From positions 49,223,863 to 49,287,862 of the forward strand of contig JALGPY010000010.1 of the NCBI GenBank assembly GCA_023055425.1: 64,000 bases of DNA. Reading direction: 5' to 3'. Under the pieces are notes generated by a model. That model was not told the DNA's origin. It ran no database searches and saw only the letters and a program-made list of their open reading frames with translations. Positions 1 to 64,000 of the stretch are shown piece by piece. Numbering within the stretch: the stretch's first letter is position 1; every line of letters begins with the position of its first letter. The DNA comes from Linanthus parryae (taxonomy: Eukaryota; Streptophyta; Magnoliopsida; Ericales; Polemoniaceae). A program made the position numbers and the translations under genes.

Positions 1-747
1 ATCACTCTTTCGAAGAGTGGTTGTCCTTCCAATGAGATTGAGAAGGAACGCATGAGTAGGATTCCCTATGCCTCGGCCATAGGATCTATCATGTACGCCA
101 TGTTATGTACTAGACCAGATGTGTCATATGCCTTGAGTATGACAAGCAGATACCAATCCAATCCGGGTGAGAGTCACTGGATTGCTGTCAAGAACATCCT
201 AAAGTACTTGAGAAGAACTAAGGATGCCTTCTTGATGTTTGGCGGTGAGGAAGAGTTGCGTGTAAGGGGTTACACTGATGCAAGCTTCCAAACCGATAGA
301 GATGACTTTAGATCACAGTCGGGATATGTGTTTTGCCTGAATGGAGCAGCGGTGAGCTGGAAGAGTTCTAAGCAAGAGACGGTGGCTGATTCTACAACAG
401 AGGCTGAGTACATTGCTGCAAATGGTGCAGCAAAGGAGGCTGTTTGGATCAGAAAGTTTGTTTCTGAACTTGGTGTGGTCCCTAGCATTGCGGATCCAGT
501 AGAGTTGTTCTGTGACAACACTGGGGCGATCGCGCAATCAAAGGAACCCAGATCGCACCAGAAGTCCAAGCATGTGCTCAGGAAGTTTCATCTGATTCGA
601 GATATTATCGATAGAGGAGACGTTCGGATATGCAAGATTCCTACAGATGATAATCTGTCAGACCCGCTCACGAAGCCTCTCACGCAGTGGAAGCATGAAG
701 GGCACACTAGGAGTATGGGCATACGAGATGCGCCAGATTGGCTCTAG
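1..747 (+). CDS. Ty1/copia pol, 3' end (RNase H), partial at window start
   Basis: This is the C-terminal part of a copia polyprotein, open from base 1 to a TAG at 745-747. It starts in the connection after the reverse transcriptase (motif YASAIGSIMYAMLCTRPD) and runs through the RNase H that degrades RNA in RNA-DNA hybrids during reverse transcription. RNase H acidic residues are visible in GYTDASF, TTEAEYIA and CDNTGAI, followed by the usual copia tail (DPLTKPL). No stop or frameshift is seen over about 249 codons. A polypurine tract and an LTR follow directly, as expected. The style is that of the Tork clade. The rest of the element lies left of the window, so whether the whole element is intact is unknown. 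Confidence 0.92.
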   Translation: MTLSKSGCPSNEIEKERMSRIPYASAIGSIMYAMLCTRPDVSYALSMTSRYQSNPGESHWIAVKNILKYLRRTKDAFLMFGGEEELRVRGYTDASFQTDRDDFRSQSGYVFCLNGAAVSWKSSKQETVADSTTEAEYIAANGAAKEAVWIRKFVSELGVVPSIADPVELFCDNTGAIAQSKEPRSHQKSKHVLRKFHLIRDIIDRGDVRICKIPTDDNLSDPLTKPLTQWKHEGHTRSMGIRDAPDWL

Positions 748-748
748 T

Positions 749-761
749 GCAAGTGGGAGAC
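749..761 (+). other. Polypurine tract of copia element A
   Basis: A purine-rich stretch (core AAGTGGGAGA, 751-760) sits just after the pol stop and just before the TGTTGG start of the LTR. This is the position of the plus-strand primer in LTR retrotransposons. Confidence 0.75.
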
Positions 762-2165
762 TGTTGGAATAGATGCCCTAGAGGCAATCTAGTTTAGTAT
801 GAATTTGTAATTGGCTAGAAAACTCATTTATTATTTATTGGATATAATGAAGTCCTTAGATTTATAATCGTGTTGTTTATCTTAAATATCCCTAGTCAAA
901 TATAATGATTAATGGGACAATCATCTATAGACTAGTATAAGGTTGGATTGATATGGAGATATCACGATCCAACACATAGGTGTGCATTACGGAATGTTGC
1001 ACTGGATTGACCCATCACCGAGAAGGCTACATACATGTTATGTTGAGTCACAGGTGCTTCTCGGGTACAATGGTATTGTCATCCTTAGACTTGAAGTCAC
1101 TAGATATTCTAGTTGTGGATCATTGTGATCTTGGTAGCGTTAAACGCTACACCGTAACTGGGTAGTTATAAAGGCGTGTACTGGATACAATGAGAAGCAA
1201 GCTTAGAGATCGTAGTGGACGTAGAGAGGATTTGCCCCTCCCACATAACGGGAGCAAATATCCTAGGCCACTCGAAGGATAGTGCTTATAGAATGTCTGG
1301 CCAGACTCAAATAAATCAATATGGGATATTGATGTTATTTGCACGAATAAGGCTATTCCATGGATCGAGAAACTAGGGATTGGATATACGAGTGTGACTT
1401 GTATGTCTCGTGTCCAATCCGGATATGGAGGCAAAGGGATGAGACAATTACTTGTACAAGGTTGTCTAGATGACTATTCTATTAGTTGGCTAGAATGGAT
1501 GTTTTGCTAGAAACCGCTCCATATTAGCAAGGAGTTGCTACCAACTAGATAGAACCTATGGGGTCACACGCTATATAGAGTTGTACAAGATTTGGGAATT
1601 AATTAATTGGATTAATTAATTAGAAGGATCACTTTGCAAACCCTTGCAAACTTAGTAGGGACTAATTTGCAAGGAAGGGACTAAATTGTATTCTAGTTGG
1701 ACTAGAATAAGTCCTTTAGGTAGTTAACAAGGAGTTGTTGGACTATATAAAGGACCCTCCTTCCTTCCTTCCTCATAACTTATGCTCTAAAGAGAACATA
1801 ACAAGAGTGGGAGAGAACAAAGGAGAGAGAGAGCAAGCAACAAGGAGGGCGACGCCGCCCTTGCCGCCGCCCCTCGTCCCCGACGCCAAAAGAGGGCCGA
1901 GCCCCTTCTTTTGCCTCGTTTTGCGTGATTCCTTCACCCTCCTCTCATTCCGGGCTAGCACCAAGGAGATTGGAGATCTAGGATCAACTCTAGGCGTGGA
2001 TCAACTATAGAGAACGTGACACTATTCGCGTTTGAAGTCATCAAGGAGAACCCAAAGGTGTGTTTATGATTTCTTACCTTCACTATCGTTATGCATCTAG
2101 ACTTGTGATCCTTGGAGGGTTTTGCATGGTTATTTGTTTGATTATGCTTCCGTTTGCGCGATCCA
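762..2165 (+). repeat. 3' LTR of copia element A
   Basis: The LTR starts TGTTGGAATAGATGCCCTAG right after the polypurine tract. It contains blocks shared with two other LTRs here: the second copia LTR (4221-4522 plus 15479-16605) and the minus-strand LTR at 62809-64000. Shared blocks include 'CCTATGGGGTCACAC', runs of ATTAATTAATT, and 'GTGATCCTTGG' near the end. A TATA-like 'GACTATATAAAGGACC' lies near 1740, with a CT- and GA-rich stretch downstream, as in a promoter LTR. The right end is my estimate: CA at 2164-2165 gives a length of about 1.4 kb, matching the second LTR (about 1430 bp). Small ORFs inside it are not credible genes. Confidence 0.85.
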
Positions 2166-2600
2166 TGAATCAAAACCCTACAGATATATTGAGTGAGATT
2201 CAAATGCGAGTCAACAATCCTGGTATATTGGATAATGATTGTCAGCAATTGGTGAAAGCTAATCAAATCATGGAATTTACATCTCGTATGAGAATGATGT
2301 ACCCTCCTGGGAGCTCACTAGGTTTCGTTATGTCAATTATGGCCAGCAAGTTATTTGTAACCACACATAACGAATAAGGGTTGAGCGGTTTAGTTCAGGG
2401 AATACATAATATGTTGATGCGATCGAAATGGGTAGTAAGTGTAGATCGACATTAAAGGGTATTTGTAATCTTAACGTGTGAGTTATCTAATAATAATAAT
2501 AGAAACTTATACATAATGGTGAGAATAAATGTCGGAGTGAAATAATGGTTTTATCGCGTAGTAAACTATAACTAAAAATTAGTTTTGAATTTAATTCAAG
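2166..2600 (+). other. Unassigned AT-rich DNA
   Basis: About 435 bp between the end of the first copia LTR and the decayed copia pol. A 105-codon frame (2060-2377) spans the LTR end and its last half lies here; it has no motif I recognise and begins inside the LTR, so I do not call it a gene. This stretch may be target DNA of element A or part of an older repeat. Confidence 0.4.
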
Positions 2601-2603
2601 CTG

Positions 2604-4018
2604 ATGAGTTCAAATATTTTATTGGGAGTCAATTCATTTATTTTTCGTATATATGATCGAATCAGTGAAGTGAAATTCAGTTTTTCTGTTATCCTTTTAA
2701 GAATATGCATAGAGACTATTGAAATGTTGAATTTAGCGCACTCTAAATTGGTCATGACTACATCCATGAAATTGTATAAAAGGGTAAAATCTTCTAGACA
2801 CTTCCAGGTTTGGAAAATTCATTCCTATAAGTTAGAAGGTAAATTAGATGTATGTGTTTTGGTTAAATATTTGAAGGATAAAAATGTTACTTATTTTATG
2901 ATCTTAAGGATCAGAAGGTCATTGTCTACACAATACCTGATTCTTGGATAAGGGAATCATATGAATAAGAAACTGTAAAGTAGAGATCTTTAAAGTAGCT
3001 GAAGGGAGAGGCTCAAGTTGTTAGTTCTAAGATAACACAAACACATAAAGTATAAATTTATGTTGTTTTGAATATACAATAAACGTGAGATCTTTGTCAT
3101 ACTAGGAGAGTAATATGACAATCTCATAGGTTGGGATACTTGGGATAAGCTGAATCTCGGATAAGTTTTAAGTCATTCCTAATACTATGAAGAGACAATG
3201 AATGATGAAGATGCAGAGTCATGACACTAGTTTGTAGCATTTGAGAAAACATTCATGTATTCTAACTACCTTTAGGAGATTGCATATTTTCAAGATGAGA
3301 TGAAAGTCATCGGTTGCAAATGGGCGTACAAGAGAGAGAAGAGTAGGCGGAAAGGTCAAAACCTCAAAATTTAGGCATGTCATGCTGGTAGCTATACATT
3401 AGTCTATTCAGATACTCTTTCATGATTTCTACTCATTTTAGTAATGAGATATGGAAGATGTATTTCAAGATAGCATTCCTCATTGGAATTCTTGATGGAT
3501 GCATCTACATAAAGTGAACAAAAGGGTTAGCAGTGCAAGATAAGATGAAATACAAGTTTAAGATGTCAGATGACATGTAGATTAAGCTAGCATTCGGGTC
3601 AATATTCATCTTGACCCGACAATAAAAAATCACAGTTTTTGATTGGTGTCTACACAGATCTCGTGTGTGTGTTAGGTGCAGTGGAAATTGGTGATATGTA
3701 TTAAGCTTAATGTTGATGATATCGTGCTCATTGGAAAGAATATTGGATATACATCATCAGTGATTATCTAGTAAAAATGATATGTGGGATTTAGGTGAAA
3801 TGATTCAGATTCTTGGTATTCAGCTCACGAGAGATCAGGAGAATAGAATGATGGTTGATTCTAAAGTCACATATATCAGGAACGTACTTTCATGTTTCAA
3901 GTACGCAAAGACTCCAACAAAATATTATTGCTTATCGTGTGGAGTTTCTCTATCTCAGAATCATTGTTTAGAGCACGTGATTAGATGGAAAGAGAAAATG
4001 AAGTTCCTCGTTATTTAG
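2604..4018 (+). pseudogene. Decayed Ty1/copia pol (integrase end and reverse transcriptase)
   Basis: Fragments of a copia polyprotein are readable in changing frames. Around 2680-2960 the integrase C-terminal region is recognisable: a piece like 'SSRHFQVW' followed by 'YKLEGKLDVC' matches the usual copia block after the catalytic core. Around 3290-3340 'IGCKWAYKR' marks the start of reverse transcriptase. 'VDDIVLIG' near 3713-3740 corresponds to the YVDD region. 3782-4018 reads as the RT end (GEMIQILGIQLTRD). Many stops and indels separate the blocks and the RNase H part is absent. This is an old element inserted well before most others here. It lies just left of the second copia LTR in the same orientation, so that LTR could have been its 3' LTR. 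Confidence 0.75.
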
Positions 4019-4220
4019 CATAGGGAGACTCGCGTATAATATGTAAAGTAATTGACAAGATAAATATTTTACTTATTGCAAAAAAAACATGTATAAGCCA
4101 ATTACAAGGAAATATCACTAGTAGACTCTGATAAAAGCATAAACATGCATCTGAGAAGATTTAGAGTAGATATGCTGATTTATCACGTACAAGTCTACAC
4201 ATGAATCCAGACTTCTAATT
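4019..4220. other. Spacer between decayed pol and copia LTR B
   Basis: About 200 bp of AT-rich sequence where an intact element would carry the end of pol and the polypurine tract. I see no clear RNase H motif and no polypurine tract, so this part appears deleted or decayed. Confidence 0.4.
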
Positions 4221-4522
4221 ATTGGTAGAATTGATGCCCTAGAGGCATATTGTTTAGTATGAACATTATTTTGGCTAGAATAATCATTGTATTATTTATG
4301 GAGATAGTTAATAGAATAAAGTTCTTAGATTACAAAAGTGTTGTTTATCTTAAATATCCCGAGTCAATTATATTGATTAACAGGACGATAAACTATAGAC
4401 TAGTATGTGGGTAGATTGATATGAAGATATCAGGTCTAGCACATGGGTGTGCATTAGGGGTAATGGCATGCTCGATTGACCAACAACAAGAAGGCTACAT
4501 AGAAGTTATGTAAAGTCACAAG
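4221..4522 (+). repeat. Copia LTR B, left part (interrupted by SIRE-like element)
   Basis: The sequence from 'TTGGTAGAATTGATGCCCTA' onward matches the start of copia LTR A (762 onward) with moderate divergence. It breaks off at 4522, where a SIRE-like element begins. The LTR resumes at 15479 after a 5-bp duplication. Total length of both parts is about 1430 bp. The exact left end (4220-4222) is uncertain because the terminal TG is degraded. Confidence 0.88.
4518..4522. other. Target site duplication, left copy (ACAAG)
   Basis: ACAAG directly precedes the terminal TG of the SIRE-like element and is repeated exactly at 15474-15478 after its terminal CA. Five bp is the usual duplication length for these elements. 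Confidence 0.9.
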
Positions 4523-6068
4523 TGATAGAACTGAAGCTCTTTTGATATTGATATATCGATGAATATACAGAAGGAGCTTAGATTCCTTGATGATGAAAGC
4601 CAGAAACACTGGCCGGACATATTGGAAATAATTCTAAGTTCCAAAGCTTCTAAGCTATGAGGCACTGTAGATGTGCACTATATATATATATATATACACA
4701 CACACACATGTGACTAACTGTTTTGTGCAGGTCTTTATTCTTGATATGAACTGAGTTATACACCTCTATATATAACACTATGCAGGCATTTGTAATTCTT
4801 GTTTAGGATGGATTAACATTATATGAAGGATTGAGTTAGATTGGAAATCAAAAGTTCATTCTGATGAACTAGTAGACAAAGCTTCAAAGCTTTGAGATTC
4901 ACTCAATACTCTTCACTGCTAAGTTTATCTGGTTAAATCTGTGTTTTCAGGCTATTTCTTTGGGATTCATAACTTGTTATGAATCTATTATTGTCTATTA
5001 ATAATTTTTCTATAATGTGTTGATGATATATTCATTAGATTGGATGTAGTAGCTGAGTTTATTTTCAACCAAAACATATCCCAGTTTTTCTCAAGAACTG
5101 TTGAGATATTGCTGATCAGATCTTGATGCTAGTTTGTCTGGATATTTTTTGATCTTGTTTGTTGAGTTTATGCAGGGTTGTTTGGCGTTCCAACGTCAAT
5201 AAACCTATCAAATAGATATCCAAACATAGTTGTTGAAAGAAGCATATCAGGGAAGGGGATTTTTAGGCATTCAGCTCCTATAATCACTCTGGTTGATGCA
5301 GGCTATTACTTAAAGAGCTCAGGACTTTAAATTTAAAAAGAGACACAGAGACTGAGACTAATCATCGTGAGATTTGAAGAGTGCTACAAACAGGAGAGAT
5401 CAGAACATTCAAATCTTCAGATTCATCATGCCATTCACTCTACATAAGCAAGATCACTCATCACCGATTGAAGAACACTTCAAAGCTTTACTGCTTATCT
5501 CTATTTTGTGTTCATCATACTTTTATTAAACTTGTATTATTATTTTGTGTTCTTAAAGTTCACAAACTTAGAAGTTTAGTTGTTCAAGTTAACAATAAAG
5601 AGGTTCTTATTGTTTCAACAGGTTGTAGCTGGAACTAGATAGGTTGGGAACCACAAGCTGTATAGGTGAAAGGTAGCTCACATAGGTTTGATATCTAGGG
5701 CTAAATCTGGGTGATTAATAAGAAGTTGTGCTTAGAATTCTGGAGGGATACGATCCCTTAGGCAGAGACTAGGTCTAATTGTCACTAAACTCTATAAAAT
5801 CATTGTGTTCTTGCTGCTTACTTCATTTATATTTTCATTACAGTCTTACAGGTAAGTTCCAAAGCTTTGGAGTTTTCCAAATCTCAAAGCTTTGAAGCCT
5901 CTGTGTTCTGTAGTTATATTTCCAATTTCTCAAATCTTTCTCAAAGCTTTGACATATCAACTGCTTACTCTACTCAAGATTTAAAAAGACTGTTTTAAGC
6001 AAAAGTTAACATACTCTATTCAACCCAGTATTTAGATCCTGTTATTCTACTTACATTAAAAACTTTCA
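4523..6068 (+). repeat. 5' LTR of SIRE-like element
   Basis: Begins TGATAGAACTGAAGC and ends AACTTTCA, and is repeated at 13899-15473. It contains a TA/CA microsatellite at about 4679-4709. The phrase 'CAAAGCTTTGA' or close variants recurs along the LTR and through the element. Small ORFs inside (for example 5381-5638) are not supported as genes. Confidence 0.9.
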
Positions 6069-6070
6069 AT

Positions 6071-6086
6071 TGGTATTAGAGCTTGG
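6071..6086 (+). other. Primer binding site (initiator tRNA-Met) of SIRE-like element
   Basis: TGGTATTAGAGCTTGG lies two bases after the LTR end and matches the usual plant copia primer site TGGTATCAGAGC with one change. It is the site where the tRNA primes minus-strand DNA. Confidence 0.88.
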
Positions 6087-6119
6087 GTCACTATTTAAGG
6101 ATCTAACAATCTTGTGACA

Positions 6120-7805
6120 ATGAGTAATGTAGATGATGGAGGATTCTCACAGGGAAGAGCAGCTAATAGACCTCCACTGTTTTGTGGTGATAACTTTGTG
6201 CATTGGAAGGCATTGATGAAGATGTTAATCATAGACCAAGACATGGAGCTATTGTCTATTGTTGTGAGTGACCCAAATTTATTCTATACTACTACCAATG
6301 GAGTCAGAAATGTCAAACCTGATGAAGATCTCTTAGTCACTGAGTTGGAAAAGGTATCTAAGAATTACAAAGCTTTGAACTTATTATATTGTGCTCTTAG
6401 CGCAAATGAGTATAACAGGATATCCAACTGCAAAAGTGAAAAAGAGATATGGGATACGCTAACTGTCACTTATGAAGGAACTAGCGAAGTAAAGCAGACA
6501 AAGATCAATATTCTTTTGAGACAGTATGAACTGTTTAAGATTAACTCTGAGGAATCCATCAAGGATATGTTAAGAAGGTTTACAGATATTTTGAACAACT
6601 TGGAATCCTTGGGAAAAGCTTTCTAAAATGAGGAAAAGGTCAGGAAGATAGTCATATTTCCAAAGGAAAAATGGGAGCCCAAGACAACTGCAATTGAGGA
6701 GGCTCGGGACTTGCGCATTCTAGAACTTGATGATTTACAAGAAAAATTACTCACTCATGAGATCTCCATGAAAGAGGTAGATGGTGACTTCAGTGACAAC
6801 ATCAAGAAGTTGGCGCTCCAGGCAAAGGACAATGAAAAATCTCAAAGCCTTGAACAGGATGATGATGATGATGAAGAAGCCTTAGCCTTGATTTCCAAAG
6901 CCTTGGCAAGTATTCTGAGAAAGAAGAAAAACTTTGGAAACAAGGACTACAGCAAAGAGAAATTCGGATCCTCAACCAGTAAGGATCAAAAAGGTAAATC
7001 TACTTCACATTCATATAAATCTAAAGTTCTGAATTGCTATGAATGTGGAGATGGAGATCATCTGGTAAGAGATTGCCCTCAAAAGAAGAAAGGCATGCAA
7101 TTTCCTAAGATGGAAAATGACAACATAAGAAAGAAGGCAATGGTAGCCGCAAAGAGTGATTTAGATTCTTCAGACTCAGATTTTGATGAAGAGCAAGCCA
7201 ATCTCTGTTTGATGGCTGGACATCAAGAAGATCACTCTACTCAGAAGCCAATTAAAGATATGGTAAGGAATCTTCTATCTAGTCCTTCTGATATTTTACC
7301 TAAAATCCGCAAAAGCATGTTTTTAAATGAGGAAAGTCACGGGAATGAGATAGATTCCTTGAAAGTAAAAGTTCATGAGAAAGCAAAGGAAAACTTAGAT
7401 ATGGTTTTTCAAAACAAATGTCTTGAAGCTACTAAGTTGAATATTGATAGTGACTTCAAAGCCTTGGACAGTAGATTCAAAGCTTTGAAATCACAAGTCA
7501 AAGAAAATGTTGATCAAAACTCTCTTTTAACTGATAAATATGTTGATCTAAAGAGTCATTCAGATGATTTATAATAAAAGAACACTTCATTGACTAGTGA
7601 GCTTCAAGAATCCAAGAAAATTCTTTCAACATTTGCTGGCTCAGAGCATAAGTTAAATCTTATGCTGGGAGGAAGTATTCATTCTGTATACAAAAGTGGA
7701 ATTGGTTATAATCAAAATTTTCCAAAAAGAAACAAAACCACATTTGTAAAATTAGGAAGCAGACATTCTCCAAAATGTCATTATTGTGGTAAATTGGACA
7801 TGTAA
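6120..7805 (+). pseudogene. gag of SIRE-like element, broken
   Basis: This encodes the capsid/nucleocapsid precursor. I start it at the ATG at 6120, 34 bp after the primer site; a GTG two codons upstream is a less likely start. The N-terminal third carries the copia gag fold (NFVHWKALMKMLI, then KEIWDTLTVTYEGTSEVKQ). An acidic stretch (DDDDDEEALALISKAL) precedes a CX2CX4HX4C zinc knuckle, CYECGDGDHLVRDC, near 7034-7075. A second knuckle starting CHYCGK lies at about 7776. Breaks: in-frame TAA at 6624-6626; TAA at 7572-7574 followed by another TAA; and a single-base loss near 7790 inside the second knuckle. No functional product is expected. Confidence 0.88.
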
Positions 7806-10800
7806 AATTAACTTGTCCCTTTAGAAGTACAGAACCTCATATAATGAGGAACACTTATCCCTATCAGCTTAAGGGACAAGTGAAACAGATTTGGGTTCCA
7901 AAAGAAATTATACTACCTATGGTTGATTAAGAGTATGAATCCCAATTCTACACTTAATCTAATAGCCTGTTAAGGCATTGATTGAATTTTGCAGGAAGTC
8001 ACCAATGCTCTGAAAGATAAGAAATGGATATTGGATAGTGGATGTTCCAGACACGTGAGTGGAAATAAATCTTTATTCACTGAGCTTAAAGAGCAATCAG
8101 AGGGAACCATAACACTTGGTGACAAAACAAGGTGCAACATAATTGGTATAGGTAGTATTGGCAATAATTATGCATCGTCAATTTAAGATGTTTATCTAGT
8201 TGATGGTCTTAAGTATAATTTATTGAGTATTTCTCAGCTTTTTTATAAAGGACATAAGGTAGTTTTTGAAAAGGAGAAATGGGTGGTGCAAGATGAAAAA
8301 TCGGGCAATTGCATACTCTTTGCTCCCAGGTCACATAATATTTATACTCTAAGTACTGACAAAGTTGCAGGTGAAAATCTGAATTGTCTCAAACCTTTGA
8401 AGGATGACTCAAAGATTTTGCATAGAAAACATGGTCATATAAGCATTCACACTATGAAAAAACTCATCTCAAAAGATCTGGTAAGGGGATTACCAATCAT
8501 GAAATTCAAATATAATGAGATTTGCAAGGCATGTACTCAAGGTAAACAGACCAAGATTTTATTCAAGCCGAAGAACTTTGTAAGTACTTCTAGACCTTTA
8601 GAATTGATGCACTTGGACTTGTGTGGTCCTATGAGGGTTCAAACACCCAAAAGTAAGAGATATATGATTGTTGTGGTTGATGATTATTCCAGATTTACTT
8701 AGGTTATGTTTATTAGAGATAAGTCTGAAGCATTATCTTAATTCTCAAAGCTTTATAGAGAGCTTCAAACTTTGAAAAATTTACCTGCTGCATCTATTAG
8801 GAGTGATCATGGTAGGGAATTTGATCAACTTGATTTATTTTGTGCAAAGCATGGCATCTCACACAACTTTTCTGCACCTAGAACTCCTCAGCATAATGGT
8901 GTAGTTGAGAGGAAAAGTAGGACTCTTGAAGATATGTTCAGGACTATGCTACTTGAAAGAAATTTGCCAAAGTATCTGTGAGCAGAAGCTGTTAATACTA
9001 AAAATTATGTGCTCAATAGATGTTTGGTCAGACCTATTTTGAAGAAAACTACTTATGAATTATTCAAAGGCAGAAAGCCGAGTGTTGCTTAGTTTAAGCC
9101 TTTTAGGTACTTGTTTTGTGCATAACAATGGCAAAGATAATCTTGGTAAGTTTAATGCTAGAAGTGATGAAGGTATTTTTCTTGGTTATTCTCAAAGTAG
9201 AAAGGCTTATAGAGTTTACAATAAGTGAACTAAGATTGTAGAAGAGAGTATTCATATGATATTTTGATGAAAGTACGGATGATTCTCTCAGTAAGAGTTT
9301 GTGATATCTCAATTTCAACAAGTATGTGGCTGAAGATGACAACGAGAAAGTCAACAGAAGAAAAAATAAGCAGAAGAAACATTTAGAAGAATCTCAAGGC
9401 CTTCAACCCCGTGCTGAGCCAAAATCTCAAATCCTTGAGACTGAAACTGACAGGAAATATCATGCTCCTTCTACTGTGTCAAGAACTCAAAGCCTTGAAG
9501 GATCATACACTTGGAAACCTAGAAATAAGTTCAAATACTTGTCAGATCATCCTGCAGAGAACATCATATCAGATCAAGCACTGGAACTCAGACAAGAGGT
9601 CAATTAAGGAATCTGTGTGCTTTCAGTGCTTTTGTATCACTTATTGAGCCCAAGAATGAAAAAGAAGCACTAGAAGATGCATATTGGATCATTGCAATGC
9701 AGAATGAGCAGAATGAGTTTGAAAGGAACAAAGTCTGGAATTAAGTTCCTAGACCAAAGAATCAATCTGTGATTTGAACAAGATGGGTGTTCATAAACAA
9801 ACTTGATGAAAAAGGTAAGGTTGTGAGAAATAAAGAAAGACTGGTTGCACAGGGATATTATCAAGAAGAAGGAATTGACTATGAGGAAACATTTTCTCCT
9901 GTTGCAAGGTTTGAAGCTATCAGAATACTTCTTGCATTTGCATCACATAATCACATAAATCTTTTCAAATGGATCTCAAATGTGCTTTTCTAAATGGATA
10001 TTTACAAGAAGAAGTATGTGTTGCTCAACCACCGGTTTTGAAAATGACACCTTTCCAGAACATGTTTACAAATTAGACAAAGCCTTGTATGGACATAAGC
10101 AAGCTCCAAGGGCTTGGTATGACAGACTCTCTAAGTTTTTACTGGAAAAGGGTTTCAAGAGAGGACTTGTAGTCAAAACTCTTTTTATCAAGAATCATGA
10201 AAAGGATTTTTTAGTGGTACAGATATATGTTTATGATATTCTATTCGGCGCTACTAATGATGCTCTTTCAAAAGAGTTTTCAAGTCTAATGTGCAGGGAA
10301 TTTGAGATGATCTTGTTGAGAGAACTAAATTTATTTATTGGACTTCATGTTCATCAAATGAAGAAAGGATTTTTTGTGCATCAAGGGAAATACACCAAGG
10401 ACTTGTGAAATAAATATAACATGTCACAGTCCAAGGTAGTTAAGACCCCTATGAGTTCATCATTATCTTTGGACAAGGATACAAATGGTAAGAGTGTGAA
10501 TCAAAAGGATTATAGAGGTATGATTGGTTCACTTCTGTATATAACTGTTGGTAGACCAGATATTATGTTTAGTGTGTGTATGTGTGCTAGATTTTAAGCA
10601 GATCCTAAATAAAGTCATTTGATTGCCGTAAAAAGGATTTTTAGATATTTGAATGGAACCAAAGACTTGGGGATTTGGTATCCAAGAAGATTTAATTTTA
10701 GGTTGAGTGGTTATTGAGATGCAGACTTTGCAGGATACAAAGTAGACATAAAGAGCACTTCAGGATGTTGCCAGTTTCTTGGTTCATCACTGTTCAATTG

Positions 10801-11178
10801 GCAGTCAAAGAAACAAAATTCAGTAGCTCTATCAACTGCAGAGGCTGAATACATTGCAGCTGGAGCTTATTTCTCACAGGTGTTATGGATTCCTCAACGG
10901 CTAAGAGATCTTGGATATGAATTCAGAAATGTGTCTATCAACTGTGACAATACAAGTGCCATTCTATATCAAAGAATACAGTTCAGCATTCTAGGACAAA
11001 GCACATAAATGTGAGACATCATTTTCTTAGAGATCATGCTGAAAAAGGTGATATTGTTCTATTTTTTATTCCTACTTCTAAACAAATAGCTAATATTTTC
11101 ACTAAACCATTTCCAGATGAGAGGTTTACATCCCTAAGGCTTGAATTGGGTATGTTAAACAATGACGCATTGGTTTAG
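7806..11178 (+). pseudogene. pol of SIRE-like element (protease, integrase, RT, RNase H), broken
   Basis: Domains appear in Ty1/copia order. Protease: ILDSGCSRHVSG near 8030-8070 (D-S-G active site). Integrase: H-H-C-C zinc binding (HRKHGHIS, CKACTQGK, 8420-8550), then the catalytic acids in MHLDLCGP (8608), IRSDHGREF (about 8800) and NGVVERKSRTL (about 8897). Reverse transcriptase: TRWVFINKLDEKGKVV (9780) through about 10400. RNase H: DADFAGY, TAEAEYIA, CDNTSAI (10720-10970), ending at TAG 11176-11178. Breaks include a TAA near 8185, TAG at 8701, TGA near 8980, TAA/TGA between 9740 and 9780, a frameshift near 9985 and TGA near 10406. The RT active-site motif reads YVYD rather than YVDD (10226-10237), so the enzyme would be dead even without the stops. 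Confidence 0.88.
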
Positions 11179-11615
11179 GGGGAGTATTAGTTTCTATGTG
11201 TATTATATGTGTAAGTATCAAAGCCTTGAGATCATACTTTCTTGAGCCTTGAAAGTATGGCTCAAGCTTTGAAGGTTTCTGTGTTAGTCTGAAACTTCTC
11301 AAAGCTTTGAACCACTGTTACACTGCTTTGATTTAGTGGATATACATTCTTTTAAAAATTGGATCGTGGATTATTTTGTAATATCTTTTTAGATAATTGC
11401 GGAATATTTCAAAATTTAAGAGATTTTGACAAAATATCTAAAATATCTTAGGAAATCTTTTGCAATCTCCTTTGCATGCAAATCCCTTTTTCAAATCAAA
11501 CTCTTCTACCTACTTAAGCTAACTTCAGGGCTTATTTCTCTCATTCTCAACTTCTATCTCTTCGTATCTCTCTCTCTCTTTCTCTACTCACTCAAACCCT
11601 CTCAAACCCTAATCA
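11179..11615 (+). promoter_or_regulatory. Spacer with internal purine tract and CT-rich leader before the extra ORF
   Basis: The pol stop overlaps a polypurine-like run (TTTAGGGGGAGT, 11173-11184) that looks like the primer tract normally found next to a 3' LTR, although the LTR is 2.7 kb further on. From about 11540 to 11610 the strand is CT-rich (CTCTCTCTCTTTCTC) and ends AACCCTAATCAATGG, which resembles the leader of a plant mRNA. I infer a possible separate transcript for the following ORF; no clear TATA box is seen. Confidence 0.4.
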
Positions 11616-13498
11616 ATGGAGCGCAAGTCTGAAAGGATCAAGCAGCAAGGTCAGACTTCCAACAATAGGACAAAGAGGAAGGCTAACAGGATGATCACCA
11701 TTCATGGATTAGATTCAGAAGATACAACCAGTGTCCATGCTTCACGCCCTCAAAGAAGGTCAAAAAGGGAAAGGAAGTTCAAGAAGAACCAGTGGCTGAG
11801 TCAGAGTCTGAGTCTGCTACAGAAGAAGTGGTGAAGAATAAAGAACAGGGAAGGAAGGATCAGGGAGAAGAATGAAGAAAGAAGAAGAATAAAGTGCTTT
11901 TTGAGAAAGGTGAAAAGAAGAGTGTGCCATCTTCAAAGGATAAGAAAGCTGATGAGAAGAAAGGTGAAGCAACTCCAGAGAAGAAAAGAGTGAAACACAG
12001 TGCAGTAACAACCAAGAAGACTACAAATTTACGTAAGAACTTGTTTACTGATTCTTGGCTTGTTAATTCAGAAATTAAGACTGTATGGATGGATGGGTAT
12101 GCATCATCCAAAGTATCTTTATGTAGTCTAATCAGTACTGAATTATTGGATTATTGGACTTAAACTACATTAAGAACATGAGGAAATCATCTGTTGGGAG
12201 TTTGTTAAATTCACCATCTGAGGCTTACCATAGGCTAACCAGACTTTTCTATTTGAACTTAGTTCAAGAATTGGATGATAGGGACAAGTACATTCTCACA
12301 TCAAAAGTGGCTGGTGTTGATATTAAGTTGGATCACAAGGTGTTTGCCAAATTTTTGGGAGTACCTAGAAAGTATAGGGTTAGTGATCAGCCTGATAGGA
12401 AGGAGATTTTGGAGAAGGCCAAAGCCTTGTTTTTCTTGGAGGGTACCCCTACTGAACCAAAATAGTTAACACACTCTGTGTTTACCTGTGAAGCTAAAAT
12501 CTTGTTTTCTATCATTATGAGATTTGTAGTTCCCAGGGAGTATTCCAAATAATTGGTGATAGATAAGGTGTTGATTCTTTTGTATCTAATTTTTCAAGGG
12601 TTTGAAATTGATCTACCTACTATTGTGATGGAACGCATAGTTTACTGTGGCACTAGGACTAGGAATCATTCCCTTCCTTAGGCCAATGGTTTACATTTGT
12701 TTTCAAACACTTTGGAGTCTCTTTGGAGGATGAGGAGAAGATTACTGCTGGTTTTAGGTTGGTGGATGAGGCATATCTTCAAAGGATTGGGATAGTTCAC
12801 AATGTCAAAGGAAAGTGGAAATTTTATTCTGAATTGAGTGCTAAAGAGATGAAAGAGAATGAGTTTATCAAACCTAGAGCTGCTACAACCCCCAAAGTGT
12901 CTGGTAATTTGAATTTCTCTCACATACTGGATGGGGTTGAAGTTTTGGAAGATGGAGTGGAGGATCTAAGACAAGGGTTGTTTGACCTGTCTACAGATTT
13001 TACCAAGTTGAAAGGTTTGGTGAACAATAAGCTAGACAACATTATCAAAAGATTGAACCTAGAGAAGATACCCTCTTCAGAAAGCAGATAAACTAGCATT
13101 GATTCTGATGAAGTACTTGGAGAAGCTCTCAAAAAGCAGAAGCAGGAGAAGAAACCAGTTCCTATTGTTCTTACTTCAAAGGATCTTTTTGATAAATCTG
13201 AAGATGATGATGGTGATGAGGAAACAGTTGCAGAGACTGCTGAAAAGGAAGCTGCTGATTTGGATAAGCTTGTTGATGAAGTAGTTGAAAAAATGCAAAC
13301 AGAAACTGAGGAAGCACAGGGTGAAGAATGTGCTGAACAAGGTGAGCAAAGAGAAGAACCAGCTGAAGCTGAAGAAGATTCAGAAGCTGAAATAGATGAA
13401 GAGGTTCAGGAAGAAGCTTAGGACAAGGGAAAGGGAAAAACTAAGCCTAGAAAGAAGTCTGCAAAGAAGGATCCTGAAGCTGAATCTTCAAAGCCTTG
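11616..13498 (+). pseudogene. Additional (env-like) ORF of SIRE-like element, broken
   Basis: After pol, SIRE-clade elements carry an extra ORF, sometimes called env-like. Here it begins MERKSERIKQQGQ at the ATG after a CT-rich leader and can be followed in shifting frames to TGA at about 13498. The N-terminus is lysine- and glutamate-rich. The middle (12154-12465) has a conserved-looking block, LVQELDDRDKYILTSKVAG, followed by FAKFLGVPRKY. The 12723-13090 part contains a likely coiled coil (VEDLRQGLFDLSTDFTKLKG), and the tail is acidic, then lysine-rich (KGKGKTKPRKKSAKK). Breaks: frameshifts near 11780 and 12150, stops near 12463, 12550, 13089 and 13419. I see no signal peptide or transmembrane segment, so the envelope label is only positional. 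The middle block resembles domains annotated as putative plant transposon protein; that is from memory and unverified. Confidence 0.7.
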
Positions 13499-13887
13499 AA
13501 TTCCACCCTTCTTATTTTTTCTGTCTTTCTTTTTCTTTCAAGTCATGAAGTTTGTTTAAATTTTATTTTTATCTTCAAAACACTCTGAACTAGATCCTAC
13601 ATTCTTCTAATCTTTTGTTGAAATACAAAAATGGGGATAAGATTATATGTTTATGTTTTAAGACTTGTAATAAGTTTTTGAGTAGGATGCTGAATAATTT
13701 TGTAGAATGCTGGTTGGATATTGCTAGATGCAGATTTATTTTGTTAAGGTGTTATATGATGCTATATTATGTTTAAATGTGATCTTTAGTTTAATAATGT
13801 TACTGGTACTGGTAAATCACTGCTGTTTTTGAGTTGCAGGAGATATATTCATAATCTGGATTTTAGTAATGTGTTTTGTCTTTCATC
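13499..13887 (+). other. 3' untranslated part of SIRE-like element
   Basis: AT-rich sequence between the end of the extra ORF and the polypurine tract. No ORF or repeat of note is visible. Confidence 0.6.
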
Positions 13888-13898
13888 AAGGGGGAGAT
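13888..13898 (+). other. Polypurine tract of SIRE-like element
   Basis: CAAGGGGGAGAT directly precedes the TGATAGATC start of the 3' LTR. Confidence 0.85.
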
Positions 13899-14049
13899 TG
13901 ATAGATCTGACGCTCTTTTGATATTGATATATGGATGAATATGCATAAGGAGCTTAGATTCCTTGATGATAAAAGCCAGAAACACAGGTTGGACATATTG
14001 GAAATATTTCTAAGTGTCAAAGCTTCAAATCTTTGAGGCACTGTAGTTA

Positions 14050-14097
<48 letters not shown>

Positions 14098-15473
14098 GGA
14101 TTTAGTTGGAAATATCTCTTGTGCAAGTCTTTGTTTTTTATATGAACTGAGTTATACAACTCTATATATAACACTATGCAGGCATTAGTAATTCTTTTTT
14201 AGGATGGATAACATTATATGCAGGATTTAGTGGGATTGAATCAAAAGTCATTCTGATGAACTAGCATACAAAGCTTCAAAGCATTGAGATTCACTGAGTA
14301 CTCTTCACTGCTGAGTTTATCTGGTTAAATATGTGTTTGCAGGCTATTTTTTTGAGATTCATAACTTGTTATGAATCTATTATTGTCTATTAATAATTTT
14401 TCTATAATGTGTTGATGATATATTCATTAGATTGGATGTATTAGCTGAGTTTATTTTCAGACAAAACCTAGCCCAGTTTTTCTCATGAACTGTTGGCATA
14501 TTGCTGATCAGATCTTGATGCTAGTTTGTCTGGATATTGTTTGATCTTGTTTGTGAAGTGTATGCAGGTCGGGTGTTCCAACATCCATAAACCAATCAAA
14601 TAGCTATCCAAGCATAGCTCTTGAAAGAAGCATATCAAGGAAGGGGATTTTTAGACATTCAGTTCCTAAAATCACTATGGTTGTTGCAGGCTTTTGTTTA
14701 AAGAGCTCAGTACTTGAAATTTAAAAAGAGACACAGAGACTGAGACTGATCAGCGTGAGATTTGAAGAGTGCTACAAACATAAGAGATCAGAATATTCAA
14801 ATCTTTAGATACATCAGGACATTGACACTGCAGAAGCAAGATCACTCATCACAGATTGAAGAACAATTCCAAGCTTTACTGCTTATCTCTATTATGTGTT
14901 CTTCACACTTGTACTAAACTTTTATTATTAATCTATGTTCTTAAACCTCACAAACTTAGAAGTTTAGTTTTTTTAGTGAACAAAAAAGAGGTTCTTATTG
15001 TTTCAAAAGGTTGTAGCTGGAACTAGATAGGTTGGGAACTACAATCTGTATAGGTGAGAGGTAGCTCACTTAGGCTTGATATCTAGGGCTAAATCTGGGT
15101 GATTAATAAGAAGTTGTGTTTAGATTTATGGAGGGATAAGATCTCTCAGGCAGAGACTAGGTCCAATTGTGACTCAACTCTGTAAAATCATTGTGTTCTT
15201 GCTGCTTACTTCATTTATATTTTCATTACAGTTTAAGCAGGAAGTTCCCAATCTTTGGAGTTTTCCAAATCTCAAAGCTTTCAAGCCTCTTTGTGTGCAG
15301 TTATATTTCCAGTTTCTCAAATCTTTCTCAAAGATTTTAGATATCAACTGCGTACTCTACGCAAGATTTAAAAAGACTGTTTTTAGCAAAAGATAGCATA
15401 CTTTATTCAACCCCCCCCCCCCCCGTTCTAGAGTATTTAGGTCATGTTATTCTTCTTACATTACAAAGTTTCA
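13899..15473 (+). repeat. 3' LTR of SIRE-like element
   Basis: Repeats the 5' LTR (4523-6068) with many substitutions and small indels. Two simple-repeat expansions distinguish it: an AT run of about 45 bp at 14050-14095, where the 5' copy has a shorter TA/CA tract, and a run of 14 C at 15411-15424, where the 5' copy has only CCC. It ends AAGTTTCA at 15473. Confidence 0.9.
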
Positions 15474-15478
15474 ACAAG
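15474..15478. other. Target site duplication, right copy (ACAAG)
   Basis: An exact repeat of 4518-4522, closing the SIRE-like insertion. Confidence 0.9.
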
Positions 15479-16605
15479 TGCTTATCCTAGCGACAATTGT
15501 ATTGTGGTCCTTACAATTGAAGTCACTAGTACTCTAGTTGTGAAATATCATGCTTTGATGTTATCAAACGTTGCGCCTTAACCGGGAAACTATAAAGGTA
15601 GATATCGATCATGATAGGAAGCAAGCTTAGAGATGGTAGTAATGTAGATAGGATTTGTCCCTCTCCCATAACGGAAGAAAATATCCGCGGTCACTCAAGG
15701 GGTAGTTCTTATGGAATGTCTGGCCAGACTCAGATAAATCAATATATGATATTGATGTTATCTGCATCGATAAGAAAATTCCCAAGATCGAGAAACTATG
15801 GATTGGATATACAAGTGTGACTTGTATCTCGTGTCCAATCCGGATATTGAGACAAAGAGATAATACAATACGGTGACATTGGTCACAAGGATTGTTGGAT
15901 TACTGACTATTTCTATTAGTTGGGTGGAATGGATGTGTTACTAGAGACCGTTCCAAGTTAGTAATTGTTACTACCAATTAAGTAGAACCTATGGGGTCAC
16001 ACTCCCTATGAATTAGACCGGACTTGGGAATTAATTAATATGATTAATTAATTAGAAGGATCAATACGTAACCACAAGCAAACTTAGTAGGACTAATTTA
16101 CGATGTGGACTAATCCGTGTATGGACATGATTAGTATTAGGGTCTTTATGTAGTTAACAAGGAGTTGTTAGACTATAGAAAGGACACTCCTAACTTATTT
16201 CCATATGAGTTTCATAATTTTTATCACACAATAAAGAGAGATAGAGAACAAATCAAGGAGGAAGACAAGACCTAGGGTCAAACCCCCTAGGTCGTCCGCC
16301 CCCCTTCCCCGTCGTCCACCAAGAGGCGCGGCCTCTTGGTCTCATTTTGCGTGATCTTCTTCTTCCTCCTCCTTCCCTATCTAGGAAAAAGGTGTTGGAG
16401 GATCTGGATCAATCCTAGGAGTGGACTTTCATAGAGATGTGGACACTATTTCACGTGAAGTCATCAAAGGAGACAAACAAGGTACTTGATGTTCTCATCC
16501 TTTACCATCGTCATGATTTGTAGTCTTGTGATCCTTGGAGGGTATTGAATGGAATTGATTATTTTTTATTCTACTGCGTAATTCGTATTAATTTTACACT
16601 TTTCA
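15479..16605 (+). repeat. Copia LTR B, right part
   Basis: Continues the copia LTR broken at 4522. Matching blocks to LTR A include AAGTCACTAG, AGGAAGCAAGCTTAGAGAT, TGGCCAGACTCA, CCTATGGGGTCACAC and GTGATCCTTGGAGGG. The end is set at the CA of TTTTCA (16601-16605) because a primer binding site follows. An internal TATA-like GACTATAGAAAGGAC lies near 16170. Confidence 0.87.
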
Positions 16606-16606
16606 G

Positions 16607-16618
16607 TGTTATGAGAGC
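16607..16618 (+). other. Primer binding site after copia LTR B
   Basis: TGTTATGAGAGC matches the initiator-Met primer site TGGTATCAGAGC at 10 of 12 positions and directly follows the LTR end, so LTR B acts as a 5' LTR for the sequence to its right. Confidence 0.65.
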
Positions 16619-18215
16619 TTTAGGTCGTACTGCATAACGTGGTTTATGTGTTACTTTTCAGTCAATTTTACACTATTTTCTGCTATTATTGCGAAATACT
16701 AAAATTGGCATAATGATGAAGTTGAATATGATTCAATAAGGAATGAGCTATTTCGAATCGTTGTATAAAATTAGCAAATTTCGGGCACATATGATGTGTC
16801 AATTTGAGTTTTGAAAACTAGGGTTCGGGCACAAATTGGGGAAAAGGGGGTTTTCTACAATTTGGAAACAAGCAAACAAGGAAGGAAGGGGAAGGAGACT
16901 AGGGAAGAAACACTAGTCGTTCGCCCCTCCTCTTCCTTGCGCGGCAAGGTGAGCCACGGCCACAAGGCTGATTCAGCCTAAGCGAACAGTTTGACCGTGC
17001 GACCTAGGGCCAGCCGGCCCGGCGTCTTGGGCGGTCCTTGAGGCGTTCGGCCAAGTATGTTGGTGGCCCCCTTGGACCGTTTTTACCATAGCTACCCAAT
17101 AATTAACTAAATTGATCAAGCGCGTTGAAATTGGATTTTAGTTGTATTATGTGCTTTTTGCATGGTGATTGGATATGGCCTTAGATGCGGATGTTGTGAA
17201 TGTTTATTTTTGTGGTTTCGTTTTATTGTAATAATTAATTAATTAGGTCTAACGGTCTGCGATCTGGTCTTCTCCTCAACTTGTGAGGTCTCTCCATTTA
17301 CTAGAGATTCTAGCTAATATTAGATAGAGTAGATGATAGTCAAGACTTGGAAAGTAGCCTACAGATTGATGGAACCACAACATGGCGACATTCCACAAGC
17401 TAAAGGAGCATGAACTAAAAGATTGAGGCATATGAAGATGAGCTTGCTGTTTTTATAGGGCTTATAGATATTCTCATTGGCTTGGGAATATCTTAGTTTA
17501 GGAGGCCATATCCACATCATGTTTATTTATTGTTTGTGGTTGTTTAACTATTATCTTGTTATTTATTGTTGGTGTATGGTTGATGCATGCAAATTTGTAA
17601 CAAGATAAAATAACCTGGATTTTTATTTTAGGGATTGCCTAACCCAAATAAGTAGATCAATTGATGTGTATCAAAAAAAATTAAAATTAAAAGAAAAATC
17701 CATCAAATTTAAATATTGCGTTTTTGCCTTCTCATTACTTATCACTCGCCATATTCATGCTCAAGTCCGGGCTTGCCAAAGAAAGGCGACTTGATTCATC
17801 ATGATGTGATGCGACGACACAAGCTAGTAATGTGAGATTTTTTAAGTAAGAGGTTGGACGCAACTGGACTACTTCAATTGGGTTGAAAGCCTAGAGGCAG
17901 ACAATTGTGATTATCTATGAGATATATAAATAAGGAGTTATTTTCCCAATTGAACCAAGAGTTTCATGGGATGCAATTGGAATTTTTCCTACCTAAATAG
18001 CTAATTTTGGGTGACTTGCCATAGAAATCTCAAACGAAGTGAAATATGGATCTTGGCCGAATAGAAAATATAATGATATTTTCCGCATTAATATGGAGGG
18101 TTATAAATCCGAGAAAAATAGTGGGAGCTATATTTAATAATCTAGCCATTATTAAATATATTTATTTGTTCACAAAATACTAAAACTTGTATATCTCTCA
18201 TTTTGTAGAATTCTA
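16619..18215 (+). other. Leader region of copia element B
   Basis: About 1.6 kb between the primer site and the gag ATG, unusually long for copia. It contains purine-rich and GC-rich patches (16850-17060) and otherwise AT-rich sequence. I see no coding region and no repeat boundary. A smaller unrelated insertion inside it cannot be excluded. Confidence 0.45.
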
Positions 18216-18607
18216 ATGGCAAAAAATTCATCGAATTCATCACAATCCCTACGCTCAGTCCTTCAGAAGGACAAGGTTTCTGAAAATACTTTCTAGACTG
18301 GCACAGAAACTTGAGAATCATTCTCAAGAAGGAAAAGAGACTATACATTCTAGAGGAGGAAGTTCGTGAGGGTCGAGAAAATAATACTGATGCAGCCATA
18401 AAGTCATATCAGCAGATCGTTGACGATGCTAATGATGTGGCCTGCCATATGTTTTTCACCATGAGCTCTGAACTTCAGAAGCAACATGAGAACATGGCTG
18501 CGTACGATATGATCGCACACTTAAAGAAGCTCTTCCAAGAGCAGGCGAGGGTTGAGAGGTATGAACTTTCCAAGGCATTGTTCAAATGTAATATGTCAAA
18601 GGGAAAC
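18216..18607 (+). pseudogene. Ty1/copia gag fragment of element B
   Basis: The start reads MAKNSSNSSQSLRSVLQKDK from the ATG at 18216, stops at TAG 18294-18296, and continues in another frame from about 18300. The second part is a clear Tork-type gag block: RIILKKEKRLYILEEEV, then ACHMFFTMSSELQKQHENM, then AAYDMIAHLKKLFQEQAR. It ends abruptly at 18607, where a gypsy LTR begins inside the gene, so the rest of the element is cut off and does not reappear in this window. The frameshift shows the gene was dead or died later. Confidence 0.82.
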
Positions 18608-19728
18608 TGATAACTCCACATTAGGATTTATATTTGTATAGAATTCATCACCTTTTTGTGTGCATATACGTGAGATATTGACCAATTGGCGTTTTGAGCA
18701 TGATTGAGTATTTGGACTCGATTGTTTAATCCGGTCGTTTATTGTGTAATTTCGAGCTATTTTTTGTCGCATTTGATCTTCCGGTATGTTTCGTGTTGTG
18801 CTTTTCATGAAACGGGAGCTTGGAGACGTGCATTGGCAAGAGGAAATGAACTTTAGAATGTTTTGAAGGCTCAAGAGCGGTGTGTGGAATGGAACACGGG
18901 TGAAGGAAAGACCATGGAAGAGAAGAAAAAGATGATTCTTCCCAGACTTGTCCTAAGACCTTAGGACCAGTCTGTACTTAGAATTATGGGCGAAATCAGC
19001 TTGAAGACCACCCGCTTCTGGTCCTAAGACCAGTCCATGGGGAGGACGACAAACCCCACTCGAAAATTTAGGGTTTTAATGCAATTGTTAACAAATTTTG
19101 GGCAAGAAGTGAGGAGCATTACGTATTAACTGGCCTAGGAGCTGGGGAAATCACTCATTCACTGTTTTTTTGGAGGATTGATGTCTTTGGGGAGGAAGAA
19201 CAACGCTAGAGACAAATATTGAAGACGATGATAATCAACACTTGAAGATTATTCATTTGATTTCTCATCTTTTACCCTCTTATTGTATGAATATGGAGAT
19301 TATCACTTTGCTAAACAAGATTATGTCTAGCTAAACTTCTATTTGCTAGATAATCTATGGAGAACTAGGGTTTGATTAGGATTTTCCAGATTATGACTTG
19401 CTTCGAGTTTTTATCTTATTTCTACATTTCTGCTTTGATTATTCATTGTGTTCTAGTTCTTATTTATATGTGTGCTTGGCTCCATAGCATGCTAGTTACC
19501 TAGTTAGTTGCACAATAGTGAGCCAATACGGGTGTGTTAAGAACACAATTGACATTCTTGTAGTTCTTGGAGACCGAGAGGAGAAAAGAACTTTAGTGAC
19601 TGAGTGTGGGTTGTTTCTGTTGGGACTGGTAAGGTTTTAGTGAAAACAGTGGAACGACAGGACCCAGTGAACGGACCTAACGAGCTAACTAGAGCGGAAC
19701 GGTAAATGGAGGTGGACCGAAAGGACCC
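18608..19728 (+). repeat. Athila-like gypsy LTR, left part only
   Basis: The sequence switches from copia gag to TGATAACTCCACATTAGG, a typical start of an Athila-type LTR, and continues to 19728 where Tat-1 begins. The block around 19320-19370 (ATGTCTAGCTAAACTTC, then GGAGAACTAGGGTTTG) is reminiscent of Athila LTRs. No internal region is visible, and the remainder would lie beyond Tat-1, outside the window. Solo LTR versus full element cannot be decided. The family is inferred from style only. Confidence 0.6.
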
Positions 19729-20357
19729 TGTAGATAGTGCTTTCTGAGCAGACAAATCTTGGCCACATGGCGATCATCTAGCACACCATATTGTGCTCCA
19801 CACACACTGGATCACCAGCCGCGCTGATCCATGTGGGGGGCTGCGAGACAGGGCCCTCGCATACCACTGCACGGGACTTGTAGGGACTTAGTGGTTTGGA
19901 GGCTAGAGTAAGACCTGTCGCGTGGGAGCCAAGCCCGCGCGCGACCTTTAGTAACTGCTTTTGAGAGATTTATGGCACGAGCTCCATAAACCCGGTCAAC
20001 CCGGTCAAACCCGGTCAACCCCATAACGGTTCCGGTATTCGCGCATAACGTGCTGTAACGGTCCCTATATATGAGGACGAACGTGCCGTTGTGGTTAAGC
20101 TAATTAAGCCGCCATTGATGGGCGCATTAACCACACTACAACGGTCAAATTCTCCGTTATATATAGGACGTTAACCCTTCCATACGAGGGAGAACACACC
20201 AGACATACGCGGGAGCTCTGCCGAACCACTGTCTCTCTCTCAGACATTACTACTGCCTTACTCTCTCCCTACACAGGACCCAACACCTCCTGTGCTATTT
20301 CCAATCCTCTGCTCTTGGTGTACACGAAATCCTCTCTGCCGGATTCTCTTGTGCACA
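19729..20357 (+). repeat. 5' LTR of Tat-1
   Basis: 629 bp, TGTAGATAGTGC to CTTGTGCACA. It matches the LTRs of Tat-2 (27879-28506, 42662-43289) and the partial 3' LTR at 62602-62808. A TATA-like CCTATATATGAGG lies near 20063-20076. The GGTCAA motif repeats three times near 19994-20020. Confidence 0.93.
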
Positions 20358-20360
20358 TTT

Positions 20361-20379
20361 TGGTGAACCCGACGTGAAC
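20361..20379 (+). other. Primer binding site of Tat-1
   Basis: TGGTGAACCCGACGTGAAC lies three bases after the LTR end and is identical in Tat-2. It begins with TGG, complementary to a tRNA CCA end. I did not identify the tRNA. Confidence 0.6.
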
Positions 20380-20397
20380 TTACCATTGCAAGCAACC

Positions 20398-22988
20398 ATG
20401 TCTCAGGAGGATGATGTCATTAACAGATCGCCTTCCACGGAGGCCGCCTCAGGAGAGGAGATTCGCCGTACTCCTACAGCTACCGGTGAGGCTCCAACAT
20501 TGGAAGCCTTGGACGCCACCAGGCTCTCAAAGCTCAATCTGCGCAGTTAGAACGGATCATGGCTGTCTTGGGGACTCTTGCTCCAAACCCCGCACCAGCC
20601 ACCGCCATCTCTCAGGGAGGAGTCTCCACCACTCAAGGATTCGGAGTGTCAACCACACCACCCAAACCTAATCTGCAAACTCCACCGGCGACTACGCAGC
20701 TACCCTCAATCCAGGGGTCAACAGCTCAAATGTTGCCTCTCGCTGCTCATACTCCTCAGCCTCCGGCTTTGGTACCTAACCCGGCCTCACAGTATCCCTT
20801 GCCTTCTCCAACGGCGATCTGGGGTAACGTGAATTCGCAATATGTCCCTAGTCCTCCTGCGACATATGTGTCGCCTCCACCTGCGGAAACCCCTCCTCCT
20901 GCTGCCGAGGGAAGTACTCCGGAGTGTATGACGTCGCTGCAACGGCGCATAGACACCATTCTGGCTCACCAATCGTTCGCGGATACCATCATCCCGAAAC
21001 TTGATAACGATCCGCCGATCCCACGAGAGATCTATCTCATGCCTAACCCTACCGGGTACAAGGCTCCTAAATGGGAAAAGTTCGAAGATGTCAATGGGAA
21101 TGCCCATGAGCATGTCATGCGTTTCATTGATGTGATGGGGCCGTATGGAGCTGATCCCAAACTGCTGATGCGCGAGTTCCCGAAATCCTTGGGGAACGTG
21201 GCTTACAAATGGTACAGGACGTTGGAAGCCGGATCCGTGAAGACTTGGGACGACATGGTCCAGAAGTTCTACACCAAGTTCTTCCAGATGGAGGAAAAGG
21301 TGACGATGATTCATCTCTCGCGGATGTATCAGAAGCGCGAGGAAGACGAAATAACCTTCATCAAGATGTTCAGGGCCAAGTCCTTGGAATGCAAAGATGT
21401 GATACTCGAAAGCATACTCGTAGAGATATGCCTGCAGTGCATGCGAGACGAGTACAAAGGTATGCTTATCAACTTGCAAACGCCTACATTTTCAAAGCTA
21501 ATCGAATGCACGAAGAATATCGAGCCTATAGTGGAGAGGCAGAAAAAGAGGAATGCCCCTGCGCGATCCTCAGGCGGTACTACTTTCAAAATTGGGAGAT
21601 TCAGCTACAAGAGGGGACGCGAGGCTGAAGTAAATACGGTCTCACCCCAAAATCAGCCGAAGATAGTGAACTTTGATGCACCACCTCTGCCATGTTCGGT
21701 GGAAGAAGGAAGCGACCTTTGCAGACAATGGCGCAAGGACGGTGTCCTACCGCCGCTCGAAAAGGCACCCTCCAGGGAGATGGTGAGGGACCCGAAGTGG
21801 TGCGAATATCACGGAAAGGTTATGCATCCCACGGCGGACTGCAAGAAACTCATAATCGTGTTTAGCCAAAAGATGAAGAATGGCGAGCTGATCGTCAGTG
21901 ATCAAAGGCACGATGTGCGCAACAATCCGCTCCCTGCCCATGCGGAGCAAGAATCGAAAGGCAAAGAGGTCGCTATGATCTCGATTCTAGACCTTGAAGA
22001 GGTTGCAGAGGATGGTCTACCCATCATTGCCGAGATCCAAGATGAGGACTACAGCATAGACACGGAGGACGAACGTGTCGACCGGATGAAGGGGTCGCAC
22101 GGGTTCAGCAGGTTCTTCGACGAGATGAATTTCTCAGAAAAATGCCGGATGGAGATGAAAAAGGCGATCTTAAGGATAGCAGAAGACTACGAGGAGGATC
22201 TAGTAGTCTCCAATGGGAAAGTCGTTAGGGCGTCTTGCTCTACAGAAAAGGTCATAACCTTTTCCGCAAGCGACAAGAGGACAGATGCGAGCCACCAGAG
22301 GCCTCTGTATGTGACAGCCATCATCAATGGCGTGGAGTTCAAAAGAGCGTTCGTTGACGGAGGAGCAGCAGTTAACGTTGTTTCGCTCCATACTTTGAAG
22401 CTAGCGGGAATCCCGGAGCACAAGATTGTCAAACGTCCATCCCCGCTGATGGGATTCGGAAGCGACTCCAGAATGACGATAGGATGGATCCGCCTGGGTG
22501 TCCAGATCGGCAAGATCAAATGTTCAGCAAAATTCTATGTCATAGATGCGAACACTACGTATCACATGATCATAGGTCGAGCCTGGATTCATCGCTTTGA
22601 TGCTGTCCCTTCAACAGCTCACCAAGTGATGAAAGCCATTTGGAATGACAGAATAGTCGAGATACCAGCTTCGACAAATCCATTCAACATGGATGAAGCG
22701 CATCTCAGTGAGGCGGTGTGGTTCACTGAGATGGAAGATGAGCAAACGCCGGGACCGTTCAACCCCACTCCTCTGCCCCGCTGGGAGGACATCAAAGATC
22801 AGTCACTTGCGGGAGTGATGGTGACAAGAAAGGATGCCAAGGAAAATCCGCCTACGCGAGAAGAGGCGCCGCGGATTGCCTACCAGCGAAAGAATGTGTA
22901 TACTCTGAAAAGAATAGCAAAACATGATCCTGAAGGCAAGGAGATAGAGAGTTTCTACGCCAACGGGAAGAAATGTTATCGCATATGA
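20398..22988 (+). pseudogene. gag-protease of Tat-1, frameshifted near the N-terminus
   Basis: The ATG at 20398 (MSQEDDV) opens a frame that ends at TAG near 20550. Compared with Tat-2, 16 bases are missing just before this, after the codons for LDAT, which shifts the frame. From 20559 the frame is open for 809 codons. A proline-rich N-terminal part leads into the retrotransposon gag domain (FPKSLGNVAYKWYRTLEAGS, near 21180). A variant zinc knuckle, CX2HX4HX4C (CEYHGKVMHPTADC), lies near 21800-21845. A retropepsin-like protease follows (FVDGGAAVNVV near 22350), with D-G-G where D-T/S-G is usual. It ends in an in-frame TGA at 22986-22988, which precedes pol in the same frame. Confidence 0.9.
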
Positions 22989-25900
22989 AGGTGCGCGGGG
23001 GTGTCCTCACGCGGGCATGGGGATATCCCTGAGCAAATCAACCAAATTGAGCAGGTTTTGGAGACAGACAAACCGATGCCAAGCACTCTAGAAGAAAAAC
23101 TCAAAGAAGCACCCGAATGCATGGAAGACAAGCCCAGACCACAAAAGCAGGAGCTGAAGGAGGTATTCCTGAGCCCGAACGATGAAAAGAAGAGGCCAGT
23201 CTTTCTAAGTGCGGACCTCACAGCCGAAGAGGAGGAAAGATTGCTACAGCTCTTGACTGAGTACAAGGACGTATTCGCATGGGAATACGATGAAATGACT
23301 GGCCTGGACACGAGCATCACCATGCATCGGTTGGATGTAATCCCAGGATCCAAACCGGTGAAGCAGAGCACGAGAAGCTTTAGACCGGAGCTCAACGTGA
23401 AGATCAAGCAAGAAGTTGTCAAGCTTCTGAATGCCAAATTCATAGATCCAAATCACCATCCCACATGGTTAGCTAACATTGTGCCAGTGGTAAAGAAGAA
23501 TGGGCAGCTTCGCATTTGCGTGGATTTCCGGGATCTCAATCGTTTCTGCCCCAAGGATGATTTTCCACTTCCCAACATCGAATTACTTATCGATTTCACC
23601 GCGGGTCATCGCATGTTCAGCTTCATGGACGGCTTCAGTGGGTACAATCAGATCAAGATGAACCGCGGAGATGCACGGAAAACCGCATTCATCACCCCAG
23701 TGGGAGTATTCAACTATACGGTGATGCCTTTTGGTCTCAAAAATGCAGGTGCGACTTACCAGCGAGCCATGATGGCCCTGTTCCACGACATGATGCACAA
23801 GGAAGTGGAATTCTATGTGGATGACCTAGTTGTCAAATCCAAGGAGGAGGCAGACCATCTGGCGGATTTGCGAAAAGTGTTCAACAGATGTAGACGCTTT
23901 CAATTGAAGATGAACCCCATGAAGTGCGCATTCGGGGTAACATCAGGGAAGTTCTTGGGATGTGTGGTACATCGCCAAGGAATCGAGCATGACTCTGCGA
24001 AAGTATCAGCCATCACTGGTATGACTCCGCCGCATAACCAGAGTGCCTTGAAAACCTTATTGGGAAAGCTATCCTATCTGCGAAGATTCATCCCAGCGAT
24101 CGCCGAAATCACCTTCTGTTTCAGTGATCTTCTCAAGAAAGATGCCGTATACAACTGGACTGTGGAGCACGAAGCTGCGTTCGGGAAACTAAAGGAGCTG
24201 CTAACATCTTCAAAAGTAATGATCGCACCTCAGCTCGGATCACCACTCTTGTTGTATTTGACGTCAACAAGGAGGTCTATAGGAGCTCTCCTAGCTCAGG
24301 AGTATGAGGGTCAAGAAAGTCCCATCTACTACATCTCTCGCATCGTGCAGCCCGCGGAATCAAGGTACACGGACATCGAACGTCATTGTCTTGCTTTATT
24401 CTTCGTAATAGAGAAGTTGAGACACTATTTTGCTTCGCACAAAGTGGTGGTGGTCACAAGGAGCGATACCATACGATATCTCCTGACTCACACCACTCCT
24501 TGGGGAAGATTGGAAAAGTGGTATATGACCATCTCCCAATATGACATCACATGCGTTCAGCCGCGGGCGATCAAGTCGCAGGCGGTGGCGGATTTGCTGG
24601 CGCAGTTCGCCGATAATAGTCATGAGCCTGTGATTGAAGAAGAATTGGAGGGACCTGAGATCTACGCAGTTGAGTTGCCCTTTTGGACGCTCCATTTCGA
24701 CGGCTCGTCAACAAGGAAAGGTGGAGGCATCAGGATAGTCTTCACCAAACCAGATGGGGAAGTCATACAGATGTCCGCAAAGCTTGACTTCGCAGTCACC
24801 AACAACGAAGCAAAGTACGAAGCTCTCATCGCAGGACTCCGCGCGGCCAAGGCCTTGGAAGTAAGCAATTTGACGGTTATGGGGGATTCCAAGCTAATCG
24901 TCAAACAAGCCTCGGGCGAGTATGGTTTGAAGGAGATAAACTTATTGCCCTACCAGACCTTGGTACAGAAATTGGTGCAACAGTTCTGCGACGTTAGGTA
25001 CGAGCACAAACCTCGAACGGAAAATAGGCATGCTGACGCTTTAGCTACCTTGGGATCCAAGGTCAGTGCGGACAAATGTCCCGCGAGAATCTCGATTGAA
25101 GTGCGAACATCCTCGGCATTGACAGAAGACGCGTGCGACGATGAATGCATGGGCGATGCGGACTGGAGAAAGTCAATCTTACGGGCCATCGCAGAAGGCA
25201 CGAGCAGCGAGAACTGGGCATCTACAAAGGGGTATTGCATACATGACAACACCCTTTACTACAAGGGCCCTGGCGGAATACTTATGTGATGCGTCTCCGA
25301 GCAAGAGGGACAACTGTTGTTAGAAAAGATTCACCAACATGCTTGCGGGGAAAGCGAAGTGTCAATTTATCGAAAAGCCCAGAGATATGGCATTCATTGG
25401 CCGGACATGTCAACGGCCGCAGCATTGATTCAAGGAAAGTGCGAGAGTTGCGCACTGATCAAGGACTCTTTACTCATTGCTGTGACCGACGATGATGCGG
25501 ATTGGAGGAAACCACTCTTTGATTTTCTCACCCAGGGTATTGCACCCGAGTCGAGAAAAGAAGCCGAGAAACTAAAGAGAAAAGCAGCCCGATATGTGGT
25601 GCAAGAAAATCTGCTTTGGCGAAGGGGCCACGAAGGTAACTTGCTGCGATGTCTAGACAGCAGGGAAGCACAAGAAGTAATGGACCTTCTCATCAGGTGG
25701 AACATCAGGGAGGTGCGAAATTATGCAGGCAACTCCTCTCAATTGGATATTTCTGGCCCACTATGGAGGCTGATTGCCGCACCAAAGTAAGACGCTGCCA
25801 GGAGTGTCAATTAAAGGGTAATCTAGTGCACGCCCCTGCCGTAGATCTACATGCATTGGGAACACCATGGCCGTTTCACACGTGGGCTCTGGATTTCATA

Positions 25901-26723
25901 GACCCCATTCGACCGACCTCGCACGGGAATCACTTCATTCTCACTGCGACCGAGTTGTTCACCAAGTGGGTAGAAGCGATACCACTGAAGACAGCAAATG
26001 CGCTAGCTGTGGTCCATTTCATCCAAGAATGCATCATATGCAGGTTCGGAATTCCCAACACCATCCTTTTGGATAATGGCACTCCTTTTGTCAATCGCCA
26101 GGTGGCTGCAAAGCTAGCAGAATACAATATCAGGCAGATATGCTCCACTCCATATTACCCGAAGGGGAATGGGCAAGCGGAAGCAACCAACAAGACGTTA
26201 TTGAGAATTTTGAGCAAGATGGTCGCGGATGACCACAAGAAGTGGGCTGATTCTTTGAGCATAGCCTGTGGGCTTATCGGACTTCTCCAAGGACACCCAC
26301 ATGGGTCTCACCATTCCTTTTATGCTATGGAGCTGAGGCTGTGGTACCTGCGGAAGTGAAGGTTAACTCTGCAAGATTGGCTTTTCATGCATTATATGAC
26401 AATCAACGCGATCATGACTTAGTCCTGCTAGAAGAAAAGCGGGAGTAAGCTAAAAGGACTAACAAACGATACCAAGAAAGGATCGCTCGTGCGTACAACA
26501 AAACAGTCCAACGTCGAGATTTCGCAGTTGGAGATTTGGTCTTGCGCGCGTCTGATCATTGCATGCAAAGGCAGCTCACCCAAAATTCGCAGCCAATGGG
26601 GAAGGACCCTTTGAAGTCACAGAAGTCTTTGACAGTGGCTACTGCAGCATACAGAGGTTACATGGAACGACCTCAACCCCAAGCTCAGTCAACATGCGCT
26701 GGATTAAGAAGTATTATCCTTAA
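22989..26723 (+). pseudogene. pol of Tat-1 (RT, RNase H, second RNase H, integrase), broken
   Basis: In frame with gag-protease after one TGA; the first ATG-like position is near 23001. Reverse transcriptase: CVDFRDLNRFCPKDDFP to FYVDDLVVKSK (near 23811). A first RNase H follows, then a second of the archaeal-like type (HFDGSSTRKGGG near 24696, GDSKLIVKQ, HADALATLG). In the second, the usual NNEAEYEAL reads NNEAKYEAL, replacing the catalytic Glu by Lys. Integrase acids: ALDFIDPI, LLDNGTPF, GQAEATNK. Breaks relative to Tat-2: TGA at 25287-25289 (CGA in Tat-2), loss of one T near 25690, a frameshift near 26270, TAA at 26446-26448 (CAA in Tat-2). No functional enzyme is expected. Confidence 0.92.
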
Positions 26724-26935
26724 CTTCTCTCATTATATGCGTTATATTACAACGTTTGCTTCATGCTCTGTATTGCTATGATTCGCACATCTTCTCTCCC
26801 ATATGAGAGAATTGTAATCTCATCTCTCCCATACGAGAGTTTTATAATAAAAAGACTTCTCCCAAATGAGAAGAACTTTATGCTTTTAGCTGCCTTTATT
26901 GCTGTCTATTTCATTATTTCTGTTAGCGAAAGCCT
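26724..26935 (+). other. Spacer after Tat-1 pol
   Basis: Contains a short CTCCCATATGAGAG-type near-palindrome repeated several times (about 26795-26870); the same block follows pol in Tat-2 at 34968-35045. Confidence 0.6.
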
Positions 26936-27610
26936 ATCCGCCGTGATAGCAACCTGTGCGAATACGATCTTAAGTGATCTTCTAAAAACCTATCCGCCGC
27001 GATAGCAGCCTATGCAAATACGATCTTAAGTGATCCTCTAAATCCTATCCGCCGTGATAGCAGCCTATGCAAATACGATCTTAAGTGATCTTCTAAAGCC
27101 TATCTACCGTGATAGCAGCCTATGCAAAAACAATCTTAAGTGATCTTCTAAAGCCAATCTGCCATGATAGCAGCCTATGCGAATATGATCTTAAGCAATC
27201 TTTAAGACTATCTGCCATGATAGCAACCCATGTGAATGCGATCTTAAGTGATCTTTCAAGCCTATCTGCTACGATAGCAGCTCATGCGACTACGATCTTA
27301 AGTGATCTTTTAAAAGCCTATCTGCCACGATAGCAGCCTATGCGAATATGATCTTAAGTGATCTTTTCAAGCCTATCTGCCACGATAGCAGCACTATACA
27401 AATGCGATCTTAAAATGATTCTTAAGTCTATCTGCCATGATAGCAGCATTATGCAAAATGATCTTAAGTGATCTATAGAAGCCTATCCGCCGAGATAGCG
27501 CTCGTACTTGGGTTTAACCTTAAATAAATCTCAAGCCTATTCGCCAAGGTAGCAAAGCTACACAAGCACGATCTCGAACGATCTAAAAACATATCTGCGA
27601 ATTTATCCAG
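26936..27610 (+). repeat. Tandem repeat array of Tat-1 (about 54-56 bp unit), diverged
   Basis: About a dozen units built on GATCTTAAGTGATC, then CTATC(6 nt)GATAG, then GCAGCCTATGC. Units differ more than in Tat-2, but the inverted pair CTATC/GATAG is kept in most. The array decays towards 27600. It lies between pol and the extra antisense gene, as in Tat-2. Confidence 0.88.
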
Positions 27611-27717
27611 CAGATAGCAAATCATAAGCGACAACGCAAAGTGTGTATACAGCACTACAAAAGGCGAAATTTGCCAATACGCATGCGAAATCATAATTTG
27701 TTGTAACAAGACAGCAA

Positions 27718-27722
27718 ATCAT
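27718..27722. other. Target site duplication of the Athila element, left copy (ATCAT)
   Basis: ATCAT precedes the LTR edge TGACAGCG at 27723 and is repeated exactly at 56283-56287. Confidence 0.9.
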
Positions 27723-27878
27723 TGACAGCGTAAACCTATCTGCTTTTTCACAAGTTTACGATCAAGTAATATAGAGTATGTATTTGTGACTCTGGTTGTC
27801 GAACCCTCGAGAACAGTTTAAGTTTTGCTTATTAGAAATAGAATTAGACACAAAGCCTGTAAAAAGGAGGAAGGTTGG
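27723..27878 (-). repeat. 3' LTR of the Athila element, outer fragment
   Basis: 156 bp matching 54532-54687 with few changes. On the minus strand this is the end of the LTR (...GCTGTCA). It is broken at 27878 by Tat-2 and continues at 43290. Confidence 0.92.
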
Positions 27879-28506
27879 TGTAGATAGTGCTTTCTGAGCT
27901 GACAGATCTTGGCCACGTGGCAACCATCTAGCACACCATATTGTGCTCCACACACACTGGATCACCAGCCGAGCTGATCCATGTGGGGGCTGCGAGACAG
28001 AGCCCTCGCATACCACTGCACGGGACTTGTAGGGACTTAGTGGTCTGGAGGCTAGAGTAAGCCCTGTCGCGTGCGAGCCAAGCCCGCGCGCGACCTTTAG
28101 TAACTGTTTTAAGAGATCTATGGCACGAGCTCCCTAGACCCGGTCAATCCGGTCAAACCCGGTCAACCTCGTAACGGTTCCGATATTCGCGCACCACGTG
28201 CTATAACGGTTCCTATATACTCGGACGAACGTGCCGTTATGGTTAAGCTAATTAAGCCGCCATTAATGGGCGCATTAACCACACTACAACGGTCATGTTC
28301 TCCAGTATATATATATCGTTAACCTTTCCATACAGAGGAAGAACACACTTGCCATACGCGGAAGCTCTGCCAAACCTCTGTCTCTCTCTCAGACATTGCT
28401 ACTGACTTACTCTCTCCCTACACACACCCCTGCTCTTCCTGTGCGATCCTTGATCCACTACGTACGGTGTACACGGAGGTCTCCCCGCCGGAATCTCTTG
28501 TGCACA
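27879..28506 (+). repeat. 5' LTR of Tat-2
   Basis: 628 bp, TGTAGATAGTGC to CTTGTGCACA. It differs from the 3' copy at three positions (all A here, G there, or the reverse). A TATA-like CCTATATACTCGG lies near 28212-28224; downstream sequence is pyrimidine-rich (TCTCTCTCTCAGACA). Confidence 0.95.
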
Positions 28507-28509
28507 TTT

Positions 28510-28528
28510 TGGTGAACCCGACGTGAAT
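28510..28528 (+). other. Primer binding site of Tat-2
   Basis: The same TGGTGAACCCGACGTGAA core as in Tat-1, three bases after the LTR end. The tRNA was not identified. Confidence 0.6.
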
Positions 28529-28547
28529 CTTACCAGCAAAAGCAACC

Positions 28548-31159
28548 ATGTCTCAGGAGGATGATGTCAGCAACCGATCGCCTTCCACCGAAACTCCCTC
28601 GGGAGACGAGACCCGCCGTACTCCGACGACTCCCGGTGAAGCACCGACGTTAGAGTCTTTGGACGCCACTGTCCAAAGTCAGGCGAAAGCTCTCAAGTCT
28701 CAATCTGCGCAACTAGAACAAATCTTGGCTGTTCTGGGCACCCTTGCGCCAAATCCTCCGCCAGCCATCGCTATCCCTCAGGGAGGAGGAACCCCTACCG
28801 CTCCAGGATTGGGAGTGTCAGCCACACCTCCCAACCCTCATCTGCAGACTCCACCGTCGGCTGCGCAGTTGCCTTCGGTTCAAGGATCAACGGCACAGAT
28901 GCTGCCTCCTGCTGCTCACGCTCCTCAGCCCTCGGCTTTGGCGTCCAACCCAACTCTGCAGTACCCTTTGCCTCCCCCAACGATGATCTGGGGAAACGCA
29001 GGTACTCAGTATGCTCCCAATCCTCCGGCGGCATATGTGTCGCCACCGCCTACGGCAACCCCTCCGCAACTACCGAGGGGAGCATTCCAGAATGCATGAC
29101 GTCTTTGCAGAAGCGCGTGGACACCATCCTGGCTCATCGGTCATTCGCGGATACTATTATCCCGAAGTTAGACAACGATCCACCCATTCCACGAGAGATC
29201 TATCTAATGCCTAACCCGGCGGGGTACAAGGCTCCTAAATGGGATAAGTTCGAGGACGTCAATGGAAACGCTCATGAGCATGTCATGCGTTTCATTGATG
29301 TCATGGGTCCGTACGGAGCCGATCCCAAGCTGCTGATGCGAGAATTCCCAAAATCTCTTGGGAATGTAGCATACAAATGGTACCGAACATTGGAGGCCGG
29401 ATCCGTGAAGACTTGGGACGACATGGTCCAGAAGTTTTATACCAAGTTCTTCCAAATGGAAGAAAAGGTGACAATGATCCATCTCTCGCGGATGTACCAA
29501 AAGCGCTAGGAGGATGGGATCACCTTCATCAAGAAATTCCGGGCGAAATCCTTGGAGTGCAAAGATCCAATGCCCGAAAGCCGGCTCGTGGAGATATGCT
29601 TACAGTGCATGCGAGATGAATACAAAGGTATGCTCATCAATCTGCAAACACCTACGTTTTCAAAGCTAATCGAATGCACGAAGAACATCGAGCCCATAGT
29701 CGAGAGACAGAAAAAGAAGAGCGCTCCAGAGCGACCTGCGAGCGGCACCACTTACAAGATCGGGAGGTTTAGCTACAAGCGGGGACGCGAAGCTGAGGTC
29801 AATACAGTTTCGCCCCAGAAACAAGCGAGGGTTGCGAACTTCGATGTACCGCCTCTACCATGCTCGGTAGAGGAAGCAAGTGACCTCTGCAAACAGTGGC
29901 GCAAGGACGGCGTCCTGCCACCACTCGAGAAAACACCCTCCAAGGAGATGGTGAGGGACCCTAAGTGGTGTGAGTACCACGGCAAGATCATGCATCCCAC
30001 CGCCGAGTGTAAGAAACTCAGGTTCGCGTTCGATCAGAAGATGAAGAACGGCGAGCTAATCGTCAGCGACAACAGGAAGGACGTGCGCAACAACCCGCTT
30101 CCTGCCCATACAGAGTCAGGCTCGAAAGGCAAAGAGGTCTCCATGATCTCGATAGTAGACTTGGAGGAAGTCGCAGAGGATGGTCTACCCATCATTGCTG
30201 AGGTCCATGAAGACGAAGATTATAGCATGGACACGGAGGATGAACGTGCCGACCGCATGAAAGGGTCGCACGGCTTCAACAAATTCTTCGACGAGATGAA
30301 TTTCTCCGAGAAGTGCCGGACTGATATGACAAAAGCAATCTTAAGGATAGCGGAGGACTACGAGGAGGACCTCGTGGTCTCCAACGGGAAAGTCATCAGG
30401 GCGTCCCGTTCCACAGAAAAGATCATGACCTTTTCTGCCAGCGACAAGAAGACGGATGCGAGTCACCAGAGGCCTCTGTACGTGACCGCCATCATCAACG
30501 GCGTCGAATTCAAGCGAGCATTCGTCGATGGAGGAGCAGCGGTCAATGTTGTTCCACTCCACACACTGAAGCTAGCAGGGATCCCCGAGCACAAAGTGGT
30601 CAAGCGTCCATCTCCACTGGTGGGATTCGGATGCGACTCTAGAATGACGATCGGATGGATCCGCCTGGGCGTCCAGATTGGCAAGATCAAGTGCTCGGCG
30701 AAGTTCTATGTCATAGACGCGAACACCACATACCACATGATTATAGGTCGAGCCTGGATTCATCGCTTCGACGCAGTCCCTTCGACGGCTCACCAGGTTA
30801 TGAAAGCTATCTGGAACGACAGAATAGTCGAGATACCGGCTTCGACTAACCCGTTCAACTTGGACGAAGCACATCTCAGCGAGGCGGTGTGGTTCACTGA
30901 GATGGCGGACGAGCAAACACCCGGGCCATTCAACCCTACTCCTTTGCCTCTCTGGGAGGACATCAAGGACCAGTCACCTGCGGGCGTGATGGTGACAAGG
31001 GAAGATGCCAAGGAAAAGCCGCCTACACGCGAAGAGGCGCCACGTATCGCATATCATCGAAAGAATGTGTACACTTTGAAGAGGATCGCAAAGCATGACC
31101 CCGAGGGCAAGGAGATAGAGAGCTTCTACGCCAATGGGAAGAAATGCTATCGCATATGA
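28548..31159 (+). pseudogene. gag-protease of Tat-2, with one frameshift and one stop
   Basis: The ATG at 28548 (MSQEDDVSNRSPST) starts a proline-rich N-terminal part of about 170 codons. A one-base loss near 29065 shifts the frame relative to Tat-1, and the original frame resumes before the ATG at 29096. Gag domain: FPKSLGNVAYKWYRTLEAGS. A TAG at 29507-29509 replaces the GAG seen in Tat-1. From there the frame is open to 31159: zinc knuckle CX2HX4HX4C (CEYHGKIMHPTAEC, near 29970), protease with FVDGGAAVNVV (near 30520), and the same C-terminus as Tat-1. The frame ends at a TGA (31157-31159) that lies in frame with pol and is shared with Tat-1, so I take it as part of the normal design, unlike the first two breaks. 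Confidence 0.92.
31157..31159 (+). promoter_or_regulatory. In-frame TGA between gag-protease and pol (possible readthrough site)
   Basis: Context ATA-TGA-AGG-TGC is identical in Tat-1 (22986-22988). The pol frame continues in the same phase, with the next ATG five codons on in Tat-2 (31172). Suppression of a single stop would make a Gag-Pol fusion at low level. Alternatives are re-initiation or splicing. Confidence 0.55.
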
Positions 31160-31171
31160 AGGTGCGCGGGG

Positions 31172-34100
31172 ATGTCCTCACACGGGCATGGGGATGTCCC
31201 TGGGCAAATCAATCAAATCGAGCAAGTTGCGCTGACGGAAGAGCCAACACAAGGCACTCCAGACGAGAAACTCAAAGAAGCACCTGAATGCATGGAAGAC
31301 AGGCCAAGACCACAAAAGCAAGAACTAAAGGAAGTGTTCCTTAGCCCGAACGAGGAAAATAAAAGGCCAGTCTTCCTGAGTGCGGACCTCACAAGCGAAG
31401 AGGAACAAGGACTGCTACAGCTCCTAACTGAATACAAGGACGTGTTCGCATGGGAGTACGATGAGATGCCGGGTCTGGATACAAGCATCACCATGCACCG
31501 TTTGGACATCATCCCAGGGTCTAAACCGGTCAAGCAAAGCACCAGAAGCTTTAGGCCAGAGCTTAACGTGAAGATCAAGCAGGAGATAGTCAAACTCCTA
31601 GATGCCAAGTTCATAGAGCCAAATCATCATCCCACATGGCTGGCCAACATCGTGCCGGTGGTGAAGAAGAACGGACAGCTCCGCATCTGCGTGGACTTCC
31701 GAGATCTCAATCGCTTCTGCCCTAAGGACGATTTCCCACTGCCCAACATCGATTTGCTTATCGATTCAACAGCAGGCCATCGCATGTTCAGTTTCATGGA
31801 CGGTTTCAGCGGGTACAATCAAATCAAGATGGATCCCGAAGATGCGCGGAAAACTGCATTCATCACTCCTGTGGGGGTATTCAACTACACGGTGATGCCG
31901 TTCGGTCTTAAGAACGCGGGCGCGACCTATCAGCGAGCCATGATGGCTCTATTCCACGACATGATGCACAAAGAGGTGGAATTCTACGTGGATGACCTGG
32001 TGGTTAAATCCAAGCACGAAGCGGATCACCTTGCAGACCTGCGAAAGGTGTTCAACAGATGCAGGAGCTTTCAACTGAAGATGAACCCCATGAAATGCGC
32101 GTTCGGCGTGACCTCGGGGAAGTTCTTGGGATGTGTAGTCCATCGCCAAGGGATCGAGCCTGACCCCGCGAAAGTGTCAGCCATCACCAGCATGACGCCA
32201 CCCCATAACCAAAGTACCTTGAAGACATTCTTGGGAAAACTGTCATATCTGCGGAGATTCATCCCAGCAATTGCAGAAATCACATGCTGCTTCAGCACTC
32301 TTCTCAAGAAGGACGCCGCGTACAACTGGGCTCCGGACCACGAAGCCGCATTCGAAAAGCTGAAAGAGCTACTCACGTCCTCAAAAATAATGATCGCGCC
32401 TCAACTGGGATCACCGCTTCTGCTATATCTTACATCAACAAGGAGATCTATAGGAGCACTCTTGGCTCAGGAGTATGAAGGCCAAGAGAGGCCCATCTAC
32501 TATATCTCTCGCATTGTGCAGCCTGCTGAATCAAGGTACACAGACATCGAACGTCATTGCCTTACGTTATTCTTTGTGATAGAGAAGTTGAGAAACTATT
32601 TTGCATCACACAAAGTAGTGGTGGTCACCAAAAGCGACCCCATAAGATACCTGCTAACTCACACTACTCCGGGCGGGAGATTGGCGAAATGGTACATGAC
32701 CATCTCTCAATACGATATCACATGCGTGAAACCAAGGGCGATCAAGTCGCAGGCGGTAGCGGATCTGTTGGCACAGTTTCCCGACAACAGCCACGAACCC
32801 GTGATCGAAGAAGAGCTCGAAGGCCCTGAAATCTACGCAATAGACGTGCCCTATTGGACCCTCCACTTCGACGGTTCGTCAACCAGGAAAGGCGGAGGCA
32901 TTGGGATAGTCTTGACAAAGCCAGACGGGGAAGTCATACAGATGTCTGCAAAGCTCAACTTCGCAGTCACGAACAACGAGGCGGAATACGAGGCTCTCAT
33001 CGCGGGGCTCCGTGCGGCGAAAGCTTTGGAAGTGAGCAACTTAACGGTCATGGGAGATTCCAAACTGATCGTTAAGCAAGCCTCGGGCGAATATGCTTTA
33101 AAGGAGATCAACCTCCTGTCTTACCGCACCCTAGTACAAAAACTGATGCAGCAATTCTGCGATGTGAAATACGAGCACAAGCCCCGAGCGGACAATAGGC
33201 ACGCAGACGCCTTAGCAACCTTGGGATCTAAGGTCAGTATAGACAAGTGCCCCGCAAGGATTTCCATCAAAGTGCGAACATCGTCGGCATTAACAGAAAA
33301 TGCGTGCGACGGCGAACACATAGATGACGCAGATTGGCGGAAAGCAATCCTGCAAGCTATTGCGAAAGGCACCAGCAGCGAAAGCTGGGCACTCACAAAA
33401 GGATACTGCATCCACGACAACACCCTTTACTACAAGGGTCCTGGAGGAATACTCATGCGATGTGTCTCCGAGCAAGAGGGACAACAGCTGTTAGAAAAGA
33501 TTCACCAGCACGCTTGCGGAGAAAGCGAGGTGTCAATCTACAGAAAGGCTCAGAGATATGGCATTCATTGGCCAGGCATGTCAACAGCTGCAGCCCTGAT
33601 ACAAGGGAAGTGCGAAAGTTGCGCACTAATCAAAGATTCTCTACTCGTCGCCCTAACCGATGACGACACGGACTGGAGGAAGCCACTGTTTGATTTTCTC
33701 ACCCAGGGCACCGTCCCCGAATCGAGAAAAGAAGCCGAAAAATTGAAAAGGAAAGCATCTCGATATGTGGTACAGGAAAACCTGCTTTGGCGAAGAGGTC
33801 ACGAGGGCAACTTGCTGCGTTGTCTAGACGGCAGAGAAGCACAAGAAGTCATGGACCTTTCTCATCAGGTAGAACACCAAGGAGGTGCGAAATTATGCAG
33901 ACAGCTCCTCTCAATCGGATACTTCTGGCCCACGATGGAAGTCGATTGCCGCACCAAAGTGCGACGCTGCCAAGAATGCCAATTCAAAGGGAACCTAGTG
34001 CACGCTCCCGCCGTGGATCTACATGCATTAGGGACGCCATGGCCATTTCACACATGGGCTCTGGACTTCATCGGTCCCATCCGACCCACGTCGCATGGGA

Positions 34101-34897
34101 ACCATTTCATTCTCACCGCAACCGAGCTGTTCACCAAATGGGTGGAAGCAATACCACTGAAGACGGCAAACGCGCTGGCTGTGGTCAACTTCATCCAGGA
34201 AAGCATCGTATGCAGGTTCGGAATCCCAAATACCATTCTTTCAGATAACGGTACTCCTTTTGTTAATCGCCAGGTAGCTGCAAAACTAGCGGAGTACAAT
34301 ATCAGGCAGATATGCTCTACCCCTTATTACCCAAAGGGAAACGGACAAGCCGAAGCGACTAACAAAACGCTGTTGAGAGTTCTGAGCAAGATGGTCGCAG
34401 ATGACCACAAGAAGTGGGCCGACTCCATAAGCATAGCTCTATGGGCCTACAGAACTTCTCCAAGGACACCCACAGGGGCCTCGCCATTTCTATTATGCTA
34501 TGGGGCCGAAGCTGTAGTACCTGCGGAGGTCAGGGTCAATTCGGCAAGGCTGGCCTTCCACGCACTCTATGAAAATCAACGCGATCATGACTTAGTCTTG
34601 CTGGAAGAAAAGCGAGAACAAGCCAAAAGGACCAACAAGCGGTACCAGGAAAGAATCGCTCGCGCCTACAATAAGACAGTCCAGCGAAGAGATTTCGCAG
34701 TTGGAGACCTGGTCTTGCGCGCATCTGACCATTGTATGCGGGAAGCAACTCACCCAAAGTTCGCAGCTAATTGGGAAGGACCCTTCGAAGTCACAGAAGT
34801 CTTCGATAGTGGCTACTGCAGCATACGAAGGTTGCACGGCACAACCTCAACTCCGAGTTCAGTCAACATGCGCTGGATTAAGAAGTACTATCCCTGA
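31172..34897 (+). CDS. pol of Tat-2: RT, two RNase H domains, integrase (intact)
   Basis: 1241 codons with no internal stop, in frame with gag-protease across one TGA. Reverse transcriptase at about residues 165-330, with YVDD at 272-275. The first RNase H (about 400-520) lacks the usual first Asp: LYLTSTRRSIGALL stands where an Asp is expected. A second, archaeal-like RNase H (about 560-690) has all its acids (HFDGSS, NNEAEYEAL, GDSKLIV, HADALA); this double arrangement marks the Tat lineage. Integrase has an H-H-C-C zinc site (HQVEHQGG, CQECQ, about 898-935) and a D-D-35-E core at D965, D1025, E1061. Translation could start at 31172 or by readthrough of the TGA. It would supply replication functions for this element if Gag came from another copy. 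Confidence 0.95.
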   Translation: MSSHGHGDVPGQINQIEQVALTEEPTQGTPDEKLKEAPECMEDRPRPQKQELKEVFLSPNEENKRPVFLSADLTSEEEQGLLQLLTEYKDVFAWEYDEMPGLDTSITMHRLDIIPGSKPVKQSTRSFRPELNVKIKQEIVKLLDAKFIEPNHHPTWLANIVPVVKKNGQLRICVDFRDLNRFCPKDDFPLPNIDLLIDSTAGHRMFSFMDGFSGYNQIKMDPEDARKTAFITPVGVFNYTVMPFGLKNAGATYQRAMMALFHDMMHKEVEFYVDDLVVKSKHEADHLADLRKVFNRCRSFQLKMNPMKCAFGVTSGKFLGCVVHRQGIEPDPAKVSAITSMTPPHNQSTLKTFLGKLSYLRRFIPAIAEITCCFSTLLKKDAAYNWAPDHEAAFEKLKELLTSSKIMIAPQLGSPLLLYLTSTRRSIGALLAQEYEGQERPIYYISRIVQPAESRYTDIERHCLTLFFVIEKLRNYFASHKVVVVTKSDPIRYLLTHTTPGGRLAKWYMTISQYDITCVKPRAIKSQAVADLLAQFPDNSHEPVIEEELEGPEIYAIDVPYWTLHFDGSSTRKGGGIGIVLTKPDGEVIQMSAKLNFAVTNNEAEYEALIAGLRAAKALEVSNLTVMGDSKLIVKQASGEYALKEINLLSYRTLVQKLMQQFCDVKYEHKPRADNRHADALATLGSKVSIDKCPARISIKVRTSSALTENACDGEHIDDADWRKAILQAIAKGTSSESWALTKGYCIHDNTLYYKGPGGILMRCVSEQEGQQLLEKIHQHACGESEVSIYRKAQRYGIHWPGMSTAAALIQGKCESCALIKDSLLVALTDDDTDWRKPLFDFLTQGTVPESRKEAEKLKRKASRYVVQENLLWRRGHEGNLLRCLDGREAQEVMDLSHQVEHQGGAKLCRQLLSIGYFWPTMEVDCRTKVRRCQECQFKGNLVHAPAVDLHALGTPWPFHTWALDFIGPIRPTSHGNHFILTATELFTKWVEAIPLKTANALAVVNFIQESIVCRFGIPNTILSDNGTPFVNRQVAAKLAEYNIRQICSTPYYPKGNGQAEATNKTLLRVLSKMVADDHKKWADSISIALWAYRTSPRTPTGASPFLLCYGAEAVVPAEVRVNSARLAFHALYENQRDHDLVLLEEKREQAKRTNKRYQERIARAYNKTVQRRDFAVGDLVLRASDHCMREATHPKFAANWEGPFEVTEVFDSGYCSIRRLHGTTSTPSSVNMRWIKKYYP

Positions 34898-35105
34898 CTT
34901 CTCTCATTTCATACGTTTTATGATAACGTGCTTAATGTCTCATGTGGCTATGATTAACGCAATCTCCTCTCCCATATGAGAGGATTGTAATCCCATCTCT
35001 CCCATATGAGAGCGTTATAATAAAAGAATTCTCCCAAATAAGAAGTTCATATTTCTAGCTGTTTATGTTGCTCTATTTAATTTGTTATTACTGTTAACAA
35101 TGGTT
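34898..35105 (+). other. Spacer after Tat-2 pol
   Basis: Non-coding; contains CTCCCATATGAGAG near-palindromes (34968-35011), as in Tat-1. Confidence 0.6.
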
Positions 35106-36340
35106 TATTCGCTGCAATAGCAATACATACAACTGCGATCTTAAGTGATCATCTAAGCATATCTCTCACGATAGCAGCCAATGCAAATGCGATCTTAAGT
35201 GATCATCTAAGCCTATCTCTCACGATAGCAGCTAATGCAAATGCGATCTTAAGTGATCATCTAAGCCTATCTCTCACGATAGCAACCAATGCAAATGCGA
35301 TCTTAAGTGATCATCTAAGCCTATCTCTCACGATAGCAGCCAATGCAAATACGATCTTAAGTGATCATCTAAGCCTATCTCTCACGATAGCAGCCAATGC
35401 AAATGCGATCTTAAGTGATCATCTAAGCCTATCTCTCACGAGAGCAGCCAATGCAAATGCGATCTTAAGTGATCATCTAAGCCTATCTCTCACGATAGCA
35501 TCCAATGCAAATGCGATCTTAAGTGATCATCTAAGCCTATCTCTCACGATAGCAGCCAATGCAAATGCGATCTTAAGTGATCATCTAAGACTATCTCTCA
35601 CGATAGCAGCCAATGCAAATGCGATCTTAAGTGATCGTCTAAGCCTATCTATCAAGATAGCAGCCAATGCAAATGCGATCTTAAGTGATCATCTAAGCCT
35701 ATCTCTCACGATAGCAGCCAACGCAAATGCGATCTTAATTGATCATCTAAAGCCTATCTCTTACGATAGCAGCCAAACGCGAATGCGATCTCAATTGATC
35801 ATAAAAGCCTATCTGTTACGATAGCAGCCTATACAAATACGATCTCGATCGATCATCTAAGCCTATCTCTCACGATAGCGGTCTGTACAAGTGCGATCTT
35901 AATTGATCACCTAAGCCTATCTGTTACGATAGCAACTCATACGCAAAACGATCTTACCAGATCTTCTCAAGCCTATCTGTTACGATAGCAACTTATATGC
36001 AAAGTGATTTTAGTTGATCACCCAAGCCTCTGTTACGATGGAAACGCATGCGCAAAATGATCTTATTGGATCTTCTAAAAAGTCTATCTGTTGCGATAGC
36101 AGTTTATGCGAGAAACGATCTCAAACAATTCTCTAATAAAGCCTATCTGTTGTGATAGCAATCCGCACCACTTAACAATCTTAATTGATCTGCTAAGGAC
36201 TATCTGCTACGATAGCAATGTTGTGAAAATGATCTCAAATGATCCACAACGGCCAACCACAAGCCCATCCGCCGAGATGGCACATCTGCGAAAATATGAT
36301 CTCGAACGATCTAACGAAACATCCGCGAAATCGATATCGT
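35106..36340 (+). repeat. 54-bp tandem repeat array of Tat-2
   Basis: About 22 units. The period is exactly 54 bp in the left half (for example 35137, 35191, 35245). Each unit has GATCTTAAGTGATC followed by CTATC(6 nt)GATAG and GCAGCCAATGCAAATGC. The first dozen units are nearly identical; those after about 35700 diverge, yet the CTATC/GATAG pair stays while the loop between changes. There are no spacers and no coding frame. Confidence 0.95.
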
Positions 36341-37679
36341 AGATGCGAAACCATTACATAGCATTATGCAAAGCGAAATAAGCCAAAATGCATGCGAATT
36401 TGTATTTTGTTGCAAAGAGACAGCAGATAATACAAAAGCTATGTATCATTATGAGTCAAATGACTTACAATTTATCTGTCTAGATAGCAGCTTACAAGCG
36501 AAAAGCTCGAATCTAACTACGCAGCCAACATGGCTTACAATACATTCGAAAAGTGGCTGGTAAGCCAGCAGAGACACAGTACGGAAACCCGGACTGCAAA
36601 GGATGAGCTCACCGGTTCCAACACCGGCTATACAATACGTTCCCAAATCTGCGGGTGAACATCTGTCGCAGCTAGGATCTTGCTCCAGAGAGCCACATGA
36701 AGCCATACGTTCAAGATCCCAGCATTTGACAAGACCCTTGTCAGATCTGCTCCCCATAACATTTGCCCAAGGAACCACCGGTTCCAGCGATCAACATGCA
36801 AGCAGAAGCTCCAAAGGGCAAGGGCTCCTTGTAGACGGGGATGAACGCAGCGGTTCGCAACCCTGAGTTCAAGAACAAAGAGGCAAGAAATCCTCCTCCA
36901 GGGATGCTGGAGGAGAATTCCGCCGTTCATTACGAGACGGTAGCACGGTCACTTCGGCGCTGCACCTCTCCACGAGGCGGCCGGAAACATGACCTGCACA
37001 CATAATACACGAAGAAATTTCTTCGAACACACATGAGATGTTATCTCCATCTTCTTTATGATGGTTATAAAGAGCAATTTTCCTCATAAAGTGGATCTTG
37101 GAAACTATTTCTATAGCACAAAGCGCAAACTCAGGATTCAAAACTTGAAGTTGCCATGAATCAACGAAAAATAAGCGTTGAAGCCAGCAGTCGTAAGGAC
37201 TCACGGCAAAGCACATCATTGGGATGAAGAACCCAAATAGCAAAGACGGGGTTTATATAGACCCTGTGGAGACTCTTCAGTTACCAAGGATGAGTCAGCA
37301 GAATTCAAAAAGAGGGTAAGTTCAATCACTTACGCCTTGAAAAGCGGTAACAATCAATTACCCTACTAAAGGCTACGACGATTCAGTTGCGTATCCTAAT
37401 AAATGACGGATGGTCATGATTCGGATGGACTTCCCAACAAAAGCGTGTTTATCTGCCGAGATATTAGCGCGAAAATCAAGCAAAGTATCAATTGCTGACG
37501 TCATGATCGGGTATGCACAAAGATATCCTGTCAAATCCCAAAAACGGCAAAACGGGCAGAATTCATTGTTCGTTGTAAAAAAAAAAGGGGGGAGAAACCC
37601 TAGCAACATTACATTAATGTTTCAAGACATTACATTAATGTTTCAGTTATTTCCTTGCTATTTTTGCCGACTCGAAAAG
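36341..37679 (+). other. Spacer between tandem array and antisense gene in Tat-2
   Basis: About 1.3 kb without a credible gene; short frames occur on both strands but are not kept in the matching part of Tat-1 (56288-57528). It would contain the 3' untranslated region of the antisense gene. Purine- and pyrimidine-rich patches occur near 36880-36920 and an A run near 37578. Confidence 0.6.
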
Positions 37680-40600
37680 TCAAAGCAAATTCTTGATCAA
37701 GGAGTCTTGGGGCTCGAACTGCTCGCTCAGCTTCTCTACCTGTTCCACTTCTTGCTTCAGTAACTCGCACCTAGCATTCATCTCATGATACAGCTTCAGA
37801 GCTTCATCAACCTTTTGCTTCTGCTGCTCCACCTTCTGCTTCTCAGCTGCGAGATTCTGGTTGCCGAGTTTCAAAGTTACGGCTGCGCGAATCAGCGTGA
37901 CTCTGTCCTTAAGGAATTTGAAACCAAGTCTGCCCTGGACTTTGGCAACAAGATTTTGGCACATGCCACATAGCAGTTCAGCACTTTGGACAGAAATGGT
38001 CGCTGGCGTAGCCGCAGATAGCTGCTCCAGAATCCAAATGGCTTCAGTAAGGAACAGCCTCCTGTCAAAAGGCCCGATCTCCAGAGATCTCACAAACGAT
38101 CGGGGGTAGGTGAGACGCATTCGAACCACCCAGTCTACATCGGTTTGCTTCAAACCTAAAGTGATCTCAAAATAAGTTACGATGTCAAAACTCGCAAGTG
38201 AATAATGCGATGTGCGAACAGTAAATCTTTACTTACCAGTCCTTCCAGAATCTCATGAAGGGAAGGAATGCGAGCTGTCGGGGTGTTCAAAGATCGCCCT
38301 CGCTCCATGGCTCTCCTATCAGCTGCGAGCTCCAATCTCTCGTAGTCAGGAGGAAGAGTGTAGGCCGCACCAGCTGCGACTGCATTCCCAACCTGCGAGC
38401 CCCAAATGCTCCACGCAGGAATAGGTGCCTCTGGCTCAGTCATCGCCGGAGGCGAAGGAACAGCTGGAGTCGCCTGCTGAAGGACGCTCTCGGATGCGAA
38501 AGCATTAGCAGCACTTGTCCTTATCTCTTCAGCACCAGCACGGACACCTTCATCCATTGGCATAGCATCAGCTTCGGCATCATCGGAAAGTTCGATGACG
38601 TTCTCGAGAGGCTCACTTGCGTGTCCAGTAGCTGCGGCGGGTTTCCTGGTATGGGAGCTCGGAATCGGAACATAGGACGCAGAAGGCTGACTTCTCTGTT
38701 CCAGCGCAGGTTCCTCAGCATGACCTGCGGCATTAAATGCGATGATATGAGGTAACTTGTGTTATAAGTTATTTTCGCTATCTTTACTAAAGCTAAGAGT
38801 AAGCACCTCCACGCGAAGGTGGGATTGAGGTATCCTCATCATACACTAGGGACGTGGAACCGTGCCCTATCAGTGTGTCCTCACTAAGCAAGTCTTTAAG
38901 AGAAGCGTGACCTGGGATGCGAGTAAACCAGTCATGATTCTGCCTCAAGTGGCTAAAGCCTAGTACGTGCATATCACTCAAATAATTACCTGAGGGTTCT
39001 CCGCAATTGCCTACTAACCAACGGCGAATGTCAGCCTTTGACACACCGTGCTTTAACGCACCCACGATAACATCTCTATAAGTTACTGCGAGATTGAAGA
39101 TCTCACCTTTATCGCCGCCTGCGATCTCTTCGAAATCCGCCTGGACTTGCTCCAAGGCCGCTGCATCCTATCCGGGAACCTCATCTTCCTCCTCCACATG
39201 AGGAGCCACTTCTTCGGGAAGCTCGTCTTCCTCGCCAACTGGGCGCGCTAAGTCGTCAACATGCTGCTCTTCGAGGCTCCGCTGTTTCACACGCTCGAGC
39301 TCCTCTTCCTCTCGCTGCCTTCTTCTTTCAGCAGCCTCCGCGGCTGTCTTTCGGGACTCAGCAAGAACGTCCTCGCTTATGGGATCATCTGAAATGCCAG
39401 AATGGGCATCTCTCTTTTGTCTCTTGGCCACAAGGCCACCAACGGTTTCATCATCATCATCTGCGAATACACAATTGGTTCAAAGAAAAGAATTGCAAAG
39501 AAGTTATGATAACGGGAGAAGAAATGCGACGGAAGTACCTCCTGATTCTTCCTCGTGCATCACAACTGTTACTTCTTCTTCTTCATCACTTGTTTGGGGC
39601 TCCTGCCTCTCTTCCTCTTCCTCTTGGTTGAATGGAACGAAAGTCTCAACTGCGAGATCTTTTCGCACTTTGCTGGGCATGCGACCTTTGCCTTTGTCCT
39701 TGATAGAAAGAGACCTCACTGGGGGATAAGCTGGAGCACTTCTAGGGGAAGAAATCGTAATTCCCTTTTGCCTAGGTCTCTTCACTCTCGGCGCCGCAGT
39801 CGCTGGAGGGGACGGGTCATCTCTAGGAGGAGACGGAGCCGGAGGATTGTCTATCAACGAGTCGGCAAAAGTTTTCATGACTGCGCGAACCTTTGTTTCG
39901 ACCTCGGCGTCCATCCTCCATGCTAGCCGGAACGACTCCCCTTGCCTTCTGGTGGCAACAATGGTGTTAACCAGCGATTTGGAGCGATCACCAGCTGCAA
40001 ACCTCCGCACATGACACTAAAGCAGTACAAAATGAAAATATCAGCGTAAGGAAATCAAGAAGCTTGACGCAGGCGAAGAAATTGCTTACCTCAGCAAACG
40101 CCTTGCTATATCTGACGACGTGCGTGTCGCCCTTCTTGATTGCGGCGACTTGCTCCTTCAGAATGAAATCAGAGCACAAATGGTTCTCACGGTCCCACAG
40201 TGAGTAGCAACCATACTCAGACTCGCTCAGGCTGCAAGTGGGGCGAAACGGAAAAGAGTTTCTTTTGATCAAGGGAGCTCTACCTGGCTGCGCCGCCGCC
40301 TCCGTCTCAATCCTCGTTTGCTGGGCAACCCAGTATGCGAGCCAACTCTGGGAACAACCACCCTCGCGGGTTCCCGCAGGCTGCTCAAAGGGAAGATTGT
40401 TCATGAAGACCGTCTTGCACTCCTTTGTCAGCAAGCGCTTGTAGCATCCTCTGATAATAGACTGGGGCCAGATTGATGGGGCCACTGCATCAAAACCAAA
40501 CTGAGGAGAAACCCGAGTGGGGTCAACATCCACTGTAAGCTTTTCATACCTTGGCGCGAGCTCACGAATATGCTCTGCAAGGGCAGGAAGGGAACCTCGC

Positions 40601-41970
40601 AGACACCAGCAAAAGAACTCGCGATAGCGCTCGTGGAAATGCGGTCCCTTTTCAAAGAGAAGTTCTTCTGAGAAGACCATACCTTTGGAGGGGTATAGCT
40701 TTGGAAACCATCGCACATTCTCGATACGCGTGGCATAGGGCCTGGCAGTAAACTCCTTCCGTTTGTCGCATATCAAACTCCAAGCGCACTTGGTGTTGCT
40801 TGCTCCAAACCATCTCGCAGCTCTTCCGCTGTTGCGCGCTTCTGTCTCGCCTGGGGGACACCACTTATCAAGCTTAAGAGCAGTCGGAGCATAAGACGGC
40901 CATCGCTCGAAAACCCACATTGTCAAAAAGGAAATATTGACAAAGGTCAGAACATCGAGGCGACCACGCGACTCCCTCATAGCCAGAACCAGCTGATCGA
41001 GCCTATTATACAGTGTGCCCAAGACCAAGGGTCCGAGTGCGACTCTCTGGCCAAGAGCAAGCCTCACAGCAAGTGGCAGCACATGGTAGAAGACTCCGTC
41101 ATGGGGGTGACCATCAATCAAGTACCTTGACAGCCAGGCACAGAGAAAGGCACAAAGGGTCAAATGATAACCCTTGCCCTCTACGTAATTCTCGGCCTCC
41201 GGGTCCTCACTCAGAAGTTTCTTGGTAATGCTGCTGTTCGCATAGTCTCGGAAGAAGTACTGCAACAATTTGTTCCAGGTATTTTTCGCAGACGTATCAA
41301 CCAGCTGCCAGTTCGGAAGAGGCTTTGTAGTGGTCCACCGAGTGGAGATTTTCTTTACCTCTGCTAGGCACTCCTCCATCTGCGTGTACAAGGCAATTTC
41401 CGCAGATGTCCTCAAGGGACTCAGAGGGTCCACCTCGCCCATGGGGGAAAGCTCGTACAGCATTTGAACGTCCACGAGTGTCGGGGCAGCCTCGAACTCA
41501 GCAAAATGGAACGTATGAGTCGCAGGCGAGTAACGAGACAGAAGGTCTAGAAGCATGGATTGATCCAACTTCACGGCACCACCCTTCATAGCATGGATAG
41601 CAAAGTATACGCCGGCTTCGTTAAGAGTCACGGCGTGATGATCCAACACGTGGTCAATCCACTCATCCATATAGTCCAATTTCTGGACGAACGCCTGAGT
41701 AGAAATCGCAGTATATGGGAAGTGCCCGTTCTCGATCCCCAATCGAACTACATCCTCGGAACCAACCAACTCGAGCAAGGCTGAGTTAACTGGGCGAGTC
41801 AGCGTCAGCAATCGCTCAACTGGAACAGGATCAGGCATCCTCTTCGCCTTTACCCTCGCATGGTAGAAATCTTTGCCGCCTAAAAAGGGGGCTTTTCGCC
41901 ACAAGGCCTGCGGAAGCTCGGGTATCTCTTCATCTTCCTTGACGGGTCTGGTTACTCTTGTCTTGGCCAT
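37680..41970 (-). pseudogene. Large spliced antisense gene of Tat-2 (plant-mobile-domain-like N-terminus, coiled-coil tail)
   Basis: Coding exons on the minus strand as I read them: 41970-40090, 40016-39539, 39460-38990, 38911-38807, 38724-38237, 38155-37680. Introns are 73-82 bp, each GT...AG (GTAAGC, GTACTT, GTAATT, GTGCTT, GTAAGT; acceptors CTTTAG, TCGCAG, CCCAG, CCGCAG, TTTAG). The ATG sits 2 nt after an acceptor-like CCGCAG, which suggests a 5'UTR intron. Exon 1 encodes 627 residues with a block like the plant mobile domain (YSPATHTFHFAEFEAAPTL, then LALGPLVLGTLYNRL, then FERWPSYAP). Exons 2-5 are charged and acidic (KRPRQKG, NQEEEEERQE, EEQHVDDLARP, EPLENVIELSDDAEAD). The last exon ends in a coiled coil (LAAEKQKVEQQKQKVDEALK). 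The product would have about 1300 residues. Breaks: TAG at 39166-39168, and a one-base loss near the end of the fifth exon compared with Tat-1. The protein function is unknown. Confidence 0.8.
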
Positions 41971-41972
41971 TC

Positions 41973-42402
41973 CTGCGGAAGAGCAAGAAAAAGGGGGGAG
42001 AAATACCACACTTCAGTTTGAATTTTGGAATTCGAGATCTATGCAAAGGAAAACGAACAGTTTCTGGTATCGATTTCAGAAATCGGGAAGTTGCAAGATC
42101 CAATATTGTTGAAGGATTAAAAAGCAAAAGAGGGTTCAAAGATCAAAGCCTCTTCACAAATTTCATGGGTTTACAGATTCAACGCAGTTCAAGGCAAACA
42201 CTGGTATCTTAAATCAAAAGTAAACGAGGCCAACCTTGTTTTCTTGAAGCCTGCTTGGATATGCACAATTGAAGAATACGATCTGCAGTTCTGAACTGGT
42301 GATTGATTATCTGGATCTGCTCTCGAAGATCTCCGGGTACCATTCACTTTAAGAGAAAGAAGTGATGCCTTGCAATAATGGGGGATACAAGGTATTTATC
42401 CA
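41973..42402 (-). promoter_or_regulatory. Likely promoter, leader and 5'UTR intron of the Tat-2 antisense gene
   Basis: On the minus strand GGATAAATACC (42392-42402) looks like a TATA box. It is kept in Tat-1 at 62332-62342. A pyrimidine-rich 3' splice site (CCCCCCTTTTTTCTTGCTCTTCCGCAG pattern, 41973-41998) lies just before the ATG, and a possible donor, AACAAG-GTTGGCC, lies near 42229-42240; both are kept in Tat-1. The 260 bp between the TATA and the 3' LTR contain no other gene, so the antisense gene appears to have its own promoter. This is inference from sequence only. Confidence 0.5.
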
Positions 42403-42648
42403 AAACAATGAAGGGTTGCGTCCTTTCGATAGTCGAATCGCAACCGTCACCGTCGTATCGCGCAATCACAGGACAAGCTGACGTCACGCCTAAAACCCTA
42501 AAGGCCAGACGGCACGACTCTAGGGGTTTTAGGTCATAATGACACGCACGGGGGCTGAATCTACCCGTATTTGAATTGGTGCGTGGCGGCGACGCGCATG
42601 TTGGTTTCCGCGCATGGAAGTCTATACGGCTATGAGTCTTCACGCGCA

Positions 42649-42661
42649 GAAAGGGGGCTAA
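42649..42661 (+). other. Polypurine tract of Tat-2
   Basis: GAAAGGGGGCTAA directly precedes the 3' LTR; identical in Tat-1 (62589-62601). Confidence 0.85.
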
Positions 42662-43289
42662 TGTAGATAGTGCTTTCTGAGCTGACAGATCTTGGCCACG
42701 TGGCAACCATCTAGCACACCATATTGTGCTCCACACACACTGGATCACCAGCCGAGCTGATCCATGTGGGGGCTGCGAGACAGAGCCCTCGCATACCACT
42801 GCACGGGACTTGTAGGGACTTAGTGGTCTGGAGGCTAGAGTAAGCCCTGTCGCGTGCGAGCCAAGCCCGCGCGCGACCTTTAGTAACTGTTTTGAGAGAT
42901 CTATGGCACGAGCTCCCTAGACCCGGTCAATCCGGTCAAACCCGGTCAACCTCGTAACGGTTCCGGTATTCGCGCACCACGTGCTATAACGGTTCCTATA
43001 TACTCGGACGAACGTGCCGTTATGGTTAAGCTAATTAAGCCGCCATTAATGGGCGCATTAACCACACTACAACGGTCATGTTCTCCAGTATATATATATC
43101 GTTAACCTTTCCATACAGAGGAAGAACACACTTGCCATACGCGGAAGCTCTGCCAAACCTCTGTCTCTCTCTCAGACATTGCTACTGACTTACTCTCTCC
43201 CTACACACACCCCTGCTCTTCCTGTGCGATCCTTGATCCACTACGTACGGTGTACACGGAGGTCTCCCCGCCAGAATCTCTTGTGCACA
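42662..43289 (+). repeat. 3' LTR of Tat-2
   Basis: 628 bp, same length as the 5' LTR, three differences (TTTTGAGAG versus TTTTAAGAG; CCGGTATT versus CCGATATT; CCAGAATC versus CCGGAATC). It ends GTGCACA, then Athila LTR sequence resumes. Confidence 0.95.
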
Positions 43290-44881
43290 AATGGGATGCG
43301 ATTCTCCTCACTAATTTGCAGTAGATAAAACAATATTTAGGAAAGCTTATTTTATTTTTCTTTTAAATAATTTTCAGGAATTGTGGTAGTTGTAAAAATC
43401 GATAATTCTAAGAATCTAGGTCCCAGGATCCCCTAGGGTTACTTTCCATCTTGCCTGATGTATTTTATTTCAGAAACACACAGTGGTTTTGTTTATGCCA
43501 GCATACCAGTAGTACAATCTCCTCTCGGTCTCATGCACCTGTCACTCTCCTGCAGACTTTCGGGTCCTCTCGGTCCACCTAAATCTGCAGGTTCGTTCTA
43601 AGTCTGCTAGGATTACAGGTTCTCCTCTCGGTCTCCCCCTAAACGTCTAGCAGTTGGTCTAATGCTTCTGAGCTAGTCCCCTGATTCTTTTCACCTCTCG
43701 GTCCATCAAGGCAGAGTACTAAATCCTGTCTTTTCTTCCTAACTCTCACTGGTCACTCTCGTGCACCAGATCCTGTCTATAACACTGCTGGGTGATCAAG
43801 CCATTCATGCATGTAAATAAAATCAAAGACGAGATAATAAACAATCCATCCTGTATTAAGACTTTAACTAGCCATGCATCTGAAAATCAAACAAACCAGT
43901 CTGCTGAATTCATAAACCCTAGGTTCACCGAGAACCTAGGAAAAAGGTTTAGCTAGCTTGCATTATTGAAAAAAAATATGTTTCATAAAAGAGGGAAAAG
44001 ATCAAACAAGTTTATGGCTGAATACTGAAAAACTGCTCCAATCCTGCTCTGCTCCAATCCTGACGGCTCTGAAACTGGCTGTTGTGATGATGATTGTAGA
44101 TATGTGAGTGTGTGTGTAACCCTAATTCTGTGCTGGGACACCTCCTTTTATACTGCCACATCTCCAAAACTAATGCACGAAATTCCTGTTCTACCCTCGC
44201 AAAAAACCCGTCCTGGAAGCTTCTGGAAACCCTCCGTGCGTTCAAACGCAACTCACCTGCGTTCAAACGCAGTGCGTCTGAACGCACACCTCCTGCATTT
44301 GAACGCAGGCCTTAACCAATTTTCTCTTCTGGCTTCTCAGACTTGTGCGTTTGAACGCAGCTCACCTGCGTTTGAACGCACAACTTGGTCTTTCTGCTCC
44401 TGATGTCGTTTGAACGCAGGTTTGTGCGTCTGAACGCACAACTTGGTTTTTCTGCACTTCTGGATTTGAGTCATGCGTTTGAACGCAGCCTGTGCATCTG
44501 AACGCACAACTTAGCCTCTTTTCTGCCATTTTCTTCCTGCTGCCATGTGGTGCGTTTGAACGCAGCTGCCCTGCGTTTGAACGCACACCTTAGAATTTTT
44601 CCGCTCTTTTTCTGCTCAGCTTTCCTGATACGCTGCCTCCACATCCAAGTCAATCTCATGCATTTCTCGGCACCTGTTACCTGCACATCATAACATGTAC
44701 CCGCGATCATATCCAACAAACAAAATTATGCATGAAATTACTCAAATCTTGCAATCATGTCCTATAAATCTCTGCCTCGTATCAGGTGGAAAATAAGCTG
44801 AAAATGGGCAAACTCAACTCTCACAGGGTTAGAACTTATGGTAAAAAGATGTCCCAGACTAATCCCATTTCCAAGCTATCA
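43290..44881 (-). repeat. 3' LTR of the Athila element, main part
   Basis: Matches 54683-56282. The outer edge on this side reads CAAGCTATCA, i.e. the minus-strand LTR starts TGATAGCTTGG. It contains about 11 copies of the near-palindrome TGCGTTTGAACGCA or close variants (44238-44590). Compared with the right LTR it lacks about 9 bp in one copy near 44406. Frames that look like ORFs inside this part come from the repeats. Confidence 0.93.
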
Positions 44882-44905
44882 AAATACCCCCACACTAAAC
44901 TCTGC
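44882..44905 (-). other. Polypurine tract of the Athila element
   Basis: Minus strand reads GTGTGGGGGTATTT immediately before the LTR start TGATAGC, the expected place for the plus-strand primer. Confidence 0.75.
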
Positions 44906-46171
44906 TCGTCCCGAGCAGACCCTTGCATACTGCCTTGCAGACCCTTCTTTTGCATACTTTAATTGCATACTTCCCCCCTTTATCACAGATTCATGCTACA
45001 GACCAAAAGACTCAACAGATTACTGACTCAGATACAGAATATACAAAAACTGACTCAAGACACAACAAAAAAAAAAATCCTGAGATTGGGCAACCTCTCT
45101 ATCATAAACTGAAATCATCAAATCCTCACAAGCTCATTTTGAAATTTCACAACACGCAGCAAGAAATGGTATAAACTGATCATGTGCACAAACTTACTAA
45201 GGTGTCCCCAAACATCCACCAAACCAACCAAGATAAAGCCCGTCTTTTGACTTAGAGGGTCCAGGCAGCTTAAGTCACTAGATAATTTTTCTTCGCCAAG
45301 TCATTTGAGGTTTTCAGACCCTCTTAGCCGTTATTGCGTTTGATTTGCAAATTGTCCCATTGCTGGGAGACACAGCTCCTGTGTAATACGGCTTGACTTT
45401 AATTTCCCTCTTAAGCTCTAAATTGGATTGAATCCAAATTTTCCGTGTGAACGGAAGCACATTATGTTGTTTCTCCTTTAAGCACACACAAATATTTATT
45501 ATTTTTTTCATATTGTTTTTTTTTTCATAAACCTCCTCTTTTTTTACAACTGTGCAGTAGAGCTTTAAGAGTGCGGGCTTTTTAGGATTTTCTCTTGGAA
45601 CCACCTTAAGGGATGGTGGTGTACATTCCCCAACTTCGCTTAGGCCAAAGACTTGTACCACATAAAACCGACTCTACACGAAGGTCCACCCCAGATTCCA
45701 AGAGTCCACAAGTTTCCACGCGAAACAGAATAATCAACTATCTAAAGACCAAATCCACCTAGCACACTAGAGAAGCCAAAAGTATGTCTGTTATCTACTT
45801 TCACAATTCCTGAATACCCGGGATATCCTGTCGTGAGACTTGCGCACAAAATACTAAAATTTGAAGTATCCCTACTACGGTGCTTCCTACTCTCATGAGC
45901 TCTTTCATTGGATTCTCTTCAGTTTCTAGGTCCTAAGTTGCCCTTTCTCAAAAGTTTTCAAATATTTATGTTTTTCCGTTTTTTTTTTATATATATATAT
46001 TTTTTTTTTATGCAAGGTCAGAAAAGTTGGTGGGTGGACTCAACATAAAAAACGTGCTGACTCAAAAATGAAAATAAAATTAAAAATAAAATTGACCAAA
46101 ATATGCTGACATGGCTATGCAGGAGGACACGATTCCCCACCCCACACTAGAGGTGGCGCGTCCTCGCGACA
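44906..46171 (-). other. 3' untranslated part of the Athila element
   Basis: About 1.27 kb with no supported gene. It contains long A/T runs, including T8-AT-T stretches at 45983-46012, and C-rich patches. Long non-coding 3' ends are usual in Athila elements. Confidence 0.6.
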
Positions 46172-47857
46172 CTACTGATCTGGCCTGTAACTAGAATATG
46201 TGTTCTCCGGAGTAGACTGGTCAGTCGGCTCTGGAGATGGTGAAGGGGTTCGCCCTCTGGGGCGTTTCCTCGCAGCATGGCATGCTGCGGCAGCGGTACC
46301 AGCGTGGCTGGCACCGGGATGGGCACTACTGGCCCCTGGGTCTACATGCTGCCTAGGTGGGTACTGGGTACCGGGTCTGCCGGGGTCACCAACACTGTCT
46401 GCGTGTTCCGGACTCTGTGTGGGGTCATGGCCAGAGAAGCTGTCATATGGCCGACTATCCTCCATTTTCCAACTGGGACAATTATCACTCGAATAGCGGT
46501 CCGGGAAGTTAAATCTCTTACCACGCATGTTGCTCTGAATTTCAGCGAGTGCCGCCTCATGAGTTCTCAATGCGGCTGTGTTAGCGTGGTAAATATGCTT
46601 CTGGGTCTTGAACAACTTTCCAAGACTCCTGGCCATTTTCTTGACCGTCCTTACCAGGTAGTTTTGCACTTTTTCTTGGGCCTTAATTTTCTTTCTGACC
46701 CATTCCTCATGTTCAGTCCTCTCCAGGCGCCCAAAAGAACTGCGCCTGGCCCCTCTACTGGACTGCCCTAGGTCGGGCTCGGTCTGCCTGTGTTCACTGG
46801 AACTGGCAGATCGTGGCAGTCGAAGGGGACCTGGTAAGGCTGGAACACCCCCATCACCGGGAGGAGGTGGCGGTGGCATACCAACACCCCCACCCTGAGG
46901 CGGAGCATCATCATCATCATCGTCCACTTGGACAAATTCTGGAGGCCCGTGCAGAGCCTCGTGCAAAGCACATCTCATGTTTCGGTACTTGCGTACCTGC
47001 ACTGGTCGAATATCTCTCAGCTCGCCAGGAATGACAACCCGATAATCCTACGCCATTTTGGTTAACATCCCCAGGATACCTAAACCCTTCTTGCTGTGGG
47101 ACTCTCTCCGTTCCCGAAAAAACTCACAAATAATCTCCGGGAGGCTCACAGGCTCTCTGGCCATCAGACAGTATACCGAAAGGGCAATATTATAATCTAT
47201 GCGGGTAAAGTGTTTAATACCCACAATCCTGTTGTTTACCCACTCAGTCCACCATCTCGCCTCTCGAATCAGATAGGTCGCAGGGAGTTTCCGGTAGGAA
47301 GGACTCCGTTCAGGATAGTACCAAGCAGCGCCTGGTACACCCGCACACAAGGTGGTTAGGATCTTTTCGCTAAGCTGTTCAGAGGGATGACGCCTCAGTT
47401 CCTGAAACTGACAGTCATCCAACACTAATTCCAGACCCAGACTCTCTCGAATACTCTCTGGGGTGATCCTAATCCATCTCTTTCTGCAGTAAATCCAGTC
47501 AATTGACTGGGCTTCACTGTTCATGCACTGCTGGAGATTACTGAAAATCTCCTTAGCCAGCACAGAACTGACTTGCAGATTTGTAAAACCAGTAAACAAA
47601 TCCCCAAAATGATCCTGCCCAGTATAGTTGAACAGTTCATCCCCCATCGCCACTCTATCACGGGGAAAAGTTCTCTCAGCAGGTATGTAATACCGAATCT
47701 TTTTGTCTTGCAGAAAGAAACGGTGAGCCTCCATATTAACAAACCTATGGTCGCAGAAATGGTCAACCCTAAGCAATCTGAAATCTATGATGTTCAAGGG
47801 TGCAATCACCCTATCAGGCCTCATATACGGGCTATCCTCATCCATTTCAAGATTCAA
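46172..47857 (-). pseudogene. Env-like ORF of the Athila element, one in-frame stop
   Basis: An extra ORF after pol, starting MNLEMDEDSPYMRPD. The first 269 codons end at TAG 47048-47050; the same frame continues to 46172, about 562 codons in total. The N-terminal half has the block IRITPESIRESLGLELVLDD, reminiscent of the extra ORF in the SIRE-like element and of domains described as putative plant transposon protein. The second half has poly-Asp, poly-Pro (GMPPPPPPGDGG), a basic helical segment (WVRKKIKAQEKVQNYLVRTV) and a low-complexity basic tail (RKRPRGRTPSPSPEP). I see no signal peptide and no clear membrane segment, so an envelope role is not supported by the sequence; the name follows the position. 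Apart from the stop the frame is open. Confidence 0.72.
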
Positions 47858-48082
47858 ACAGAAAAAATGGAAATCTTCAAAGAGAAGGAAAAGATAGAAC
47901 CTGGCTACCCGGAGTGAATCTTACGGGTACAGATCTGGAAATTACTCTCTGAAGTTGATCTGTAGGTGTTTGGATTGGATGAGTTTGACGACCCCCACAC
48001 TGTTCCTGGCTTTCTGGTGTTCCTGCGGTGGTCGTCGGAGATTGCTGGCGGCTGACTGCTTCTGGCGGCTGCTAGGGCAGAG

Positions 48083-48162
48083 AGAATTTCTAGAGAGAGA
48101 GTTGAAAACTGGTTGACTTGAGTGAAAATGAGTCACTGTCATCCGTACAGTATATATAGGCA
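48083..48162 (-). promoter_or_regulatory. Promoter-like TATA and CT leader upstream of the Athila env-like ORF
   Basis: On the minus strand CCTATATATACTG (48148-48160) is followed about 55 bp on by a CTCTCTCTCTAGAAATTCTCTC leader, and the ORF starts about 300 bp from the TATA. This suggests a separate transcript for the ORF; inference only. Confidence 0.45.
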
Positions 48163-48239
48163 AACTTTCAGAAATTGCAGAATGGCCACTGAAATTCAAA
48201 TTTTTTCAAATTTTTCAAAATTTTCTGATCCCGCTTGAA

Positions 48240-48810
48240 TGTGCGTTTGAACGCAGCTTCTGCGTTTGAACGCACTGCTTCAACTTTTCTGGAAATTTGA
48301 AATTTTCATGATCTGCGTTTGAACGCACCCCATGCGTTTGAACGCAGTGCTTGAAGTTCTATGAATTTTCTGGGTTTGTTGAATTGCGTTTGAACGCACA
48401 TAACTTGCGTTTACACGCACTGCTTGTCTTTTGTAATGCTTCTGATGAGTTGCGTTTGAACGCAGGTGATCTGCGTTTAAACGCATGCCTTGTCTCTAGA
48501 AATTCTCTGCTGATTGTCTCTCGCGTTCAAACGCAACCTCTGCGTTTAAACGCACGTCCTTAGGCTTTTCCAATCCATATTTTCTTCTTGCGTTTGAACG
48601 CATCTTGTGCGTTTGAACGCACCACTTGTTGGCTAGAAATCTTCATTGTGTGATCTTCGTTTGAACGCAGGTGGTCTGCGTTTGAACGTAGAAGTGTTAG
48701 CCATTTTCAATGTTTCTTCGGTCTGTTGGGGGGTCTGCGTTTGAACGCAAGCTGTCTGCGTTTGAACGCACATGTGCGTTTGAACGCATGTCTCTTGCGT
48801 TTGAACGCAC
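48240..48810. repeat. Cluster of about 18 TGCGTTTGAACGCA near-palindromes
   Basis: The 14-base motif, often in pairs about 10 nt apart and separated from the next pair by 30-50 bp of unrelated sequence, lies between pol and the env-like ORF of the Athila element. Variants keep the two arms TGCGTT and AACGCA. The same motif fills both LTRs (44238-44590, 55629-55987). Confidence 0.9.
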
Positions 48811-48982
48811 GCCTCTGATTCCTGAAACACTGAATTCAATATTAAACCCCTTTTTCTCACTTCTCTCTCAAATTATGAACATTATAAAAATTATATAAAA
48901 AACAACTAATCTATGTTGGGTTGCCTCCCAACCAGCGCTTGTGATTTACAGTCGACAGCCCGACTTTGTTACCTCTTTGTAA

Positions 48983-51529
48983 TCACGGAAGGTTGAGGTA
49001 GATTGCCTCTACCTCTATGATCTCCTGAGGATCTCTGTATGGCTTGACTCTGTTCCCATTCACCTTGAAAACTGTATTGTCCCTCGGGTTCTCCAGCTCC
49101 ACCACTCCCCATGATGTAATGTCCTTCACAATAAATGGTCCAGACCATCTTGAGCGCAGCTTCCCTGGATAAAATTTCATCCTTGAGTTGTAAAGGAGAA
49201 CCTTCTGCCCAATTTCTATCCTCTTTGGTAGAATGCGATTGTCATGCCACTTCTTCGTTTTTTCTTTATAAATTTTGGCACTCTCATAAGCAGTTTTACG
49301 GAATTCCTCTAGTTCGAGGAGTGCCATCTTTCGTTTGTTTCCCGATAAACTGTGATCCATATTCAGCTGCTTGATTGCCCAGTATGCTTTGTGCTCCAAT
49401 TCTACTGGTAAGTGACATGCTTTTCCAAACACCAGCTGGTATGGGGACATTCCCAGCGGGGTTTTGTAAGCAGTTCTGTATGCCCAGAGCGCATCATCCA
49501 GCTTTAATGACCAGTCCTTGCGTCCAGGATTCACAGTTTTTTCCAGTATGCTTTTTATCTCCCTGTTGGACACCTCTGCTTGCCCGTTTGCCTGAGGGTG
49601 ATAAGGCAGTGACACCATATGGATAGACACCCCGTACTGCTTTAGAACCTTGGCGAAGACCTTATTGATAAAATGAGAACCCTCATCACTGACCATGGCC
49701 CTTGGCGTTCCGAATCTGGTAAAGATATTACGTTTGAGGAATCTTTCCACGACTGCCGCATCGTTCTTCTGACAGGCTATTGCTTCCACACATTTTGACA
49801 CGTAGTCTACTGCCAGTAGGATGTAGAGATTTCCCAGAGACGAAGGGAATGGACCCATAAAATCAATACCCCAAACGTCAAAAGGCTCGACTTCCTGCCA
49901 AAGTGTCATGGGCATTTCATTTCGCTGGGAAATATTTCCTGTCCGTTGGCAGCGATCGCAACTCTGCGCATAATCATGGCAATCCTTGAAGACTGTTGGC
50001 CAGAAAAATCCTGACTGCAGCACTTTGTGGGCTGTTCTCGGTCCGCTGAAGTGTCCCCCACATTGTGCTGAGTGGCAGTGCTGAATTACCTCCAAAATCT
50101 CGTGACATGGAATGCAACGACGGAGAATATTATCTGCCCCTTGCTTGAATAGATAAGGATCATCCCAGAAATATTGCCTGCATTCTGAAATAAACTTCTT
50201 TTTCTGCCAAGGGGTGATGTCTTCAGGGAGTGCTCCATTGACCAAATAATTGGCTATGGCATAGTACCAGGGCCGTCTGTTGGTTTTGATCTTCATAATA
50301 TGTTCATCCGGAAAATTTTCTTGAATTGGTACCAATTCTTCTGTAGGGTTTTCCAGGCGAGATAGATGATCAGCTACCACATTTTCAACTCCCTTTTTAT
50401 CCCAAATTTCGACATCAAATTCCTGCATAAGCAGAATCCAACGCAGCAACCTTGGCTTTGCATCCTTCTTCTCCAGTAAGTATTTCAGTGCACTGTGATC
50501 TGTGAATATGATGACTTTTGAACCTACCAGGTAGGATCTGAACTTATCCAGAGCAAAAAAAACTGCCAGCAGCTCCTTCTCTGTAGTCCCATAATTAATC
50601 TGTGCCTCATTCAGGACCCTGCTGGCATAGTAAATGACACTGCACACTTTATCTTTTCGCTGTCCCAGTACTGCGCCCACTGCGTAATCACTGGCGTCGC
50701 ACATCAGCTCGAATGGGAGGTTCCAATCTGGCGTTGTGATAATGGGCGCAGTTGTCAGCCTATCTTTAAGCACGTCAAAGGCTTCTTTGCAGGCTTCATC
50801 AAATATGAAGGGCACATCTTTTCCCAACAAATTACATAGTGGCTTTGTAATTTTTGAGAAATATTTGATAAACCTTCTGTAAAATCCTGCATGGCCCAAA
50901 AAACTCTTAATTGCCTTCATTGTGGTTGGGTATGGAAGCTGCTTGATCACCTCTATCTTTGCCCTGTCTACTTCCAGTCCTTTGCTGGAAATCCTGTGTC
51001 CCAGCACTATTCCTTCAGTAACCATGAAGTGGCATTTTTCCCAGTTGAGTACCAGGTTAGTTTTTCTGCAGCGAATCAGAACTCTGGCTAGATGGTATAA
51101 GCAGTCTTCAAAGCTGTCCCCAAATAACGAAAAATCGTCCATGAAAACTTCCAAATTTTTCTCTATCATGTCAGAGAAAATGGCCATCATACATCTTTGG
51201 AATGTTGCTGGAGCATTGCATAATCCAAATGGCATTCGTCTAAAGGCAAACGTTCCGTATGGGCAGGTGAACGTCGTCTTTTCTTGATCTTCTGGATTTA
51301 TATAAATCTGGTTGTAGCCAGAGTACATGTCAAGGAAGCAGTAATAAGCATGGTGAGCCAGTCTGTCCAACATCTGGTCCATGAATGGCAGCGAAAAGTG
51401 GTCTTTTAGTGTTGCATCGTTCAGCTTCCGGTAGTCCATACAGATTCGCCAGCCAGTGACAGTGCGCTGGGCGATCTGCTCCTGATCAGCATTTTGTACT
51501 ACTGTAATACCCCTTTCTTTGGTACACAC
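48983..51529 (-). CDS. Athila RT-RNase H-integrase frame (848 codons, open)
   Basis: The downstream half of the Athila polyprotein. It is open throughout but separated from gag-protease by a one-base loss in a G run near 51516, so it has lost its natural start; the first Met shown is not a true start. [30 protein letters not shown] block, active site FMDD (residues 129-132 counting from the first Met), as usual in Athila. RNase H acids: [37 protein letters not shown]. Integrase: zinc site ([17 protein letters not shown]) and acids in [19 protein letters not shown] and [10 protein letters not shown]. The tail has a GPF/Y-like block ([11 protein letters not shown]). All key residues are present. 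Confidence 0.92.
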
Positions 51530-54386
51530 TGGACAGGACTGACCCAGGTGCTGTCTGATATAGGGTATATAATTCCTGCTTCTAGCCCCTTCATGACCTC
51601 ATTTCGTACCACATCTTTCATAATTGGGTTTAGTCTCCGTTTAGGCTGGATGACTGGCTTCTTTCCTTCTTCAATTCTTATTTTGTGCATGCAGTAATCA
51701 GGACTGATTCCCTTTAGGTCCGCAATTGTCCATCCGATGGCTTCTTTATGCTCTCGAAGTACCTCCAGCTGCTTTTGTTCCTGTTCCTGAGATAAAAGAG
51801 AAGAAACAATTACCGGCAGAGTATTATTTTCACCAATAAAAGCGTACCTGAGGTGGTCTGGCAACTGTTTCAATTCCAGGACTGGTGGTTCCTGGAGTGA
51901 TGGGACCAGTGCCATTTTCTGCTCGCCTCCTCCGTCCTTATATAGAGTGACCCAGCTCTCTGTTCCCATGATCTGCTCAGCCTGTTGCTCCTCTGTTTCC
52001 TCTGGATACATGTCCTCAAATTCCTCCCATAAATTTTCCATCTCGTCATTCTCCAGATCATCAATTACCTCTACTGCAAAACATTTTTCATGGCCATAAT
52101 GGTCAGGAAGCTGGAGAGATTTGAAGACATTGAATTTCCCTTTTTCTTCATTGATTTGCATGGACAGCTCTCCACTTTTGCAGTTAATAATGGCTTCACC
52201 ATTTGCTAGGAAGGGTATGCCCAAGATTAGCGGGACCTCTCCGGCCTCCATATCCAGTATCACAAAATCTGCTGGAAAAATGAGCTCTCCAACTTTTACC
52301 AGGATATCTTCAATTACTCCATAGGCAGGTTTCACAGATCTGTCAGCCATTTGAAGCATAATTCTTGTTGGACGTGGTTCTCCGACTCCCATACTTTTGA
52401 AGATGGTCAGTGGCATCAGGTTGATGCTGGCGCCCAAGTCGCATAAGGCTTTTCCTGTGTATGCACTGCCCAGAGTTACTGGAATAACAAAGCTGCCAGG
52501 GTCTTTCTTTTTCAGTGGTAGACCATTTTTCACACAACTGCTCGCTTCTGCCGTCAGATTTACTGTTTCGAAGTCACTCATTCGCCTTCTCCCATACAAT
52601 ATGTCTTTGAGAAATTTCGCATAAGTAGGCATTTTGGCAAGTGCTTCGGCAAAAGGTATGTTTATCTGTAATTGCTTGAACACCTCCAGAAATCTGGCGT
52701 AGTCTTTGCTGTCATCTCTCTTACGTGTATTCAGAGGGTAAGGAACCTCCTTAGAAATTGGCACTGTTTCTGGATTACCCTCATTAGTCTGCTCTGCTTC
52801 CTGCTCGACCGAACCCCTTTTCTGAGGGTTAGCGGTTGAACTGTCTTTCCTGTCAATCACTTCCTGTTCAATAATCTTTGACTTTTCTGCACGTGCATGA
52901 CTGGGATACGGCGGATCCTGCAGTGCAATTCCACTCCGAGTTGTGATAGCATTGATTTGAGCGCGTGGATTGTTCACTGTATTTGATGGTAAATTCCCTG
53001 GGGCTCGTTTTGCTTGGCTCTGTGCAAGCTGACCATTCTGTACCTCCAAGTTGCGGATTGCAATCTTCATTTGGCTTACATCGGCAGTTAACGACTCCAT
53101 CTGCGAAAATCTAGTTTCCCACTACTTATTGAATTTCTCCATATAGGACTCAAAATTTTGCTGTGATAAATTTAGCTGTGGTGGTGCTGCTGGTGCGTGC
53201 TGTGCTGGGGCTGTCTGTTGTGCCTGTGGCCTGTGCTGGAATCCTGGTGCATAGACTGCTGCATTGGGATTTCCGTAGCAAAACCCTGGATGGTCACGTG
53301 TGCCTGGTCTGTAGCGACTATGATCCCACTGCTGCTGAACATAGTTGGCATCTTCGGTCTGAAGCTCCAGAATTGTTGCGTCAAGGTCAGGTTCATCCAC
53401 TGATGCCACGGGCTTCTTCTCTGTATACACCTTTTTAACTAAGTCCTATCCCACTTTCGTGAGATTGTCAATCCTGTCATCAGCCACTGGTTCTGCTACA
53501 GCTGTGAGCCTGCGGTCATCAAACAGGCGAGTATCCTGTTTGGCTAACTGTTTCATCAGTTCATATGCTCCATCCTTATCCACATGGTATAGAAAGTTAC
53601 CCCCAGCTTCCCTATCAATCCTGTCAGCATTCTCCCTGTCAAGAGCATGGTAGAATACCTGCAGAATTTTTGCGTCCCCGAAGCCGTGATTGGGGCATTT
53701 TTTAACGTGTCTCATAAACCTGTCCCATGCGTCTACCACCGTTTCCCCCATCTTCTGTTTGAAAGATAAGATCTCACTCTGCAGCTTGATAACAAGGGAT
53801 GCGGGGTAGAATTTTGCCAAAAAATCAGTAACACATCCTTCCCAGGTAGTGATAGACCTCGGTGGTCTTGCCTCCAGCCAGTCTTTTGCTGTCCCAAACA
53901 AGCAGTATGGGAATAAAATTAGCTTTAGCGTATCCGCTTCGACTCCTCTATATTTGATCTTGTTGCAGTAGTCTTCGAACTTTCCGAGGAAGTCGTTTGG
54001 ATCTTCATCTGCTTTCCCATTGAAAGGAAAATGAGTCTGGGCGGTCTGAATGGTGGATGATTTCAGATCGAAGTGCTCTGCTGTAATGGGTGGCACTACG
54101 ATAGCTGGTTGATGTCCTCCGGTTGGGACTTCAAAGTTTTCGACTATCGCCCTTCCAGACCTGTTGTAAGTCCTCTGATTGTCCCTGGCAGCAAAGCCTG
54201 CTGCTATCAGCTCTTCAATGTAAAGAGCCATCTGTACTGGAGCTGCTGTCCTGTGGGTGTTCCTATTTAGGTTGGCGCGTCTTCTCCGTGCTCAGACATC
54301 GCGGCTCGGTGTCTGCGACTTTGCTCTCTGAAAAGTTTTTCGGGATCTTCAAGTGGTGATACCAGTTTGCTAGGCAATCTGGACAT
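51499..54386 (-). pseudogene. gag-protease of the Athila element, broken
   Basis: On the minus strand an ATG at 54386 (MSRLPSKLVSPLEDPEK) lies about 120 bp after the primer site. A frameshift near 54265 breaks the first 40 codons from the rest. The gag domain follows (FPFNGKADEDPNDFLGKFED, then YPASLVIKLQSEILSFKQ). TAG at 53446-53448 and TAG at 53122-53124 interrupt the same frame. 53100-51499 is open and encodes the end of gag and the protease (LCDLGASINLMP near 52430, the D-L-G form usual in Athila). At about 51516 a one-base loss moves the RT into another frame. Three kinds of damage mean no Gag or Gag-Pol is made. Confidence 0.9.
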
Positions 54387-54503
54387 AAACTAGAATAACC
54401 TGAAAATCAGAATTCAAGAGCAATAAATCAAAAGAAAATACACGTAAAACAAAAAGAAAAAGCTTTGAGACTTATTCTAATGTCTTTTTAACAAAAACTG
54501 TAA

Positions 54504-54525
54504 CCGTTCCCCGGCAACGGCGCCA
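54504..54525 (-). other. Primer binding site (tRNA-Asp type) of the Athila element
   Basis: Minus strand TGGCGCCGTTGCCGGGGAAC, six bases after the LTR end (GCTGTCA). This is the usual Athila primer site. Confidence 0.9.
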
Positions 54526-54531
54526 AAAACT

Positions 54532-56282
54532 TGACAGCGTAAACCTATCTGCTTTTTCGCAAGTGTACGATCAAGTAATATAGAGTATGTATTTGTGACT
54601 CTGGTTGTCGAACCCTCGAGAACAGTTTAAGTTTTGCTTATTAGAAATAGAATTAGACACAAAGCCTGTAAAAAGGAGGAAGGTTGGGATGCGATTCTCC
54701 TCACTAATTTGCAGTAGATAAAACAATATTTAGGAAAGCTTATTTTATTTTTCTTTTAAATAATTTTCAGGAATTGTGGTAGTTGTAAAAATCGATAATT
54801 CTAAGAATCTAGGTCCCAGGATCCCCTAGGGTTACTTTCCAGCTTGCCTGATGTATTTGATTTCAGAAACACACAGTGGTTTTGTTTATGCCAGCATACC
54901 AGTAGTACAATCTCCTCTCGGTCTCATGCACCTGTCACTCTCCTGCAGATTTTCGGGTCCTCTCGGTCCACCTAAATCTGCAGGTTCGTTCTAAGTCTGC
55001 TAGGATTACAGGTTCTCCTCTAGGTCTCCCCCTAAACGTCTAGCAGTTGGTCTAATGCTTCTGAGCTAGTCCCTTGATTCTTTTCACCTCTCGGTCCATC
55101 AAGGCAGAGTACTAAATCCTGTCTTTTCTTCCTAACTCTCACTGGTCACTCTCGTGCACCAGATCCTGTCTATAACACTCCTGGGTGATCAAGCCATTCA
55201 AGCATGTAAATAAAATCAAAGACGAGATAATAAACAATCCATCCTGTATTAAGACTTTAACTAGCCATGCATCTGAAAATCAAACAAACCAGTCTGCTGA
55301 ATTCATAAACCCTAGGTTCACCGAGAACCTAGGAAAAAGGTTTAGCTAGCTTGCATTATTGGAAAACAATGTTTCATAAAAGAGTGAAAAGATCAAACAA
55401 GTTTATGGCTGAATACTGAAAAACTGCTCCAATCCTGCTCTGCTCCAATCCTGACGGCTCTGAAACTGGCTGCTGTGATGATGATTGTAGATATGTGAGT
55501 GTGTGTGTAACCCTAATTCTGTGCTGGGACACCTCCTTTTATACTGCCACAGTCTCCAAAACTAGTGCACGAAATTCCTGTTCTACCCTCGCAAAAAACC
55601 CGTCCTGGAAGCTTCTGGAACCCTTTCGTGCGTTCAAACGCAACTCACCTGCGTTCAAACGCAGTGCGTCTGAACGCACACCTCCTGCGTTTGAACGCAG
55701 GCCTTAACCAATTTTCTCTTCTGGCTTCTCAGACTTGTGCGTTTGAACGCAGCTCACCTGCGTTTGAACGCACAACTTGGTCTTTCTGCTCCTGATGTCG
55801 AGTCCTGCGTTTGAACGCAGGTTTGTGCGTCTGAACGCACAACTTGGTTTTTCTGCACTTCTGGATTTGAGTCATGCGTTTGAACGCAGCCTGTGCGTCT
55901 GAACGCACAACTTAGCCTCTTTTCTGCCATTTTCTTCCTGCTGCCATGTGGTGCGTTTGAACGCAGCTGCCCTGCGTTTGAACGCACACCTTAGAATTTT
56001 TCCGCTCTTTTTCTGCTCAGCTTTCCTGATACGCTGCCTCCACATCCAAGTCAATCTCATGAATTTCTCGGCACCTGTTACCTGCACATCATAACATGTA
56101 CCCGCGATCATATCCAACAAACAAAATTATGCATGAAATTACTCAAATCTTGCAATCATGTCCTATAAATCTCTGCCTCGTATCAGGTGGAAAATAAGCT
56201 GAAAATGGGCAAACTCAACTCTCACAGGGTTAGAACTTATGGTAAAATGATGTCCCGGACTAATCCCATTTTCAAGCTATCA
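54532..56282 (-). repeat. 5' LTR of the Athila element
   Basis: 1751 bp; matches the split left LTR with about 25 differences by eye. It contains about 12 copies of the TGCGTTTGAACGCA-type motif (55629-55987). Confidence 0.94.
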
Positions 56283-56287
56283 ATCAT
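56283..56287. other. Target site duplication of the Athila element, right copy (ATCAT)
   Basis: An exact repeat of 27718-27722; Tat-1 sequence resumes right after it. Confidence 0.9.
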
Positions 56288-57528
56288 ACAAAGTGATTTA
56301 TCATTATGAGTCAAAATGACTTACAATTTATCTGTCTAGATAACATCTTGCAAGCGAAAAGCTCAGATTAAGCTAGCTACGCAGCCAACATGGCTTACAA
56401 TGCATCTAAATAGTAACTTACAAGCAGAAGTTACACATCGGGGGAATCCTAACTGGAAAAGGATCGACCTAACGGTCCTAGCAGAAGCCATGCCATACAA
56501 AGATCTGCGACCAAAGATCTGTAGCAAGTAGGGTGTTCCTGCGAGAAGAACAACCCGCAGCCCGCCATGTCTACAAGACCTATGCGACGCTATGTTCAAG
56601 ATCTCAGGATCTGAAAAGGCCTCTGTCTGATCAAGATATGTGCCTGAGGAACGACCTGTTCCGGCGTATGCAGCTGTGAAGGACAGGCAAGCAGCAACTC
56701 CAAAGTCCAGAGGCTCCTTGTCCACGGAGACGAGCACATTGGCTCACCACCCCGAGTTCAAGAACGAGGAGGCAAGAAATTCTCCTTCGGGCATGCTGGA
56801 GGAGAATTCCGCCGTTCATTACGATTCGGTAGCAAGGTCAGTACGGCGCTGCACCTCGCCGGGAGGCGGCCGAAAACATGACCTGCAAGCATAATAGACG
56901 AAGAAAATTCTTCGAGTAAACATGAGGTATTATCTGCATATTCTTTATGATAGTTATAAAGATCAATAAGCCTTACGAAGCAGATCTTGGAAAGTATTTC
57001 TATAGCACAAAGCACAAACTCAGGTTTCACAACTTGAAGCTGCCATGAATCAACGAAAAACAAGCGTTGAAGCCAGCAGTCGTAAGGAATCATGGCAAGC
57101 CACATTGTGGGATAAGGAACCTAAATAGCAAAGGACAGGGTTTATATAGACCTTGTGGAGACTCTTCAGTTACCAAGATGAGTCAGCAAAATTTGAAAAG
57201 AGGGTAAGGATCAATCACTTACGCCTTGAAAAGAGGTAACAATCAATTACCCTACTAAAGGCTACGACGATTCGGTTGCGTATCCTAATTAATGACGGGT
57301 GGTCATGATACGGATGGACTTCCCAAGGAAAGCGTGCTTATCTAATGAGCAATTAGCGCGAAAATCAAGGCATAATATCAATTGCTGGCGTCATAAATTG
57401 ATATGCACAGAGATATTCGAGCAAATCCCGGGAAGGGCAAAACAGGCATTTCAATTCTTTTTGAAAAAAAATAGGGGCAGAAACCCTAGAAACATTACAG
57501 TAACTTTAGCTACTTATCTGCTACTTTT
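56288..57528 (+). other. Spacer before the antisense gene in Tat-1
   Basis: About 1.24 kb homologous to 36430-37679. Short frames are not kept between the copies. It probably includes the 3' end of the antisense transcript. Confidence 0.6.
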
Positions 57529-60500
57529 TCAAAACAAGCCCTTGATCAAGGAATCACTAGGAGTAAACTGACGGCTCAGATTTTCCACTTGCTCCACTTC
57601 TTGCTTTAATTGCTCGCATTTGGCGTTCATCTCATAAAAGAGCTTCACAGCCTCTTCAACCTTTTGCCTTTGCTGCTCTACCTTCTGCTTCTCAGCTGCG
57701 AGGTTTTGGTAGTCGCGTTTCAAAGTCACGGCCGCGCGAATCAGGGTGACTCTTTTTACAAGAAACCCAAAGCCCAGCTTGCCATGAACTTTGGCGAGAA
57801 GGTTTTGGCACATGCCAAAAAGCAATTTTGCGCTCTGAGGAGAAATGGTCGCAGGTGTGGCTGCGGATAGCTGCTCCAAAATCCAGATGGCTTCAGTCAG
57901 AAACAGCCTCCTGTCAAAGGGCCCTATCTCCAGAGACCTCGCAAATGATTGGGGGTAGGAGAGGCGCATCCGAACTAGCCAGTCCACGTCAGCTTGCTTC
58001 AACCCTAAAGCAATGTCGAAGCCAAGATAGACTGTTAAACTCGCAAGTAAAGAATGCAAGATGCGAACAGCAAATCACGACATACCAGTTCCTTCAAGGA
58101 TCTCTCGCAGAGAAGGAATGCGCATTGCTGGGGTAGTTGAAGACTGTCCTCGATCCATTGCCCTTCTATCAGCTGCGAGCTCTAACTCCTCATAGTTGGG
58201 GGGAAGAGTATAAGCCGCAACAGGTGCGACTGCAGCCCCGACCTGCGAACCCCAAAAGTTCCACGCAGGAAGAGGTGCCGCAGACTCAGTCATTGCCGAA
58301 GGCATGGCAGCAGCAGAAGTTGCAGCTTGATGAGGGATACCTTCAGGTGCGATAGCGTCAGCAGCGTTCGTTCCTGTTTCCTCAGCACCAGCATGGGCAT
58401 CTTCCTCCATCAACACGGTGTCAGCTTCGGCATCATCAGAAAGTTCAATGACTTCCCCGAAGGGCTCTCCTGCATATTCAGCAGCTGCGACGGGCTTCTC
58501 AGTGTGAGAACTGGGCACCGGGACATAGGATGCAGAAGGTTGACTCCTTTGTTCCAACACGGCTTCATCAGAGTTGCATGCGATATAAAATATGATGATG
58601 TGAGGTAACTCGTATTGCATAATATTTTATTATCTTTGGTAAGCTAAGAGCGAGCACCTCCACGCGAAGGTGGGATCGCAGCATCCTCGTCATATGCTAA
58701 GGACGTGGAACCTTGCCCTATTAATGTATCTTCATTAAGCATGTCTTTAAGGTGAGCGTGACCTGGGGCGCCAAGAAACCAGTCATGATTATGTTTGGGT
58801 TGCTAAGCCTAGCTCACACATGTTGCTCAAATGATTACCTGAAGGTTCACCGCACTTGCCTACTAGCCAACGGCGAATGTCAGCTTTTGACACACCGTGC
58901 TTTAACACACCGACAATAACATCTCGGTAAGTTACTGCGAGATTAAAAATCTCACCTTCATTACCGCCAGCGATTTCTTCTAAGTCTGCTTGGGCTTGCT
59001 CTAGAGCTGCCGCATCTTCTTCTGGAGCCGCATCCTCCTCGTCAACTTGAGGAGCCACCTCTTCGGGAAGCACATCTTCCTCATCAGTCGGACGCACTAG
59101 GTCGTCGACGTGTTGCTCTTCTAGGCTCCTTTGCTTCACGCGTTCGAGTTCCTCTTCTTCTCGCTTTCTTCTTCTTTCAGCAGCCTCCGCAGCTGTTCTT
59201 CAGGACTCGGCAAGAATGTCCTCGCTTATGGTTTCATCGGAAACACCAGAATGAGAACCCCTCTTCTGCTTCTTGGCCAAAAGGCCACTGATGGTCTCAT
59301 CGTCATCATCTGCGAAGAAACAATTCGTTCAAACAAGATTGCAAAAGAGTTAAGATAATGAGAAGAGAAGTACGATTGAGATACCTCCTGACTCTTCCTC
59401 TTGTATCGCGTATCTCTCTGTCTCTGACATCTTCAGTTCTTTCCTCTTCTTCATCTCCTTCTCTTGTTTCTCTTCTCTCCTCCTCCTCCTCCTGGCCAAA
59501 CGGAACAAAGGTCTCCACAGCGAGCTCCTTCCGCACTTTACTGGTCATGCGGCCTTTACCTTTATCCCTGGCAGTAAGGGATCTTGCAGGAGGGGAAGTT
59601 GGAGCGCTCCTAGGGGAAGAGATTGTGATTCCTCTTTGTCTGGGCCTTTTCGCTCTCGGAGCAGCAGTCGCTGGAGGATACGGATCATTCCTGGGGGGAG
59701 ACAAGGCTGGAGTATTGTCTATCAGCGAATCAGCAAACGCATTCATGATCTCGCGAATTTTTGTCTCAAGCGCGGGATCCATCTTCGATGCCAGCCGAAC
59801 TGGTTGTCCCTGCCTTCTCGCAGTAACAATGGTGGTGACCAGTGATTTGGAACGCTCACCAGATGCAAACCTCCTCACATGGCACTGCAGCAAAAAAGTG
59901 AAGCATAAAGCTTTTGACATACTGGAATAAGGAAACTTCGCACATACAAGAGGAAAATTTCTTACCTTAGCAAAAGTTTCGCTATTTCTGATGACATGCG
60001 AATCACCTCTCCTAACTGCGGCGATCTTTTAATCAAGAATGATGGAGGGACACAGGTGATTCTCGCGATCCAGCAACGAATAGCAACCATATTCAGACTC
60101 GTCCAGGCTACAATTGGGACGAAAAGGGAAAGAATTCTTTTTGATCACAGGAGCTCTGCTTGGCTGAGGGACCGACTGCGTCTCAAACCTTGTCTGCTGG
60201 GCGTTCCAGTAAGTGACCCAGTTTCGGGAATAGCCACCTTCGCGGTTACCTGGAGGTTGCTCGAATGGAAGATTGCTCATCAAGATTGTTTTACACTCCC
60301 TAGACAATAACCGCTTGTAGCAGCCTCTGATGATAGACTGCGGCCAGATTGATGGGGCCACTGCATCAAAGCCAAACTGGGAAAAACGCGAGTGGGATCA
60401 ACATCCACGGTAATCCTCTCGTACCTAGGTGCGAGCTCACGAACATGCTCTGCAAGAGCAGGAAGGGAGCCTCTCAGACACCAGCAAAAGAATTCGCGAT

Positions 60501-61847
60501 AGCGCTCGTGGAAATGCTCCCTACCTTCGAAAAGGAGCTCTTCTGAGAAGGCAACAGCCTTAGAGGGATACAGTTTTGGGAACCATCGCACATTCTCAAC
60601 GCGCATGGCATAAGACCTAGCTATAAACTCTTCCCGATTGTCGCATATCAGGCTCCAACCGCACTTGGGGAAGTTAGTTCCGAACCATCTCGCAGCCCTG
60701 CCGCTATTACGCTCCTCCTCCGCACCTGGGGGACACCATTTGCTGGGCTTAGAAACGACTGGGGCATAAGAGGGCCATCGCTCGAAGACCGACATTTTCA
60801 AGAAAGCAATGTTAATGAAAGTCAGTACGTCGAGGCGGCCACGCGATTCCTTCATTGCCACAACCAGCTGATCCAACCTGTAGTACAGCGTGCCCAAGAC
60901 TAAGGGTCCAAGTGCCACTTTCTGACCGAGGGCCAATTTCACAGCAAGAGGCAGAACATGGTAGAAGACCCCATCATGTGGGTGGCCATCGATTAAGTAC
61001 CTCGACAACCAGGCACAGAGGAAAGCGCATAGGGTCAAGTGATAACCTTTGCCATTCACATAGTTCTTAGCCTTCGGGTTTTGACTCAGAAGCTTCTTGG
61101 TGATGCTGCTGTTCGCATAATCACGGAAAAAGTATTGCACCCACTTGTTCCAAGTGTTCTTCGCAGATGTGTCAACCAACTGCCAGTCAGGAAGGACTTC
61201 TGTAGTAGTCCACCGGGTGGAAATTTTCTTCACTTCTGACAAGCACTCTTCCATCTGCTTGTACAAAGCGATCTCCGCATCTGTTCTCAAGGGACTCAAA
61301 GGATCCACCTCGCCCATGGGAGACAGATCGTACAGCATGTGCACATCTTCGAGCGTGGGAGCAGCCTCGAACTCAGCAAAATGGAATGTGTGAGTCGCAG
61401 GCGAGTAACGAGAAAGAAGGTTTAGAAGCATGGACTGGTCCAGCTTCACGGCAGCACCCTTCATAGCACGAACTGCGAAGTATATGCCAGCATCGTTTAG
61501 AGTCATGGCGTGATGAGTCAATACATGGTCAATCCACTCATCCATGAAGTCCAATTTCTGAACGAACGCCTGAGTGGAAATCGCAGTATACGGGAAATAC
61601 CCATTTTCAACTCCCAATCGAACCACATCTTCGGAATCGATCAATTCGAGCAGGGCCGAGTTAACTGGAGGGGTTAACGTTTGCAATCCTTCACCAGAGA
61701 CAGGGATTGGCAGTTTCTTCGCCTTAACCCTAGCATGGTAGAAGTCTTTGCCACCCAGATAGGGGGCTTTTCGCCATAAAGCCCGCGGAAGATCAGGTAT
61801 TTCTTCGACCTCCTTAATGGGTTTGGTTCCTTTTGTCTTTGCAATTC
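57529..61847 (-). pseudogene. Large spliced antisense gene of Tat-1, decayed
   Basis: Same gene as 37680-41970. Exons as I read them (minus strand): 61847-59966, 59884-59385, 59309-58839, 58762-58658, about 58572-58086, 58004-57529. Exons of 471, 105 and 476 nt have the same length as in Tat-2. The N-terminal region keeps the plant-mobile-domain-like block (SRYSPATHTFHFAEFEAAPT), and the C-terminal coiled coil is kept (LAAEKQKVEQQRQKVEEA). Damage: the start codon is ATT at 61845-61843; one base is lost near 60383; TAA at 60027-60029; the second coding exon has a length change that shifts frame near its end; TGA at 59200-59202; the acceptor of the fifth coding exon has changed from GCAG to GCAA. 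The donor of that exon (ACTG-GTATGT) keeps the frame with the last exon, which shows the ancestral phase. Confidence 0.78.
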
Positions 61848-61849
61848 CT

Positions 61850-62342
61850 GCGGAAAAGCAAGAAAAAAGGGGGGAGAAATATGCACACTTTAGTTTGAAT
61901 TTCAAGATTCAGTTCAAAGCATACGAGGATCTATTAGAAGATAGATGAACGGTCCAGTGATAATCTTCAAAGTAGAGATTGGAATCGTTCGCATTATCAG
62001 GGATTTCAAAAACCCTACATTCAAGATCCTTATCATTTGGGGATTAAATCAAAATTGGATTCGAAGATCGAGAGCTTCTTCATAAGTTTTCAGTGGATAA
62101 TATGTTACGGGTTTGCAGATCCAACGCAGTTCAAAGCATATATCAGTATATTAAACACAATTGAACAAGGCCAACCTTGTTTTGGTAGCTTGCTTGGATG
62201 CGTACAATTGAAGAAGACGATTGACAAGAAAGAACTGGTGATTGATTATCTGAATCTGCTCTTGAAGGCTTCCGGGTATCATTCACTTTGAAAGAAAGAA
62301 GTGATGCTTTTGCAACAATGGAGAGTACAGAGTATTTATCCA
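61850..62342 (-). promoter_or_regulatory. Likely promoter and leader of the Tat-1 antisense gene
   Basis: The minus-strand GGATAAATACTC (62331-62342) matches the TATA-like site of Tat-2. An acceptor-like TTTTTTCTTGCTTTTCCGCAG precedes the lost start codon, and AACAAG-GTTGGCC (possible donor) is also kept near 62165-62177. Confidence 0.45.
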
Positions 62343-62588
62343 AAAAAAATGAAGGGTTGCGTCCTTTCAGTAGTCGAATCGCAACCGTCACCGTCGAATC
62401 GCGCAATCACAGGACAAGCTGACGTCACGCCTAAAACCCTAAAGGCCAGACGGCACGACTCTAGGGTTTGAGGTAATAATGGCACGCACGGGGGCTGAAC
62501 CTGCATACATTTGAATTGGTGCGTGGTGGCGACGCGTACGTTGGTTCCTGCGCATGGAAGAATATTCGGCTAAGAGTCTTCACGCGCA

Positions 62589-62601
62589 GAAAGGGGGCTA
62601 A
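62589..62601 (+). other. Polypurine tract of Tat-1
   Basis: GAAAGGGGGCTAA immediately before the 3' LTR, as in Tat-2. Confidence 0.85.
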
Positions 62602-62808
62602 TGTAGATAGTGCTTTCTGAGCAGACAGATCTTGGCCACGTGGCGATCATCTAGCACACCATATTGTGCTCCACACACACTGGATCACCAGCCGCGCTGA
62701 TCCATGTGGGGGCTGCGAGACGGGGCCCTCGCATACCACTGCACGGGAACTGTAGGGACTTAGTGGTTTGGAGGCTAGAGTAAGTCATGTCGCGTGCGAG
62801 CCAAGCCC
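62602..62808 (+). repeat. 3' LTR of Tat-1, truncated by copia LTR C
   Basis: 207 bp matching 19729-19936 with about eight differences. It stops at GCCAAGCCC, where a minus-strand copia LTR begins. The remainder would lie right of the window. Confidence 0.92.
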
Positions 62809-64000
62809 ACCAAGGATCACAGGAAGAGACATCATAACATGATTAAGGTCATAGAAGATGTGTACCTTTTGATTTGTGAGATCACACGAAGAATGATGTC
62901 CTCGTCTCTACGGTTGATCCACGTCTAGAGGTGAGATCTAGATTCTTCCTTCTCCACAAGTGCTAGCTTGAACCCGGAGGAAGAGGGAAGAGGATCAAAG
63001 CAACAAAGCACAAAAGGGGGCTCGGGCCACCTTTTTGCCGTCGGGTAGAGGGGGCGGACGGGGGTTAGGGTTTCGGCCCTAGCTCTTTGTCTTGCTCTCT
63101 CTTTTGCTCTCTCCCACTCTTTGTGTTATGTCTAGTAATAACTCATGTGGGAAGGAAGCTAGAGCCTCTTATATATATACTCCAACAACTCCTTGTTGTT
63201 TCCATATTAGAGTTTTCTTGTTCTAGTAGGACTAGAACTATTCCCTTCCTTGCAAATTAGTCCTACTAAGTTTGCAAGGTGCTGCACAATGATCCTTCTA
63301 TTAATTAATCTTTATTAATTAATCCCAAATCTAGCTCTACTCTATTTGACGTGTGACCCCATAGGTTTCTATACAGTTGGTAGTAACTATTACTAACATG
63401 GAGTGGTGTCTAGCAACACATCCATGCCACCCAACCAATAGAAATAGTCAGTGATCCCGACAAACCTTTGTGCCCAATATGTCATATTGCATTATCCCTT
63501 TGTCTCCATATCCGGATTGGACACGAGACATAAATAGTCACACTCGTATATCCAATCCCTAGTTCCTCGATCCTTGGAATATTCTTATACTTGCAGATAA
63601 CATTAATATCTCTATATTAATTTATCTGAGTCTGGCCAGACATTCAATAAGCCTCATCCCTCGAGTGGCCATGGATATTTACCCCCATTATGTGGGAGGG
63701 ACAAATCCTATCTACATCACTACGATCTCTAAGCTTGCTTCCTATCACGCCCGATAGCCACCTTTATGATTACCCAGTTACAGTGTAACGTTTGATAACA
63801 TCAAAGCGCAATATTTCACAACTAGAGTATCTAGTGACTTCAAGTCCAAGGATTGCAATAATATTAGCACTACAAAAAGCGATTGTGACTTCACATAATC
63901 TAATGTATCCTTTTCGTCGTGGGTCAATCCAGTATGCCATTACTCCTAATGCATACCCATGTGTTAGACTTGATATCTCCATATCAATCTATCCACATAC
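62809..64000 (-). repeat. Copia LTR C (minus strand), runs off the window
   Basis: Read on the minus strand this matches copia LTRs A and B: CCTATGGGGTCACACG, ATTAATTAATA runs, TGGCCAGACTCAG, CAAGCTTAGAGATCG, and GTGATCCTTGG at its end. The last 50 or so bases of the LTR seen in A and B are absent at the junction with Tat-1. The other end and any internal region lie beyond 64000, so a solo LTR and a full element cannot be told apart. A TATA-like TATATATAAGAGG lies near 63168-63180 (minus). Confidence 0.87.

Follow-up and report, generated by a model that had tools for sequence, protein, structure and literature searches.

Our analysis of a 64,000-nucleotide stretch of Linanthus parryae DNA (the window) confirms that the young retrotransposon Tat-2 carries, opposite to gag-pol, a gene of six exons and about 1,300 codons. 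Judged from two copies compared, it is almost certain that this gene is real, that it requires its five introns and that it is under selection at the protein level. As the best overall explanation we favor, with somewhat better than even confidence, a spliced antisense plant mobile domain (PMD) gene whose protein is directed at silencing.

Exons, introns and selection in the antisense gene

A sequence-only reading had proposed the six-exon gene, and since the window also holds a counterpart in an older Tat element, Tat-1, an independent test was possible. All selection statistics given here compare two copies only, Tat-2 and Tat-1. In the proposed frames the exons have an overall dN/dS of 0.121 (bootstrap 0.099-0.145, dS about 1.0, 1,289 codons), and not the value near 1 that the reading had named as speaking against it; wrong reading frames give 0.72-2.03. 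Exon substitutions at codon positions 1/2/3 number 193/136/499, a bias with P < 2e-5 in five of the six exons (exon 4, with 18 changes, has P = 0.22) and absent from all five introns (P > 0.13), and neutral simulations never reached values as low as those observed in the same five exons (0/300; exon 4, 5/300). Four of the five introns contain indels between the copies. Plain identity alone separates exons (75-83%) from introns (60-76%) incompletely. The selected frame shifts along the gene in the way that the introns demand.

All five introns have the GT-AG ends first ascribed to them, and phase is kept at J1-J4 and lost at junction 5, again as proposed. When every GT-AG pair 55-160 nt apart that preserves phase competed at each junction, scored with a weight table, the proposed intron came out on top at J1-J4 (among 11, 14, 37 and 11 candidates), that is at 4/5 junctions. 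The donors of introns 1-5 rank 3, 13, 2, 33 and 1 among 338 scored GT sites on the gene strand, and the acceptors 108, 3, 24, 4 and 73 among 451. The acceptors are less striking than the donors, those of introns 1 and 5 being mediocre. Both ends are conserved in Tat-1 for four introns, the exception being the acceptor AG of intron 4. Two features had been overlooked, namely an in-frame TAG in exon 3 of Tat-2 (39170-39168) and, at junction 5, a second acceptor 8 nt beyond the proposed one (38148), which is in phase and so leaves the frame open there in the present Tat-2 sequence. Intron 3 of Tat-2 is free of in-frame stops, but a coding reading is ruled out by the even distribution of its changes across the codon positions (7/9/7) and by its 2-nt indel in Tat-1.

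In the Tat-1 gene the start codon is altered, the frame is broken in places, two stops occur and intron 4 lacks its acceptor AG; together with the exon 3 stop of Tat-2 these defects mean that a full protein from either copy is only predicted. Across gag-pol dS is 1.09 in the protease region, 1.25 in pol and 0.74 at the gag N-terminus, similar to the 1.0 of the antisense gene, which argues that the gene travels with the element.

Table 1. Positions of the features in the window
Feature	Position	Strand	Details
Tat-2, young Tat-clade Ty3/gypsy LTR retrotransposon	27879..43289	+	Basis: LTR pair
Tat-2 LTRs	27879-28506 and 42662-43289		628 bp each
Tat-2 pol ORF (RT, RH, second RNase H, integrase)	31172..34897	+	Pfam
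Tandem array, between pol and antisense gene	35130..36101	+	54-bp unit
Second conserved non-coding block, downstream of gene	36900..37450	-	TATATAAA at 37259-37252
Exon 6, stop codon and helical tail	37680..38155	-	dN/dS 0.115; TGA also in Tat-1
Intron 5	38156..38236	-	81 bp (89 bp with in-phase acceptor 38148); GT, AG kept in Tat-1
Exon 5	38237..38724	-	dN/dS 0.238
Intron 4	38725..38806	-	82 bp; GT-AG in Tat-2; acceptor AG lost in Tat-1
Exon 4	38807..38911	-	105 bp; dN/dS 0.196
Intron 3	38912..38989	-	78 bp; GT-AG kept; 2-nt indel; without codon bias
Exon 3	38990..39460	-	Acidic, pI 4.4; dN/dS 0.095; in-frame TAG
Intron 2	39461..39538	-	78 bp; GT-AG kept in Tat-1; 3-nt indel
Exon 2	39539..40016	-	dN/dS 0.113; NLS-like basic cluster KRPRQKG
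Intron 1	40017..40089	-	73 bp; GT-AG kept in Tat-1; identity 60.3%; 3- and 5-nt indels
Exon 1	40090..41970	-	627 codons, ATG start; dN/dS 0.102
Plant mobile domain PF10536 in exon 1	40471..41595	-	Residues 126-500; profile match
Candidate 5'UTR intron	41973..42234	-	Donor 42234; acceptor 41973 immediately before ATG
Promoter-like conserved block upstream of gene	42360..42600	-	ATAAATA at 42399, TGACGTCA at 42486
Counterpart gene in Tat-1, decayed	57529..61845	-	Full-length alignment with Tat-2 gene

Flanking blocks and the host element

We propose that Tat-2 carries a host-like spliced gene that would have its own promoter beside the 3' LTR, followed by perhaps a 5'UTR intron and then by six coding exons with five short introns. 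The promoter-like block is 90-91% identical between the copies (core 95%) as against 61-64% at four-fold sites, and its ATAAATA and TGACGTCA motifs are present in both. The possible 5'UTR intron has an acceptor scoring 8.7, second of 451, and a donor scoring 5.7 whose GT is kept in Tat-1. Downstream of the gene, the second block (87-90%, core 94%, against the same 61-64%) has no codon bias and holds a TATA-like motif in both copies; a small ORF within it (36869-37243, minus strand) was rejected as coding, with pN 0.13 versus pS 0.09 in frame and no codon bias. Tandem arrays occur in both elements, and 0/40 listed array 9-mers are found in the LTR, the promoter-like block or the downstream block. 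A sigma-70 promoter scan was set aside as inapplicable to plant DNA.

The two LTRs of Tat-2 show 3 differences (99.52% identity), and the element sits within the LTR of an Athila element. Its pol, with a dN/dS of 0.035 against Tat-1, has the Pfam order RVT_1, RT_RNaseH, RVT_3/RNase_H, Integrase_H2C2 and rve, and the antisense gene lies past its end. The second RNase H falls between RH and INT (RT_RNaseH 414-514, RVT_3 566-683, rve 958-1054), where the aRH of Ogre and Retand is placed (PMC6317226), and by this criterion Tat-2 belongs to the Tat clade. An Rfam search of Tat-2 gave 0 matches, and no pol homologues were found in viral contigs, from collections that seem poor in plant sequence and are thus silent on plants. 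The Ogre lineage has a PBS complementary to tRNA-Arg; the Tat-2 PBS, TGGTGAACCCGACGTGAA, may match tRNA-Trp. Ogre gag-pro and pol ORFs are separated by a spacer with a mean of 274 bp (PMC6317226), in place of which Tat-2 and Tat-1 have an in-frame TGA plus 12 nt. The LTR length of Tat-2 is inside that of Retand (315-1,194), but its internal region of 14,155 bp is outside the Retand range of 7,380-12,869 bp and its pol-3'LTR stretch measures 7,764 bp versus a Retand maximum of about 6.6 kb. An antisense TRP28 (PF04195) protein is reported in 97% of Retand clusters (PMC11963269); profile searches gave no TRP28 match in seven antisense pieces of Tat-2 (E up to 1) or in three Tat-1 pieces and three small antisense ORFs (E up to 0.1).

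The predicted protein and its possible role

A plant-mobile-domain-like N-terminus, an acidic middle and a coiled-coil tail had all been read from the translation, and each was recovered. PF10536 matches exon 1 of Tat-2 with an E of 5.2e-26 and 92.1 bits (gathering cut-off 34.9, profile positions 4-294/347) and a Tat-1 piece with 3.3e-22 and 79.6 bits, 317 of the 374 aligned PMD residues being identical between the copies. Exons 3-5 have a pI of 4.4-4.6, and exon 6 is coiled-coil-like, its model (pLDDT 74) being mostly a single long helix of 66 residues (79-144) with block pLDDT 80-93 over 81-140. With the NLS-like basic cluster KRPRQ(K/R)G that the copies share, the predicted protein would thus run to about 1,300 residues and combine the PMD and this cluster with the acidic middle and the coiled-coil-like tail. 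A structure model of exon 1 from two sequences was discarded (pLDDT 31). No exon 1 homologues were found among 7,994 scored candidates or in PDB sequences, and in viral contigs 335 stretches fit the pattern with 0 confirmed; the collections searched returned no plant PMD sequences, and as they seem to hold little plant sequence they are silent on plants.

The PMD protein may be a nuclear factor whose target, in trans, is the chromatin or transcription of the element, where it would engage or block the host PMD/PP7L silencing module such that the family is expressed and spreads. We consider this the most likely function, although tentatively and at less than even probability. Arabidopsis MAIN and MAIL1 (PMD-C), host genes that share the domain, take part in TE silencing, with PP7L as an interaction partner (PMC5418596, PMC7156037), and Ikeda et al. 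speculate that PMDs captured by MULEs serve anti-silencing (PMC5418596). An anti-silencing role is plausible here. Against it, pairing of the antisense mRNA with RNA of the element could provoke silencing. Gypsy elements encode PMD proteins in clades PMD-A1/A2, separate from MAIN/MAIL1 (PMC5418596), which means that the kinship of the Tat-2 protein is one of shared domain, from which alone a role in silencing does not follow.

The same spliced gene might instead encode a protein that restrains the element as a negative autoregulator or copy-number control, alone or with antisense RNA, which we think unlikely: antisense RNAs can lower retrotransposition, as in Ty1 (PMC12786077, PMC7264820), and MAIN/MAIL1, which share the PMD, silence TEs (PMC5418596), yet a trans-acting repressor would benefit the copy encoding it little, and dN/dS is 0.12 over deep divergence. 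We give a similarly low probability to a cofactor of replication, nuclear import or integration whose binding site would be in the DNA of the element itself, such as in the 54-bp array or a conserved block. The basic cluster, the conserved non-coding blocks and the arrays in both copies are consistent with such a protein, as is the VANC anti-silencing system, whose proteins bind motifs in tandem repeats of the elements that encode them (PMC5735166), Tat-2 having a tandem array too. However, the array 9-mers listed recur in neither the LTR nor the blocks, and no DNA-binding family scored above cut-off in the scanned antisense pieces of Tat-2 and Tat-1. We regard as very improbable a series of short antisense ORFs, each separate and unspliced, of the kind that an ORF finder would list and the Retand survey counts one by one (PMC11963269), because the selected frames join at GT-AG boundaries, both of which are conserved in 4/5 introns, and the sequence between them is without codon bias. 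Slightly more improbable still is a region that yields only regulatory non-coding antisense RNA with the ORFs as relics, which the TATA-like motifs of the conserved non-coding blocks on the antisense strand might favor but the neutral simulations contradict.

Relation to known elements and genes

That Gypsy elements encode PMD proteins and that Tat elements have antisense ORFs was known before. The Gypsy PMD-A1/A2 proteins have in common with ours a PF10536 protein on a Ty3/gypsy element, and the words 'antisense' and 'intron' are absent from the text describing them (PMC5418596, Ikeda et al. 2017). Among the matches listed, no title or opening of an abstract describes introns in an antisense PMD retrotransposon gene, although a 2011 extra-ORF survey (10.1007/s10709-012-9654-9) and the 2013 Grande gene23 paper could mention them. 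Among Ogre elements, 57% have extra ORFs with pfam10536 (Neumann et al. 2019, PMC6317226), which resembles our case in that a Tat-clade element encodes its PMD in an additional ORF, but the Tat-2 gene is 3' and antisense, the LTRs of Tat-2 are short and the long gag-pol spacer is absent. The Retand elements of Vicient 2025 (PMC11963269), which carry TRP28 ORFs in antisense, share with Tat-2 the long antisense-coding pol-3'LTR region, tandem repeats and LTR length, whereas Tat-2 has a PMD and introns, and no TRP28 match in the scanned pieces. Maize Grande gene23 likewise lies antisense in the 3' part of the internal region, with its own promoter (in Tat-2 a candidate is only predicted) and a nuclear protein (as cited in PMC7264820); the likeness is one of description, and the passages of that source make no mention of a PMD.

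Because the gene is antisense, its introns stay in the genomic RNA that is reverse-transcribed, and a multi-intron gene thus survives the RNA stage, as follows from the established logic of retrotransposition. A wider proposal, which we hold to be possible though rather doubtful, is that antisense orientation is a device by which an LTR retrotransposon takes a multi-intron host-style gene, promoter included, through its RNA life cycle, that the PMD protein interferes with MAIN/MAIL1-PP7L, and that many Tat antisense 'extra ORFs' are exons of such genes. If they are, surveys of single ORFs have fragmented them, the Ogre survey having counted each ORF on its own, from 250 codons upward (PMC6317226), and the Retand survey having listed antisense ORFs singly (PMC11963269), and it is now possible to define the complete proteins and test them. 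With a relative of a host silencing protein encoded by a TE and under selection, a PMD-based arms race would become directly testable, and the architecture of Tat-2 may be a general way for retroelements to retain introns. A comparable arrangement is the homing endonuclease gene found antisense in a mobile group I intron (PMC9548176), which is similarly a mobile-element antisense gene broken by a spliceosomal intron, although the element and protein are unrelated and it has one intron only.

Comparative evidence for a spliced antisense gene

Comparison of Tat-2, a young Ty3/gypsy retrotransposon of the Tat clade, with Tat-1, an older relative holding a counterpart of its antisense gene, shows that the strand opposite to gag-pol is protein-coding in frames that require the proposed introns. 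The six exon pieces that the sequence-only reading described are present, as are its five GT-AG introns, with codon phase kept across junctions 1-4; at junction 5 its pair is indeed out of phase, but a candidate in-phase acceptor lies eight bases on, so that Tat-2 need not be frame-broken there. Among phase-compatible GT-AG pairs (scored with a weight table from general knowledge) the proposed intron scored highest at 4/5 junctions, donors ranking 3, 13, 2, 33 and 1 of 338 and acceptors 108, 3, 24, 4 and 73 of 451 for introns 1-5, and a strong acceptor immediately 5' of the ATG suggests a further intron in the 5'UTR. Identity between copies was 75-83% in exons and 60-76% in introns, with introns 2 and 4 roughly matching exons 2 and 5; since these ranges overlap, plain identity cannot separate exons from introns, whereas codon analysis does. 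dN/dS, for which the earlier reading had set a value near 1 against its own proposal, was 0.121 over 1,289 codons (excluding gapped codons and 3 codon pairs that contained stops) and 0.102, 0.113, 0.095, 0.196, 0.238 and 0.115 in exons 1-6, while the 12 wrong-frame values were 0.72-2.03; neutral simulations reached the observed values in 0/300 runs in five exons and in 5/300 in the 105-bp exon 4. In a six-frame sliding scan the selected frame switched along the gene, and codon-position bias was strong in 5/6 exons (exon 4 having too few changes) and absent in 5/5 introns. Introns are 56-65% A+T and exons 47%, and indels are more numerous in introns (six events, of sizes 3 and 5 in intron 1, 3 in intron 2, 2 in intron 3, 1 and 1 in intron 4, none in intron 5) than in exons (four, of size 1 in exon 1 and 22 in exon 2, with two in exon 5 of sizes 3 and 1; exons 3, 4 and 6 are free of them), although exons are ten times longer.

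Identity at four-fold sites is 61-64% for the antisense gene; gag-pol has 54-55%, and its dS is 1.09 (protease region), 1.25 (pol) and 0.74 (gag N-terminus) and dN/dS 0.051, 0.035 and 0.203, respectively. This similar divergence rules out recent capture and marks the gene as long established in the element, inherited with it and, by these ratios, less constrained than pol. Both copies carry apparent defects: Tat-2 has an in-frame TAG in exon 3 (39170-39168), missed by the earlier reading, and a gag split over two frames, and in Tat-1 the start codon is altered, the frame is broken in exons 1 and 2, two stops are present and intron 4 lacks its acceptor AG. The selection detected thus acted on their ancestors; the copies themselves may have died recently or may rely on a product supplied in trans.

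The encoded protein and its possible role

The plant mobile domain (PMD) proposed at the N-terminus was recovered by profile search (PF10536, exon 1 residues 126-500, E 5.2e-26), with 317/374 aligned residues identical between copies; its structure model (pLDDT 31) was unusable for comparison with the Arabidopsis PMD proteins MAIN and MAIL1. Both copies share a cluster of basic residues, KRPRQ(K/R)G, in exon 2, the acidic middle holds (exons 3-5, pI 4.4-4.6), and of the coiled-coil tail the helical character stands, exon 6 being helical with one 66-residue helix in the predicted structure. The PMD region also weakly matches DUF7745 (Tat-1 piece, 60508-61866, E 6e-4; Tat-2, 40090-41970, E 0.061; both minus strand); neither match reaches the cut-off, and they hint that the two families are related.

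A 2011 survey reportedly first described PMD in Tat ORFs. In the parts of the literature available, PMD in Gypsy elements (it forms clades PMD-A1/A2, PMC5418596, is present in 57% of Ogre elements, PMC6317226, and ranks first among extra domains in one survey, PMC9289625) and antisense ORFs in Retand elements (the rule in recently active ones, TRP28 in 97% of clusters, PMC11963269) are established. The available text of PMC11963269 lacks "intron", "PMD" and "mobile domain" and has "splic" in a reference only; that of PMC7264820 lacks "intron" and urges study of antisense and spliced transcripts.

We propose that the PMD protein would be nuclear and would act in trans. Introns in antisense direction are neither spliced from nor lost via reverse-transcribed RNA, and by escaping loss in this way a five-intron gene can persist. 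Reverse transcription of spliced RNA eliminates sense introns, the principle behind intron-marked reporters (PMC12786077, in part). Pairing of sense and antisense transcripts can invite silencing, a cost for which the protein should compensate, and the likeliest benefit would be relief from silencing via the host module of PMD proteins and PP7L, an interaction partner of MAIN and MAIL1. The main rivals are autorepression by the PMD protein and a DNA-binding role in replication. In tea, 175 phased-siRNA loci at PMD genes would fit a host response to such genes, although the available part of that report does not state that those are Tat genes (PMC10673657).

Conserved flanks and nested elements

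Features of the nested elements
Feature	Coordinates	Remarks
Tat-1	5' LTR 19729-20357; right part 56283-62808	split by Athila
Athila		minus strand; own LTRs 97.9% identical across 1,601 aligned columns
Tat-2	27879-43289	inserted in Athila LTR
First block	42600-42360	just 5' of antisense gene; 90-91% identical between copies, core 95%
Second block	37450-36900	3' of antisense gene; 87-90% identical, core 94%
Further non-coding stretch	36540-36427	88-93% identical between copies

Both blocks lie far above four-fold sites of the gene (61-64%) and intron interiors (55% at C/G, 75% at A/T). The first, in which both copies have ATAAATA and TGACGTCA, could well be the gene's own promoter, resembling the one reported for gene23 of Grande (PMC7264820, in part). 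The second has TATATAAA on the minus strand in both copies; it and the further stretch, with Tat-1 counterparts within 56283-57350, are nearly as conserved as the LTR part compared (93-96%), and are possibly a second promoter or RNA signal.

Nesting is three deep within 19729-62808, Athila splitting Tat-1 and Tat-2 splitting one Athila LTR, which gives a clear relative age order. The 628-bp Tat-2 LTRs differ at 3 positions, or about 0.18 My at 1.3e-8 substitutions per site per year. On its plus strand follow gag, pol (RT, RH, second RNase H and integrase by Pfam matches, the Tat-clade order) and a 54-bp tandem array, the antisense gene taking 4.3 kb of the 7.8 kb from pol to the 3' LTR. Tandem arrays lie 3' of pol in both Tat copies (55-bp unit, 26929-27499; 54-bp unit, 35130-36101). 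In both, the gag-protease and pol ORFs share a frame with TGA plus 12 nt between them (31157-31171; 22986-23000), a kept stop that suggests read-through or re-initiation. An Athila ORF (47048-47857, minus strand) matches Transposase_32 (PF20167, E 5.6e-14).
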